Source: Brachionus manjavacas
Lineage: Eukaryota > Rotifera > Eurotatoria > Ploima > Brachionidae
Direction: 5' to 3'
Assembly: GCA_019054805.1 (NCBI GenBank)
Contig: JAHQIY010000006.1
Coordinates: forward strand, 3,968,001-4,032,000
Length of the DNA: 64,000 nt
The translations under genes were made by a program, and so were the position numbers. Numbering within the stretch: position 1 is the first letter of the stretch; each line of letters begins with the position of its first letter. The notes below the pieces were generated by a model. It saw nothing but the letters and a program-made list of their open reading frames with translations. It was not told the DNA's origin and ran no database searches. Positions 1 through 64,000 of this stretch are shown in pieces.

Positions 1-3000
1 TTTTTTCAGTCATTATCTTAGTAATTTAATTATATAGTTTAAAATAGTTAATAAGAGATTAGCATCACAAGAATTTGAATTTAAATTAGATATCTTTTTA
101 ATTGTAAGCAAAGTTAGGGGGAAAATATTAAAAAATTTAAAGAGAATTTAATTAGTAGAATTTTTCTCTCAATAATATAAAATTAACTTGATATTTTTTC
201 GAATATTAAAATATGTCATTCAAAAGTTTCCTATTACTAAAAGATAAATAAATTGATTGATAAAAAGATTCTTCACTAAGATCGTTCTATAAAGCTAAAT
301 TAGAAACTACGAAAAAATAATTTTATCAATTAAATAATTTGAGGTAAACCCAAGGCTACTTATAATGGATCTAAGCTCTTCTTTTTGACTAGCAATTGAA
401 AAAAAAAATTGAAAAATTAATCAAGATAAATAAAAAGAGGATTTGATTTAAACCGGTTTTATTTCGAGTTTATTTGTCATATATATCATTTCCACCATAC
501 CATTTAGATATTCTGTTCTTGATTAATGTTCTTTAAATCAGACAAATTTCAAAAACTTAAGTAGCTTTAAAAAGGATAAATTTACAAGGATTTAAATTGA
601 CTTTTGGTTCTACTTAGTGGTTGTCAAAAGCAGAGTAAATCATAGAAAAATAAAAAAAATTAATATTTGAATCGACATAGAGTAAAGCATAGAGCCCAAA
701 TTGACTTGACCATTCGGTGTTATTAACAAATTAAATTTAAATAATAATTAAAAATTGTCAAAAAATAATAGAATTTTCGCTCCAAAAAAGAAATTAGGAA
801 TTGATGATCTTTTCTTATCAAAACAAAATCAATAATAATGAATAGCCGATACCGAGGGCTTTATTTGTTGGCTAGATACGAATGTCGTTTAGCCTGGTCG
901 CTAAAATTAACAATAATATATTAACTACACGCTTAAATTGATTTCAAGTTTTAATAAGTAGGTAAATTAAATTTTTTGTTTAAAAACAAATGTTGCACTT
1001 TAAAATGGGACTAAAGTTTCACTTGAATACCAACTTAGCATTTATTTTTACACTCTGTACTTAATGAGAAAAACTTTAAGAAAATTAAATTTTAATTTTT
1101 CTCGTCCAATTTAATATTTGTGTCCATTATCTATTAGAAAGCTGGTCAAGTCGATGATAAGTCGAACAACAAAAAAAACGACCAAATCTTGTGATTGTTT
1201 GCAAATTTTAGCTTTGTAATTTCAAACAAATTTGATTAAACTTAATATTTTTTGTTTATCTATTTGAAATATTTTAATGCAATTTAATGAAGCTCTAGAT
1301 TCATTTTGGAGAATTAGTTCAAACAACGGACTTAGAAAATATCAAATGTAATTGAAAAATTTTAAAACAACATACAATTACTTGACATTTTAATGTTAAA
1401 CATAGTTAACTGGTCTATTTTAAATCAAATATTATTGCAAGTTTTGTTTGATTTATTGAAATTAAAAATCTTATAAACTATTTTTTTGTTGTAGTATCGT
1501 TTAAAATATCAATTGGATTAGCAACGAGCTAGAAATTAATATCTTAGTCTGGATCTAGAATTTATTAAAAAAAATTATCATGCACCTATATAGATCAAGA
1601 GCCTTGATATATCTTATGGTATCTTGTTTCAAAATTAACATTGCTGCTAAGAAGCAAATTTGAGCCAAAATTAGTGATGTCAGTGATGCAGTTATTTGGA
1701 TTTCATACAATTTAAATTATAAACAAATCTCTGCTTATGCAGACAGATTGTTTGAAAATATTTATGATAACTTAGAAATTCTGTGGCGCTTTTTGTTTAA
1801 ATTATTTGGGCTTCTCACTTATATTCAATTGGCATATTATTTGACATTTGGTTCGTCTATTCAATGATAAAATTTCTTTGTTTTATCCGAATTTTACCGG
1901 CTAGACCCGAATAATAAAAGAATAAAACTTTACTTTAAAATTCTTAAGTCATCCTCTAGGTCTAAAATTACTTGATTTTTTATTTTATAAAACAAGTCTC
2001 TCCTTTCAAGCCTGCTATTTAGTTCTTGATCAGTAAAGTTGCTCTACTGAAATTTAAAAAAAAATCATCAAATCCTAATCTTGATCAAATAAATTGATAT
2101 TAAATTTTCTTTTTGTCCGGAGGAAAATATCTATTACTTTAGAAACCGATGTTTTTAATTAAATTTTTTGTCAATAAAGATTAAAAAATGCGCTTGGTAA
2201 CATTAAACCATGTTTTTTGAATTTTGGCAAATTTTTTGAATTCATTTGACAATTAGTATATTGAAATAAAATTCTCAGAATACTACATAGTTTACCTATC
2301 TAAACTTTTGAAGTGTTAATTAGTAGAAATTTTCTTGAACATCTGTCTTCTAAAGCAAAATTTTAAAACTATTTAAAACGCAAGTTTAAAATACATTTTT
2401 AATTTAGTATTTCCTCTTTTGAAATAATCAACTACTTGAGCTTGAATACTAATTCAAACATCCGTAAATGAACAAATGCACAGTTATTTTATTCCAATGA
2501 ATCGTAGCTTTTTTTTCTAGCTAGATTGAATTCAGACTACACAAAGTCTATAGGAGTATACTTTCACACTACTGATTTTATTTAAATAAAGTAAAACCAA
2601 TGATTGATTTATAAATATAAACAAAATGTTCGCAGATGTCTTGTATTTATTTTAGAATTATTAAATGAAATGAAATTTTTAAGAGTAAGTGAAAAGCAGG
2701 CACATAAGTATAATTTGATAGATGTTTATCAACACTCGAATTTATCGATTTGTCTTGATGGGTAAAATACTTCAAGACCTAAAAGAGTATTTCATCACTT
2801 TAAGGCCCAGAATTGTGTGCCAAAACAGGAAATAATTAGCAACACTTAGCCTAATCACGTATAGCTTCATCATATCACATGATTATTCAATATTATATTA
2901 AATCGATGTTTTTTAATTTATCACAAAATACAAAAAATTAATAAAAGCAAACAACTTAAAAATTTTCAGAAATATTAGTTTGAAAAAATCGATTTATAAT

Positions 3001-6000
3001 AGCTGCTTGTCACGAATAGATCGTTTTTCTTAACTTCATTTTGGACAAGAAAACGATAAGACCTTAAAATACTTAAGTGCCACTGAAACGTGTCGATTGT
3101 ACAAGAATTGGAAAATTTAAATTATTCTCATTTAATAATGATTCCAGACTGTCTTGTTGAATTTTGAACAAGCTATTTTGACACAAGATATTTAAAATTT
3201 AAATAAAATACAATTGCATAGGTCCCAATAAAATTTAAAATAAATTTTTGCTTCTATGAATTTTAGTTTTAAAAAAAGGCTTGTAAAATAACTTAATAAG
3301 CTGAAATTACCACTCGATATAATTCTCAATTAAAATTTGTTTCTTTTATATTAAATTAGATTTTGAATAGATTATTTTTATTATTTTTTTAATATAATTT
3401 ATACCCCAGAATATTTTTCTTATTCAAGAATTGATAATTTGGTTAATGGCTTTATTTTTAATTTCAATGAGATTAATTCGAATGATTCCCAGAAAGAAAA
3501 AATTCAAAGCCTTATATTTTTTGATCAATTAATATTCACCATTACGTAATGAACTGAATTCATATTTTTTAATTTAAATATTCAAATTAAGTTCTATTCT
3601 ATTTTTGAAAAATGTTTTAGATTATAAGCGGATTCAATTTCATTATTTACATTTTCAAATAATATAAGTTGTCATTGTAATTCATTTATTATTATCTGAC
3701 ACTATTTGTTGGAATAATTAAAAAAATTTAATATACAATATTAATATATTTATAGTTATATTTATAATAAACTTAAACTCAAACTTATCTTTATTTGATT
3801 TACTTGTATAATTTGATTTATTTTTTTTTAATTTAATAAACACAAACCTGATAGGGTGAAAGCTCAAAGGTCTAAACATAAAAAAAATTTTAAATGAGAG
3901 TGGTCATAAAAATTTCCATCCTAAATAATTTTTGTAATAAATTGATCAAATATATAATTTCAATATTTTTGAATTGAATTGAAGATTATTTAGTGAAAAT
4001 TTATCTCTTAAAATTTAAATTGATTTTAAACATTTATTTAGCAATAATTAAGTAATAACTATAGTAACTATTCTAATAAAAAATTTAAGATTTAAAAAAT
4101 AAAGAAAAATGCTTTTTTAAAATGAAAAAGTGCAAGAAAATTAAGCTGTTTATGGAAGACAATTTAACTAGGAGGATTTTTGGTTAACTTTGAAAGCTTT
4201 GAAAGTTTATCCGAGTAATTGGCAAACCAAGAACCTTAAGTAACTTGACAAAATATACATAATATGCACTTTTCTGACCAATTTGGATCTGAACTTTGTC
4301 TTAGAATATGCCACGACAGTCCATCCAAAATCTAAATTTAATACCATACGTCCAAATGGAATTCAATCCCTTAATTAAAACTATTTTTTTTAATGGAAAG
4401 ATTCAGTTTTAACTTAAAATTTAAGTAATATTGCAAATTTGTGCCATCTTTTATTCTACAATTTTTTTCTAAAAAAAATCAATGAACACATTGTTACATC
4501 TGAAGAATCATCATTACTGAAGTTCTAGAAAAATTAGCGATTACTTGAAATATGTAAAAAAATCATGCAAAGGTTTTTGTAAGTATGTTATGGAAAATTG
4601 AGCTAAATTTTGAGTATTTAGTTAAACTAAATGAAAGAAAAGAATTATATTTTTATTTAAAAAAATTTAAAAAACATTAATTAAAAAACACAAAATTTTT
4701 GAAAATATTTTGAATGACAAATAATTATATTAATAAGATTTTAATTTTATGAATAAATAATTTCATTAAATTTATTGTAAATTTGATTCCAAACTTAATA
4801 ATTCTCTATTCAACTTTCTCATTACACTATTATTTAAATCTAAATATGTTGCTTATGGTATTTTTCAAGTTCAAAATAATTTTTTTAATCTAATTAATAA
4901 TCTCTCAATATTTTTTTTAACTCAATTTTCTAACTTGTTTAAAAAATTTTCTATTTAAAATTCAAATTTCTACTTTTGCTATTTATGTAATGTTTTCAAT
5001 TTTTATGAAAAAGATTTAAAGATACATCTTTTTTCTTTATTTTTCAAGTTTTAAAAATCACCTTTAAGTTGCTTATTTAAACGAACAAAAATAAAAATCG
5101 TATTTGAATTAATGATCCAAAATAAAATTTTCCAAATTCTTTAAAATAATACTAGACATCATCGTTAAATTTTGTTTAACATTATGTAATAATTTTAAAA
5201 CAAAGGGAATATTTTTTTTCCAAAAAAATTATTTATTTTTAAATATTAGTATATTTGAAATTTAACAAATAAAATTAATTAATTTTTTTTATAATTTAAC
5301 AATTTTAAAATCATTTTATAACTTTAGCAATTGATATTATTTAGACTTTTTATTGAATTTTGCTAAATATAAAATAAATATAAAACACATTTAAGAGTAA
5401 ACGGAACAATACTGCTCCGAATTAAAATGGTTTCTTTAAGTGCTTCTTTGTATCTAAAAATAATTTGAATTCTTTATGCTTATTTAATTTAAACTGGGAC
5501 ACATTTTTATTTTGAGCTCAATTTTTTATATTTTCAAATTAACTGATTATATTTTAAATGTTTGGAAATTTTAAAAACAATTTTTGTTAATAATTTTACT
5601 TCTTAAGTGTATTTTGCATTTAAAAAAAATTTTCTGTAATTATTTTTTTCTCAGGGCAAAATTGAGAAAACTTAAAAAGAAATTTTAATAAAGAGAAAAT
5701 TTTAAAATTTTATTCTGATATAATTAGGCTAATATTGTTTGTTCATCAGAGGATTTTGATTAAGTTAAAAGGAAATGGAACTTAAGAGAAAATTTGTCCT
5801 TGACATAAAGCTTCCTTCAAAAAAACAATGAGTTGGGATTGTATGGCTTCTATCTATATTTCAAATATATATTCAATTGGGATTATGAAGTTCGTTTCAT
5901 TCCAGACTTACTTTTTTTCTAAAAAAAAAAATTAGTTATATAAAATGCTTAATTTTTGAGCAACTTTGCTTAATCCGAAAATATATATCTGCAAAACAAC

Positions 6001-6880
6001 TACAAAGCATCTCAAAATAAATGCATAATTGATAAAATACTTTGTTATGGCATGCAAATGCAGAAATTTGCAGGGTTTTTTGCGGACTTATTTTACTACA
6101 TCAAGCAAATTTGCTTAAAATTAAGTACTTTACAGAACTAAATTATCTTTTTTAGTAAAAAAGTTATTTAAAATTTTCTGCATTAAAAAGATCGAATTGA
6201 AACGAACTTCAAAATTCCTTTTAAATTTCGAAAATAGGATTTATAATAAGATCTTAATCGAGAAATCATTTTTTTTAAAAAAAAACTTTTTAATTTCTTA
6301 GGTAAATTAGTTATGAATATCTTGAAAAGAAAAAAATAAGATTATTAATATTAATAATTATTAGTAGTTTTCTTGAAAATAAAAATCTTTTAAAAGTCTT
6401 ATAATATTTCTCAAAAAATTTTATTCTCATAAGATCTTAAAAGAATCAATATTTGGGTAGTCTAAGTCTGAAAAAATTAAATTACTATGATTAAAATTTA
6501 AGTTTTTTTTTTTAACAAAAAATTTAATTTTCATTTTAAAGGATTGTTAAAAGGAAAGTTTAGTTTTAAAAATTTTATTGAAAAAATTTAAATAACGGAA
6601 ATTTTTCAGATTGTATAAAATTTTTTTTCGTTTCATCCTTTTATAAAAAAATATTATTTGGACCAAAGAATTGATCTTAAAGACTTGAAGAATTCTTTCC
6701 ATTAATTCAAGTGACTAGGAGAGTTTTCAAATAAAAAAATAAATTAAAAGATGAAAAACATGATGATGTGGATTTTTATTTTATTCAGATGCTACAAAAT
6801 AAATAAAGTTAAGATCAGGTAATTTTTTTGAAAAAAAAATATCTTCTTAAATTAAATAAATCATAATGCTTTTTGTTTTA
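1..6880. other. AT-rich gene-free stretch
   Basis: No reading frame longer than chance, no recognisable exon, RNA gene or mobile-element protein was seen on either strand. Homopolymer A and T runs dominate. The only compositional outlier is a GC-richer patch around 838-924 that contains a 28-codon ATG-to-stop frame (starting MNSRYRGLYLL); nothing supports its expression. Regulatory sequence or a very diverged gene could be missed here. Confidence 0.6.
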
Positions 6881-6889
6881 AATAATTCC

Positions 6890-7345
6890 ATCCTGTTTTT
6901 AGTTCTTGATACGGTGATTTTTTTATTTATCAAGAAGACTGATAATTCGTTCCTCATATATCGATTTTAGGACTGTGCTTCACTTCATATTTTTCGACAA
7001 TTTAACATTAAATATTAAGCAACTTAGTTCAATGATACGAAGATCTTCGTAATCTTAAGAATAATACATCAAGACATAACTCTCCATGATGACATAATGT
7101 CAGCACATGTAAAATAATGGATATCAGCAAAAATAATCCCAAAAAATACGCATAAACCTGCAGGTAAAATCGTTGATTAGACAGCCGGTTAGGGCAAAAG
7201 GGATAATAATATAATAAGCTATAATGAAAGCATCGGCATCTATTTTTTTCCAGCTTTGATAAAACTAAAAAGGGCAAGAATCAGAAAAAAAGGTGAAAAT
7301 TAAGAGCCAATCCAAGCAATTACAATGAATCCATCAAAGTCATTC
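6890..7345 (-). pseudogene. possible membrane-protein exon remnants
   Basis: This interval is less AT-rich than its flanks. Read on the minus strand it gives several coding-like pieces in different frames. One runs ...KKIDADAFIIAYYIIIPF and continues as a hydrophobic helix. Another runs LCVFFGIIFADIHYF, and a third runs VLKSIYEERIISLLDK. An acceptor-like CTTTTTAG precedes the first piece at about 7292. I could not join the pieces with plausible introns, so this is either an eroded gene or one whose splicing I failed to resolve. I do not recognise the family. Confidence 0.22.
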
Positions 7346-7757
7346 TTTTAATAAAAATATTATTTTATTATTAAATTTATTTAAAGTTAGAAATATAAAT
7401 TTTAAATTAGATGTATTTAATTGTATGGTAACATGACATTTAATTTTTGATGATCCTTAATTTTTTTCCAATTAAAAAAATCGATATCGCGTGTAATTCA
7501 GTTATATTTATCAATTCATTTTATATTTAAAACAATTCAATATTTAATATATGATTCAGAAAATTTGAATTGGGATTTCCTTTGAGTTAGATGAGATATA
7601 GATTTTTATTTAAGAATGAATATCTTAAATCATATTCAATTTTATAATCGAAAAAATGTAATTTTGTCAAGTTTTTATAATTTTTTATTGAATAATTTTT
7701 TTTAACAAAAGTAATAAAATAAAACAAAGTGAATTTTTATTTTTTTCCCAAAAATGT
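7346..7757. other. AT-rich intergenic, 3' flank of DPCD
   Basis: About 400 bases of AT-rich sequence downstream of the minus-strand DPCD stop codon. It should hold the DPCD 3' UTR and polyadenylation site; no other feature was identified. Confidence 0.5.
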
Positions 7758-9765
7758 CTAACTTGGATTACATTCGACATCACCATCTTTTGAAGCCTTT
7801 GTCTTGCTTAATTCCGCAGAAATCAATTTCTCCATGTTAATGAATTCAGATGGCTTGATGTACTTAAATTAATATTAATTTTAGCCAAATTTTTATTGAT
7901 TTTTAAAAAAAATAAAGATTTATTATTTAAAAAGATTATCAGGTTATGTAAATTTTTTTGTTCACGATCGGATTCGTCTAATTTTATTAATTATGATTCG
8001 AAAATTCCTGTTTTGAGAAAATCTACTTACAGTTATTATCAAGGTGTTGTTTGCATGGGAATAAGAAAGGTTTTTAGAACTAAGACCCATTCCAATGCGC
8101 TCCATATCCGGTATGGTAAATTTCTTATAGTACCTAATAAATAGAATAATTACTATTATTCGTTTTACTAGCTGATTGCGTAAATGATTACTTTTTATTC
8201 TTGGTTTTCACAATTAAAGCTCTTTGTTGTTCATCCAACTCAACAAAATAGTTATCTGAAGAAAAAAACATATTTCTAATCCTCCATTGGAATGACGAAA
8301 TTGTGTCTTGTCTGGTAAAGATAGGCTTTAATTTTAAAAGCTTTTTAGATCAAACCAAATGGAATTAATTCAGGGATTTATTTGCTGCTAATTTGAAATT
8401 TAATTTAGAGTTTATACTAGTTTCCAGTTTTAAAAGGAAATAAAATTTTTAAACCCATAATTTAGATTAAATAATTTAAAAATTCAGGTAAAACATTTAA
8501 AAATTAATATAAGTCAAAGATTTTAACATATGGGAAATTCAATTTTTTTTTACATTAGATTTCTTAGATTCTTGCTTAATTAAAAAAAGAATCGAATTTA
8601 AAATGTATGGCAATGCATTGATGTTTTTTCTAATTTTAATCCAACAAATTTTATTAATCTATCACATTTTAACCTGAATTTTTACTCCAAAAAGGAAAAT
8701 TAAAAAAATTTAATCACATTATTTGAATTCTCTCTGATATCACAAGTTTCACTTCCTTGAATCGGATTATCCATCGCTTGACCAACTTCAAATTCCCATG
8801 GCAAAGTTGCTCCTAATGTACTTTTCTTTCTCCATTTTCGAACTTAGAAAATGATAAAATAAATAAAACATAAATGATTAAATGAACTTAGATACCAGAT
8901 GTTATTGGAGTAAATTAAAATTTTTTATCCTAAAGATGTTTTTTAAATTGATCAAATTTTATTTTTCCATTAATATTCCATATCAGAATGATAACCTTCT
9001 AATTTAGGTTAAATGTTTTGACAACGGCGTTTAAATGTTAAATAAGAAATAAATTAAAATAAAAAAAGCCACGGCAAGCAAGCTTGCGGAGGTGGCCTAC
9101 TAGGAAGTCACCTATCGTAATAAATTGCGCTGAATAAGGAAAAAAATTACAGAGGTAGAGGAACGTATAAGTTTTTAGAGTCAATGGAAAATTAGCTGAT
9201 TTAATTTCTTAAGTAAGAAATTTAAAAAGAAAATCAAGTCTGAAAAATAATAAAACGTAATTTTTAACTTAATTATTTAAGTTGAAAAATTAAAATTAAA
9301 AAAAAATCTTCTTTATCTAATTGTTTAATTTGAATTTGAAATTATTTCTTGTAGATTTTAATACAATTTAAATAACAAGCATGAGGTTTTTTGGTTTTAA
9401 ATCTAGCATTAGTCAAGTAAACAGTCAATCAAGGATTACATATATTCTTTACTGATTAAAAATATAAATTTATTAAAATTTTTTATTAAAATTGCAATTT
9501 AAACAAGATTAGCCTTCAATCACAATTTTTCAATTTACCATAAAAAATTCTTACTTAGAAGCTCTCCAGTTTGTATATTGTATTCTTCCGCAAGTTCCGT
9601 TTTGTCTGGAAATGTATAATGGATTTTTCGCCTTCCTGATTATTTCGTCAAAATTTAATTTAGTTTAAAACATGTGAAAAATATATTTTAAGTGTAACCA
9701 TCTTGTAGCAGGCAAGTTTTTTCAGCTTTTTTTAGCTTCTCGATCCAATTTTCGATTCCAGTCAT
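7758..9765 (-). CDS. DPCD: DPCD protein (deleted in primary ciliary dyskinesia homologue)
   Basis: Six exons on the minus strand: 9699-9765, 9555-9635, 8718-8842, 8192-8325, 8031-8133 and 7758-7862. All introns are GT...AG and the exons join in one frame of about 204 residues, close to human DPCD (203). Landmarks in order are an N-terminal KKAEKTCLLQDG, then RRKIHYTFPDKTELAEEYN, ELLIRKWRKKSTLGA, FQWRIRN, NKKYYKKFTIPD and SHANNTLIITYIKPSEF, each matching the corresponding block of vertebrate DPCD. The start is the only ATG before the conserved WIEKLKKAEK block. Family knowledge: DPCD is linked to motile cilia and to R2TP/HSP90-type assembly. Intron 2 is unusually long (about 710 bases) and carries a GC-rich hairpin island at about 9067-9130. 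The longest single-exon frame over exon 5 lies on the opposite strand and is spurious. Confidence 0.93.
9067..9180. repeat. GC-rich hairpin island in DPCD intron 2
   Basis: A sharply GC-richer patch inside the long second intron of DPCD. It begins GCCACGGCAAGCAAGCTTGC and closes with GTGGC, so GCCAC pairs with GTGGC and GCAAGC with GCTTGC. TGGCCTACTAGG just after it fits a polymerase III A-box pattern, but I found no B box. It may be a relic of a short mobile element or a structured RNA; the identity is unknown. Confidence 0.35.
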
Positions 9766-10006
9766 ATTCTGTCTAATTTCGCACTTATTTCGAAGAATGT
9801 AAGCTATTCGACTTAGTGTTAAGTTCTAAAATTAGAAGAAGAAGCTTTAAATAGTTGCAAATTGGAATTTTCTACAAATTAAAATTTAGGTGTTATAGCA
9901 ACTAGACTTTTGATAAGAAAAAATTTAAAGAGCATCAAAATATTTCTTATTATAATTCGATTTTTTTTTTATTGAAAATTTGTTAATATAGAATTGAACG
10001 ATTTAA

Positions 10007-11113
10007 ATGTTGAGTCTTAAAGTAATGGAGCCTTGGGAGCATTATTTAGTCGGTGCATCCATTATGATTCTAGGTATTGGAGCCTTAAATTTTTTTAATT
10101 TAGAATAAATTTTTACCTAAGGTATCACTGGAACGATCATCAACTCAATTATTCTGTACAAAAATTATCTAAAAGATTCAAATAAATATCCGAATTCTTT
10201 GGTATCGAATCTTTGTCTGACTAATTTAGGAATAATATTTTTTGCATTTCCTCTTTCTGGTCTGGCAAGCTTTAAACAAGAGTAATTTGAAAAAATAAAA
10301 CTTCATCAAATTTTATTTAATTTTTTTAAGATGGATATGGGGAGATCAATGGTGTACTTATTATGGATCAGTTTCGCTACTATTTGGATTTAATTTAATG
10401 ATCACAACAATGATGTTAGTATTGGATATTTTTCTCAGATATTACCTGGGAAATTACGGTAATAAAAAATAACAATACAAAAATTTTAATATATTAAATG
10501 TTTTTTATCTAAAAAATTTTAATATATTAAATGTTTTTTATCTAAAAAATTTTAATTGAAAGAGATTTACAAAATTCGCGCAAGAAGATTGATGATTATA
10601 TGGGCTTGGATAACTTCGGTATTCTGGAGCACTGCTCCACTTTTTGGATGGTCAAAGATTTCATATGAGCCAACATACACAAGTTGCACAGTGGATCTAA
10701 TGCACCCGGACAAAGCTTATATTTCCTATATCATTTCATGCTTTGTTTTTTGTTATGTATTGCCGATAGGACTAATGATTTTTGTTCGTATAAGGCCTAG
10801 AAAAAATTATGAGCCTGTTTCAAAAGATATAAGCAAAAGCTTTCAGGTTTGTTCTATTATTCAATTAATTTTTTCAAATCAAGGAAAAAAATTTATTTAT
10901 TTTAAAAAGAAAATAGTAGTTATCATTTCACTATTCATAATTGAATGGTCTCCATATGCCACTATCTATTTGTGGCCAGTTTTTGCAGATCCAAACACAA
11001 TACCGATTAGTTTGGCCGCTGCAGCTCCAGTTTTTGCCAAGTTATCGGTAGTACTTACGCCACTGGTATTTTTGAATGAAAATGATCCTAATGAAGACAA
11101 AATAAACAATTAA
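10007..11113 (+). CDS. divergent opsin (retinal-lysine-bearing rhodopsin-family GPCR)
   Basis: Five exons: 10007-10073, 10122-10281, 10331-10458, 10563-10846 and 10910-11113. The ATG at 10007 follows an in-frame stop directly; a second ATG at 10025 is possible. TM1 contains GASIMILG then ITGTIINSIILY, and TM3 opens with WIWGDQWC (conserved disulfide Cys). Loop 2 has EPTYTSC, giving both the partner Cys and the Glu six residues before it that acts as counterion in many opsins. TM6 has FIIEWSPYA. TM7 has APVFAKLSVV with the Lys that binds retinal. Departures from the family are that the DRY motif reads DIF, NPxxY reads TPLVF, the N terminus is very short, and the tail ends soon after TM7. It is likely photopigment-like or a photoisomerase, perhaps RGR/peropsin-related; coupling to G protein is doubtful. 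The last intron (63 bases) keeps frame if retained. Confidence 0.85.
10480..10556 (+). repeat. 33-base tandem duplication in opsin intron 3
   Basis: Two copies of a 33-base unit beginning AATATATTAAATG, at 10488 and 10521, lie head to tail within the third intron of the opsin gene, ending just before the acceptor at 10562. The copies look identical, so the duplication is probably recent. Confidence 0.8.
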
Positions 11114-12209
11114 TTCACAAAAATCCAAATTTCTGTCTTGTAAAATTTATATGTTTTAGTGTATTTTTTCAAAATTTTGAATTCTAATTTTTTTTATTAA
11201 AAAAAATAACCGTTTTGATGTTTATCAATAAACCGTATTATTTTTCATTGATTTTTGTTGGGATGTTATACAAAAAATAGTTGAAGTTGAATCGTTCCGT
11301 TTAGGATTTTCAGCGAAAAACATTCTTATATTTTTAAAAGTGGCATTTTTTTGGTTAAAAAGCTCAATTTTAAAATTTACTTTATTTTCAAAACTAAAAT
11401 CTAATTAATTTTTTTGTGGCAAAAATTTTTAGAAAAAAAAAGTTGGTAAGTTTTTTTATTCATTTAAAAAAAATAAAAATTTTTATTGTTTTTTACAAAT
11501 TTTTCATTGAAAAAAAAATTATAATTAAAATTTTAATTTCTTAAATTAGTTTTAAACAAATTTTCCCTTTCATTTGAAATTATAATGCAAATCGGATAGC
11601 TAAAAATAAATTTTTATTTTTAACAAAATTTTGTTAATGATGCATCATTTCATGCTGAACCATGTTGCATTTTCAGGACAAATTTTGGATTTAAAGAAGA
11701 AAAGTTCTTAAATTTCTTATCATTTTTTACTGCTTTTTTGCACTGAATATCACATAACCAAATTTTTTTTTAATAAAAATGTGGTTAAAATTTGACGCAA
11801 ATTTATAAGAATTAAATTGCAATTTGATACTTATTTTGAAATACTATTAATTACTTTAGCTTTACAAACATCCAAATCACCAATACCAAAATCACTTTAA
11901 AACTTATAAAATACAACTTTTAATGTTAAGTTAAAATTGACATTCAAGTAAAACATAATTTCATTCTCATTTAAATTTTTATAGAATTAATTTATTTTGA
12001 ACATAGAACCAATTCATTTATAACAACAATTTTTTCTAGTAACAACTATATAGAAATATAAAATTATAATTACAAATATATTTTATAAATCTACATTCAG
12101 CTTAATTTTCGATCTAAAAAAATAAATTATAAAATGTACAAATCTTAAATCAATTTTATTCTAGTTACTGAAATATTGAATTTTATAAAAAAAAAACAAA
12201 ACAATTACA
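11114..12209. other. AT-rich intergenic region
   Basis: Between the opsin stop and the next gene. Only AT-rich sequence with long A and T runs was seen; it must hold the opsin 3' UTR and the promoter of the next gene. Confidence 0.5.
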
Positions 12210-13277
12210 ATGTCAAACGATCTCGATGGAGTAGGTGCAGACTTTAGGGTTTTAAATTTTATTTTAATTCAATTTTTTTCCCAGGATTTAGAATTGGAAA
12301 ATTTGAGAAATGAACTTTTGAAAGGCTGGAATGTAAGAATCTTTCATTTGGATTATTTTCTTATACAATCATCTTAATTTAAGAAAAAATCGCGAAATTC
12401 CAAAAAGAAAGCTGAAGAAAAATCAAGCGAAGACCACGAACTAGAATTGTTAAGGTTACAAGCATTGAAAACAAAACATGATAAAGCAGAAAAATTAAAT
12501 AAAAAAAGTAAAAATAGATTTTTTTGATTTTTTTGGTTAAATATTTGTCAAAAAAAAAAGTTGGACAATTTGAGTATGAAGAAGAGTCGGAAAGTTTGGA
12601 TGGCTCTAAAAAATCCTCCGAAAATGACGCTTCTGAGATGCAATCGAGGCGATTCCAGAACGAGTTCAAAAACAAATACCAAAGATACCGGGACCGATGC
12701 ACCAGAATCATGTCCAATGAAGCATATGAACCGGACATGATAAGCTATAATCTAAAAGAAACTTTGAATAATTTAGACTTGAGGCGACTATTGAAGGAAA
12801 AATTGGAAGAAAGCGAATCAACTAGTGATCCAGGCAACACTGATTTGATTCTTCAACAACTTGATCATGCTTATCGACCAATTACTGAACCAATTAGTCT
12901 TACCAAAAATGATTTTTATGTAAATTCTAATTATCGCTCAAAAATCGCACATCATAGAGACCAATCTAAGAATGGCGAAACCAAATATTGGAAAAATAAC
13001 AGCAACTACTCGAAGGATAAAACAAGTGACGACAACAATTATATAATTCACGACACTGACACTAGTCTCGATGACGAAGAGGATGATTTTCAACCAAATA
13101 AAAAACTTCGATCTATTGTTCAAGTTATAAATACAAGTATTTAAAAAAAATCTTTTTGTTTAATATTTTGAATTTTTTGATTTTTAAGCAAACAAAGATG
13201 AGTCAAATAATTCTACGAATAATTATCACTCGAGTTACCGGAGTCGTAGAAGATACGACAGTAATAGCAGTAGATAA
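12210..13277 (+). CDS. unrecognised Lys/Glu/Ser-rich protein with Arg/Ser tail
   Basis: Five exons: 12210-12248, 12285-12332, 12384-12507, 12561-13136 and 13189-13277. They join in one frame of 291 residues with GT...AG introns of 36-53 bases. The N terminus has an acidic-hydrophobic segment, DLELENLRNELLKGW, then a basic block KKSRNSKKKAEEK and ELELLRLQALKTKHDK, which looks helical. The middle is acidic and serine-rich with a conserved-looking stretch YNLKETLNNLDLRRLLKEKL. The end is Asn/Ser/Arg-rich (SSYRSRRRYDSNSSR). No catalytic motif is visible. Composition suggests a disordered nuclear or RNA-linked protein, but that is inference from composition only. It ends about 590 bases before TSR3 on the same strand. 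Confidence 0.72.
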
Positions 13278-13820
13278 TTTTTGTTAACAGCAAATATCTC
13301 TAAAACCGCTATTTATTAATTGTTATTTTTGAAGAGTTGTAAAAATAAAGTTTTTTTTTTAAAGCGATTAATCCGAATTATTGCTTCACATATATTCATT
13401 GTAAAATCTAAAAGAAAATTTAGTTTTAAATTGTTAGAAAAAAATTCAAATAAAGCTTGTTGCGTTTTTAACACCGCAATTTAATAAAAAATGCTCTGAG
13501 ACTGATGAAAAATAAAAAAAAAGCCAACTTTTCCTAGTAGTTTTTCTCAAAATTAATCCAAGTTAAATTTTATCTTTTTCTGTCATCACCAAATAATTTA
13601 TTTTTGACAATAAAAAAATTGTTAATTTGGAATCGTTTATTAATTTTGAATTTAAATTCTAGATCTAAGTTGAGTTGAAAATATTAAATTTCTTAAAAAA
13701 ATATTAAAAAATCATTGCATCTTTTATTTATTAGAAAATAGAAGGAATTTATTTCAAAAATTTTAGTTTTCTTTTGAGAATATTTTTATCTATTTTTATC
13801 ATAAATTAAAAAAAAACAAA
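13278..13820. other. AT-rich intergenic, TSR3 upstream region
   Basis: About 540 bases of AT-rich sequence between the Lys/Ser-rich gene and the short upstream ORF of TSR3. No further feature was identified. Confidence 0.5.
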
Positions 13821-13862
13821 ATGACTGATCAAAATTTGATTGTTTTAGATAATTTTGTTTAA
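13821..13862 (+). promoter_or_regulatory. short upstream ORF before TSR3
   Basis: An ATG at 13821 opens a 13-residue frame (MTDQNLIVLDNFV) that stops at 13862, four bases before the TSR3 start codon. If the transcript starts upstream of 13821, this frame would be met first by scanning ribosomes and could dampen TSR3 translation. The transcript start is unknown. Confidence 0.35.
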
Positions 13863-13865
13863 AAA

Positions 13866-14920
13866 ATGAGTCGAAACAATCGAAAAGTTAAAACTGAAAT
13901 TAACAAATCTACTGGTAAAGGATCAGGCTATGGCAAGTCAAAACCTAGCGGAAAGTCCAGATCATCTAGGATGAGCAAAGAAGAATGCTTTTTAAATGAA
14001 AGTGACTCGTTTAGTTCTGCCTTACAAAATTCCGAAAATGAATTCGATTCCAACGCGGAAAATGAGTCTAATGAGGAATTAGATGAGTTCGATAAATTTC
14101 CTTTTGATCTAGCCATGTGGGATCTAATTCAATGTGATCCAAAAAAATGCTCTGGTAGAAAACTGGCTCGTCTTGGATTTGTCCGAACATTAAGGTTAAC
14201 TCAACGATTTACTGGGGTAGTACTAACGCCAGTTGCCACCAAATGTATTGGTCCTGATGATAGGGAAATTGTTGAGCAATGTGGTTTGGGGGTGGTGGAT
14301 TGCAGCTGGGCCAAATTAGCTGAAACTCCATTTTCAAGAATGAAGTGCGCACATCCGAGACTTCTTCCATATTTGATTGCCACAAACCCAATCAATTATG
14401 GAAACCCTTGCAAGTTATCTTGCGTAGAAGCTTTTGCAGCTGCTTTTTGGATTGTGGGTATTCAAAATATTGCCTTTTTTTTTATTTTAAAAAAAATTGA
14501 AATTTTAAAGGCTTGAAAGAGTATGGTGAAATTCTGCTCGGAAAATTTAAATGGGGTCACTCTTTTTATGAAGTTAATGAAGAATTGTTGAAAATGTATG
14601 CCAGTTGTAAGGATGGCTCCGAAGTTGTTCAAAAACAAAATGAATTTTTAAAAAATGAAAAAGAGTCTCGATTGAATAAAAACTCAGATGGTATTTTTTA
14701 AAAATTTTGATTAGAATTGATAAAATATTTTTCTGAAGATTTTTTCAACATGACATCGGAAAATTTCAACCCGAATAGAATGGTAGGTGAAATGCCTGAA
14801 TCTGATGACGATGATGATCTTGATGAAGACTCACAAGCATTGAACAATAAAGATGATAATGATAATTTAATAAAACAAGATGACATTGACTCATTAAAAA
14901 TTAAATTAGAAAACATTTAA
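13866..14920 (+). CDS. TSR3: 18S rRNA aminocarboxypropyltransferase TSR3
   Basis: Three exons, 13866-14457, 14511-14690 and 14715-14920, join in one frame of 325 residues. After a basic and acidic leader of about 75 residues come the TSR3 core blocks: WDLIQCDPKKCSGRKLARL, FTGVVLTPVATKCIGPDDR, GLGVVDCSWAKLAETPF, HPRLLPYLIATNPINYGNP and KLSCVEAFAAAFWIVG, then FKWGHSFYEVNEELL. The enzyme transfers the aminocarboxypropyl group from S-adenosylmethionine to the hypermodified pseudouridine of 18S rRNA in the last cytoplasmic steps of 40S maturation. The C-terminal tail is very acidic (Asp run near residue 285), as in other eukaryotic TSR3 proteins. It is convergent with the CABIT gene, the two stops being about 120 bases apart. 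Confidence 0.94.
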
Positions 14921-15038
14921 TAAAAATTAAAAAAATTAATTTGCATTTTATTTCACTTCACTAAATTTATTAATAAAAATATAATGATAAATGTAATTAT
15001 TTAAAGCTATTGATCTAAAAAAAAAATTTAATTAGACA

Positions 15039-16548
15039 CTATTTCTGCTTGACTCCATTCTCCACATCCGTCAGAGCGTCAGTCAACAACTTTTCAGGCA
15101 TTGATGGTAGAACGCTTAGGTCATGTGAAAAACTAAAAAAAAAAGACAAAAAATAGCAAAAACATAATTTAAATGTAAACAAAATATACTTTATCTTGCC
15201 ATTTTCTTCTTGTTCTTGAGTAAAATCATCGTATGGATCACCTTCATCAATATTCGGTCGTAAAAATATATTTTTTAAAGCAACAAATGGAATTTTCGCA
15301 TCTGGATTCAAAGCCTCTTTAGACTTTAAATCGAGAAAAAAATTTTCCCTTAGTTGCGCAGTTTCCTCTTTTTTGTACTTGATTCCAGCGTCGTACACTT
15401 TGATCATTGCGTCTCTCTAAATTAAAAAATGTCTATATCCAATTTAAAATTTTTTTAATATTTTACTTCCTCATCAGTTGCAGCTCTCATTTCAAATTTA
15501 TAAAGCTCACATTGTTTATGACACATACCCAAAGCTGCTTCGCGTGTCTTATTATACAAAGTGTACTCGTTTTCCTCTTCTTTGGACAAAGATGCATTTG
15601 GGTTTAATAAACCATGCTGTAGACACCTGAAAAATTAAAATTGTGACAACATGAGTTGTTGTTGTTAGATTTAAATTTTAAATTTTACGTTGGAATAGCT
15701 AATTTAATTTGAGTTGCCGGTGATAGTTCTATATATCTAAATTTTTTGGTATTTGTATTAAAAATAGCGCCAATAATCGATTTCGCTATGCCAAGAGATA
15801 AAATTTTAAATTGAGTTTTGGGCAGTTTAGCAGCTGGTACCGAGCCTGGTTCGGAACTTGGCACAAAACTTATATCAACTGGCAGTTCGTATCGGGTTAT
15901 GACTTCTGGCAACGAAAAATCACCCTGATGGTCAAAATAAGCGCTGTTATATTCATCCGGTTTGATTTCGACTGAAAATTTTATATTAAATTCACAAGGC
16001 AGTAAATATTTATTTCCTTTTTTGTCCACTAAAATAAAGCAATTTCCTCTGTTAGTATTATCTACTGAATAATTTTGCAATTTAGTTGCTGTTAATTTGG
16101 TGTTTCGTTTTACGACCACTCTTTTCCACTCAATTTTTGAACCATTTTTTTGCCAAAATTGATAAAGTGGAGTTTCTACAAGAAAATTTATTTCACGAGG
16201 TAAATCGAATCGATTCAATTCATTAGCTCCTTGGAAATTCCAGTATTGCTTCTGTATTCGGGGATTAGTAGACTTGATTTTGCATTGTGCTCTGTACCAA
16301 TCAGGAATCAAATATGCATGGTTGTTTTTGGACACTGGACTTTGTGTAGCACCAAGAAGTAAGTATCTGTCATAAACAGACTGAAGAAGCAAATAATCGT
16401 TTTCTTTCAAATCGGACACATTCGAGCGAGAGATTTTGGCTATTTGGGGCATCTCTAATGATTCAATGAGCTGTAACAAAGTCATGGGTTCTTGTGCCCA
16501 TTTTAATTTAGTCAAATTATTGTAAATATCTATTTGCTTTGAATCCAT
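15039..16548 (-). CDS. CABIT-domain protein (GAREM/Themis-type fold), adaptor-like
   Basis: Four minus-strand exons, 15689-16548, 15467-15626, 15190-15416 and 15039-15132, join in one frame of 446 residues. The start MDSKQIDIYNNLTKLKWA is the first ATG of the frame. TLLQLIESLEMPQIAKI, then LKENDYLLLQSVYDRYLLLGA and YLIPDWYRAQCKI, follows the pattern of a CABIT repeat. A second unit contains CFILVDKKGNKYLLPCEF. The C-terminal 150 residues are highly charged and helical (NPNASLSKEEENEY, TDEERDAMIKVYDAG). CABIT proteins in animals act as signalling adaptors around Grb2/ERK or in cell polarity. The domain call rests on pattern, not a search, and the C-terminal half is unassigned. Confidence 0.62.
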
Positions 16549-17060
16549 ATTTCTAAAAAGATTTTATTATTTTTTTTATTACATTATTTATTATACAGAT
16601 AAAAATTTCATAAAAAAAGCCAAAGAACTTATTAAAACAAATGGGCTTTTAATTGTCCCTTTTAATATCTATTAAAAAATCTAGAATGTTCTTAGTTTAT
16701 ACTTATGTATTTGTTAAAATTCTGATATTTCCCATATTAAAATTAATAGAAAATAAATGAAAAAAAAATTAAATTAATGTTTTGAGAAATTGATAGCTAT
16801 TAAGTGAAAAATGAAATTTATCATTTTCATTTTCATTTATATGTATGTGTAGTGTTTTTTTTTCGATTTTCCAAGTCAATACAATATATTTTCCAACAAC
16901 CTAACCATAGAGTAGTTATGCTTGAATAGTTAAACTTTTTTTTTATTGTATTGTATTTTTGTACTAATCAAGACTCATTACAAGCGAAAAAAATAGTTTA
17001 TAATAAAAAGCCCTGAATACTATCAAGATAAAAATTGAAAATAAACAAAACTTGTTATGT
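16549..17060. other. AT-rich intergenic, CABIT gene upstream region
   Basis: Upstream of the minus-strand CABIT gene, so its promoter should lie here. Nothing but AT-rich sequence and a short TCATTT repetition near 16820-16840 was seen. Confidence 0.45.
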
Positions 17061-17168
17061 TTAATTTATTTTTGATGATTTTTTTTTTCCAAATTTGAAT
17101 TCGAGAGCTCCAACACCGATGCATGTTCCTCTCAAATGTCTTCTATTTAAGTCAGCGATCCTATTCAT
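17061..17168 (-). CDS. small ORF, 35 residues, with GKKK amidation-like site
   Basis: A complete ATG-to-TAA frame of 35 residues in a patch less AT-rich than its surroundings. It begins MNRIADLNRRHLRGTC and continues GVGALEFKFGKKKSS. A dibasic RR before and a Gly-Lys-Lys-Lys after the central segment resemble a cleaved and amidated peptide ending in Phe-Lys-Phe. There is no signal peptide in the frame as read, so it would have to be an exon of a larger precursor, and no partner exon was found. It may equally be a small unrelated protein or a remnant. Confidence 0.28.
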   Translation of the reverse strand: MNRIADLNRRHLRGTCIGVGALEFKFGKKKSSKIN

Positions 17169-17563
17169 GGTGGTGTTTTTAATTAATTTGGCTAATTAAA
17201 CTATAATGAGAAGCTTGGTTAAGATTTTAATTGAATTTTGTTGATGCCAAATTATATGCATTTCAAACTTTGTCTTTTTACTTCAACTATTTGGTAAAAA
17301 AGATTTCTTCATTAGATAAATGACAAAATTGCTTTCAATTGATATTTAATTGAGATCATATTTATTTATATATTAATTATAAGCCTCATAGACATAAATA
17401 TGCCAAAATTAAATTAAATTGAAAATTGAAAAAATGTCTTGTTCATTAAAAAGATAATTTGGATTTTGAAAAAATATAAATATTCAAATTGAACTCCACA
17501 TTTAATTTTACATACAAACTAAATTTTAATAAACGATCTAAGAGTATTTTCTAAAAATATATA

Positions 17564-17683
17564 ATGATTTCTTCCATGCCAACCAACAGCATAATAGGAG
17601 AGGGTGATCTGCTTATTTTGAGCGACGCTTCTGGTCTGACAAAATATATGGCAAATTATTTCAAGTCTTTTTTAGACGACTAA
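17564..17683 (+). CDS. small ORF, 39 residues, unknown
   Basis: A complete ATG-to-TAA frame of 39 residues whose composition is protein-like rather than AT-driven. It starts MISSMPTNSIIGEGDLL, continues ILSDASGLTKYMANY and ends KSFLDD. It lies alone between the 35-residue frame at 17061-17168 and GAR1. No family is recognised; it could be a micropeptide or the last exon of an eroded gene. Confidence 0.28.
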   Translation: MISSMPTNSIIGEGDLLILSDASGLTKYMANYFKSFLDD

Positions 17684-18587
17684 AAAATCAAAGGACACTG
17701 AAATTAAAATTCGATTTTATCAAAAAAATATTTTTAAAAGTTTCAGACATCAAAAAAAGGTAAAATGAATACAAATGAAAGATTTTTTGCACTAATTGTA
17801 TTCAACAAATTAATTAGGCATCTTACAAAAATTAAATAAAATTAATTTTTTTAAAATATTCTTTTAAAAAAAGTATCACTAATTTATTTTAAAAAAATTA
17901 AAAAGAAATTGATGATGATTTTGTATATAACATTAGGCAGAAGTGTATTTTGTAGTCCAATTTATGACTTTGCTTGTTCTAATTTTTGATATATTTTGAT
18001 TTGAAATTATGTACCTTCAATATTTTTTGTAAAATTACAGGAATTTAAAGCTTGAGCGTAAAAAGAGTCATTTGATTAGTTTTATGAATACCTAAATGAT
18101 AAAAAATTTATGCATAGTAGCAAAGTAGAAGTTTTTTTTTTAATTTAATTTTCAATTAGTTACAGTTCTTGTGATCTAAATTCAATTAAAAAGTTAAAAT
18201 TAAAAAATTAAATTAAATAATGAAGTATTTGTTACTTTGATCTTAGCGAAGATAAAATAAAAACTAAAAAGAAAATAATTTAGAAATTATCTAGCAAATA
18301 TTGACCTATAATTCCATTTTTTTTCATAAATCTTTCATTTTGTTCACGTAAAAATGAAATGTTTCCAAGACATTTTTTTTTACCTTTCAAAAAAATGTAA
18401 ATTTGCTTTCAGATTCATGTACAAATAGCAAAAACTTAATTTCAAGTCTATCCACAGAAAATTTTATTCATAAATTTCAAAGGAGCACATGGATCAAAAA
18501 TAAAAAATTTAACATTTAAATTATAAGCAAATTTTAATATTTACTTGAATTAAATTTAGAATTTTTCGTAAATATAAAAAATAAAAA
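17684..18587. other. AT-rich intergenic, GAR1 upstream region
   Basis: About 900 AT-rich bases ending at the GAR1 start codon. The GAR1 promoter should be here; no other feature is visible. Confidence 0.45.
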
Positions 18588-19415
18588 ATGGGTTTTCCTA
18601 GAGGTGGCGGTGGTCGAGGCGGAGGATTCCGCGGTGGTAGAGGTGGTGGCGGTGACCGAGGTTTCGGGAGGCGCTTTGAAGACCAAGGTCCACCTGATCA
18701 AGTGGTACCAGGGGGTGAGCTGATGCATCCATGTGAAGACATGATTGTCCTAAAAAGCTCAAATAAAGATAGTGTACCATTTTTTAACGCACCAATTTAT
18801 CTAGAAAACAAACAGCAAATTGGAAAAGTTGATGAAATTTTTGGACCGATCAAAGATTATGTGATTATTTACCAAAATTTAAAATTTTCAAAATGATTAA
18901 TAATTATTATTTTAAGTATTTCTCAGTTAAACTTACTGATAATGTTAAATCTGCATCATTTAAAAAGAATGATAAAGTAATTTTTGTGTATCAGGTTAAA
19001 AGAATTACGACTTTAATTTTTTATAGTTTTTTATTGATCCTGCTAAGTTGATTCCTTTGCAGCGATTTTTACCGCAACCAGGCGGTAAGGTCCAAAAAAG
19101 AGGAGGTGGTGGCTTTGGTGGAGGTCGTGGAGGACCAAGAGGTGGTCGCGGCGGTGGTTTTGGAGGAAGAGGCGGTAGCTTTGGCGGCCGAGGTGGAGGT
19201 AAATAACATTCAAATAATTTTAGGAAAACATAAATACAAAACTATCTATTTTAGGTGGAGGAGGCTTTCGCGGAGGAAGCGGTGGGGGTTTTAGAGGTGG
19301 AAGTGGTGGTGGATTTAGAGGCGGAAGTGGTGGCGGATTTAGAGGTGGAAATGGCGGTGGTGGTGGTTTTAGAGGTGGTCGTGGTGGAAGAGGTGGTTTT
19401 GGTGGCCGTAACTAA
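18588..19415 (+). CDS. GAR1: H/ACA ribonucleoprotein subunit 1 (GAR1)
   Basis: Four exons, 18588-18860, 18917-18976, 19027-19198 and 19255-19415, join in one frame of 221 residues. A Gly/Arg-rich N-terminal box precedes the core, which contains [49 protein letters not shown] and [19 protein letters not shown] long C-terminal RGG region follows, with FRGGSGGG units repeated several times. GAR1 binds dyskerin (Cbf5) in box H/ACA RNPs that pseudouridylate rRNA and snRNA and belong to telomerase in many animals. The two GAR domains flanking the core are standard for the family. The last intron splits the RGG region. The gene is convergent with histone H2B. Confidence 0.96.
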
Positions 19416-19828
19416 TTTTTAGAATTATTTGTAAATAAACAAATTAATTCAATAAGCTCTTTTTTTTTAATTCTCTTAAAAACAAATTTTAACAAAGTTA
19501 AGTCCAAAAAGTTTTTAAAATAATTATAAAACTTGTGATAGATTTATAATTTAGTTTAGATAATTACTTATTTTTACTTTTTTTTGTAAGATAAGCTTAC
19601 ATAATTTCTGTTTAAATATAACTTTTTTATAGAAGCTTTATCTTCATTCGAAATTATCTAATCAATGTAAAATATCAGAATAAAATTCAAAAATTTAATA
19701 AAATTTTTTATTCTTCAAATACAATTAGACAAATTTTATTACATTTATACAAAAATTAAAAAAAAAAGTTAATTTAGGGAAAATGAATCAGTTAATTTAA
19801 TATAAAAAAGACGGAAATTTATTTTTTA
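19416..19828. other. convergent 3' flanks of GAR1 and H2B
   Basis: About 410 AT-rich bases shared by the 3' ends of two convergent genes. No histone-type stem-loop (GGCTCTTTTCAGAGCC-like) is seen after the H2B stop. AATAAA on the minus strand lies within about 20 bases of the H2B stop, which suggests polyadenylated mRNA. Confidence 0.5.
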
Positions 19829-20188
19829 TCATTTTGAGCTTGTATATTTGGTTACAGCTTTGGTACCTTCGCTGACAGCATGTTTTGCCAATTCACCTGG
19901 TAAAATCAAACGAACAGCAGTTTGAATCTCACGACTCGAAATTGTCGATCGACCATTTGAGACAGACAATTTAGCTGCTTCGTTGGCAATTCTCTCAAAT
20001 ATGTCATTTACAAACGAATTCATTATACTCATTGATTTACTAGATATACCAGTATCAGGATGAACTTGTTTGAGTACTTTGAAAATGTAAGAAGAATATG
20101 ACTGTTTCCTTTTCTTCTTTTTTTCCTTCTTTATGTTTTCATTTTTTGACTTGCCCCCTTTAGAGCCTTCGGTCTTTGGTGGTGCCAT
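19829..20188 (-). CDS. histone H2B
   Basis: An intronless frame of 119 residues. A lysine-rich tail ([18 protein letters not shown]) is followed by the H2B histone fold: [54 protein letters not shown] and the C-terminal [20 protein letters not shown]. The length is typical of animal H2B (about 120-125). H2B pairs with H2A in the nucleosome core. It stands alone; no H2A, H3, H4 or H1 gene is adjacent in the window, and no histone 3' stem-loop was seen. Its start is about 510 bases from the divergent ABCA gene. Confidence 0.97.
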
Positions 20189-20696
20189 TTTTTTTCACTC
20201 GAGCTAAGCTTAAGCAGTATGTTTTAAAACTCAGATTGTTTAGTTTTAAATTAGCTTGGTGGTTCAGTATGTGCTTTTATATTTTAAAAAGACACACTTT
20301 TTAAAATTTAAAATTTAAAATTCAAAATTCAAAATTTACCAGACAATTCAAACTTAACTTTTATTCTTTGATTTATTTATCATAATTAGAATTTAAATTA
20401 AAAGCATTAATTTCAAAATTCCGCTAAGACTACATCATTTCCACAATTCCAATATTCAAAGTTTTATTCAGCATAAATATTCCGAACTCTTAGAAAAAAA
20501 TATTTCAGTTTATTACATAAATGAACATTAGTTGAAATAATGTGATCAAAAATTTGATAACCAAGCTATTTTAATTTTATCATGTGACGCATTCATTTTT
20601 GAACCTAACTAAATAATCAATATAAAATGAATTTTAGATTAATTTTTTGTTTAGAATAAATTTTTGGAACAAATATTTCATAGAAAGTTGAATAAA
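20189..20696. promoter_or_regulatory. divergent intergenic region between H2B and ABCA copy 1
   Basis: The start codons of H2B (-) and ABCA copy 1 (+) face away from each other across these 508 bases, so both promoters must lie here. A degenerate heptamer array (AAAATTT/AAAATTC, five units) occupies about 20303-20338. No TATA or CCAAT element could be assigned with confidence. Confidence 0.45.
20303..20338. repeat. AAAATTT/AAAATTC heptamer microsatellite
   Basis: Five consecutive seven-base units alternating between AAAATTT and AAAATTC in the intergenic region between divergent H2B and ABCA copy 1. Confidence 0.7.
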
Positions 20697-23600
20697 ATGA
20701 GTCAAACAGGACTCAAAGAACATGGGTCCGATTTTAAGACTAATTTAAAACAAATTGGTCTTTTAATGTGGAAAAATTTTAAGCTACAAAAAAGAAGTGT
20801 CATTGGTACAATAATTGAAATTCTGGTTCCGACACTATTTGTTCTCATTCTCTTGCCAATTCGAAGAATAGTTAAATCAGATCAATATTTTAATAATACA
20901 GTTTATGATTCATTTTCAATCGATGGGTTGCCAAGTGATCTGTTGCCACAATTCTCAAATGAAAATTCTGACTCAATTTGGAAACGAAATTTGGGAGAAG
21001 GCTTATGGACAATCGGTTATTATCCAAACAATGTTGATTTGATTGAAAAAATAATGAAAAAAGTTGAAAGCGATTTGTTGGTGACCATTAAAGGTCAGAT
21101 AAATAAAAAACATTTTATAAAAATTTTTATTACTCATTATTTTTAATTTTCAGGCTTTGAAACAGAAGAAAATATGGTCAATTATTTGACAAATGAGAAT
21201 AATACCAAAAATTGCCTTGGAGGAATTTCATTTTTAGATCATAGTTTGCAAAACTTCACCTATAAAATACGACTAAGCTACTCGCCTAGATACAACCAAG
21301 GAGGGTAAATACATTATGGTTGAAAATTAAAAAAAAAGAAACTTATTTAATTTTTTAAAGCTTATTTAAAAAAGATTTGGATTGGAAAACCCAGTTTATT
21401 TATTCCCTATTTCCAATTTTGGGACCGAGAGAAAAAAAAGATCTAGAAGGTGGTGATCCAGGTAAAATAATATAAAACAAAAAAAAAGTAAATTTTTCTA
21501 AATCTAAAATAACTAGGTTACTACAGAGAAGGATTTGTTTCCATACAAAAGGCCGTCGATTTTGCTTTGATTTATCAGTTCGACGATTCAGTAGAAAATA
21601 ATGAATTAAGACTCAAAAGATTTCCTTATCCACCATATAATGATGATAAATTCGTGGCTGTAGTACAAGCTTTATTTCCGTTCATTATAATGCTCAGCTT
21701 TATATTTACGGTAATTTTGACAGCCAAGGCAATTGTCTACGAAAAAGAAACTGGAATTAAAGAGGCTATGAAACTAATGGGAATGAAAAGATGGGTATAT
21801 TGGTTAAGTTGGTACATTAAGACTTTTCTTCTTATTCTGCCCGCATTACTGTTCATGATTATTGGCTTTAAAGTAAAAGTTGGCCTTAAATCAGGTGGGG
21901 AAGCGTCCATTATTGATAAAACAGATCCATATTTATTCACAATTTTTTTATTCTTGTATGCATCAAGTTCCATTACTTTCACCTTTTTGTGCTCGACTTT
22001 TTTCAAAAAAGCAAATAGTGCTGCAGCTGGCGCTGGTATTATTTGGTTTTTTTCCTACCTGCCATACATTTTTATTTCGCTACGGTATGAAAAAATGACA
22101 ATTGTAGATAAAGTATTGGCATTGTTTGTGAACAACCTGGCGATGAGCGAAGGAGTATTTTTAATTGGAATGTTCGAAGGAAAAGGAACTGGTATTAATT
22201 TTTCGAACTGGAATGAGGGCATCAGTGTAGATGACACATTTTCGATGACAACAGTTTTATTGGTCATGTTTATTAATAATATAATTCATGTAGTTTTAAC
22301 ATATTACTTTGACAACATTTTGCCTGGTGATCATGGCATTGCCAAACCATGGAATTTTCCGTTTTTAGCAGTGTCTTCATTTTTCAGAAAAAAATTTTCC
22401 ACTTCCGAATCTTATCATAGTTTTTTGGGAGACACTGAGTCAAATAAAAATGTGGGTAAAATAAGAGATGTAAAATATGAAATAAACGGAGATAATCATG
22501 TTCTACCGGTTTATGTCGAAGATGAGTCTTACTATTCGAATAGAAAAATTGGAATCAAAATTGAAAACATTTCTAAAAAATTCAGACAACTTGGCATTGT
22601 TAAGCAAGCTGTAAAAGATTTGTCATTGAACATTTACGAAGGACAAATATCGGTCCTTCTTGGCCACAATGGAGCTGGAAAAAGCACAACTATTTCGATG
22701 ATAACTGGCCTTGCTGAACCAACAAATGGACGAATACTGGTCAATGATATTGATGTAGTTAAGAATACAAAGCAAGCCAGGAAGTGCATTGGTTTTTGTC
22801 CTCAATACAATTTGCTATTTGACGATTTGACTGTTTATGAGCACTTGAAATTTTTTTCAAAATTAAAAGAAAACTTCAATGAACATGAAATAGATAACAT
22901 GCTCGAGTTAATAAATTTAAAGGATAAAAAGCATGCCTTGGCCAAAACACTATCTGGTGGTATGAAACGAAAGCTGTGTGTAGCAATCGCTTTTATTGGA
23001 GACTCGAGTATTGTTATTCTAGACGAACCAAGTAAAAATTGAAATTTATTTGAAAATTTAATTGAGAAAAAAAATTATTTTCAAAAAAGGTTCGGGTATG
23101 GACCCACAGGCAAGACATTCAACTTGGACTTTGCTGCAAAAATTCAAAAAAGAGCGAAAATGCACCATTCTACTCACAACTCATTTTATGGACGAAGCCG
23201 ATTTTCTCGGCGATCGAATAGCCATCATGTCCAAAGGCAGTCTACGCTGTTGTGGTTCTCCTCTTTTCTTGAAGTCAAAATACGGCTCTGGCTACAACTT
23301 GGTCCTGACTAAAAAACGAGACGAACACCCTGTTGATCACGACAAAGAAATAATCAACTTGGTCACAAAATTGATTCCAAATTCTAAATTAAACACAAAT
23401 CTGAAATCCGAAATAAGCTTTGTCTTGCCATCAGAACAAGCAGCCAAATTCAGCTATCTCTTGGATGAAATTGATAATAATAGAGATAGATTGGAAATAG
23501 TGAATGTTGGTATAAGTGTGACAACAATCGAAGATGTATTTTTAAAGTAAATTTTATTATTCATTTTTTCAGATTGTTTTTAATTTTTTAATTTTTTCAT

Positions 23601-26600
23601 TTTAAATTAAAAGAATAGGCGAGCAGGAACATGAAGAAGAAATTGACATAAATGATTTGAAAATGCGTCAAGCTATAAATAACCTTAAGACTCCATCATT
23701 GAATGGTGATGTAGAAAATATTCCGAATCTAAATAACAATGATGAATATGAAAATTTTGGTCTATGGGCAGGTTCTCAAAATTTCGATCTAGTTAAAGGT
23801 TTAAGTCTTTTAGCTCAACAATTTTATGCCTTAATCATTAAACGCATAATTCATTCGTTGCGCAACAAAGCTCTAATATCAACTCAAATCGTGATACCTG
23901 TTTGCTGTCTATTGATAAATCTGTTCTACCTAAAATATGCTCCTATTAAACCCGAAGATTCACCAGCATTAGATATTACCTTGAACCGGTACCAGCACAA
24001 TTTTGTACCTATCAAATTTAATATTTCTTCTACTAATGAAAATTTTGACAAAGTTTCAAAATTAGCAGAAATTTACAAAGAATATGTTGACACATTCAAA
24101 TCTGCTTCTTCATTTTATTTGGAAAATAATTCATCTGCGTCCGAATGTCCTTACCAACGAAACACTATTGATGAATATATTGGATGCTTGGGTAGACTAA
24201 GTCTTAGCTATATAGTAGATGATAATCTTGTTGCCACTGAGTTTACAGTGAATCATTTTAATGACATTTCAATAATTGGTCATTTTAATAATCAGCCGTT
24301 TCATGTTCCACCGTTGGCAATAAGTCTTATAACATCTAGTATGCTTACGCTGTACTCTAACAAATCAAGTAGAATTACAGTGATAAACCATCCATTGCCA
24401 AGAAATCTAAAAGATAAATTAAATGACATGCAACTAAAAGATGTGGCTGGATTCAATATTTCCACTGGCTTGACTTTTGGTTTGTCATTTTTGATTGCAA
24501 GTTTTGCTTTGTTTTTGATAAAAGAAAAAGCAAATGATGCCAAACATGTCCAATATTTAAGCGGATGTAACTCTTACATATTTTGGATAAGTGCATTTCT
24601 GTGGGATTTGTTCAACTATTTTGTGTCTGTCGCACTAGTGCCAATATTTTTAAAAGTAATGGTTCATTAAAATTTTTTTCTTGACTAAAGAATTCTTTAT
24701 TAAAGATATTTGGAATAGAAGAGTTTATGGGCGGAAATAGATGGATTTATGTAATTGGACTGCTTGTTCTATATGGATTTTCCCACATACCACAAATGTA
24801 TTTATTTTCTTATTTTTTCAGAGTTCCAGCTACTGGATTCGCTGCGTTGGTAGTCTGGAACATAATGTCAAGTAATAAATAAAGAAAATTGGATAAAATT
24901 AAAGTTAAAATAACTTTTTTAAGGTCAAGCCACCTTGACTCCAACTCAAATCTTGACACTGCCTCAGCTCGAATTGGTCGATGTGTCCAAATTGCTTGAA
25001 TGGATATTTTTGGTCATCTTTCCAAATTTCACTTTTGGGTAAAACATTAAAATTTTGTAACATTAATCTGATATTTTGCCTGAATTAGCCAAGGTATGAT
25101 TGATCTTTACAACAACTACCAAATAACAAAGATATGCAAACAATTTGTTGATTTGTGCCCCTATGTGCCAAATCCTTGCTGCTATCCATATGAAACAAAT
25201 GATCCGAACAAATGCGGAAATGGCACAGATTGTTTTATGTGGACCGAAAATTATATGAGTTGGGAAAAACCTGGTCTCTTAAGATTCTTTGTGTTTATGC
25301 CAATTCAATTTTTTATAATATTTGGATTAATATTGATTTATGAAGCCGGATATTTCAGATATTTTAAGTACATTCTAAGTAGTCTGTTTAACAAGAAATC
25401 ATTTGAGGTTCAAAATGAAGAACAACTTGAATTAGAACGAGAATATGGTGATATAAAAAAAGATGAAGACGTTATTAGAGAAGAGATAAGAATTTCAGAA
25501 AACTTAATTAATCCTATAGAAGAAATATTTGTAGTTGATGGCATTACCAAATACTACTCTAATTTCATGGCAGTCAAGGGGATAAGCTTTACTTTGAAAT
25601 CATCTGAATGCTTTGGTCTACTTGGCGTAAATGGTGCTGGAAAATCGACTAGCTTTAAAATGTTAACCGGTGATGAATATTTGACAAAGGGTGATGCTTC
25701 AATCAACCGAATCAGTATTAAAGATGACATAAAAAAATATCAGAAAAAACTTGGCTATTGTCCTCAATTCGATCCTCTAATTGACCAAATGACAGTGATG
25801 GAAACTATGGTTATGTATGCTAGATTACGAGGACTTAAGCCAAACATAATCAAAAATACTTGTCTTTCGTTGATTAATCTGTTGGACTTGGATGATCACA
25901 TTGAAAAAATGTGCTACACACTTAGTGGTGGAAACAAGCGAAAGCTGTCAGTGGCCATAGCTTTGGTCGGAAGCCCTCTTGTTCTTTTGCTTGATGAACC
26001 AACATCGTAAGTTTTTTCATTTTCAATTGTGGACTTACTTAATTTTATTCAAAATACTTGATTTTATTCAAAAGCGGTATGGATCCAATTACCAGAAGAA
26101 CTTTGTGGAATTGTTTGATCAAAATAAAAAACAAAGGAAAATCTTTGATATTAACTACGCACAGGTGAATTGATTTTTTAAAAATTTATTTAATTTATTA
26201 TTTAAATTAGTTATCTATTTATGAAATAAAAAAAGAAATTTTCTAAATTATTAATTATTAATTAAAGACTAAGAAATTTGAATTTTTTTTTTATTCTGTA
26301 AAGCATGGACGAAACTGAAGTTTTGTGTTCAAATATTGGCATAATGGTAAATGGTGAATTCAAGTGTATTGGTAGTCTTCAGCATCTGAAGAGCAAATAT
26401 GGAGAAGGATACACTTTGATGGTCAAAATTAGTTTGGATAAAAAACCTAATGAAATTGATAGAACAAATATAGTTGATGGCAATCAAATAGTTATCGAAA
26501 GAAGTGACGAATCAATGTCAAATGACCGCAATCAAAAAGTGAATCAATTCATCGAATTCATTTTAGATAAAATCAAAAACAGCTATGTCAAAGAGAACCG

Positions 26601-26811
26601 TGATGGTTTTGTTAACATACACATAAATGACAATTCAACTTCAGTTCTATCGAAAGTATTTTCGATAATAGAAGAGATTAAAACACAATTTTCGATTGAA
26701 TATTATATTGTTACTCAGACCAAATTAGAGCAGATATTTTTAAATTTTGCTTCAAGACAGATTGATCCCGAAACACGCTTAACAAACAAATCATTTTTAC
26801 GTTGTTGTTAA
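20697..26811 (+). CDS. ABCA-type lipid transporter, tandem copy 1
   Basis: Eleven exons: 20697-21093, 21154-21304, 21361-21461, 21517-23031, 23090-23546, 23614-24655, 24706-24871, 24924-25038, 25089-26006, 26075-26164 and 26304-26811. They give one frame of 1819 residues, a full-length ABCA (TMD1-NBD1-TMD2-NBD2). The first helix follows [16 protein letters not shown], an ABCA hallmark. NBD1 has GHNGAGKST near residue 598, LSGGMKRKL and VILDEP, then [17 protein letters not shown]2 has GVNGAGKST near residue 1493, [17 protein letters not shown] and TTHSMDETE. A large Cys-bearing extracellular loop follows each first helix. Members move lipids across membranes. Introns fall right after both Walker B motifs. 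Both NBD regions, introns included, are almost identical in DNA to those of copy 2 (33481-39439), unlike the rest of the gene. It shares an intergenic region with divergent H2B. Confidence 0.95.
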
Positions 26812-27206
26812 AATTTTAACCAAAATTTTTTTTAAAAACATTGTGTCATGTATTACACTAAAAGCATTTATAGTTAATTTAGAATAATATAATTAATTTT
26901 TCATTTAAATTTATTCTATTGTTATAATCAAAATTTTAACTTTCAATATCATTTTATTTCGTAAATTAAATATTTATAATAAAACTTCCAATTTAATAAT
27001 AAATTCTCCTAATTTTATTTTCCTTTACTATTCTCATTTGATTCAATTGGGCTTTAATCTAAAAATGTCAATGATTTTAAGTCGTTGAATTTATTTATTT
27101 ATTAAAGTTAATTTTAAGCCCCATGGGTAGAATTATATTTCTAGAAAATGGAAAGTTGAGAATAAAGTTAAATGTTAAAAAGTAGGGTATAAAAAAAATA
27201 AGAAAA
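26812..27206. other. AT-rich intergenic, ABCA copy 1 3' flank
   Basis: About 395 AT-rich bases between the ABCA stop and the LINE remnant. AATAAA-like strings occur near 26980-27000 and may serve as the polyadenylation signal. Confidence 0.45.
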
Positions 27207-28330
27207 TCATTTTGCAAAAAAATTTATCTTTAACAGGTCATTTAATATATTATATGAATTATAAAAATTTGAATAGTCAAAATTTAATTCCATATCTAAT
27301 TTGATTAGGGAGGCGACAAATTCTACCGAATCAAATAAACCACGATTTATATCCATAAATAAATGATTTTTATAGTTATCACGTAGGATATTCAAGATAT
27401 TCAAGATATTCCAGCAGATTGAGCTATTCTTTAACTGCTTCAAGAAGAATTTTTCATGCTTAATGTTTAGTTTTTCCACCATCTCTAAGTTCAAAGTTTC
27501 CAACAGAGGTCCAGTCCGGTTGCAATTTTTTTAATTCCTAGTGCTCTTTAAATACATAAATTTTGTCTTTTGTCTAATTCTCTTAGTTTATTTTCAGTTA
27601 AATAGACCAAATCTAGATGGTAGCGAAACATCGATTGGCAAAGCTGTTTATAGAGAAAGCTGAATTCAGATTTTGGTTTACAGTAAAGTCCGTATAAAGA
27701 ATAAAAATTCCTCTCAACTTTTTGCCACTTTTCTTCAATAAATTTTCAAATGAAATTACTATCACCAATCGGGAGACCTAAGTATCCAATTTTTGAGTTT
27801 GTGGTATCTCAAAACCTTTAAGAATAAAGCTGTCCGCACTCAAAGTTCTGCCTTTTTGAAAGATGTTACGGTGTGAAAATAACCGTTTCAACTATTTAAA
27901 TTAATCTTATCAATATTTACAACTCATCTAGATTTTATCTTTATGCTTTTATGAATCATTAGTCGCCGAAATTTCCTAGACCAACAAAGATTATCGCAGC
28001 AGATTTACTTTGATTAAAATCAATTTTCTATTTTTCAGCGAATTTTGAACATTTGTCCAAGAGGAGTTGACAATGGCCAAATGTCGTTGCTTCTACTAGA
28101 ATCACAAAAACCAATCACAGATAATTTCACTCCATATATGGATGCACCAAGCTTTAGGTCAGTACATTCATTGAATAGGTCTTTTATAAAAAAGTTAAAC
28201 AAGTAAGGAGAAAGAATACTCCCTTGTCTGACACCCTCATTTCTAATCTATTCTAAATCAAGTCTATGATTTTAATTAGTTGAATGTATAAAATTATTTC
28301 CAAAAAAATACTCTTGTTCCTTAGCAACAA
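27207..28330 (-). mobile_element. decayed non-LTR retrotransposon (LINE) reverse transcriptase, 3' part
   Basis: Reading the minus strand from about 28230 downward gives GVRQGSILSPYLFNFFIKDL, the standard LINE palm motif, followed by VIGFCDS in the place of the catalytic YADD block. Then come YLGLPIGDSN, WQKVERNFYSLYGLYCKPK and FSFLYKQLCQSMFRYHLDL, and RALGIKK. The last 98 codons (27207-27503) stay open, beginning near ETLNLEMVEKLNIKHEKFF. Several stops and frame changes separate the pieces, so the element is dead and 5'-truncated. The layout suits Jockey/CR1-type LINEs, but the clade is not assigned. It lies immediately upstream of the LRR gene, on the opposite strand. Confidence 0.8.
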
Positions 28331-28378
28331 GTTTAGATTTAGTATTCTGGTTTGATTTTTCCAAATATCTGTCACCAA

Positions 28379-30149
28379 ATGTTCGAATTTCAGGCTCAAA
28401 TTATTGAATATCATGACAAATTGATGAATCGAGTTGATATTTTTTTCGAAGAGATATTAATTTCGAACTATAAACCTATTTGGCGACAAGTTATAATTCA
28501 AAAGATAAAAGAGATAGCAGAATTCAATTTAAGAATTCAAAATTCAAAATACAAATATTGCTATTTTTTTGGTCCAATTGATAAGTTGTTTTTAAAGTTT
28601 CTCTCAAGAAATGAGACTGGTACTGAATTATCTGAATCTAAAGTTGGTCTTTTGCTTATAATCAATGAGATGGTTCCCAACGAAGTTTATAGAAAATTGG
28701 TGTAAAATTCTTTTTATTTTTTAGTTTTAATTTAAACCCTTTTTTATCTTATCTTACCATTTTATTAAGGGAGCTGCTGGATAATTGTGAAGAATATGAT
28801 GTAATGGATTATAGAAAATTTGATTCTTTGGAAACAAGTGAGATTTTTTTATTTATATATTAGTTCTTTTGAAAAGAATACTTTTTTAAGTTACTAAAGT
28901 TGGAGTCATTCATCAATTAATGATTGAGAATTTTAATCATCCAATTATTGATTTAACAAATAACTCAAATTTAGAATTAAAAAGAATTGAAACGACTTTC
29001 ATAAACAAGGATTTAAGTGAAAAAAATTTGGAATTTTTACCAAAATATTTAAATATCGAAAAAATCAATGAAATTTTCTGTCACAGCGATACGTCTTTGT
29101 GTCTCGAAAACATTCCCAGTGAGTTTTTTAACCAATTTAAATTCATTACAAAAATACGCTTTAGCTGCTGCATCATCGAGAAATTAATTTCACATAATTT
29201 CACTTGTCTTGAAAATTTAATTTTTTTGCAATTATTTCATTGTAGTATCAGAACAATCGAACCGAATGCTTTTTATGGGCTCAAAAAACTTCAAAATCTT
29301 CTAATTACAGAAAGTTATTTGATAGATTTGGACCCAAAAGTATTTTGTGGTCTTGAGAATCTTATTTATTTAAATTTGGATGCAAATCTCCTCGGAAAAA
29401 TTAGAATAAACAATTTTGTACATCTAAAAAAATTAAGACAACTCGTACTCACTACAAATTGTATTGAAGAGTTAGACAACGATTGTTTCAATGGATTAGA
29501 TAATTTAAAAGTTTTGCAACTTAGTTATAATAAACGATATCTTATTTTGAATCCGGAAATATTCAACCACATATCAAATCTTCAAGTTTTGTACTTGAAT
29601 AGTATGTACATGGAAAAATTTGATCAGAACATTTTCAAATATCTTACGAATTTAAAATTTTTGGACTTAAGCAATAACACACTTGGGGATGCTTCAATTT
29701 TAAACCACTTAATAAATCTGGAAGCACTAAATATTCACACAAATCAAGATTTGACAAATATTGAAAAATTGAGACTAAAAAGTTTAAGAGTTTTGGTGAT
29801 TAATCAATGTAAAAATTTCAAATTAGGCTCAGAGTTTGAGAATCTTCAAATTTTAAAAATTGATCAATTTTTTGGATTCGAAGAAAATTTTTTTGAAAAT
29901 TTGAAGAGTCTGGAAATTTTGAAGATATTTCCACAAGATTATTCAGTTATTGAAAATTTGAATTCTGATGATCTCAAATTGGCAAAAAATTTAAAATATT
30001 TACATATAGAATTAGACGACAAATCAGTGTATACAAAAATTGAAGGCCAAGTTGATTTTTTTAAAGGCTTATTTGATTCAAATCTCCAGATCATGCACAA
30101 TATTGTTATTGATTACTCAAATTTAAATTTAAAGGTGATTTTATGCTAA
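28379..30149 (+). CDS. leucine-rich-repeat protein, cytoplasmic type, unknown role
   Basis: Three exons, 28379-28701, 28770-28837 and 28891-30149, join in one frame of 549 residues. The first ATG of the frame is at 28379. Residues 1-180 are a helical, charged leader without a signal peptide (FEFQAQIIEYHDKLMNRVDI). From about residue 205 there are LRRs of about 24 residues, for example LENLIFLQLFHCSIRTIEP, LKKLQNLLITESYLIDLDP and LTNLKFLDLSNNTLGDAS, becoming irregular toward the C terminus. No transmembrane segment or known catalytic domain is seen. The N-terminal part matches nothing I know, so binding partners cannot be guessed. The gene sits between the two ABCA copies and starts about 50 bases after an antisense LINE remnant. 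Confidence 0.82.
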
Positions 30150-31640
30150 TTTGAATGCCCCGGATTTTTTTTAAATTAAATAATGAAAAAATTATCAATT
30201 TTTTTTCTTTCAAGGTGAATTAAGTATCAAAAAATAATTAAGGACAATAATTTTTTGCTCGATTTTCAAATTGCTTTTTTTGTTTAAAAATTTTAATTAT
30301 TTATGGAATGCATCTAATTATTGCATATTTAATTTTTAGAGAAAAAAGAGCTATTTGAAATTTGAGAAAAAAATTTAATTCGCTTGATTATTTCTCGAAA
30401 TTAATTAAAAAAAAACAAATTAAACATTTTTTTAAAATTCGGGCATTCAATTGCTAATTTTCGCTTGTTTTAAATTTTTACTTTTTTTAAGATAATGACT
30501 TGTAATTCAATTAAGGATTATTTTAAAGAAAATTTAAAGATTTCAATCGATATTCAGGAAGATGTATATCAAATGATTTAAAAATTAAAAAATAATTTAA
30601 TTGTAAATCAGAAAATTTGCTATATCTAATCAAAAAGATGATTTCAGAAGACTGGAAACTTTTTAACTGAATTTGTTTTGAATTTTTTTTACATTTTTTT
30701 TACATTTATTTTTAAAGTTTATATCAATTTTTAATTCTAAAAGGTAATAAAGTTCAAGGTAAAATAAAATTTACGGTTCTTTTTATAAGAAACAATAAAC
30801 TGCTATTTAAACAAAGCATTTAAATTTTTGAGAATGACATACAAAAATTGATAAAAATGTCATCTACAAGCTTGCAACTTAAAAAATAAGATTAAAATAC
30901 AAACAACGAAAATTAAAATCCAGTTTTTCTATTCCCTTTTTAAAAAAAAAATTTAAATTTAATCAGACTTTAATCAGCCTAGTGATCAAATTCTAAAATC
31001 TTCTTTTTTATAGCATTTTTAGCCAATCTTTAATAAAAAAGCTTAAAAATTTGTTTGAATTTTTGATTTGATAAAATTTTGAATTTTTACATTTAATAAT
31101 CAATATTACTGAATTTGAAATAAAACTTGATTGATAAAAATAAAATTTTCAATTTTTTTTTAATAAACAAGAAATTATACTGTACACTAAATTAAATTAT
31201 CAGAAAAAATTCTAAAAATAAACAACTTAAATTGATCAGAAAAGTTATAGAATGGTAAGACATAACCAAACTAGATCTTTAAATTTAAATCTAGAATTAG
31301 TATTTCAAAAAATATAATTTCTATTTTAATCTGAATTTTTTTCATGTTAAATTGCTATTTTTTTGCCAATAGAACGTTTAAAAAGGTTTTTTGATAGTTT
31401 TGACCATTTGTTAGAAAATTCAATTTCTTTAATTTACAATATAATTATCAGGTTTCTAATTTTTGTTGATAGTTCATATATTTTATCTCAAAAATTAGGA
31501 GGTTGAAAAACATTATTTTTTCACCATGGATTCAATAATTCAATAATTTCTTTAGCTTGCTGCTCATAAAGTGCAGGGCAGCATGAATACAAATTCTTTT
31601 AGAAAATAATATTGTAAGAAGAGGACAAATGTTTTATAAG
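30150..31640. other. AT-rich intergenic region
   Basis: Downstream of the LRR gene. A and T runs dominate, no exon or RNA gene was seen, and no mobile-element protein trace was found. Confidence 0.5.
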
Positions 31641-31670
31641 TTATTTGATCTCAGCTTTCATTTGAAAAAA

Positions 31671-32290
31671 AAGTCCAACCTGTAAGCCGCCTCGTGGTCC
31701 CCCAGGACCACCAATCATAGGGGTCAATTTCGATATTTTGGACGATGAAACTTCCAAAAGATAATTTTAACCTTTTCTGGGTAATCGAGGACCCTCTATT
31801 AGAATATCTGCAAAATTTCATGCGTCTGTGTTGCGTTTTTCACAAGATATCGTTAAAAAAACATTTTTTTCTCTTTCTTAAGTTTAAAGCGTTATAACTC
31901 CTGATCCGAATTATCAGGTGGTTTTATTAATATATCATTTTGTAGAAAATTAAATTTAGAAGAAATTGTTCGAGACACTTTTTTAATATTGAATTTAATT
32001 TTTAATTAAGATTCAGTTGAAAAAAAACGACCAGCGCGGCCGTCCGTCCCTGCCTGTTTGCGGCTCCGAACCGACCGACCTTAGCGACCTAGACGGCCGA
32101 CCTAAGCGACCTTGCCGGCATACCATAGCGACCTTTAATTTAAACCAAAATCTGATGATCAGGAGAATAAAATTTAAATTTAAATCAAAGGTCGCTTAGG
32201 TCGGCCGTCTAGTAAGGTCGGACGGGTCGGACTTGTTAGGACGCCAAAGTTACCGTCGCCCGGCCAGATCGCTGGCGTTACGTTTTTATT
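31671..32290. mobile_element. GC-rich inverted-repeat island, possible non-autonomous element
   Basis: A GC-rich block in AT-rich surroundings. A perfect 25-base inverted repeat has arms 32089-32113 and 32188-32212 (core GACGGCCGACCTAAGCGACC and its complement). The pairing continues imperfectly outward on the left to about 32066 and on the right to about 32230. The motif GCGACCT recurs at 32085, 32106 and 32128, so the hairpin can pair in more than one register. Upstream, GTGGTCC and GGACCAC form a 7-base stem with a CCCA loop at 31694-31711. No transposase or target-site duplication was identified, so the class is open: foldback/MITE-like element, structured RNA or satellite fragment. Confidence 0.5.
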
Positions 32291-33480
32291 AAAACCGCTG
32301 TAAATTCTAAAGCTAAAAATGTTCTCCTTTTATTTTAAAAAATATTCAACATTTGACCAAATTATTATTGTAAAAAATACGATAATAATAATAATAATTG
32401 TAAATAATGTAAAATTATTCTATAACATTTTTTTTATTAAAATTAATAATTTGATTAATTAAATCTATATAAAAAAATTAAAAAATTAGCAAGTAAAAAA
32501 ATTTAAACTTTTTTATTCAAGTGATTAGTACAGCCACATTATTCATAAATATCTATTGCTAAATAAGAAATTTTTATAATTATTTTTTTCTCATCTGAAC
32601 CATTCAATACTTATACTCAAAGCAAGTAAAATTACAGCTAATGAATGTCACATTCATTTAATTTTTTTACTTTTTGTTTTATTTTGAATTTGAGAAGCTT
32701 AAGCTTAGTTCAGTATATTAAAAAAAAAAAAGATTAATGAAAATATCGCGAAAATAGATTTTCTTTAAAACATAAATAATATAAAAATATAATTATAAAA
32801 TCATTTAGAAAATTTACATTCCTTTGGAAATTTTAAAAAACCAATATTTGATAAAGAGGCTATTATTTGTCTTTTATCCTTTCTAAATGTAGTTTTATAT
32901 ATCCCCATTTTAGGTAAAAAGACATCAACCCTTAAATTTACAGCAATCAATTCTAAAAAATTCAATAAAACATATTCGAGCTTTTATATAGACTCTTGAC
33001 TCAAATATGATGATATCAAAAGATATTGTTTGTTTAATATTATAAAATTCATTAAAATTTTGATTGAAATGATTTTAAAATCTTACTTTATTAAAAACAA
33101 AAGCAGTCGTCATTCAAAAAAATAATCAATAAGAACTGAATTTTAAATTTTTTATCCCGATATGATAATTTGAATAAAATTGCGTAATATTTATTTGAAT
33201 GTCAAGATAGGACATTATCTAGCAAAATATTATTTAGTACTTTAATAATAAAAAACTAAAAAGCCTTTATCGTTTTTTTTAGATTAAACTTATTTGATAA
33301 ATAATTTCAAAATCTTATACATTTTAGTATGATGAATTTATACTTTAAACTTATTCTTAAAATTTTATGTCTCATGCACCTGAACGTCTACTTCTATCTT
33401 AAAACTTACGCAACTTAAGAAAAATTTGTTATTTAACTTTCTTAAACTTTTGAAAAAGTTTTATTAAGATTGATTATAAA
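32291..33480. other. AT-rich intergenic, ABCA copy 2 upstream region
   Basis: About 1.2 kb of AT-rich sequence ahead of ABCA copy 2, with a short (AAT)n-like run near 32380-32396. The copy 2 promoter must be here; no motif could be assigned. It shows no obvious similarity to the upstream region of copy 1. Confidence 0.45.
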
Positions 33481-36400
33481 ATGGTTAAGAAAGAATGGAA
33501 AACAAATTTCAAACAGTTAATTCTGCTTTTATGGAAAAATCTTAGACTACAGCTTAAATCACCAGTAGGACTAGCTTTGGAAATTTTGGTACCCGCAATT
33601 TTCGCGTTCATTTTATTGCCAATTAGATCAATTGTAGACTCAGATCTTTTCAATGAACCGACTTTTTTTTCCCCATTCAATATCGACACGCTACCATTGA
33701 AATTTTTATTAGAACAATATTCAATCGCATATCATCCGAATAGTTCAGAATTTATCCCAAATTTAATGTTGGAAGTTGGATCAGATTTAAATCTAACACC
33801 AATAGGCAAATAATAAAAATGAAAATAACCTTGAATAAATCTGATTATTTTATACTAAAGGATTTAGAACTGAAAATGAAGCAGTCGATTATGCCATTGA
33901 TAACAACTTTGCAGCTAATTGTTTGGGAGTTATTTCATTTATTAATCAGGATGAAACTAGTTTTGTCTATAAAATTCGCTTAAGTCATTCTCCGCGGAAT
34001 AATCCTGGATTGAGGTAAAATTTTCTGACTAAAATTAAATTCAATTTCACTTGGTTTTTTTTTCTAGTACTTTTAGTCGAGACAACGACTGGAAAACTAA
34101 TGTGTTGTATCCATTTTTTCCTGTTTTAGGTCCTAGGAATAAAGAAGTGAATGACGGAGGATCACCTGGTAAAATGAAACAAATAATAATTTTCGATTAC
34201 TAATCAGAATTTTAGGATACTTTAGTGAAGGATTTTTATCACTACAAAAATCAATTGATTTTAACTTATTAAATGTTTTCAATGATTCAGCTAAATCAAT
34301 TAATCTAAATCTAAATCGATTTCCGTATCCGCCTTATAACAATGATCCGTTTGTGGCTATCATTCAAGCATTATTTCCATTTATTATAATGTTGAGCTTT
34401 ATTTTCACAGTTGTGCTGACTGCTAAGGCTATAGTGGCCGAAAAGGAATCAGGTATCAAAGAAGGAATGAAATTAATGGGCATGAAGCCATGGATATATT
34501 GGTTGTCTTGGTACATTAAAACTATGGGAGTTATATTGCCAGCAATTATTTTTATAGTTGTAAGTTTTAAAATTCCACTAACTGTTAAAAGTGGAGCTAA
34601 AGCATCAATTATCAATAAAACCGACCCATTTTTGTTTTTCTTATTTTTAATTTTGTATGCTTCAAGTTCTGTGACTTTGACCTTTGTGTGCACGACATTT
34701 TTTAAAAAAGCAAATAGCGGAGCTGCTGGAGCTGGCGTAATATGGTTCTTTTCCTACCTACCATACATTTTTATATCTCTTCGCTATGAAAAAATGACTC
34801 TTGGGTTAAAGGTGATTTCGTGCTTTGTGAATAATTTAGCCATGAGTTTGGGAGTTCAATTGATTGGAATGTTTGAGGGAAAAGGCACAGGAATTGACTT
34901 TTCCAATTGGAATGAAGGCTTGAGCGTGGATGACACTTTTTCATTATTTAATGTGATGATTATTATGGTGGCTAATAATTTTATAAATTTGATTTTACTA
35001 TATTATTTTGACAATGTACTACCTGGAGATCGAGGAATTTCAAAAGGTTGGTTGTTTCCAATAGAATTTTTGCGAAGTGCAAAAAATAAACGAGTTAATT
35101 CGGAAATTAACTTAAAAACTATGGATTATGATTTAAATGCCAATACTCGAAAAGAAGATTTATTTAATGAAAGATCAACTGAAGATGAGTCTTTTTATTC
35201 GAATAGAAAAATTGGAATCAAAATTGAAAACATTTCTAAAAAATTCAGACAACTTGGCATTGTTAAGCAAGCTGTAAAAGATTTGTCATTGAACATTTAC
35301 GAAGGACAAATATCGGTCCTTCTTGGCCACAATGGAGCTGGAAAAAGCACAACTATTTCGATGATAACTGGCCTTGCTGAACCAACAAATGGACGAATAC
35401 TGGTCAATGATATTGATGTAGTTAAGAATACAAAGCAAGCCAGGAAGTGCATTGGTTTTTGTCCTCAATACAATTTGCTATTTGACGATTTGACTGTTTA
35501 TGAGCACTTGAAATTTTTTTCAAAATTAAAAGAAAACTTCAATGAACATGAAATAGATAACATGCTCGAGTTAATAAATTTAAAGGATAAAAAGCATGCC
35601 TTGGCCAAAACACTATCTGGTGGTATGAAACGAAAGCTGTGTGTAGCAATCGCTTTTATTGGAGACTCGAGTATTGTTATTCTAGACGAACCAAGTAAAA
35701 ATTGAAATTTATTTGAAAATTTAATTGAGAAAAAAAAAATTATTTTCTAAAAAGGTTCGGGTATGGACCCACAGGCAAGACATTCAACTTGGACTTTGCT
35801 GCAAAAATTCAAAAAAGAGCGAAAATGCACCATTCTACTCACAACTCATTTTATGGACGAAGCCGATTTTCTCGGCGATCGAATAGCCATCATGTCCAAA
35901 GGCAGTCTACGCTGTTGTGGTTCTCCTCTTTTCTTGAAGTCAAAATACGGCTCTGGCTATAACTTGGTCCTGACTAAAAAACGAGACGAACACCCTGTTG
36001 ATCACGACAAAGAAATAATCAACTTGGTCACAAAATTGATTCCAAATTCTAAATTAAACACAAATCTGAAATCCGAAATAAGCTTTGTCTTGCCATCAGA
36101 ACAAGCAGCCAAATTCAGCTATCTCTTGGATGAAATTGATAATAATAGAGATAGATTGGAAATAGTGAATGTTGGTATAAGTGTGACAACAATCGAAGAT
36201 GTATTTTTAAAGTAAATTTTATTATTCATATTTTTTCAGATTGTTTTTATTTTTTTTCTAAAGAATTGGTGAAGAAGAAGCATTGGGGGAACCAGAGGTA
36301 AAAAATAATGGTTTAGCCAACAATGCATATGAACATGAATTACCAGCAATACATGTTCAATTACCGTCAAATAACCATTTGGAAAACATTGGTTTATGGG

Positions 36401-39400
36401 CTGGTTCTAAAGATGAAGACAACATTACTGGTTTAGGATTTATCTTGTTTCAATTTTATGCTTTATTTGTCAAACGCTTTATCCATTCTATTCGTAACAA
36501 AAGCCTTTTTATCACCCAATTACTTATTCCGATCGGATGTGTTTTAATTAACATGATCTATTTAAAATATGCACCGATAAAACCATCTGATTCACCACCT
36601 TTAACAATCGATTTAGGCAGCTACCAGCAAAATTTAGCTCCTTTTATTTACAGCCCATCTGAGCCATTCATGTCTAATATAGCTAAAATATTTGAATCAA
36701 ATCTAAAAATGTACCCAAATACAGAGGTAGTTAACATCATGGAAAATACGTACTTGGAAAATTGTAAAACCAAAAATAATGATATAGACGAATTTTTAAG
36801 CTGTTTAGGTCTAATTAATGGCTATTACTTGATTGATAAAACAGTCTTAGCAGCATCTTTTAATGAAAATAACTCAATAATTGGTCACTTTAATAATCAA
36901 GGATACCATGCATCTCCGTTGATTCTAAACCAAATTTCAAATGTTCTTTTAAAATATTTCTCTGGTAAAAATAATGCAACCATTACTGTTATTAATCATC
37001 CACTACCTCGAAATACTACCGAAAAACTAAATGATGCATTAACTCAAGAATCTGCTGGTTTTAATGTGGCATCAGGTTTAACTTTTGGTTTTTCATTTTT
37101 GATCGCTAGTTTTGCGATTATTCTAATTAAAGAAAAAACATCAAGCGCCAAGCACATTCAGTATATGAGCGGCTGTAATTCAAATATTTACTGGTCAAGT
37201 TCGTTAATATGGGACATGCTGAATTATCTTGTTCCATCCGCGATTGTTATGGTCATTCTAAAAGTAAACAATTCTAAAATAATTTCAATTTTTTTATTGT
37301 TATTTTTTAGCTTTTTGAAATTAAACAATTTGTAAATGACGACAGATGGTTGTATTTTTTGTTTTTGCTTTTCCTTAATGGTTTAGCTCACTTGCCACAA
37401 ACCTATTTATTATCATATTTATTCAATATTTCGGCAACCGGATTTGCCATTATTACATTATGGAACATATTATCAAGTAATAAATAAAAGAATTAAATTT
37501 ATTTTTTAAATTTAATTCGTAATAAAGGTCAAGTTACATTAATAGCAGTGAATATATTAAGTTCTCCAATTTTGGATTTGTCAGATGTAGCTAGATCATT
37601 GGAATGGGTTTTTTTGATTATTTTTCCTAACTATGCGTTTGGGTAAGCTTGAATTAAAAAAAATACTTATTTTTAATTCAAGATTTTTAAGACAAGGAAC
37701 TGTGGATCTATACGAAAACTATAATCGAATTGAACTTTGTAAAAATTTGACATTTTTATGTAAGTTTATACCTAATCCATGCTGTCGATATGAAAATGAA
37801 GGCATGAAAGATCCGTGTGGAGAACAACCTTGTTTTTATTGGAATGAAAATTATTTTAGTTGGGAAAAACCTGGTATTTTAAGATTCGTTATTTTTATGA
37901 TTATACAATTTCTAGTGCAATTTGGCATCATATTGCTCTATGAGGCTGGAATATTGAAAAAAATATTTTATATATTAAGAAAGCAATCTAAACCTACAAA
38001 TACTGATAATCAAATTGAATTGGAAAAAGAATTCGGAGATATTTCCAAGGATGATGATGTAATTAATGAAGAGAATCGAATCAGACAAAAATCTTGTTTA
38101 GATGAAGAATTTTTTATTGTTGATGGCATTACCAAATACTACTCCAATTTCATGGCAGTCAAGGGTATAAGCTTTACTTTGAAATCATCTGAATGCTTTG
38201 GTCTACTTGGCGTAAATGGTGCTGGAAAATCGACTAGCTTTAAAATGTTAACCGGTGATGAATATTTGACAAAGGGTGATGCTTCAATCAACCGAATCAG
38301 TATTAAAGATGACATAAAAAAATATCAGAAAAAACTTGGCTATTGTCCTCAATTCGATCCTCTAATTGACCAAATGACAGTGATGGAAACTATGGTTATG
38401 TATGCTAGATTACGAGGACTTAAGCCAAACATAATCAAAAATACTTGTCTTTCGTTGATTAATCTGTTGGACTTGGATGATCACATTGAAAAAATGTGCT
38501 ACACACTTAGTGGTGGAAACAAGCGAAAGCTGTCAGTGGCCATAGCTTTGGTCGGAAGCCCTCTTGTTCTTTTGCTTGATGAACCAACATCGTAAGTTTT
38601 TTCATTTTCAATTGTTGTCATACTTAATTTTATTCAAAATACTTGACTTTATTCAAAATACTTGATTTTATTCAAAATACTTGATTTTATTCAAAAGCGG
38701 TATGGATCCAATTACCAGAAGAACTTTGTGGAATTGTTTGATCAAAATAAAAAACAAAGGAAAATCTTTGATATTGACTACGCACAGGTGAATTGATTTT
38801 TTAAAAATTTATTTAATTTATTATTTAAATTAGTTATCTATTTATGAAATAAAAAAAGAAATTTTCTAAATTATTAATTATAAATTAAAGACTAAGAAAT
38901 TTGAATTTTTTTTTATTCTGTAAAGCATGGACGAAACTGAAGTTTTGTGTTCAAATATTGGCATAATGGTAAATGGTGAATTCAAGTGTATTGGTAGTCT
39001 TCAGCATCTGAAGAGCAAATATGGAGAAGGATACACTTTGATGGTCAAAATTAGTTTGGATAAAAAACCTAATGAAATTGATAGAACAAATATAGTTGAT
39101 GGCAATCAAATAGTTATCGAAAGAAGTGACGAATCAATGTCAAATGACCGCAATCAAAAAGTGAATCAATTCATCGAATTCATTTTAGATAAAATCAAAA
39201 ACAGCTATGTCAAAGAGAACCGTGATGGTTTTGTTAACATACACATAAATGACAATTCAACTTCAGTTCTATCGAAAGTATTTTCGATAATAGAAGAGAT
39301 TAAAACACAATTTTCGATTGAATATTATATTGTTACTCAAACCAAATTAGAGCAGATATTTTTAAATTTTGCTTCAAGACAGATTGATCCCGAAACAAGA

Positions 39401-39439
39401 TTAGTTTCGAAAAAGACTAAAATGTCATTAAAGTTTTAG
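33481..39439 (+). CDS. ABCA-type lipid transporter, tandem copy 2
   Basis: Eleven exons: 33481-33805, 33861-34014, 34068-34168, 34216-35694, 35755-36211, 36264-37263, 37311-37476, 37528-37642, 37692-38591, 38698-38787 and 38926-39439. They give one frame of 1766 residues with the same exon plan as copy 1. The first intron has no usable GT donor and must start GCAAAT (a GC-AG intron). The protein opens [21 protein letters not shown]1 runs through [20 protein letters not shown], and the NBDs carry [27 protein letters not shown] and LSGGNKRKL. The transmembrane and extracellular parts differ from copy 1 at many residues, but the NBD-coding DNA (35178-36211 and 38120-39396) is almost the same, synonymous sites and introns included. 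The C terminus ends differently ([10 protein letters not shown]). Intron 9 carries an expanded 19-base repeat. Substrate is unknown; lipid export is typical. Confidence 0.95.
38621..38697 (+). repeat. 19-base minisatellite in ABCA copy 2 intron 9
   Basis: Four tandem units of TACTTGATTTTATTCAAAA or a close variant fill the end of intron 9 up to the acceptor. The homologous intron of copy 1 (26036-26073) has two units. Confidence 0.85.
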
Positions 39440-40368
39440 AACTTTTTATTAATTTTTTTGAAATATTTAATCAAAAATTTAATTTTTTATAATAAATTGA
39501 AATGAATCTTTTGTGAAAAAAAAACATGTTCTAATTGACCGAATTTAACAAAATTTGTGCAATGATTTAATTGACTTCAAGAAAATTTAAAAAATCAAGA
39601 AAATTTAAAAATCTTATTTTTCGATAGTTTAGTAAAAATAAAAGACCATTTTAAAATCCTTTACTTGTAAATCATACCTGTTCTTAAATATTTATTAAGA
39701 AAATATGTATTTATTATTCTTTAAACAGCAATTAAAAACAATTTAGATTAGCCCTTAATCATTTTTTTATTACTTAAAGCTCAAAATATACTTGGAAAAA
39801 TGACCAAGATTTTCCTTTTTTAAATTACTTGATAAACTATCTATCTAGTGTATTTGTATTGGTATTTTTTCGTCTTTAAACAAAAATTTTCATTCAAGTT
39901 TGAAAAATCATGATAAAAATGCGATGTTTCAAAATTAAAAAAAATTAAATCACTCTTTACACAGAACAGCAGTTTTCACAGATTTTAATTAAATTCGTGG
40001 TGGAAATTATTAAAGAAATAAGGTGAAATCGATTTTAAAATCAATTTATAATTATTGAGCCGATTTTTGATAACAAATTAAAATAACAAATTAAATTCAA
40101 AACCAATTAAAATTATTTTTTGTTAAATTTTTTTCTTAATAATAATTTAATCGTTAAAATAAATTAATTATATAATTATTAAATTTTTAAACTTTGATTT
40201 TCACATTTAAATTATAAACAAAGTTGACAGGATACACTTTTGCTTATACAAAAATTGGAATTAATCTCCAATTAATTATGACAATTGGAGATTTTTCAAA
40301 CGATAATTAATAATTAATAACTTTAAATTAAGTTTATTAATGGATATAAAAACAAAAATAAAAACATT
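39440..40368. other. AT-rich intergenic, convergent 3' flanks
   Basis: Lies between the stop of ABCA copy 2 (+) and the stop of the GPCR (-). AT-rich with no exon or RNA gene visible. CAATTGGAGA and TCTCCAATTA near 40265-40292 form a small inverted repeat. Confidence 0.45.
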
Positions 40369-41424
40369 TTATTGCTTTTTTGAACATAATTTAGAATAGC
40401 CAAAAAATCTAAAAAATTCATCCCGATATCTATTATTAAAAATCAAAAGTATTACCGGATTAAACGATGAATAAACGTAGCTCATCCAGTAACCTATTTC
40501 TAGAATTAAATCACTAACACATTCATTACAAAAGGCTTTTAATGGCCAAGTTACACAGAATACTGAGAACAAGACGCTTAAAAAGACTGAAATGCTCCAT
40601 ATACACATAATTGCTTTTTTTTCCCTGTTAATACGATCTTGCTTTGCTTGAAATTTATTTTTCTCATCTTTTTTGTCCGATGATTTGGAATTGGTGAAAT
40701 TTTGCGATTGGTTCTGAAGACTTATGTCACTAAATACTCTAACCGTACTTTTTTTGGTCGCTGTTCCAAGTTTTTCAGCTTTTTTGATAAATTTTTTCCT
40801 CAACTCCCAATAAACCAAAGTGTTCATAACAAACACGCTAAGAACTGGAAGAAAATACCCAATAGAATCAGCTACCAGAACGTAGATAAACGTATATGTA
40901 AAATAGCAATTTCTCGATTCAAAGTTTTGACGAGTAATTAGAATTACAGATAAGCCCCAAAATGTATAAATGAGAATCCATTTTCCGATTAGAATAAAAT
41001 ATTTATCTCTAGTCATATTTTCATTAACTACCAGTGGCCATTTGAGTTGTCTAAATCTGTGAATAGACATAAGTAGAAGGCTGTAAATGCTTACGGTTCC
41101 GATTGAAAAATCGTTAATTACCCAAAATATACAAGTTGCTTCTCCTAGAGGCCAAACACCAAATGTTGTAAATATGGTCATAAATGGAACAGACATTAAA
41201 CCGATCATAAAATCAGACAATGTTCCAGACAAAAAAAGAAAATTTGAATAGGTTTTTCTCTTCAGCCTAAATAAAATTATGTAAATTATTGATCCATTAA
41301 AAAATATGTTTAAAATGGCCAAAATAACTTTGGCTGTAATTAGTAGTATTATTTTGTAATCCTTTTGAGTTTTGCATTCACTAATATTTTTGATTGAAAA
41401 ATTAAGATTTGTTTGATTTAACAT
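40369..41424 (-). CDS. rhodopsin-family GPCR, aminergic-like
   Basis: An intronless frame of 351 residues with seven hydrophobic segments. TM1 has NIFFNGSIIYIILF, TM2 has LSGTLSDFMIGLMSVPF with the conserved Asp, and TM3 reads CIFWVINDFSIG then LLLMSIHRF. The Cys, the Asp seven residues later (amine-binding position in aminergic receptors) and the Arg of the DRY position are all in register, but DRY itself reads HRF. Loop 3 is basic, about 60 residues long. TM6 has CVTWPLKAF, with Trp next to Pro instead of the usual WxP, and TM7 has SSFNPVILLIF instead of NPxxY. NQTNLNFSIKN near the N terminus offers glycosylation sites. The TM3 Asp and TM7 YSSFNP pattern resemble histamine/muscarinic-type receptors; the ligand cannot be named. 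Confidence 0.88.
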   Translation of the reverse strand: MLNQTNLNFSIKNISECKTQKDYKIILLITAKVILAILNIFFNGSIIYIILFRLKRKTYSNFLFLSGTLSDFMIGLMSVPFMTIFTTFGVWPLGEATCIFWVINDFSIGTVSIYSLLLMSIHRFRQLKWPLVVNENMTRDKYFILIGKWILIYTFWGLSVILITRQNFESRNCYFTYTFIYVLVADSIGYFLPVLSVFVMNTLVYWELRKKFIKKAEKLGTATKKSTVRVFSDISLQNQSQNFTNSKSSDKKDEKNKFQAKQDRINREKKAIMCIWSISVFLSVLFSVFCVTWPLKAFCNECVSDLILEIGYWMSYVYSSFNPVILLIFNNRYRDEFFRFFGYSKLCSKKQ

Positions 41425-42036
41425 TTTCCTCCTAAAATGATCGATTTGTGAAAAAAACTCGACTTTGAATTGAATTTAATTAAAATTTATCAATTAAATT
41501 TAAAATTTCTTATTTATATTTGGATGCAAAAAATATTTTTTTTCATTAAAATTAGATTTTTATTTAGTTTTATTTGAGAATTTAATGAGATCACTTTACC
41601 CAATTAATTGAATTTAAAGTGTCAACTAAAATTGATTAATATAGATTAAAATTTTAAAGCAATTTGATGAAATCAATGATTTAAAATGAAATAAAATTTT
41701 ACCAGATATTTTTCTAATTTAACATTTTTATTTATAACCAATTTATTATTTTACTTGGAAAAATTACCTTGATGATCGATTTGCAGCAAGGTATTAAACG
41801 TTATCTTTAATATCCCGAAAATTGTCTAAAATTTGACGGATGAATATAAATTTAAAAGGGAAATAGAATAATTTTAATAACAAAAGTAAAATGAGGAAGC
41901 ATAAGCTCAATTTTTAAAAAGAGAACAACTTTTGAATTAAAGCGTATTTTTTTATAAAATTTATTTAAAAATAATATAAAGCATTAATAATTGAACAGTT
42001 AAAATGAAAATTTTTATCAAAAATTTTCGATTAAAT
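41425..42036. other. AT-rich intergenic, GPCR upstream and MOCS2B 3' flank
   Basis: About 610 AT-rich bases holding the GPCR promoter (minus strand) and the 3' end of MOCS2B. No other feature was found. Confidence 0.45.
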
Positions 42037-42715
42037 TTAAATCTTATTCTCGTGATGAATGCACTCACAATTTTCCTTCCAAACATATGTTGAATCCGCG
42101 TACCATTCCTTCAAATAAAAAAAAAATCAGAAAATCTAATGAATTTTGAATTGTTGTTGAGAACAGAATATTTTTCTTCCAAGTTAATTACACTTTTATT
42201 TATCTTACATTTTCTAAAGAAATCTATTAAACTTAAAAAATTGATGAATTTGGAAAACTTCAATTGAAAAATGGAATTTTTTCTTTTATACCTTTTTCCA
42301 AATCGGAACTGTTCGTTTAAACTCGTTGATACAATAATTAACTGCTTCTAATGAGTCTCTTCTATGAGGTGAGGATATAGCTATTATTATTGATGACTCC
42401 TCGATTTTTACTTCTCCAATTCGATGAAAAATAGCTATGTTTCTAATATCAGACCATTTATTTCGAATTTGGTCGCATATTTTTTTCATTTCCTTAATAG
42501 CCATATTATTATATGCCTCGTACTCAAGTTTGGTTACTGTTTTTCCATTAACATTATTCCTTGTAGTACCTGATTGAAAATTTAAATTTGTAAAAAAATT
42601 TTGTTTCAGAAATACCCATGAAAATTGATATGGCTCCACATTCCGGCAGGGAAACCAATTTGGTAATTTCATCCAAGTTCAACTTGCATGCTCTAATCTC
42701 AAGATAATCATTCAT
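42037..42715 (-). CDS. MOCS2B: molybdopterin synthase large subunit (MOCS2B/MoaE)
   Basis: Three exons, 42616-42715, 42292-42569 and 42037-42108, join in one frame of 149 residues. The blocks KLVSLPECGAISIFMG then TTRNNVNGKTV, KLEYEAYNNMAIKEM, IAIFHRIGEVKIEESSIIIA, SSPHRRDSLEAVNY and KRTVPIWKK are those of MoaE-type subunits. Two copies bind two MOCS2A subunits and insert sulfur into precursor Z to make molybdopterin. The start ATG directly follows TTTTTTTGTTAG, a strong acceptor-like sequence, so the 5' end of this message is probably made by splicing, either cis from a donor such as GTAATA in the gap or trans to a spliced leader. It lies 123 bases downstream of the MOCS2A stop on the same strand, echoing the bicistronic MOCS2 locus of vertebrates but without overlap. 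Confidence 0.95.
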
Positions 42716-42838
42716 CTAACAAAAAAATTTTATTAAAATTAAAATTTATTCTCATCAAAAGTGTATATTTGTATTTTATTACAAATTTTTAAAATATTAA
42801 AATAAATTTATTTTTAATTTATTGTAAATTTTTAATTA

Positions 42839-43157
42839 TTAGCCGCCACTAATTGGAGGAATCACTGCAATTTCATCACCACTTTTAAGATTTAAATTCT
42901 CTTCCATCTCGACATATTCCTCATTAACCGAAAGCTTACAAGTGTCATTTATTTCTGATAGTCTAATAGAGTCAATATTAATGAAAATGAATAAAAGATA
43001 GAAAATTATATATTAACCTTGGAAACTTTGAAACCAAGATCTCAAATAATTCCGAAGCTTTAATCTGTGACTTTTCGATGTCAATTTTAATTTGGCCAAT
43101 TCCAGTCAAGTCGCGACTCTTACTGAAGAACAATACATTTATTTGAAAAGAACTCAT
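42839..43157 (-). CDS. MOCS2A: molybdopterin synthase small subunit (MOCS2A/MoaD)
   Basis: Two exons, 43018-43157 and 42839-42962, join in one frame of 87 residues (human MOCS2A has 88). The protein has the ubiquitin-like beta-grasp pattern: QINVLFFSKSRDLTGIGQ, SELFEILVSKFPRLSEIN, CKLSVNEEYVEM and LKSGDEIAVIPPISGG. The C-terminal Gly-Gly is the residue pair that is thiocarboxylated by MOCS3 and donates sulfur in molybdopterin synthesis. Immediately downstream on the same strand is its partner MOCS2B. Confidence 0.95.
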
Positions 43158-43711
43158 GATTAAATTAGTCTAAAAGAAAATTTAAAAAAAAATTTTAGAA
43201 AAAAAATTGATAATAATTTAACTTTGCAAACGTTCTCATTCTTCTTATTTAAATTAAAGAGATAACAAATTAATTTTTTTAATTTTAATTAGAAATTTTG
43301 ATCATAATTTATTTCCATTAAGCTAATTTTAATAAGACCTTTTAAAAAATGTAATTATTTATCGTCGTTTTGTTGAGATTTTTAATTTTGATGGGAAGTG
43401 AAAATTTTCAAAAAGTACATCTGGCCATCGATATACTATTAGGAAAAAGCAAATGAAAAAAAACATATGTCTATTAAATTTTATTGTGATTAAAATTTAA
43501 AGTTATTTAAAAAGTATTATATGGATAAAATTTTAGGATTTTTTGATATTTTTTATGTTACATTGAATAAAATTTAGATAGATTCCAATGAAGTTAATTA
43601 CGCATATAAATTTTAAAAAAAATATTGGCAGTAAAAAAAGATTTAAATAAATGAATTTAAAATTGATGAAATTGTGTAAAAAAAATATCATGGAATCTTG
43701 AGAAGTTTCAT
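43158..43711. other. AT-rich intergenic, MOCS2A upstream and GFPT 3' flank
   Basis: About 550 AT-rich bases between the GFPT stop and the MOCS2A start, both on the minus strand. It must hold the GFPT 3' UTR and the MOCS2A promoter; no separate feature is visible. Confidence 0.45.
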
Positions 43712-46449
<2,738 letters not shown>

Positions 46450-48809
46450 TTTGCTGATTGAGTTTTTTGAAAATCTAAACAATTAGAACAAAAATTGAAA
46501 ATGTTCCCTTTTAATACACCCTTTATTTGGTAGCATATTTTTGATAAAAAATTGAAATTTTTTCTAAGCATAATTTAGTAAATTGTGTTCGTGTTTCTCT
46601 TAGTTTGCTTACGTGTTAAGTAATCATGAATGAAAAATTTAAAAAATTTTTAAATTCGGGTTTCCAAAAATATTTTCGAGCTTCAAAAAAGAGAATTTTT
46701 TAAGCTTAAGGAGCTTATTTATTGGAAAAATAAAAATTTTTAAATTCTAAATTTTAACTTGAAAATTTATAACAAAATTATTCTATAGAATTTTATTTAA
46801 ACATTTCTTAACGAATATCTTTTGTTCTAAAACAGCATGCTTTTATCTCTGAATATCTCGATACTTTTTCAAATCATCGCTTTGAACAAATTGTTGTTTG
46901 GAAGAATATTCTTAAAATAGTGGCTAAACGAGAAGCTATTTATAAGAAAAAAAATGAATCAAGTTGACTAAAACGTGGCTTAAAAGAATAAGCCATATAG
47001 AAAGAAAGAGCTTAAGTGTATCCTCTATTTCAGTTTTCTCATCTATTGTTATTTAGATTAAATCGACGTTAATTTCGGCGTATATGATGATTAAAAAAAA
47101 TATCAAATTTATAATTCATTTATAAAGAAACTTTGTTGGCTTATTGGTCACTTTGGCATTTCCCTATTGACTTAGCTTCACTTTGAAAATATCTATTAAA
47201 ACATTTGCATTTATCTTTTATTTAAACTAGATTATTTCCAGTTGGGGATTAAAAATTCAATTACGTGTTCCTAATAAAATTATTGACCTATGGGTTAATC
47301 TATCTCGGTTAAAATAATTAATCCAGTTTTGAAAAAATTCAAATAACACAAATATGAAAATCCAGTTGTTTTCTAATCTTTCTTATTTTTCTGTTTGTTC
47401 TTTACATCTATAAAATCTCGATTTAATTCATTTTTATTTATCAAAACCCATAGAAAACTTAACTTTTATTTTTGCTGAATACTAAAATTCCTTTGTTTGC
47501 CAACAAATTGATCAAATGTTAAAAAAAAATATTTTCTCATGCTATTTAATTTTTTTAACATTATATCTAGAATGAAGCTTTTTTTTTCAAAATAAGTTTA
47601 TTTAAAGGAATATAACAAAATCGATCATGATACTTATTTTGTAAATTATTCTAAATAACTTTCCAAAAATAATTTAATTAATTTTATTAAAAATGATATT
47701 TTCTAGTTTAAATAATCGAATATTTTGATATTTTAACAACAAAAAGACAAATTCCTTTCATAAGGTATTTAATTTTAATTCACTGTAAACAAAAATATTC
47801 ATTTTATTTTATTTTACCCTTAAGCAATTTTATGTTCTAGTATGGTTCTTTTTATTCTTTAAAATATATTTTTAATTATATCTTTTAATGCAAGACAGAA
47901 TTTTTGAGTTTAAGAAAAATTTTTAATTTTTCACTTATTATTCTAAAAAACGTCTAAAAAAAAATTCAAGAATCAACTCAGCCACTCATTCATGTCATCA
48001 TCATGTCATTCATCAGAGTATTAGAAAACAAATACTCTGATGAATTGAAATAAACTCGGAAAAAAAAAACTGAAATTTAATTGTTTTTAAATTGAATTTT
48101 AGTGTTTAAAACCTCTATCCAGAAAATAAATTAACAATTTACCTAATAATATAAATTATAAAGTTTTAGATTTTTGCATTATTTTAGATTGTCCCTAAAA
48201 CATGAACTAAGAATCTAATAATTTAATTGACTCATAAATTTATAGCTAAATGTTAAATAGAAAAACAATAATTCATTTAAAATTAAAGGATCTTAAAAAA
48301 ATGAATTTTGAGGCATCATTCTCTTTTAACATCTTTTATAAAATCCATGAAATTTCACTTTTTTAAAAGCATTCCAAATTTTAGTACATAATTTTAATTT
48401 ATCTATTTAAATACGACATTATTTGCTAAATAAGTTATATATCGAAAAATTAAGGATTATTCATTTGCTCTATTTACACCAGAATTGAAAAAGCTTATAT
48501 TTTTAAAAATTATAAAAAATAATTTTAAATTTTCTAAAAATAGTTTTTGAAAATATTTAAAAATTGCAGTCGTGTTTAACCACCAATCTAGAAAAATGTC
48601 CGGTATATGAAAAATAAATACTTGTGTCTAGATAGATTAATAATTTGTTCTTAGAAGCTTTAAATTGGCTGTTAATTTTGTTTTAACCATAAAATATGAT
48701 ACAAACTTATTCTATAAAAATTAATTTGAAAAAATTTATTTAAAAATCACTTAATTTACGTCTAAATAAAATTAAAATCAATTTTTTGCTAATCTTAAAC
48801 ATTCGAATA
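46450..48809. other. AT-rich gene-free stretch between GFPT and HADH
   Basis: About 2.4 kb including the GFPT promoter side and the HADH 3' side. A direct repeat of TCATGTCATT-type motif and an inverted pair around AATACTCTGATGAA/CATCAGAGTATT occur at about 47990-48045. No coding exon was recognised. Confidence 0.5.
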
Positions 48810-49751
48810 TTATTTTTTGTAGCTATAAAATCCTTCTCCAGATTTACGTCCTAGTCTACCTTCGGCAACTAGTTGATCAATGACCACTGATGACTTGAAA
48901 GTAGGATCATCTGGAAATCTTTTTTTCCAACCATCGACAATAAACTTGGTAGTGTCCAATCCTACATAGTCGATCAACTCAAACGGACCCATTGGGTAGC
49001 CAGCTCCTAGCTTCATAGCAGTGTCAATATCTTGGAAGGAAGCATCACCTCTCTCGTACATTTTCACGGCTTCAAACATATACGGAACCAGTAATCTGTT
49101 CACAATAAATCCTGGTGTATCTTTGCACTCCACTGTAGTCTTGCCAATAGATAAACCGTATTCCAGTAGAGTTCTATAGGTTGCATCACTCGTCTCGTGT
49201 GTTTTGATTACTTCTAAAAGTTTCATAACAGAAACTGGATTAAAAAAGTGCAAGCCTCCAAATTTGTCTTTTCTAGAGACAGCTTGAGCAATTTCGGCAA
49301 TCGGAAGCGATGAAGTATTACTTGTGAATATTGTTGTATTTGGTGAAATTTTGTCCAATTTTGAAAATAAATCATGTTTAGCCTGAATGTTTTCAACAAT
49401 TGCTTCAATGATCAGGTCAGATTTTTCAGCACCAGCATCTACTTTGGTCGTGGTGACAATTCGATCCATAGTATCTTTAATATATCTAACAGCATGATCT
49501 GGTTCGTTGTTGAATCTTTTTTTAGTTGATCTAGTCAAGCTTGTTTCTATTGTTTTCAATGCTTTATTTAGAGCTGTGTCATTTTGATCAACTAAACAGA
49601 CACTATAACCAGCTTCAGCAGTTACTTGCGCAATGCCGCTACCCATCAAACCGCTGCCAATAACAGTAACGCTATTGATTTGTCGATTTAATGCACTAGT
49701 TGAAGACAATGAACGCTTGATGATGTTATTGATGACTAATTTTGATGCCAT
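48810..49751 (-). CDS. HADH: 3-hydroxyacyl-CoA dehydrogenase, mitochondrial (HADH)
   Basis: An intronless frame of 313 residues, the usual length of mitochondrial HADH. The N terminus (MASKLVINNIIKRSLSSTSA) is basic and Ser-rich, a plausible mitochondrial presequence. The NAD-binding Rossmann motif is VTVIGSGLMGSGIAQVTAEA, and the acidic strand end is CLVDQND. SNTSSLPIAEIA and GLHFFNPVSVMKLLE carry the catalytic Ser/Asn and His; the catalytic Glu is in the latter region. FIVNRLLVPYMFEAVKMYE, GAGYPMGPFELIDYVGLD and GRKSGEGFYSY mark the C-terminal dimerisation domain. It oxidises L-3-hydroxyacyl-CoA in the third step of fatty acid beta-oxidation in the matrix. The lack of introns is notable against intron-rich neighbours. 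Confidence 0.97.
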   Translation of the reverse strand: MASKLVINNIIKRSLSSTSALNRQINSVTVIGSGLMGSGIAQVTAEAGYSVCLVDQNDTALNKALKTIETSLTRSTKKRFNNEPDHAVRYIKDTMDRIVTTTKVDAGAEKSDLIIEAIVENIQAKHDLFSKLDKISPNTTIFTSNTSSLPIAEIAQAVSRKDKFGGLHFFNPVSVMKLLEVIKTHETSDATYRTLLEYGLSIGKTTVECKDTPGFIVNRLLVPYMFEAVKMYERGDASFQDIDTAMKLGAGYPMGPFELIDYVGLDTTKFIVDGWKKRFPDDPTFKSSVVIDQLVAEGRLGRKSGEGFYSYKK

Positions 49752-50457
49752 TTTTTAATTTAAAATTTAGAAGTCAAAGTCTAATTTTTTTGTTTTTAAT
49801 AAAACGAAGCAGCTTATAATTTTTTTTTAAATTATGAGTATACACCCTGATAAAAGAAAATTTTTGCATTGCATCTATCAAAATTTTGTTTAAATTGAAT
49901 TTTAAAATGTCTTATTTAAAAATTATTCACTCTTTTTAAATGGGCCTAAATTACACTTTATATTCCACGTAGCCTGGTGCTTTCAAAACGGTCAAAGCGA
50001 CTCAATCATACTAATTGAAACAAATTTTTCGTTAAAGGAAAAAAATTATTAAAACTTTTCATAACGGTGATGAAAGGGAAATTAACGATCATTACGAATT
50101 GTCCGAGATTCTCCCTAATTATTATTTTAATATTTTAATAAAAAAATAAATAATCCAAAAAAACTTTTCAATCTTACTTTTTTCATCATAAAAATATCTT
50201 ATTTATTGAAAAATATTTTTAAAAAAATATAAATTAAATTAGAAAAAAAAGGTGATTCTTTTTTTGTTAAGTTTTGGATTTTTGTTAAGTTTTATGTGAA
50301 TAAAAGAGATGAATTTATTTAAAATTTTACAAATAAATTTTCATAAATCACTTTTAATTATCTTATTTGATGGATGCTAATTGAATAAAAAATTTAATTT
50401 TACAAGACTGTTGCCAATGTTCGATGAGTTATCCAAGATTTCTGTTTAGAATAAACG
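49752..50457. promoter_or_regulatory. divergent intergenic region between HADH and C1orf43 homologue
   Basis: The starts of HADH (-) and the C1orf43 homologue (+) face away from each other here, so both promoters lie in about 700 bases. AT-rich, with GC-richer patches near 49960-50000 and 50080-50115; no specific element could be named. Confidence 0.4.
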
Positions 50458-51978
50458 ATGAATTTACCAATAAAAATAATAGACATTGTTACTATTTTAT
50501 TCTTTAGTCTACTGGTAAGCCCAATTTAAGATTGATATTTAGTATTTAAATTTTTTTCTAAGGTTGTCATCATTATCTTTATCTTTTTACAACGAAATAT
50601 AAGAAGATTCAAGCTTAGAAATGTTCGAGATCCACATTTTTTCACATGTAAATCAATTCCAAAGGTATTTTATCAAATTTAAAAAAAAAACAGTTTGAAA
50701 AACTCTTATTAAGGAACTAAGAGATGCTATTCAGAAAAAGCACAAAAAATCTCATGAATACAATGAGCCAGAAACCCTTTTAACCACCCCTTATCAAAAT
50801 TTACCAGACAACAGTAATTTAAACAGGCTTTAAGTTTAATGAGTAAATAATTTATTCAAAGAGACAAAAACGTTCATCATTCGCATGAAAGCATTCGAAG
50901 TTTCCAAGAATCTTGGTACTTAAACATTTTTAGAAAGTTTTAGCTAAAAAAATCAATTATTTATTATCAATTTAAAGAAAATGCTTTGTTTGAATGTGGA
51001 TATGGAAGACAATTGGCCACAAAACTTGAAGATTTTATTGAACATTTGATTAATTTGAATGACGATTTTGTTCTTGATAGAAACTCTTTACAGGAATTCA
51101 ATAAATTGTTTGTGTGGGCTATGCTGGACCCAATGGTTTTGTTAATTTTATTCAAATAAGAAACTTAATAATTCAAATTTTAAAGAAATTTGACAACGAA
51201 GAATTAAGAAAAATGAACAAACTAATTAACAGTATTATAGAGAGGTTTGACAAAAAATTAATTGCTTATTATTTATTTTATTTTTATTTATTAATTTAGA
51301 TTAGCTCTTAAAAAGCCGTTGCTTAAAGATAAGATATTGCAGCATAAGTTAGATTTAGATGACAATGGAGATTGTGATTTAAACAAAAAATTTAAAATAA
51401 TTCAAACTCAGGGAACTAACGTAAATAATTTAGCTAAAACAAAATCAGCTTTATCGCAAAAATATCATCAGCCACAGTGCTCTTTTATCAACATAGAGAA
51501 GATGAAGTTTGATGAACCAAGTAGTTCTAGTGAAGGCGACGCTCCAAAGTCATCAAAATTAAAATCTCAAATAAAAAATGTCTTCAATTCTCGAAAGAAT
51601 TCCATCGATAACAATGTTAACACAAATAATAATAATTCAAAGCAATTATTGGTAACACCAAAGGAAAAAGTAATTTCGAGTAGCAAATATGAAGAAATAA
51701 AAGACACAAGTTTTGACAGTCAAATATCAATGACTAATAGGATCAATAACAATTCGGATTATCGGTGGTCGATGACTAATGAATCAATTAAAGCTTATGA
51801 CTCAGAAAATGAAGAGATTCCTTTGGTCAAAAAGACAAGTCCGATGCCAAAAAAGCGAAGTGAAAGTCAGAATCAGCCAAATCCGACAAAAAATCTAGTT
51901 GAAAATATTTTCCATACATCAAAGAGTTTAGGTGAAGAAAACGTCGGCTTTTGTCAAACTTTTGAAACCAATTTTTAA
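50458..51978 (+). CDS. C1orf43/NICE-3-like single-pass membrane protein, with a frame break
   Basis: Six exons: 50458-50514, 50563-50664, 50714-50813, 50862-50915, 50978-51244 and 51300-51978. The N terminus is a transmembrane helix (DIVTILFFSLL then VVIIIFIFLQRNIRRFKLRN) followed by DPHFFTCKSIPKELRDAI and NEPETLL, matching the N-terminal blocks of human C1orf43. Further on, FIIRMKAFEVSKNL matches its YRMKALDAIR block. Exon 5 begins in one frame (RQLATKLEDFIEHLINLN) and ends in another (GYAGPNGFVNFIQIRNLI); the change falls at the GGG run at 51116-51118. The summed exon length is one base short of a whole number of codons, so a single missing base explains it. Human C1orf43 affects Golgi and mitochondrial function and phagocytosis. 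The Asn/Ser/Lys-rich C-terminal 200 residues are lineage-specific. Confidence 0.75.
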
Positions 51979-52679
51979 ACTTTTAATTTAACAATCTTTG
52001 GATTTTTTAACTTTTTTTTTTTCAATTTAATTTTATTCATTTAACAATAAACTTTTTTATCAAATAGTGAAAAAAATTTCAATCAAAAAATGGTCAGCAA
52101 AAAATAAAAATTTATACACACAATTTTCTGTTCTTAATTTTATTTCAGAATATTTAAAAATTACAGAAATATTTAAAATATTTTCTCAAGCTTTATTAAT
52201 TTACAAAAAAATAATATATTGAATAAATGTTGATAAATATTCATGATATTTATATAAACAACTTATTAAGAACAAAAAAAACTATTTTAAGCCCTCGATT
52301 TAGAAGAAAATTCATTTTTCATAAACTAAAATTTCAAAAATTAATGATGTCTATCAAAAGAGACTTTGAGATTAATAATAATTTGCATACATTTTTTTCA
52401 TTTAAACCAAGGGCTACTGCATTAACAAAGTTTATCAAATTAAATTTGATTATAAATAGCACCATTGATGTTAGCTAAATAGTTGGAATAACGGCATCCG
52501 TTTAGTTTCTGAATTAATTATGGTACAATTAACTTTATTTCGAAATTTTTTTAATATAACGCATATTTAATTCAGCTAATTTAATAAATTAAAAAAAAAA
52601 GCTTAAACCATATGAATTTGCTTAAAAAGAGAAACTCGGATTTTTAAAATTTGTTCATATTGAATTCGTTGATTTCGAT
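51979..52679. other. convergent 3' flanks, AT-rich
   Basis: About 700 AT-rich bases between the stops of the C1orf43 homologue (+) and ARF6-like gene (-). An open frame at 52227-52478 is AT-driven and matches nothing I recognise. Confidence 0.45.
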
Positions 52680-55405
<2,726 letters not shown>

Positions 55406-55605
55406 TCATAAAAAGACGAAATAAAAATAGATAGCAAACAGTAATGGTCCTAATACCGAACCTTGAAGAATTTCACATGTCACCTCTTTGGACTCTATTA
55501 AAACATTTTTTTTGTGGAAATAATCCATAAAAAGGGTACTAAAAGGCTTGCAAAGAAAAACCTTTATTATTTTATTTAAAGCTAATAGCATCTGAATAGA
55601 AAATG
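55406..55605 (-). mobile_element. LINE reverse transcriptase fragment
   Basis: The minus-strand frame ends ...VTCEILQGSVLGPLLFAIYF. The LQGSVLGPLLF string is the conserved GxPQGSVLGPLLF palm motif of Jockey/RTE-type LINE reverse transcriptases, here with GVPQ changed to EILQ. Only about 60 codons survive and no other RT block is seen nearby, so it is a short dead fragment. It belongs to a different lineage from the 27-28 kb remnant, whose equivalent block reads VRQGSILSPYLF. Confidence 0.7.
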
Positions 55606-58600
55606 ACGTAAATTAACTTTTAAATCAGCCTTAACATACATAGATATACATTAGCTCAAAGGGATGAGAAGATTGAATTACAAATTTTTAATAATTTAAC
55701 TAAAAATATACATTTGTTGTTCATAATTCAAGTACTAATTTTAACATGAAACTATTAAGAATTATAGCTTCGTAAATCTTATTCAGAATTTTTAATTATT
55801 TTTGTATGCATTTTACTGTATTTTTAATTTATGCTTAAAAAATATTTAATTAATAAACAAAGATATCTTTAAGTTGGCTAGATGAAACTCTTTCGAAATT
55901 AATTTAAAACTTAAAACGCTGGTCATTTTTATAAGGTTTTCTAAAACACAAATTTTGATCTAAGATCTTATCTAAAATTTTATAATTGCAAAAAATACAT
56001 CGATTCGTTTTGAATAATTGATCCTTTAGAGGCAAATAATGCGCTAGTGGCTGGAAGTAAGCTAACTCTAAAAGTCTAGAATTACACTTTGATATTCTAG
56101 TAGATATATTTGTGTAGACTAAACTTAAATACCATTTTTCTATATAAATATTAATTATTGATGTGGTCTAAAAAAATAATAACACTAGTGAGGCTAGTTA
56201 AAATTTTAGATTTATTTTTAGATAATTTGGGCAATCGGTTAGATGAAGTGATTCATTTTTTTTTTAAAAAAGCTGTAAATCATGAATTGTTTAAACTGGA
56301 ATATTGACACTTAATATACACAGGAACTCAAGAGGCTTTGTCCGGTACAAAAATTTATCTAAATATTTATTTAAGCATATCAGGACTTATGGTTATTTTT
56401 TACAATAAGAAAATAATCATGTTAAGCTTGATGACTTAAAAATTCGAAAAAATGTTTAATTTTAATTTCCTATGCCTTGGTCAAATCTAATTTTGAATGG
56501 AAACGAGAATAGCTTGTTTGAATTTTAAGCTTCAATCAAATAATTAATCTTTGTAGGTACATTTTTTCGAAAATAATTTTAGATGAAGAAAATAAAATTT
56601 TAATAGACTTAGAAAAGAATAAATAAAATTCAATTTGAAAATATTTTAAACATTACTTAATATTTTGTCTCTTAAATTTTTCATGCTATTTAGATCTAAA
56701 ACTCGTTAATTTTTTTTAAACACTTTAATAAATATGGTCTATTAATATCAAAATAAATAAAAATGATTAATACTTTTTAAGAAAAAAGTGGCTGAGAATC
56801 TTTGTCACTTTTATGAGATAAATCATTTTCTTTACAACTAACAATTAAATTATTCAAGCTATTATGGCTATTAAGAATTGAACCCGAATACAAGAGAGAT
56901 TTAGAATCGATTCAAAATACAAAACAAATATTTGGGCTCACCTAAAAATTTTTTAAGCAAATTTAAGTTTGCCAGAAAAAAAAAATCATTTGATTCTATT
57001 ATTACAATTTAGATTTCCTACTGATCAAAACTTTAAATCACAATTAAGCAATATATTTTAGTATCTAGTTAATTTATTTTAATTTACTAACCTCTAAGAA
57101 TACATATTAAGTTCTAGTGAGCATAAGAATTAAACAAAAATGCTACTTTTTTTTATAAGAATTGGAATTTATTCAACAATCTTTAAAGAAAAAATGAAAG
57201 CCCTAAAAAAGCCAAAAATATTATGCAACTTTGAATCATTTGTAAATGATTAAATTTTATCTTTCTACAACGGTTTTAGGAGGTTATGTAAGTATGCTTT
57301 AATTAAGACAATTAGAAATATATATTGAGTTAGAATAATCACGCTCATTTTGATTTAATAAAGGAGTTAAATTTAATCCTATTTTTTTATGTAAATATTT
57401 CAAATTAAAATGCTAAATAATTAAATCGCAAATTGCCTAATGACTTAAAATGTTGGGACCTTCAAAAGTTAACTAAAGATATTTTTTAAAAATTCATGTA
57501 CTCTAAAGAATAAATACTTTCGCTTGTTTTAGATGAAAATTTAGACAAGATCTGATTTTATTAAAATAAATATGACAAATATTTTAATAAAAATATTATT
57601 TGATATTGTATAATTAACAAATAATTTTATTAAATTTTTTTCATACTCTTTTAAATTATTTAAATATATATTAAATATTTATTAATACTAAAAAGATTGA
57701 ATGAATTAAATTGAATTGAATATTTTTTTTCATAAATACTCTTAGTTTGGGTGAAATGCTAATTTTCAAAATAAATATTCATGATTTATATGAAAAAATG
57801 GTAATAAATTTAACATCATACATTTATTAAGATGCATTTTATTTATATTATTAGGGGTTTTTGCTTGTTTCTATTCAAATAAATAAAACCTAAAAAACAA
57901 GATTTGTTTTAGTCAACTGTTGATATGTATTTTATTTGGAATGTGAAAACGAATTTTTGTAAAGATTGATTTACTTTTGTTTAATTGGTTTTATATTACT
58001 TCATCGATCAAAATAAAACAGAAGATTAGATTTAAAAGAATTCAACACTTCATTTAGATAAAATCGAACATCTTATTTCACGAAAAATTAACGATTAGTA
58101 ATTTAAAATATTTATTTAATCAATTTTAATTTTTTTTCTAAGTTTTAAAACTAAAAAAATAAAAATCTAATTACTTTTGTTTATTATCAAAAACCTAGAT
58201 AGATTTAATTTGAAAAAAAATAATTAAGCTTATTTTTTGAAATTGAACTGATATTGATAAATTAAAATAGAAATATTTACTTTGAAAAATAGCGCAGGAT
58301 TTATTATGTTTTTATTCTAAAAATTTGATTAATATAATAAAAAAATGACCATAAGGAATAAAAAATAATCATTTTTAGGCTATTATGAGTTTCTTATATT
58401 TTTGAATTTTTGAAAATTCTTAAAGAATTTTAAGGATTAAAAAAATGAAAAGAATAACCATAATCCATGGAATTATATATTTTTAATTGCCAAGATTTGA
58501 ATGCGATAAAATCTTTTCAATTTTTTTTAATAATACAAATTAGTTTTTCAGATCATGATATCAAAGATTATGATTATTTTTTTTTTCAATTATTCATTTT

Positions 58601-59450
58601 TTTTAAACCCGTATTAACTGAACATTTAAGTAAAATTTTGCTTATTTTTAAAGTATCATTGCCTATATTATATGAACACAAATTTTGAATTATAATGTCA
58701 ACAAAATGTTAATATGAATCATTTGTTAAAATTTATAAATTTCATTCAAAGTAAAACAATATTTTTTAAATTCTACTAAAAAATTTGATTTTTTACTTGT
58801 CTTTTTATTTAAACTTGATTTCAAGATTTAATGACAAAGTTTCTATCTAATTGAATGTTTTTATTTTCTGATTAATTTAAAGATAAAAATTATCGAATAT
58901 ATCAAAGTAATAAATTTAGGATGAACGCGTAATTAAAAATGAAATTTACTCTTGACTAGTTCGAATTTTATTGAATGCTTTAACATTTTAAGTAAAAATG
59001 TAGATTTTTTTTTTAAATTTTTAAATTTTACAGCACCTTTTTTTTATTTCCATTTTTAAATTAACCAGTTACTTCTAATTTTCAATGAAATATTCCCCAA
59101 GAAAATTTTCTGAAATACATAGAAGCATAGCTGAATTCAAAAAAATAAACATATTTTTAAATTTTAAACTTTTTTTACTTTGGTTCATTTTGAAGCCATA
59201 TGTAAAATTAGCTTTGATTAAGTAATAAAAATAAATTTATTTAAAATAAATTAATAAATTTTCATTTAGATAATGCTTTTTTTTAGTTTTTAGTTTTTTA
59301 CCAGAAAAGAAAAAATTTTTTTAATTATTTTTGGCCTCGGTTTTTGTGCTTTTTTTTAAAAAAAAATTTTGATAAATCACTGAAAATAATGACAAAAACT
59401 AAAAAAATTATTGCCATTATGGCAATTACTTTTATGTTTTTATTACAGTT
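55606..59450. other. AT-rich gene-free stretch
   Basis: Nearly 4 kb with no recognisable exon, RNA gene or element on either strand. Open frames such as that at 58467-58688 are made of AT-rich codons (Phe, Ile, Lys, Asn) and carry no motif. Confidence 0.5.
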
Positions 59451-59451
59451 T

Positions 59452-60121
59452 TAATGACTCTGATTTCATTCGATTTTTTTGGCATTTTTCTCCATAATAA
59501 TCGAAAGCATCTTCATGTCCATAGTCGTAACAAGCACCATTTTCAGAACATGTTTCATTCCAACACAGATAAATTTTAGTTTCGCAATTACGACCTTAGA
59601 ACAAACTTGTTCCATGGGCATGGGAAAATTATTCCCATATATAGACCTTTTTCAAAATGTCATCAATTCAAGTTACATTATTTCGACAATATGACCCGGT
59701 ATAGTTTGCAAAGCATTCACATTCGAATTTCAATGAATTCGTTTGCTTACATTTGCCATTTCCAGAGCAATTGATCAAGCACTTGTTTAAATCTAAATTT
59801 AATTTTGTAATTTCATCAATAAAGTTTATAACTAAAGACATTAAAGAAAATGTTTCATTTTTGTAAATTTGTACAGTTCATTGAGTAGTAAAAACTTGTA
59901 ACTCAGTGTAAAATCTTGATGTTATAATTGATTGTTTTTTCATTCTTTATAGACAGTTCCTGATTTTTTTTAACTGTGGTCTCCAAAATATTAGTTGATT
60001 CTTTATTGAAATAAAGTTTTAAAGATATTCAGGGTTAGTCAATTTATTCATAATTGACAAAATTGTTATTTTATCTGTTCTTTCGTAATGAATATCTTTT
60101 ATAAATTCCATTGCATTAACG
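59452..60121 (-). pseudogene. EGF-like-domain gene remnant
   Basis: On the minus strand a frame runs from near 59840 through DEITKLNLDLNKCLINC, SGNGKCKQTNSLKFEC and ECFANYTGSYC, a complete six-cysteine EGF-like repeat. Lower down, NCETKIYLCWNETC then SENGACYDYGHEDAFDYY and GEKC form part of a second. Upstream pieces such as EFIKDIHYERTDKITIL and NILETTVKKNQELSI look coding but lie in different frames. I could not link the pieces with introns that keep frame, so a decayed extracellular protein gene is most likely; an active gene with unresolved splicing remains possible. Confidence 0.5.
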
Positions 60122-60243
60122 AAAAAAAATTTCTCTTAGCCATAATTTAATGTGTCGTGTCTGTTATACGGATTTTTTGGACCAGTTTATCAATTTATTT
60201 ATAAAAAATCATATTTATTTTTTAGTTTAAAAATCAGAAAATT

Positions 60244-60386
60244 AGTCGACTTGACTAAACTTCACTAAAAAAAAAATTTAAGTTATTGGCTTGACTTAAA
60301 AAAAAAAAAGACTTAGTTTAGTCAAGACATTGTCATTGACTTGAGTTGACTTAAGACTTGTGACTTAAAAACAAGTCTGAAAATTA
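60244..60386. repeat. degenerate GACTTRA-rich repeat with inverted halves
   Basis: The heptamer-like GACTTGA/GACTTAA recurs at short intervals. CTTGACTAAACTTCAC is mirrored by AGTTTAGTCAAG about 60 bases later, giving an inverted repeat around two A-runs. It appears to be simple-sequence expansion or the remains of a short palindromic element. Confidence 0.55.
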
Positions 60387-60854
60387 ATAATGAGAAAAAT
60401 TCTTAAAATTATTAAAAGTTGTTGTTTAATTGATTTATAATCATTTATTAAACAAGATTATATCAACAATAATTGAAGAAAAAGATTGATTAATTAATAT
60501 GAAATCATCTACGTATTTAAACAAAATAAAAAAATATATGAAAACTTCCTTGTTTAGTTACAGTTTTATTATTCTAAATCATTTTTTTTAATTTAATTAA
60601 ATTTAATTGTTATTACATTAGAAATTCATGTGAACAATAAATGTAAGAAGATTTTTTTTTTTTTAAACGTTTATTAAATTTTTTAAATGGCTCTGAGTAA
60701 TAAAACTCCTTCCGCCATTGGAATTGAAAGTAAATTAAGAGTAGTTAAAAAAAAAGCAACAACAAGAATTTAAAAAAAAAAAAAAAAATAAGTTATATTT
60801 TTTTATTTTATTTTTTTATTACATTCAATCAAACTATTACATTCAATTAAACTT
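60387..60854. other. AT-rich sequence with A/T runs
   Basis: Low-complexity sequence. A direct repeat of ATTACATTCAATCAAACT and a variant lies at about 60818-60855, directly before the perfect hairpin at 60855. Confidence 0.4.
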
Positions 60855-60893
60855 TTGGAATAGTCACCGTTAGTAGGTGACTATTCCAAAACA
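60855..60893. repeat. perfect 16-base hairpin
   Basis: TTTTGGAATAGTCACC is followed by a 7-base loop (GTTAGTA) and the exact complement GGTGACTATTCCAAAA. It lies about 230 bases beyond the stop codon of the minus-strand BiP gene, in its probable 3' flank. It may be a small MITE-like palindrome or an RNA structure; function unknown. Confidence 0.75.
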
Positions 60894-61124
60894 AACTTAT
60901 CACATGACAAAAAAGGAAAGAAGTTCGTCTCAAAATTTTATTTGACGTTGTTAAATTTAAAAAAAAATGAAAACAAAACATTATAAACGAGTCGTTTAAA
61001 CAAATTTTTTTTTAATAAATATTTGAAATCATCTAAAAATTGATTTCAACTAAAACTTAAAATCTTTGTTTATTAGTAACAGACAAAACATGATACAAAG
61101 GAAAATAATTGAGTTTGATTGCGT

Positions 61125-63095
61125 TTACAATTCATCTTTATCTTCGGGCTCAGCGCTTTGGCCAGCATTCTGATCACCGGCTTGCTGATAAAACTTGGTC
61201 ATGATCGGATTCACAATCTCTTCCAGCTCTTTCTTTTGCTCTTTGAATTCCTCTACCTCAGCATTGGGGTTGGACTCGAGCCACTTGATTCTCTCCTCGA
61301 CAGCATTCTGAATGGTCTCCTTTTCTTCATCAGACAATTTGCCGCCCAGCTTTTCTTTATCACCAATCTGGTTTTTCAACGAGTACGCATACGACTCGAG
61401 CTCGTTTTTGGCCTCCACTTTTTCCTTCACTTTTTTGTCCTCGTCGGCAAACTTCTCTGCATCCTTGATCATCCTCTCAATTTCCTCTGGCGACAATCTA
61501 TTCTGATTGTTGTTGATCACAATGTTGTTCTTGTTGCCAGTGCCTTTGTCTTCAGCGGTGACTTTCAAAATGCCGTTGACGTCAATCTCAAAGGTGACCT
61601 CGATTTGAGGAACGCCTCTTGGAGCGGGCGGTATTCCGGTGAGGTCAAACTTTCCCAGCAAATGATTGTCTTTGGTCATGGGACGCTCTCCTTCGAACAC
61701 TTGAATGGTCACCGTTGGCTGATTGTCGGCAGCGGTGGAGAAGACCTGCGACTTTTTGGTCGGTATGACGGTGTTTCTGGAGATCAACTTGGTCATCATT
61801 CCACCCACAGTCTCAATGCCCATAGTCAACGGATTCACGTCCAACAAGACCACTTCGCCTCCCACATCCTCGCCGGACAACACACCGCCTTGGACAGCGG
61901 CGCCGTAGGCCACGGCCTCGTCTGGGTTGATGCCTCTGCTCGGCTCTTTGCCGTCAAAGAACTCCTTGACCAATTGCTGAATTTTGGGAATTCTGGTCGA
62001 GCCGCCCACAAGCACAATTTCGTCGATGTCACTTTTTTTGAGTCCAGCGTCCTCTAGCACCTTTTGAACTGGCTTCATGGTGTTGCGGAACAAGTCCATG
62101 TTGAGCTCTTCAAAACGAGCGCGGGTAAATGTTTCGGAAAAGTCTTCGCCATCGAAAAAAGACTCGATCTCAATTCGGGTATCGAACTGGGTGGACAAAG
62201 TTCGCTTGGCTTTTTCGACCTCGCGACGCAACTTCTGCACCGCTCTGTTGTCTTTTCTGATGTCTTTGCCGGACTTTTTCTTGAACAATTTGATAAAGTG
62301 CTCCATCACTCTGTTGTCGAAGTCCTCGCCGCCCAAATGAGTGTCGCCATTGGTGGCCACCACTTCGAACACGCCATTGTCAATAGTCAACAACGAGACG
62401 TCAAAAGTGCCGCCGCCTAGATCGAAAACTAGAATGTTCTTTTCTCCTTCTTTTTTGTCGAGGCCGTAGGCGATGGCGGCCGCGGTGGGCTCGTTGATGA
62501 TTCTCATGACAGTCATGCCGGCGATCACGCCCGCGTCTTTGGTTGCTTGACGCTGAGCGTCGTTGAAATAGGCAGGCACAGTGACGACTGCGTGAGTAAC
62601 CTTTTTGCCCAAGTAGGCCTCGGCTATTTCTTTCATTTTGCCCAAGACCATGGCCGACACTTCTTCGGCAGCGAACATTTTTTCCTCTTGGCCCGACTTG
62701 ACTTGGATGTGAGGCTTGTTGTTTTTGTCGACCACTTTGAACGGCCAGTACTTCATGTCGCCTTGGACGGACGAGTCCTTGAACTCGCGGCCTATTAGAC
62801 GCTTGGCGTCGAAGATCGTGTTCTCCGGGTTGGACGTGAGCTGATTTTTGGCTGCGTCGCCGATCAATCGCTCGCCCTCGCTGGTAAACGCCACATACGA
62901 TGGAGTGATGCGGTTGCCTTGGTCGTTGGCGATTATTTCGACACGACCGTTCTTGACAACGCCCACGCATGAGTATGTAGTGCCCAGATCGATGCCTATG
63001 ACCGTTCCGTAGCTTTCTTTTTTCTCGTCCTTCTCGGCGTTCAGACAGGAGCTAGTGCTAAGCACCAGCAGAACAAATAGACCTAGTTTGTTCAT
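61125..63095 (-). CDS. HSPA5: ER chaperone BiP/GRP78 (HSP70 family)
   Basis: An intronless frame. I choose the ATG at 63095 because it gives a clean signal peptide ([20 protein letters not shown]); an ATG ten codons upstream (63125) would put a charged stretch before it. The protein is 656 residues. The ATPase domain has [49 protein letters not shown] and [16 protein letters not shown]. The peptide-binding domain has [15 protein letters not shown]-like and [18 protein letters not shown] blocks. It ends DKDEL, giving the KDEL retrieval signal. BiP binds nascent and unfolded chains in the ER lumen, gates the translocon and senses ER stress. The gene is far richer in G and C than its surroundings, with biased codons as expected for high expression. 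An ERSE-like element lies upstream. Confidence 0.98.
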
Positions 63096-63153
63096 TATGT
63101 GTCTAAATTTGAAGAATTTTTCCAATTTAATAATGATGAAAAGAGAGAAAGTT

Positions 63154-63353
63154 CGTGGGTATTTAAGCGCTGCTTAATTATGATCCATGGAAAGGAAGAA
63201 CTATGTCAGTGACATAGCTTTTTAGTTTGGAGGATGTTTTGTACAAAATTTACTTGTTTAAATTCGGCTTAGATTGTAGCGTGTCTTCGTCTAATTGGTT
63301 GCTTGCAGTATGCTCACTAGACGTCACTTGACTATATGTTAAAATTCAATTGG
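63154..63353 (-). promoter_or_regulatory. BiP promoter with ERSE-like element and CRE/UPRE-like site
   Basis: On the minus strand CCAAT, nine bases, then ACACG occupies 63280-63298. This is one base from the ER stress response element CCAAT-N9-CCACG bound by NF-Y with ATF6/XBP1. About 30 bases further upstream is GTGACGTCTAG (63318-63332), holding TGACGT as in ATF6/CREB sites. A second CCAAT is at about 63344-63353. CTTAAATACC near 63160-63170 may be the TATA-type box. Order and distance from the start (about 185-250 bases) are as in animal BiP promoters. Confidence 0.6.
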
Positions 63354-64000
63354 ATGCTTTTTTAAATTTGGAGTGATTGAATTTTAGACGACTTACGTGG
63401 TTTTCGAATAGATCTAGAAATTTTGATATCGACACCTTTTTTGTCTTAAACGAGCAAAATTAACTTAACATTAGATGAAGAGGAATCAATGAAAAAGCTT
63501 TTGATAAACAATTATTTTTTCATTCTTATAGTGGCACCTTCTTTGTCTTATGCAATTGAAACTAACTTTTTTTTAATTATTTTTTACTCTATTTTAAAAT
63601 TTTTCTTTTTGAAGCATCTTGTATGAGAAAGTTTTTTCAGATTATCAGGTGATGATTTAATTGAAATTTTATTATTTTTTTTTTGCGTAGTGCTCAGTTT
63701 TATATTTAATTTTATTTACAAATAATTAATATAGATCTACTAGCCTTTTTTATTCTATCTTTATAGCCAAGCCTTAATCTTAATCTTATGATATGTTGGC
63801 GAGTGATCACATGTATTTTTCTGGCATATATTTAAGATTACGATAAAAAAAATTACTGTATTGAAACACGTTTTTTATTCGTAAATAAGCCTACGTAAAT
63901 AAGTAAAAACGTTTTTTGGAAATATCCTTTTATAAGCGTTATTTAGAGTACATTTACGTAATTTAACTAAACTTTCCTTAATGTCAAAAATCACGAATAA
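63354..64000. other. AT-rich upstream flank of BiP
   Basis: About 650 AT-rich bases to the window end. No exon or RNA gene was recognised. Confidence 0.45.

Follow-up and report, generated by a model that had tools for sequence, protein, structure and literature searches.

Probable recent gene conversion confined to the nucleotide-binding and regulatory domains of two old ABCA3-like genes in a rotifer

Organization of the ABCA gene pair

The window (the whole stretch of 64,000 nucleotides of Brachionus manjavacas DNA that was analysed) harbors two intact ABCA3-like genes on the forward strand. Copy 1 (20697–26811) was built by hand as a spliced model of 11 exons, which encodes 1819 amino acids and has zero internal stops. 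Copy 2 (33481–39439) is a spliced model of 11 exons as well and encodes 1766 amino acids; its intron positions and phases are those of copy 1, and a GC donor was used for its intron 1. Transmembrane (TMD), nucleotide-binding (NBD) and regulatory (RD) domains follow each other in copy 1 in the order TMD1-NBD1-RD1-TMD2-NBD2-RD2. Pfam gave ABC_tran twice, ABC2_membrane_3 twice and R1_ABCA1 once (at the C terminus) for copy 1, with no match at RD1, which was recognised via the alignment with ABCA3 only. The top PDB match of copy 1 is ABCA3 (7w01; 1129 bits, residues 16–1803), followed by ABCA1, ABCA4 and ABCA7, and the Pfam run on the exon ORFs of copy 2 supports its ABCA3-like assignment. The arrangement TMD-NBD-TMD-NBD plus regulatory domain, predicted in one chain, is that of an ABCA full transporter (ABCA3-like), and both genes appear lipid-transporter-like.

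The two ABCA genes are neighbours but are separated by a leucine-rich-repeat ORF (28890–30149, forward strand, 419 amino acids) and hence not directly adjacent. One further ORF in the window is nearest to BiP/GRP78 chains. The window has 27% GC, short introns and animal-type genes, and it gave 0 Rfam matches at the gathering threshold.

Two near-identical tracts, each an ATPase with its regulatory domain

A two-state HMM applied to the base alignment of both copies called exactly two near-identical tracts; elsewhere the pair is ~59% alike. Tract 1 (forward strand; 22533–23582 in copy 1 and 35196–36249 in copy 2) holds, by residue mapping, NBD1 and RD1 (residues 556–874 and 521–839, respectively), as well as intron 4 together with 36 bases at the 5' end of intron 5. 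Tract 2 (forward strand; 25534–26775 and 38119–39397) holds NBD2 and RD2 (residues 1464–1808 and 1409–1753) together with introns 9 and 10, and stops 11 residues short of the copy 1 protein end. The first-pass annotation had reported near-identity for 22519–23546/35178–36211 and for 25533–26776/38120–39396, in good agreement with these calls. The borders of tract 1 had to be moved: the first 14 bases from 22519 hold two further differences (just left of the tract lies the codon at 22530, TAC/TTT, Tyr/Phe), and the right end runs past 23546 into intron 5. The annotation had also named the NBDs alone as homogenised. The confinement to two cytosolic modules stands, but both tracts include the regulatory domain and thus correspond to complete cytosolic modules of ATPase and regulatory domain.

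Between the copies, tract 1 shows 4 differences in 1052 events, namely one exonic substitution (synonymous; the C at 23295 versus T at 35960 that had been rightly noticed by eye), one intronic substitution and two intronic indels. There are 10 differences in 1243 events in tract 2 (four exonic substitutions, all synonymous, four intronic substitutions and two intronic indels). A 19-base tandem repeat of 2.0 units in intron 9 of copy 1 (26036–26073, forward strand) has 4.1 units in its copy 2 counterpart (38620–38696), which makes a 38-base difference inside tract 2. Self-BLASTN of the window gave 99.2% over 22518–23589/35181–36256 and 80% for a joined hit (24374–26781/36982–39403), and the longest exact run between the copies is 534 bases.

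Repeats of 1.0–1.3 kb lying ~12.6 kb apart are of the type that short-read assemblies collapse, and one collapsed or mis-filled consensus might have been set into both genes. Such an artefact is unlikely: between the two placements there are 10 substitutions and 4 indels in total, including the 38-base change in repeat number, which a copied consensus would not yield. Moreover, 5/5 exonic substitutions are synonymous, as in genuine genes under selection, and collapse itself presupposes near-identical DNA in the genome.

The two modules of one gene are far less alike. NBD1 and NBD2 share only 41% of amino acids, which indicates that exchange stayed with the corresponding module; exchange between NBD1 and NBD2 within one gene was rejected on this ground and on that of their DNA match (at most 85 bases at 68%).

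Silent sites, introns and flanking sequence

The unconverted upstream block (20697–22532 of copy 1, forward strand; counterpart 33481–35195), formed by extracellular domain 1, TMD1 and a linker, has an amino-acid identity of 0.585 and a pS of 0.744. For the unconverted inter-tract block (23583–25533, forward strand; counterpart 36250–38118), formed by a linker, TMD2 and extracellular domain 2, these values are 0.486 and 0.742. In the tract cores pS is 0.0049 (tract 1) and 0.0147 (tract 2) with dN of 0 in both; tract 2 taken with its edge bases (25530–26780) is less clean (pS 0.028, dN 0.002). The earlier description of the transmembrane and extracellular parts as diverged is borne out by their saturated silent sites, and synonymous divergence, whose comparison along the genes had been called for, is uneven, saturated outside the tracts and near zero in their cores.

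The introns behave in the same way. Introns 4, 9 and 10 are 96–99% identical and each beats 200/200 core shuffles, and intron 5, half of which lies inside tract 1, is 94% identical (a value reached by 2/200 shuffles). Introns 1–3 and 6–8, outside the tracts, are 63–80% identical and unremarkable, with equal or higher values in 15 to 169 of 200 shuffles. The longest codon-identical run is 231 among 1199 amino-acid-identical degenerate codons, whereas the maximum in 20,000 shuffles, which keep the tract identities in the pool, was 68 codons (GENECONV logic in our own script, not the GENECONV program). The identity run is thus beyond chance by permutation.

Strong selection on the NBD sequence, at protein or DNA level and without any exchange, would agree with the NBD1 core being closer to ABCA3 (130/229 residues identical) than TMD1 is (95/241). 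However, RD1, a poorly conserved part that is no closer to ABCA3 than the TMD (28/80), is also 100% identical between the copies. With ABCA3 (7w01) as the single yardstick, the expectation without conversion is ~83% identity in the NBD1 core and ~71% in RD1, and 100% is observed in both. Furthermore, of 547 amino-acid-identical degenerate codons located upstream of or between the tracts, only 276 are codon-identical. Protein-level selection is ruled out as the cause by the homogenised silent sites and introns, as the first-pass annotation had argued, and for the same reasons selection without exchange in any form can practically be dismissed.

The compared flanks (18501–20696 with 31001–33480; 26812–28800 with 39440–41400) are without extended homology, which excludes a recent duplication of the whole gene or region. 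Among the matches listed they share short ones only (longest 68 bases, best E 3e-5), and the three upstream matches examined have 7–11% GC. Logically, the same mosaic would result if a recent whole-gene duplication had been followed by replacement of the TMD and extracellular blocks and the flanks of one copy from a third, diverged ABCA gene; the identical parts would then be ancestral, and a third paralogue elsewhere in the genome is possible. This course of events is highly improbable, since it takes at least three replacements, non-coding flanks included, versus two for conversion of the NBDs, and both unconverted blocks are equally saturated.

The tract ends are sharp in the base alignment. 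Similarity in the 200-base window next to each of the four edges is 55.5, 57.0, 62.4 and 53.5%, compared with a median of 60.1% and a minimum of 49.2% among 35 windows taken from the unconverted parts; the idea that the tracts end at the least-alike spots was rejected on these values. The left edge of tract 2 is not singled out by loss of homology, as the sequence beside it (62%) is no lower than the unconverted median (60%). Because nearly all unconverted sequence is similarly alike, edge similarity neither proves nor excludes selection. A random placement of tracts (288 of 1,184,818 within 30 bases) was set aside as circular, its target being the observed starts.

Probable gene conversion and its relation to known systems

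Near-identical silent sites and introns, sharp ends and a diverged background, the signature of ectopic (interlocus) conversion, are all found in this pair. The near-identity most likely results from one gene having been recently copied over the other within the tracts. We give a probability of roughly 0.88 to the explanation that these are old tandem ABCA3-like paralogues with recent ectopic conversion confined to NBD1+RD1 and NBD2+RD2, ~1–2% of silent sites having changed since. If breakage or stalling occurred in one module, repair would take the corresponding module of the neighbour as template (NBD1 for NBD1, NBD2 for NBD2), and repair synthesis would copy exons and introns alike. Copying would halt at the linkers and near the coding 3' end, where the genes cease to pair. 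Conversions entering the transmembrane and extracellular domains may be unable to form, or may be purged by selection.

The GC3 of the tracts exceeds that of the remaining sequence of copy 1 (odds ratio 1.38, p = 0.005) and of copy 2 (1.59, p = 6.5e-5), as it might if an unlinked third ABCA gene had been the donor for both. A raised GC3 is also expected from GC-biased conversion or NBD codon use, conversion is generally commoner between closer paralogues (according to the accessible part of PMC3924837), and no third copy was found within the window (self-BLAST, E up to 1e-10, hits >80 bases); a third donor is therefore very improbable. In prokaryotic and viral contigs no match to a 29-base probe taken from tract 1 was found, which says little on further copies. 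As for conversion between the two neighbours, the tract GC3 is nearer to copy 1, a weak and not decisive lean in codon composition towards copy 1 as the putative donor.

The first-pass annotation proposed two distinct events or repeated conversion. The presence of two tracts is certain, but the number of events is not: silent substitutions amount to 2/298 in tract 1 versus 8/416 in tract 2 (Fisher p = 0.21; the silent-site number of tract 2 was set at 210, between the computed 204 and 213.7). By this count the tracts are not dated apart, as the difference is not significant. Equal tract ages also fit two simultaneous events. Genes whose silent sites are saturated would be expected to pair seldom, which hints at recurrent rather than single conversion, though both would fit the one genome compared.

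Gene conversion as a process is already known and the present pair is a further instance of it. The case is unusually clean, with saturation outside and 1–2% inside, so that the tract ends are resolved to a few bases, and each tract covers one functional module. It carries a practical warning: a tree made from the NBDs only would misread two old genes as a very recent duplication.

A neighbouring pair of ABCA3-type genes with near-identity restricted to a few exons is also present in human. According to the accessible part of PMC1579226, ABCA3 and ABCA17P have an overall homology of 47%, with 98.0% in exon 16 and 97.4% in exon 31 (continuing into intron 31), 90.5% in exon 32, 88.9% in exon 30 and 42.9–75.8% in the remaining 13/17 comparisons; the GENECONV test given there was not significant and its authors did not infer conversion. 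Placed by us from the letters printed at the exon ends, exon 16 has a counterpart that would span LKG to GSK of NBD1, and the counterpart of exon 31 would begin C-ATG-GAG-GAG (S-M-E-E) in NBD2, at the same position as exon 11 here. Unlike the rotifer pair, the human genes lie head to head and one is a pseudogene, and single exons rather than whole modules are near-identical. It is possible, though rather doubtful, that the NBD+RD modules of ABCA3-type neighbours are a shared cassette held common by recurrent conversion. Selection would then remove conversions crossing into the membrane and extracellular parts, and silent sites in the remainder would drift until saturated. The tract ends would delimit the exchangeable ABCA unit (ATPase and regulatory domain), and in ABCA3/ABCA17P a distant lineage would offer a second case that arose independently and has gone unrecognised until now. 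The similar human pattern makes this proposal somewhat more probable. A common engine kept beside diverging substrate-handling parts, the effect named in the first-pass annotation, may likewise be a purpose of the conversion, but this goes further than the sequence evidence. If the pattern is independent in sister species or in other ABCA3-type pairs such as the human one, it would be direct evidence of partial-protein homogenisation, in which one part of a protein can be held in common by conversion and the remainder becomes unrelated in silent sequence.

Among the open-access matches listed (titles and abstract openings), none described a pair of ABC transporters in which conversion is restricted to the NBDs. 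In Candida krusei (Pichia kudriavzevii), recurrent conversion has homogenised the tandem ABC transporter genes ABC11 and ABC1, which are 98% identical overall (PMC6053246, accessible part); here the figure is 59%, silent sites are saturated and only two cytosolic modules are homogenised. ABC11/ABC1 are PDR (ABCG-type) genes of a yeast, whereas the present ones are ABCA genes of an animal. Lamping et al. 2017 (Genetics) reportedly described protected differences in the transmembrane spans of ABC11/ABC1. For the protocadherin cluster, another tandem family, conversion limited to particular protein domains is said to have been described by Noonan et al. 2004; that is a many-member array of a different protein, and here we deal with a gene pair. 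In C. elegans col-12/col-13 and Drosophila Amylase, coding sequence has been converted between diverged flanks, with an intron included in the former (PMC3966223, PMC3924832, accessible parts), but there the whole ORF or coding sequence is homogenised, and here two domains inside a diverged one. The tandem red and green opsin genes of human also combine homogenised sequence with a functionally distinct diverged stretch, in the inverse arrangement: as far as the accessible part of PMC3924837 goes, a small protected peak of divergence stands in a homogenised background, whereas in the rotifer genes two homogenised islands stand in a diverged one.

The tandem gene pair and its near-identical tracts

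The window (GC content 27%) carries two ABCA3-like genes arranged head-to-tail on the forward strand, copy 1 (20697-26811) and copy 2 (33481-39439), with a leucine-rich-repeat ORF (28890-30149) between them. The spliced models, built by hand from reading frames and splice sites, each comprise 11 exons with a single terminal stop and are intact, encoding 1819 residues in copy 1 and 1766 in copy 2. The ten intron phases (1,2,1,1,2,0,1,2,2,2) are common to both copies. All modelled introns are of the GT-AG type except intron 1 of copy 2, where an apparent GC donor (33806-33807) occupies the position and phase of a GT in copy 1. Two ABC_tran domains, two ABC2_membrane_3 domains and a C-terminal ABCA1-type regulatory domain are found by Pfam in copy 1, and the set found in the exon ORFs of copy 2 is identical. 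The best match of copy 1 among solved structures is human ABCA3 (PDB 7w01), aligned over residues 16-1803; ABCA1, ABCA4 and ABCA7 come next. Judged by sequence, both copies are ABCA3-like full transporters.

Several other features were seen in the window. A GC-rich island (32030-32300) in the AT-rich intergenic DNA between the ABCA genes contains a 25-base inverted repeat with perfectly matching arms (32089-32113 / 32188-32212), together with a second pair of 19 bases (89%), and resembles a small transposable element or hairpin. Closely upstream of copy 1, Gly/Arg-rich coding-like tandem repeats with units of 24, 12 and 18 bases (19275-19405) perhaps belong to a GAR-domain protein. On the minus strand, an ORF at 15685-16563 matches the CABIT domain weakly, below the cutoff, and a gene consisting of one ORF encodes an Hsp70 of the ER type (BiP/GRP78; 61125-63173, 682 aa stop to stop).

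Identity between the copies per 100 alignment columns is 41-84% outside two tracts and 96.5-100% inside them, with mixed values in windows crossing a tract edge. A two-state HMM, with each gap counted as one event, places tract 1 at 22533-23582 / 35196-36249 (copy 1 / copy 2; 4 differences in 1052 events) and tract 2 at 25534-26775 / 38119-39397 (10 differences in 1243 events); the remainder of the alignment is 59% identical. Uninterrupted identity extends over as many as 534 bases, the next-longest runs being 449 and 434 bases. The tract limits proposed in the first-pass annotation agree with the HMM to some tens of bases, and the C 23295 / T 35960 pair that it noticed is indeed the sole exonic substitution in tract 1. 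That this identity reflects a collapsed assembly is unlikely: between the two placements there are 10 substitutions and 4 indels, one of the indels being a 38-base difference in repeat number, and all exonic differences (5/5) are synonymous.

In the protein, the tracts correspond to copy 1 residues 556-874 and 1464-1808. Among the matches listed, bacterial and archaeal nucleotide-binding domain (NBD) chains mostly begin to align with NBD1 at residues 559-563 (exceptions are 1vpl at 575 and 1g29 at 578) and with NBD2 at 1462-1464; both tracts therefore begin a few residues from the NBD fold. The end of tract 1 lies within intron 5, directly past the last ABCA3-alignable motif of regulatory domain 1 (RD1). 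Tract 2 ends past regulatory domain 2, whose Pfam match reaches residue 1789, and 11 residues short of the protein end. Thus, the homogenised unit is the complete cytosolic module, the ATPase plus its regulatory domain. Homogenisation had been described as limited to the NBDs; the tracts do hold NBD1 and NBD2, but the regulatory domains are included too.

Silent sites and introns within the tracts

Silent divergence between the copies is saturated upstream of tract 1 (pS 0.744, 509 codons) and between the tracts (pS 0.742, 568 codons; Nei-Gojobori throughout), where 276 of 547 amino-acid-identical degenerate codons are codon-identical. In the tract cores, pS falls to 0.0049 (tract 1) and 0.0147 (tract 2) with dN = 0 in each; with edges counted, tract 2 gives pS 0.028 and dN 0.002. 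The longest identical-codon run in the whole pair is 231, with a maximum of 68 in 20,000 shuffles. Within the tracts, identity reaches 98% in intron 4, 96% in intron 9 and 99% in intron 10, each above all 200 core shuffles. Intron 5, half within tract 1, is 94% identical (matched by 2/200 shuffles), and introns 1-3 and 6-8 are 63-80% identical (matched by 15 to 169 of 200).

Copy 1 is identical to ABCA3 at 95/241 positions in transmembrane domain 1 (TMD1), 130/229 in the NBD1 core and 28/80 in RD1, and to copy 2 at 180/245 in the TMD1 stretch aligned to ABCA3. By a simple proportional rate with ABCA3 as single outgroup, the expected identity of the copies is ~83% in the NBD1 core and ~71% in RD1; 100% is observed in both. 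The silent sites, the introns and RD1 at 100% bear out the earlier argument that selection on protein cannot explain the tracts. As RD1 does not belong to the conserved parts, the module-wide extent goes beyond the original NBD claim.

Probable gene conversion, tract edges and number of events

The tracts are best explained by ectopic gene conversion between the neighbouring copies, in which each cytosolic module would pair with its counterpart in the other gene. The 200-base stretches adjoining the four tract edges are 55.5, 57.0, 62.4 and 53.5% alike, a similarity ordinarily insufficient for stable pairing. The unconverted parts have a median identity of 60.1% (35 windows); the tracts are surrounded everywhere by low similarity, so the edges are not singled out by it alone. 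Amino-acid identity in 60-codon windows is 35% and 33% on the flanks of tract 1 and an average 52% directly before tract 2, the lowest value in the pair being 27% (24023-24206). The edges are compatible with failed pairing, selection for whole modules, or both.

Sequence identity is one of the main determinants of conversion, although linked genes can still convert when moderately diverged (PMC3966223). Pairing does not readily account for the start of exchange between copies with saturated silent sites. This speaks for recurrent conversion, by which the modules would have remained alike from earlier times onward; only its last round is visible in the present data.

Silent substitutions number 2/298 sites in tract 1 and 8/416 in tract 2 (Fisher p = 0.21); three of the eight fall within five bases, adjoining a 19-base repeat of differing copy number, and may be a single slip. 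The repeat lies in intron 9, in tandem arrays of 2.0 units in copy 1 (26036-26073) and 4.1 in copy 2 (38620-38696), embedded in otherwise near-identical sequence, and its difference in number is a fast post-conversion change. The tracts could stem from two events, from a single repair event that re-invaded the template on the far side of the diverged TMD2, or from repeated conversion of which they are the visible remains.

Stratified by amino acid, tract GC3 exceeds that of the remainder of each gene (copy 1: odds ratio 1.38, p = 0.005; copy 2: 1.59, p = 6.5e-5). Being closer to copy 1, it leans weakly towards copy 1 as donor; the raised GC3 (22533-23582, 25534-26775) could instead be a trace of GC-biased conversion.

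Comparison with known systems

Mosaics of homogenised and diverged sequence made by conversion are established for opsins (PMC3924837), a collagen pair (PMC3966223) and an amylase pair (PMC3924832). The tandem Candida krusei transporters ABC11/ABC1 are 98% identical via recurrent conversion (PMC6053246), and bird ABCG2 genes gave no clear evidence from GENECONV (PMC7362505). No report of NBD-limited conversion in an ABC pair was found among the matches listed in the open-access literature (titles and abstract starts).

The closest case is human ABCA3/ABCA17P, a published pair of neighbours whose overall homology is 47% (PMC1579226). In Table 2 of that paper, identity is 98.0% for exon 16 and 97.4% for exon 31, where it extends into the intron; exons 32 and 30 reach 90.5 and 88.9%, and the remaining 13 of 17 comparisons 42.9-75.8%. 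In the same study the GENECONV test was not significant and conversion was not inferred by the authors. By our own placement from the printed exon ends, the counterpart of exon 16 would fall in NBD1 (LKG to GSK of the ABCA3 row), and the exon 31 counterpart would lie in NBD2, beginning with S-M-E-E where exon 11 of the Brachionus copies begins with S-M-D-E. The process of conversion is already known; the interest of the present pair lies in the sharpness of the tracts, their double module-wide extent and possible recurrence. If the human case is conversion as well, NBD-limited homogenisation would have occurred in two distant ABCA3-type pairs.
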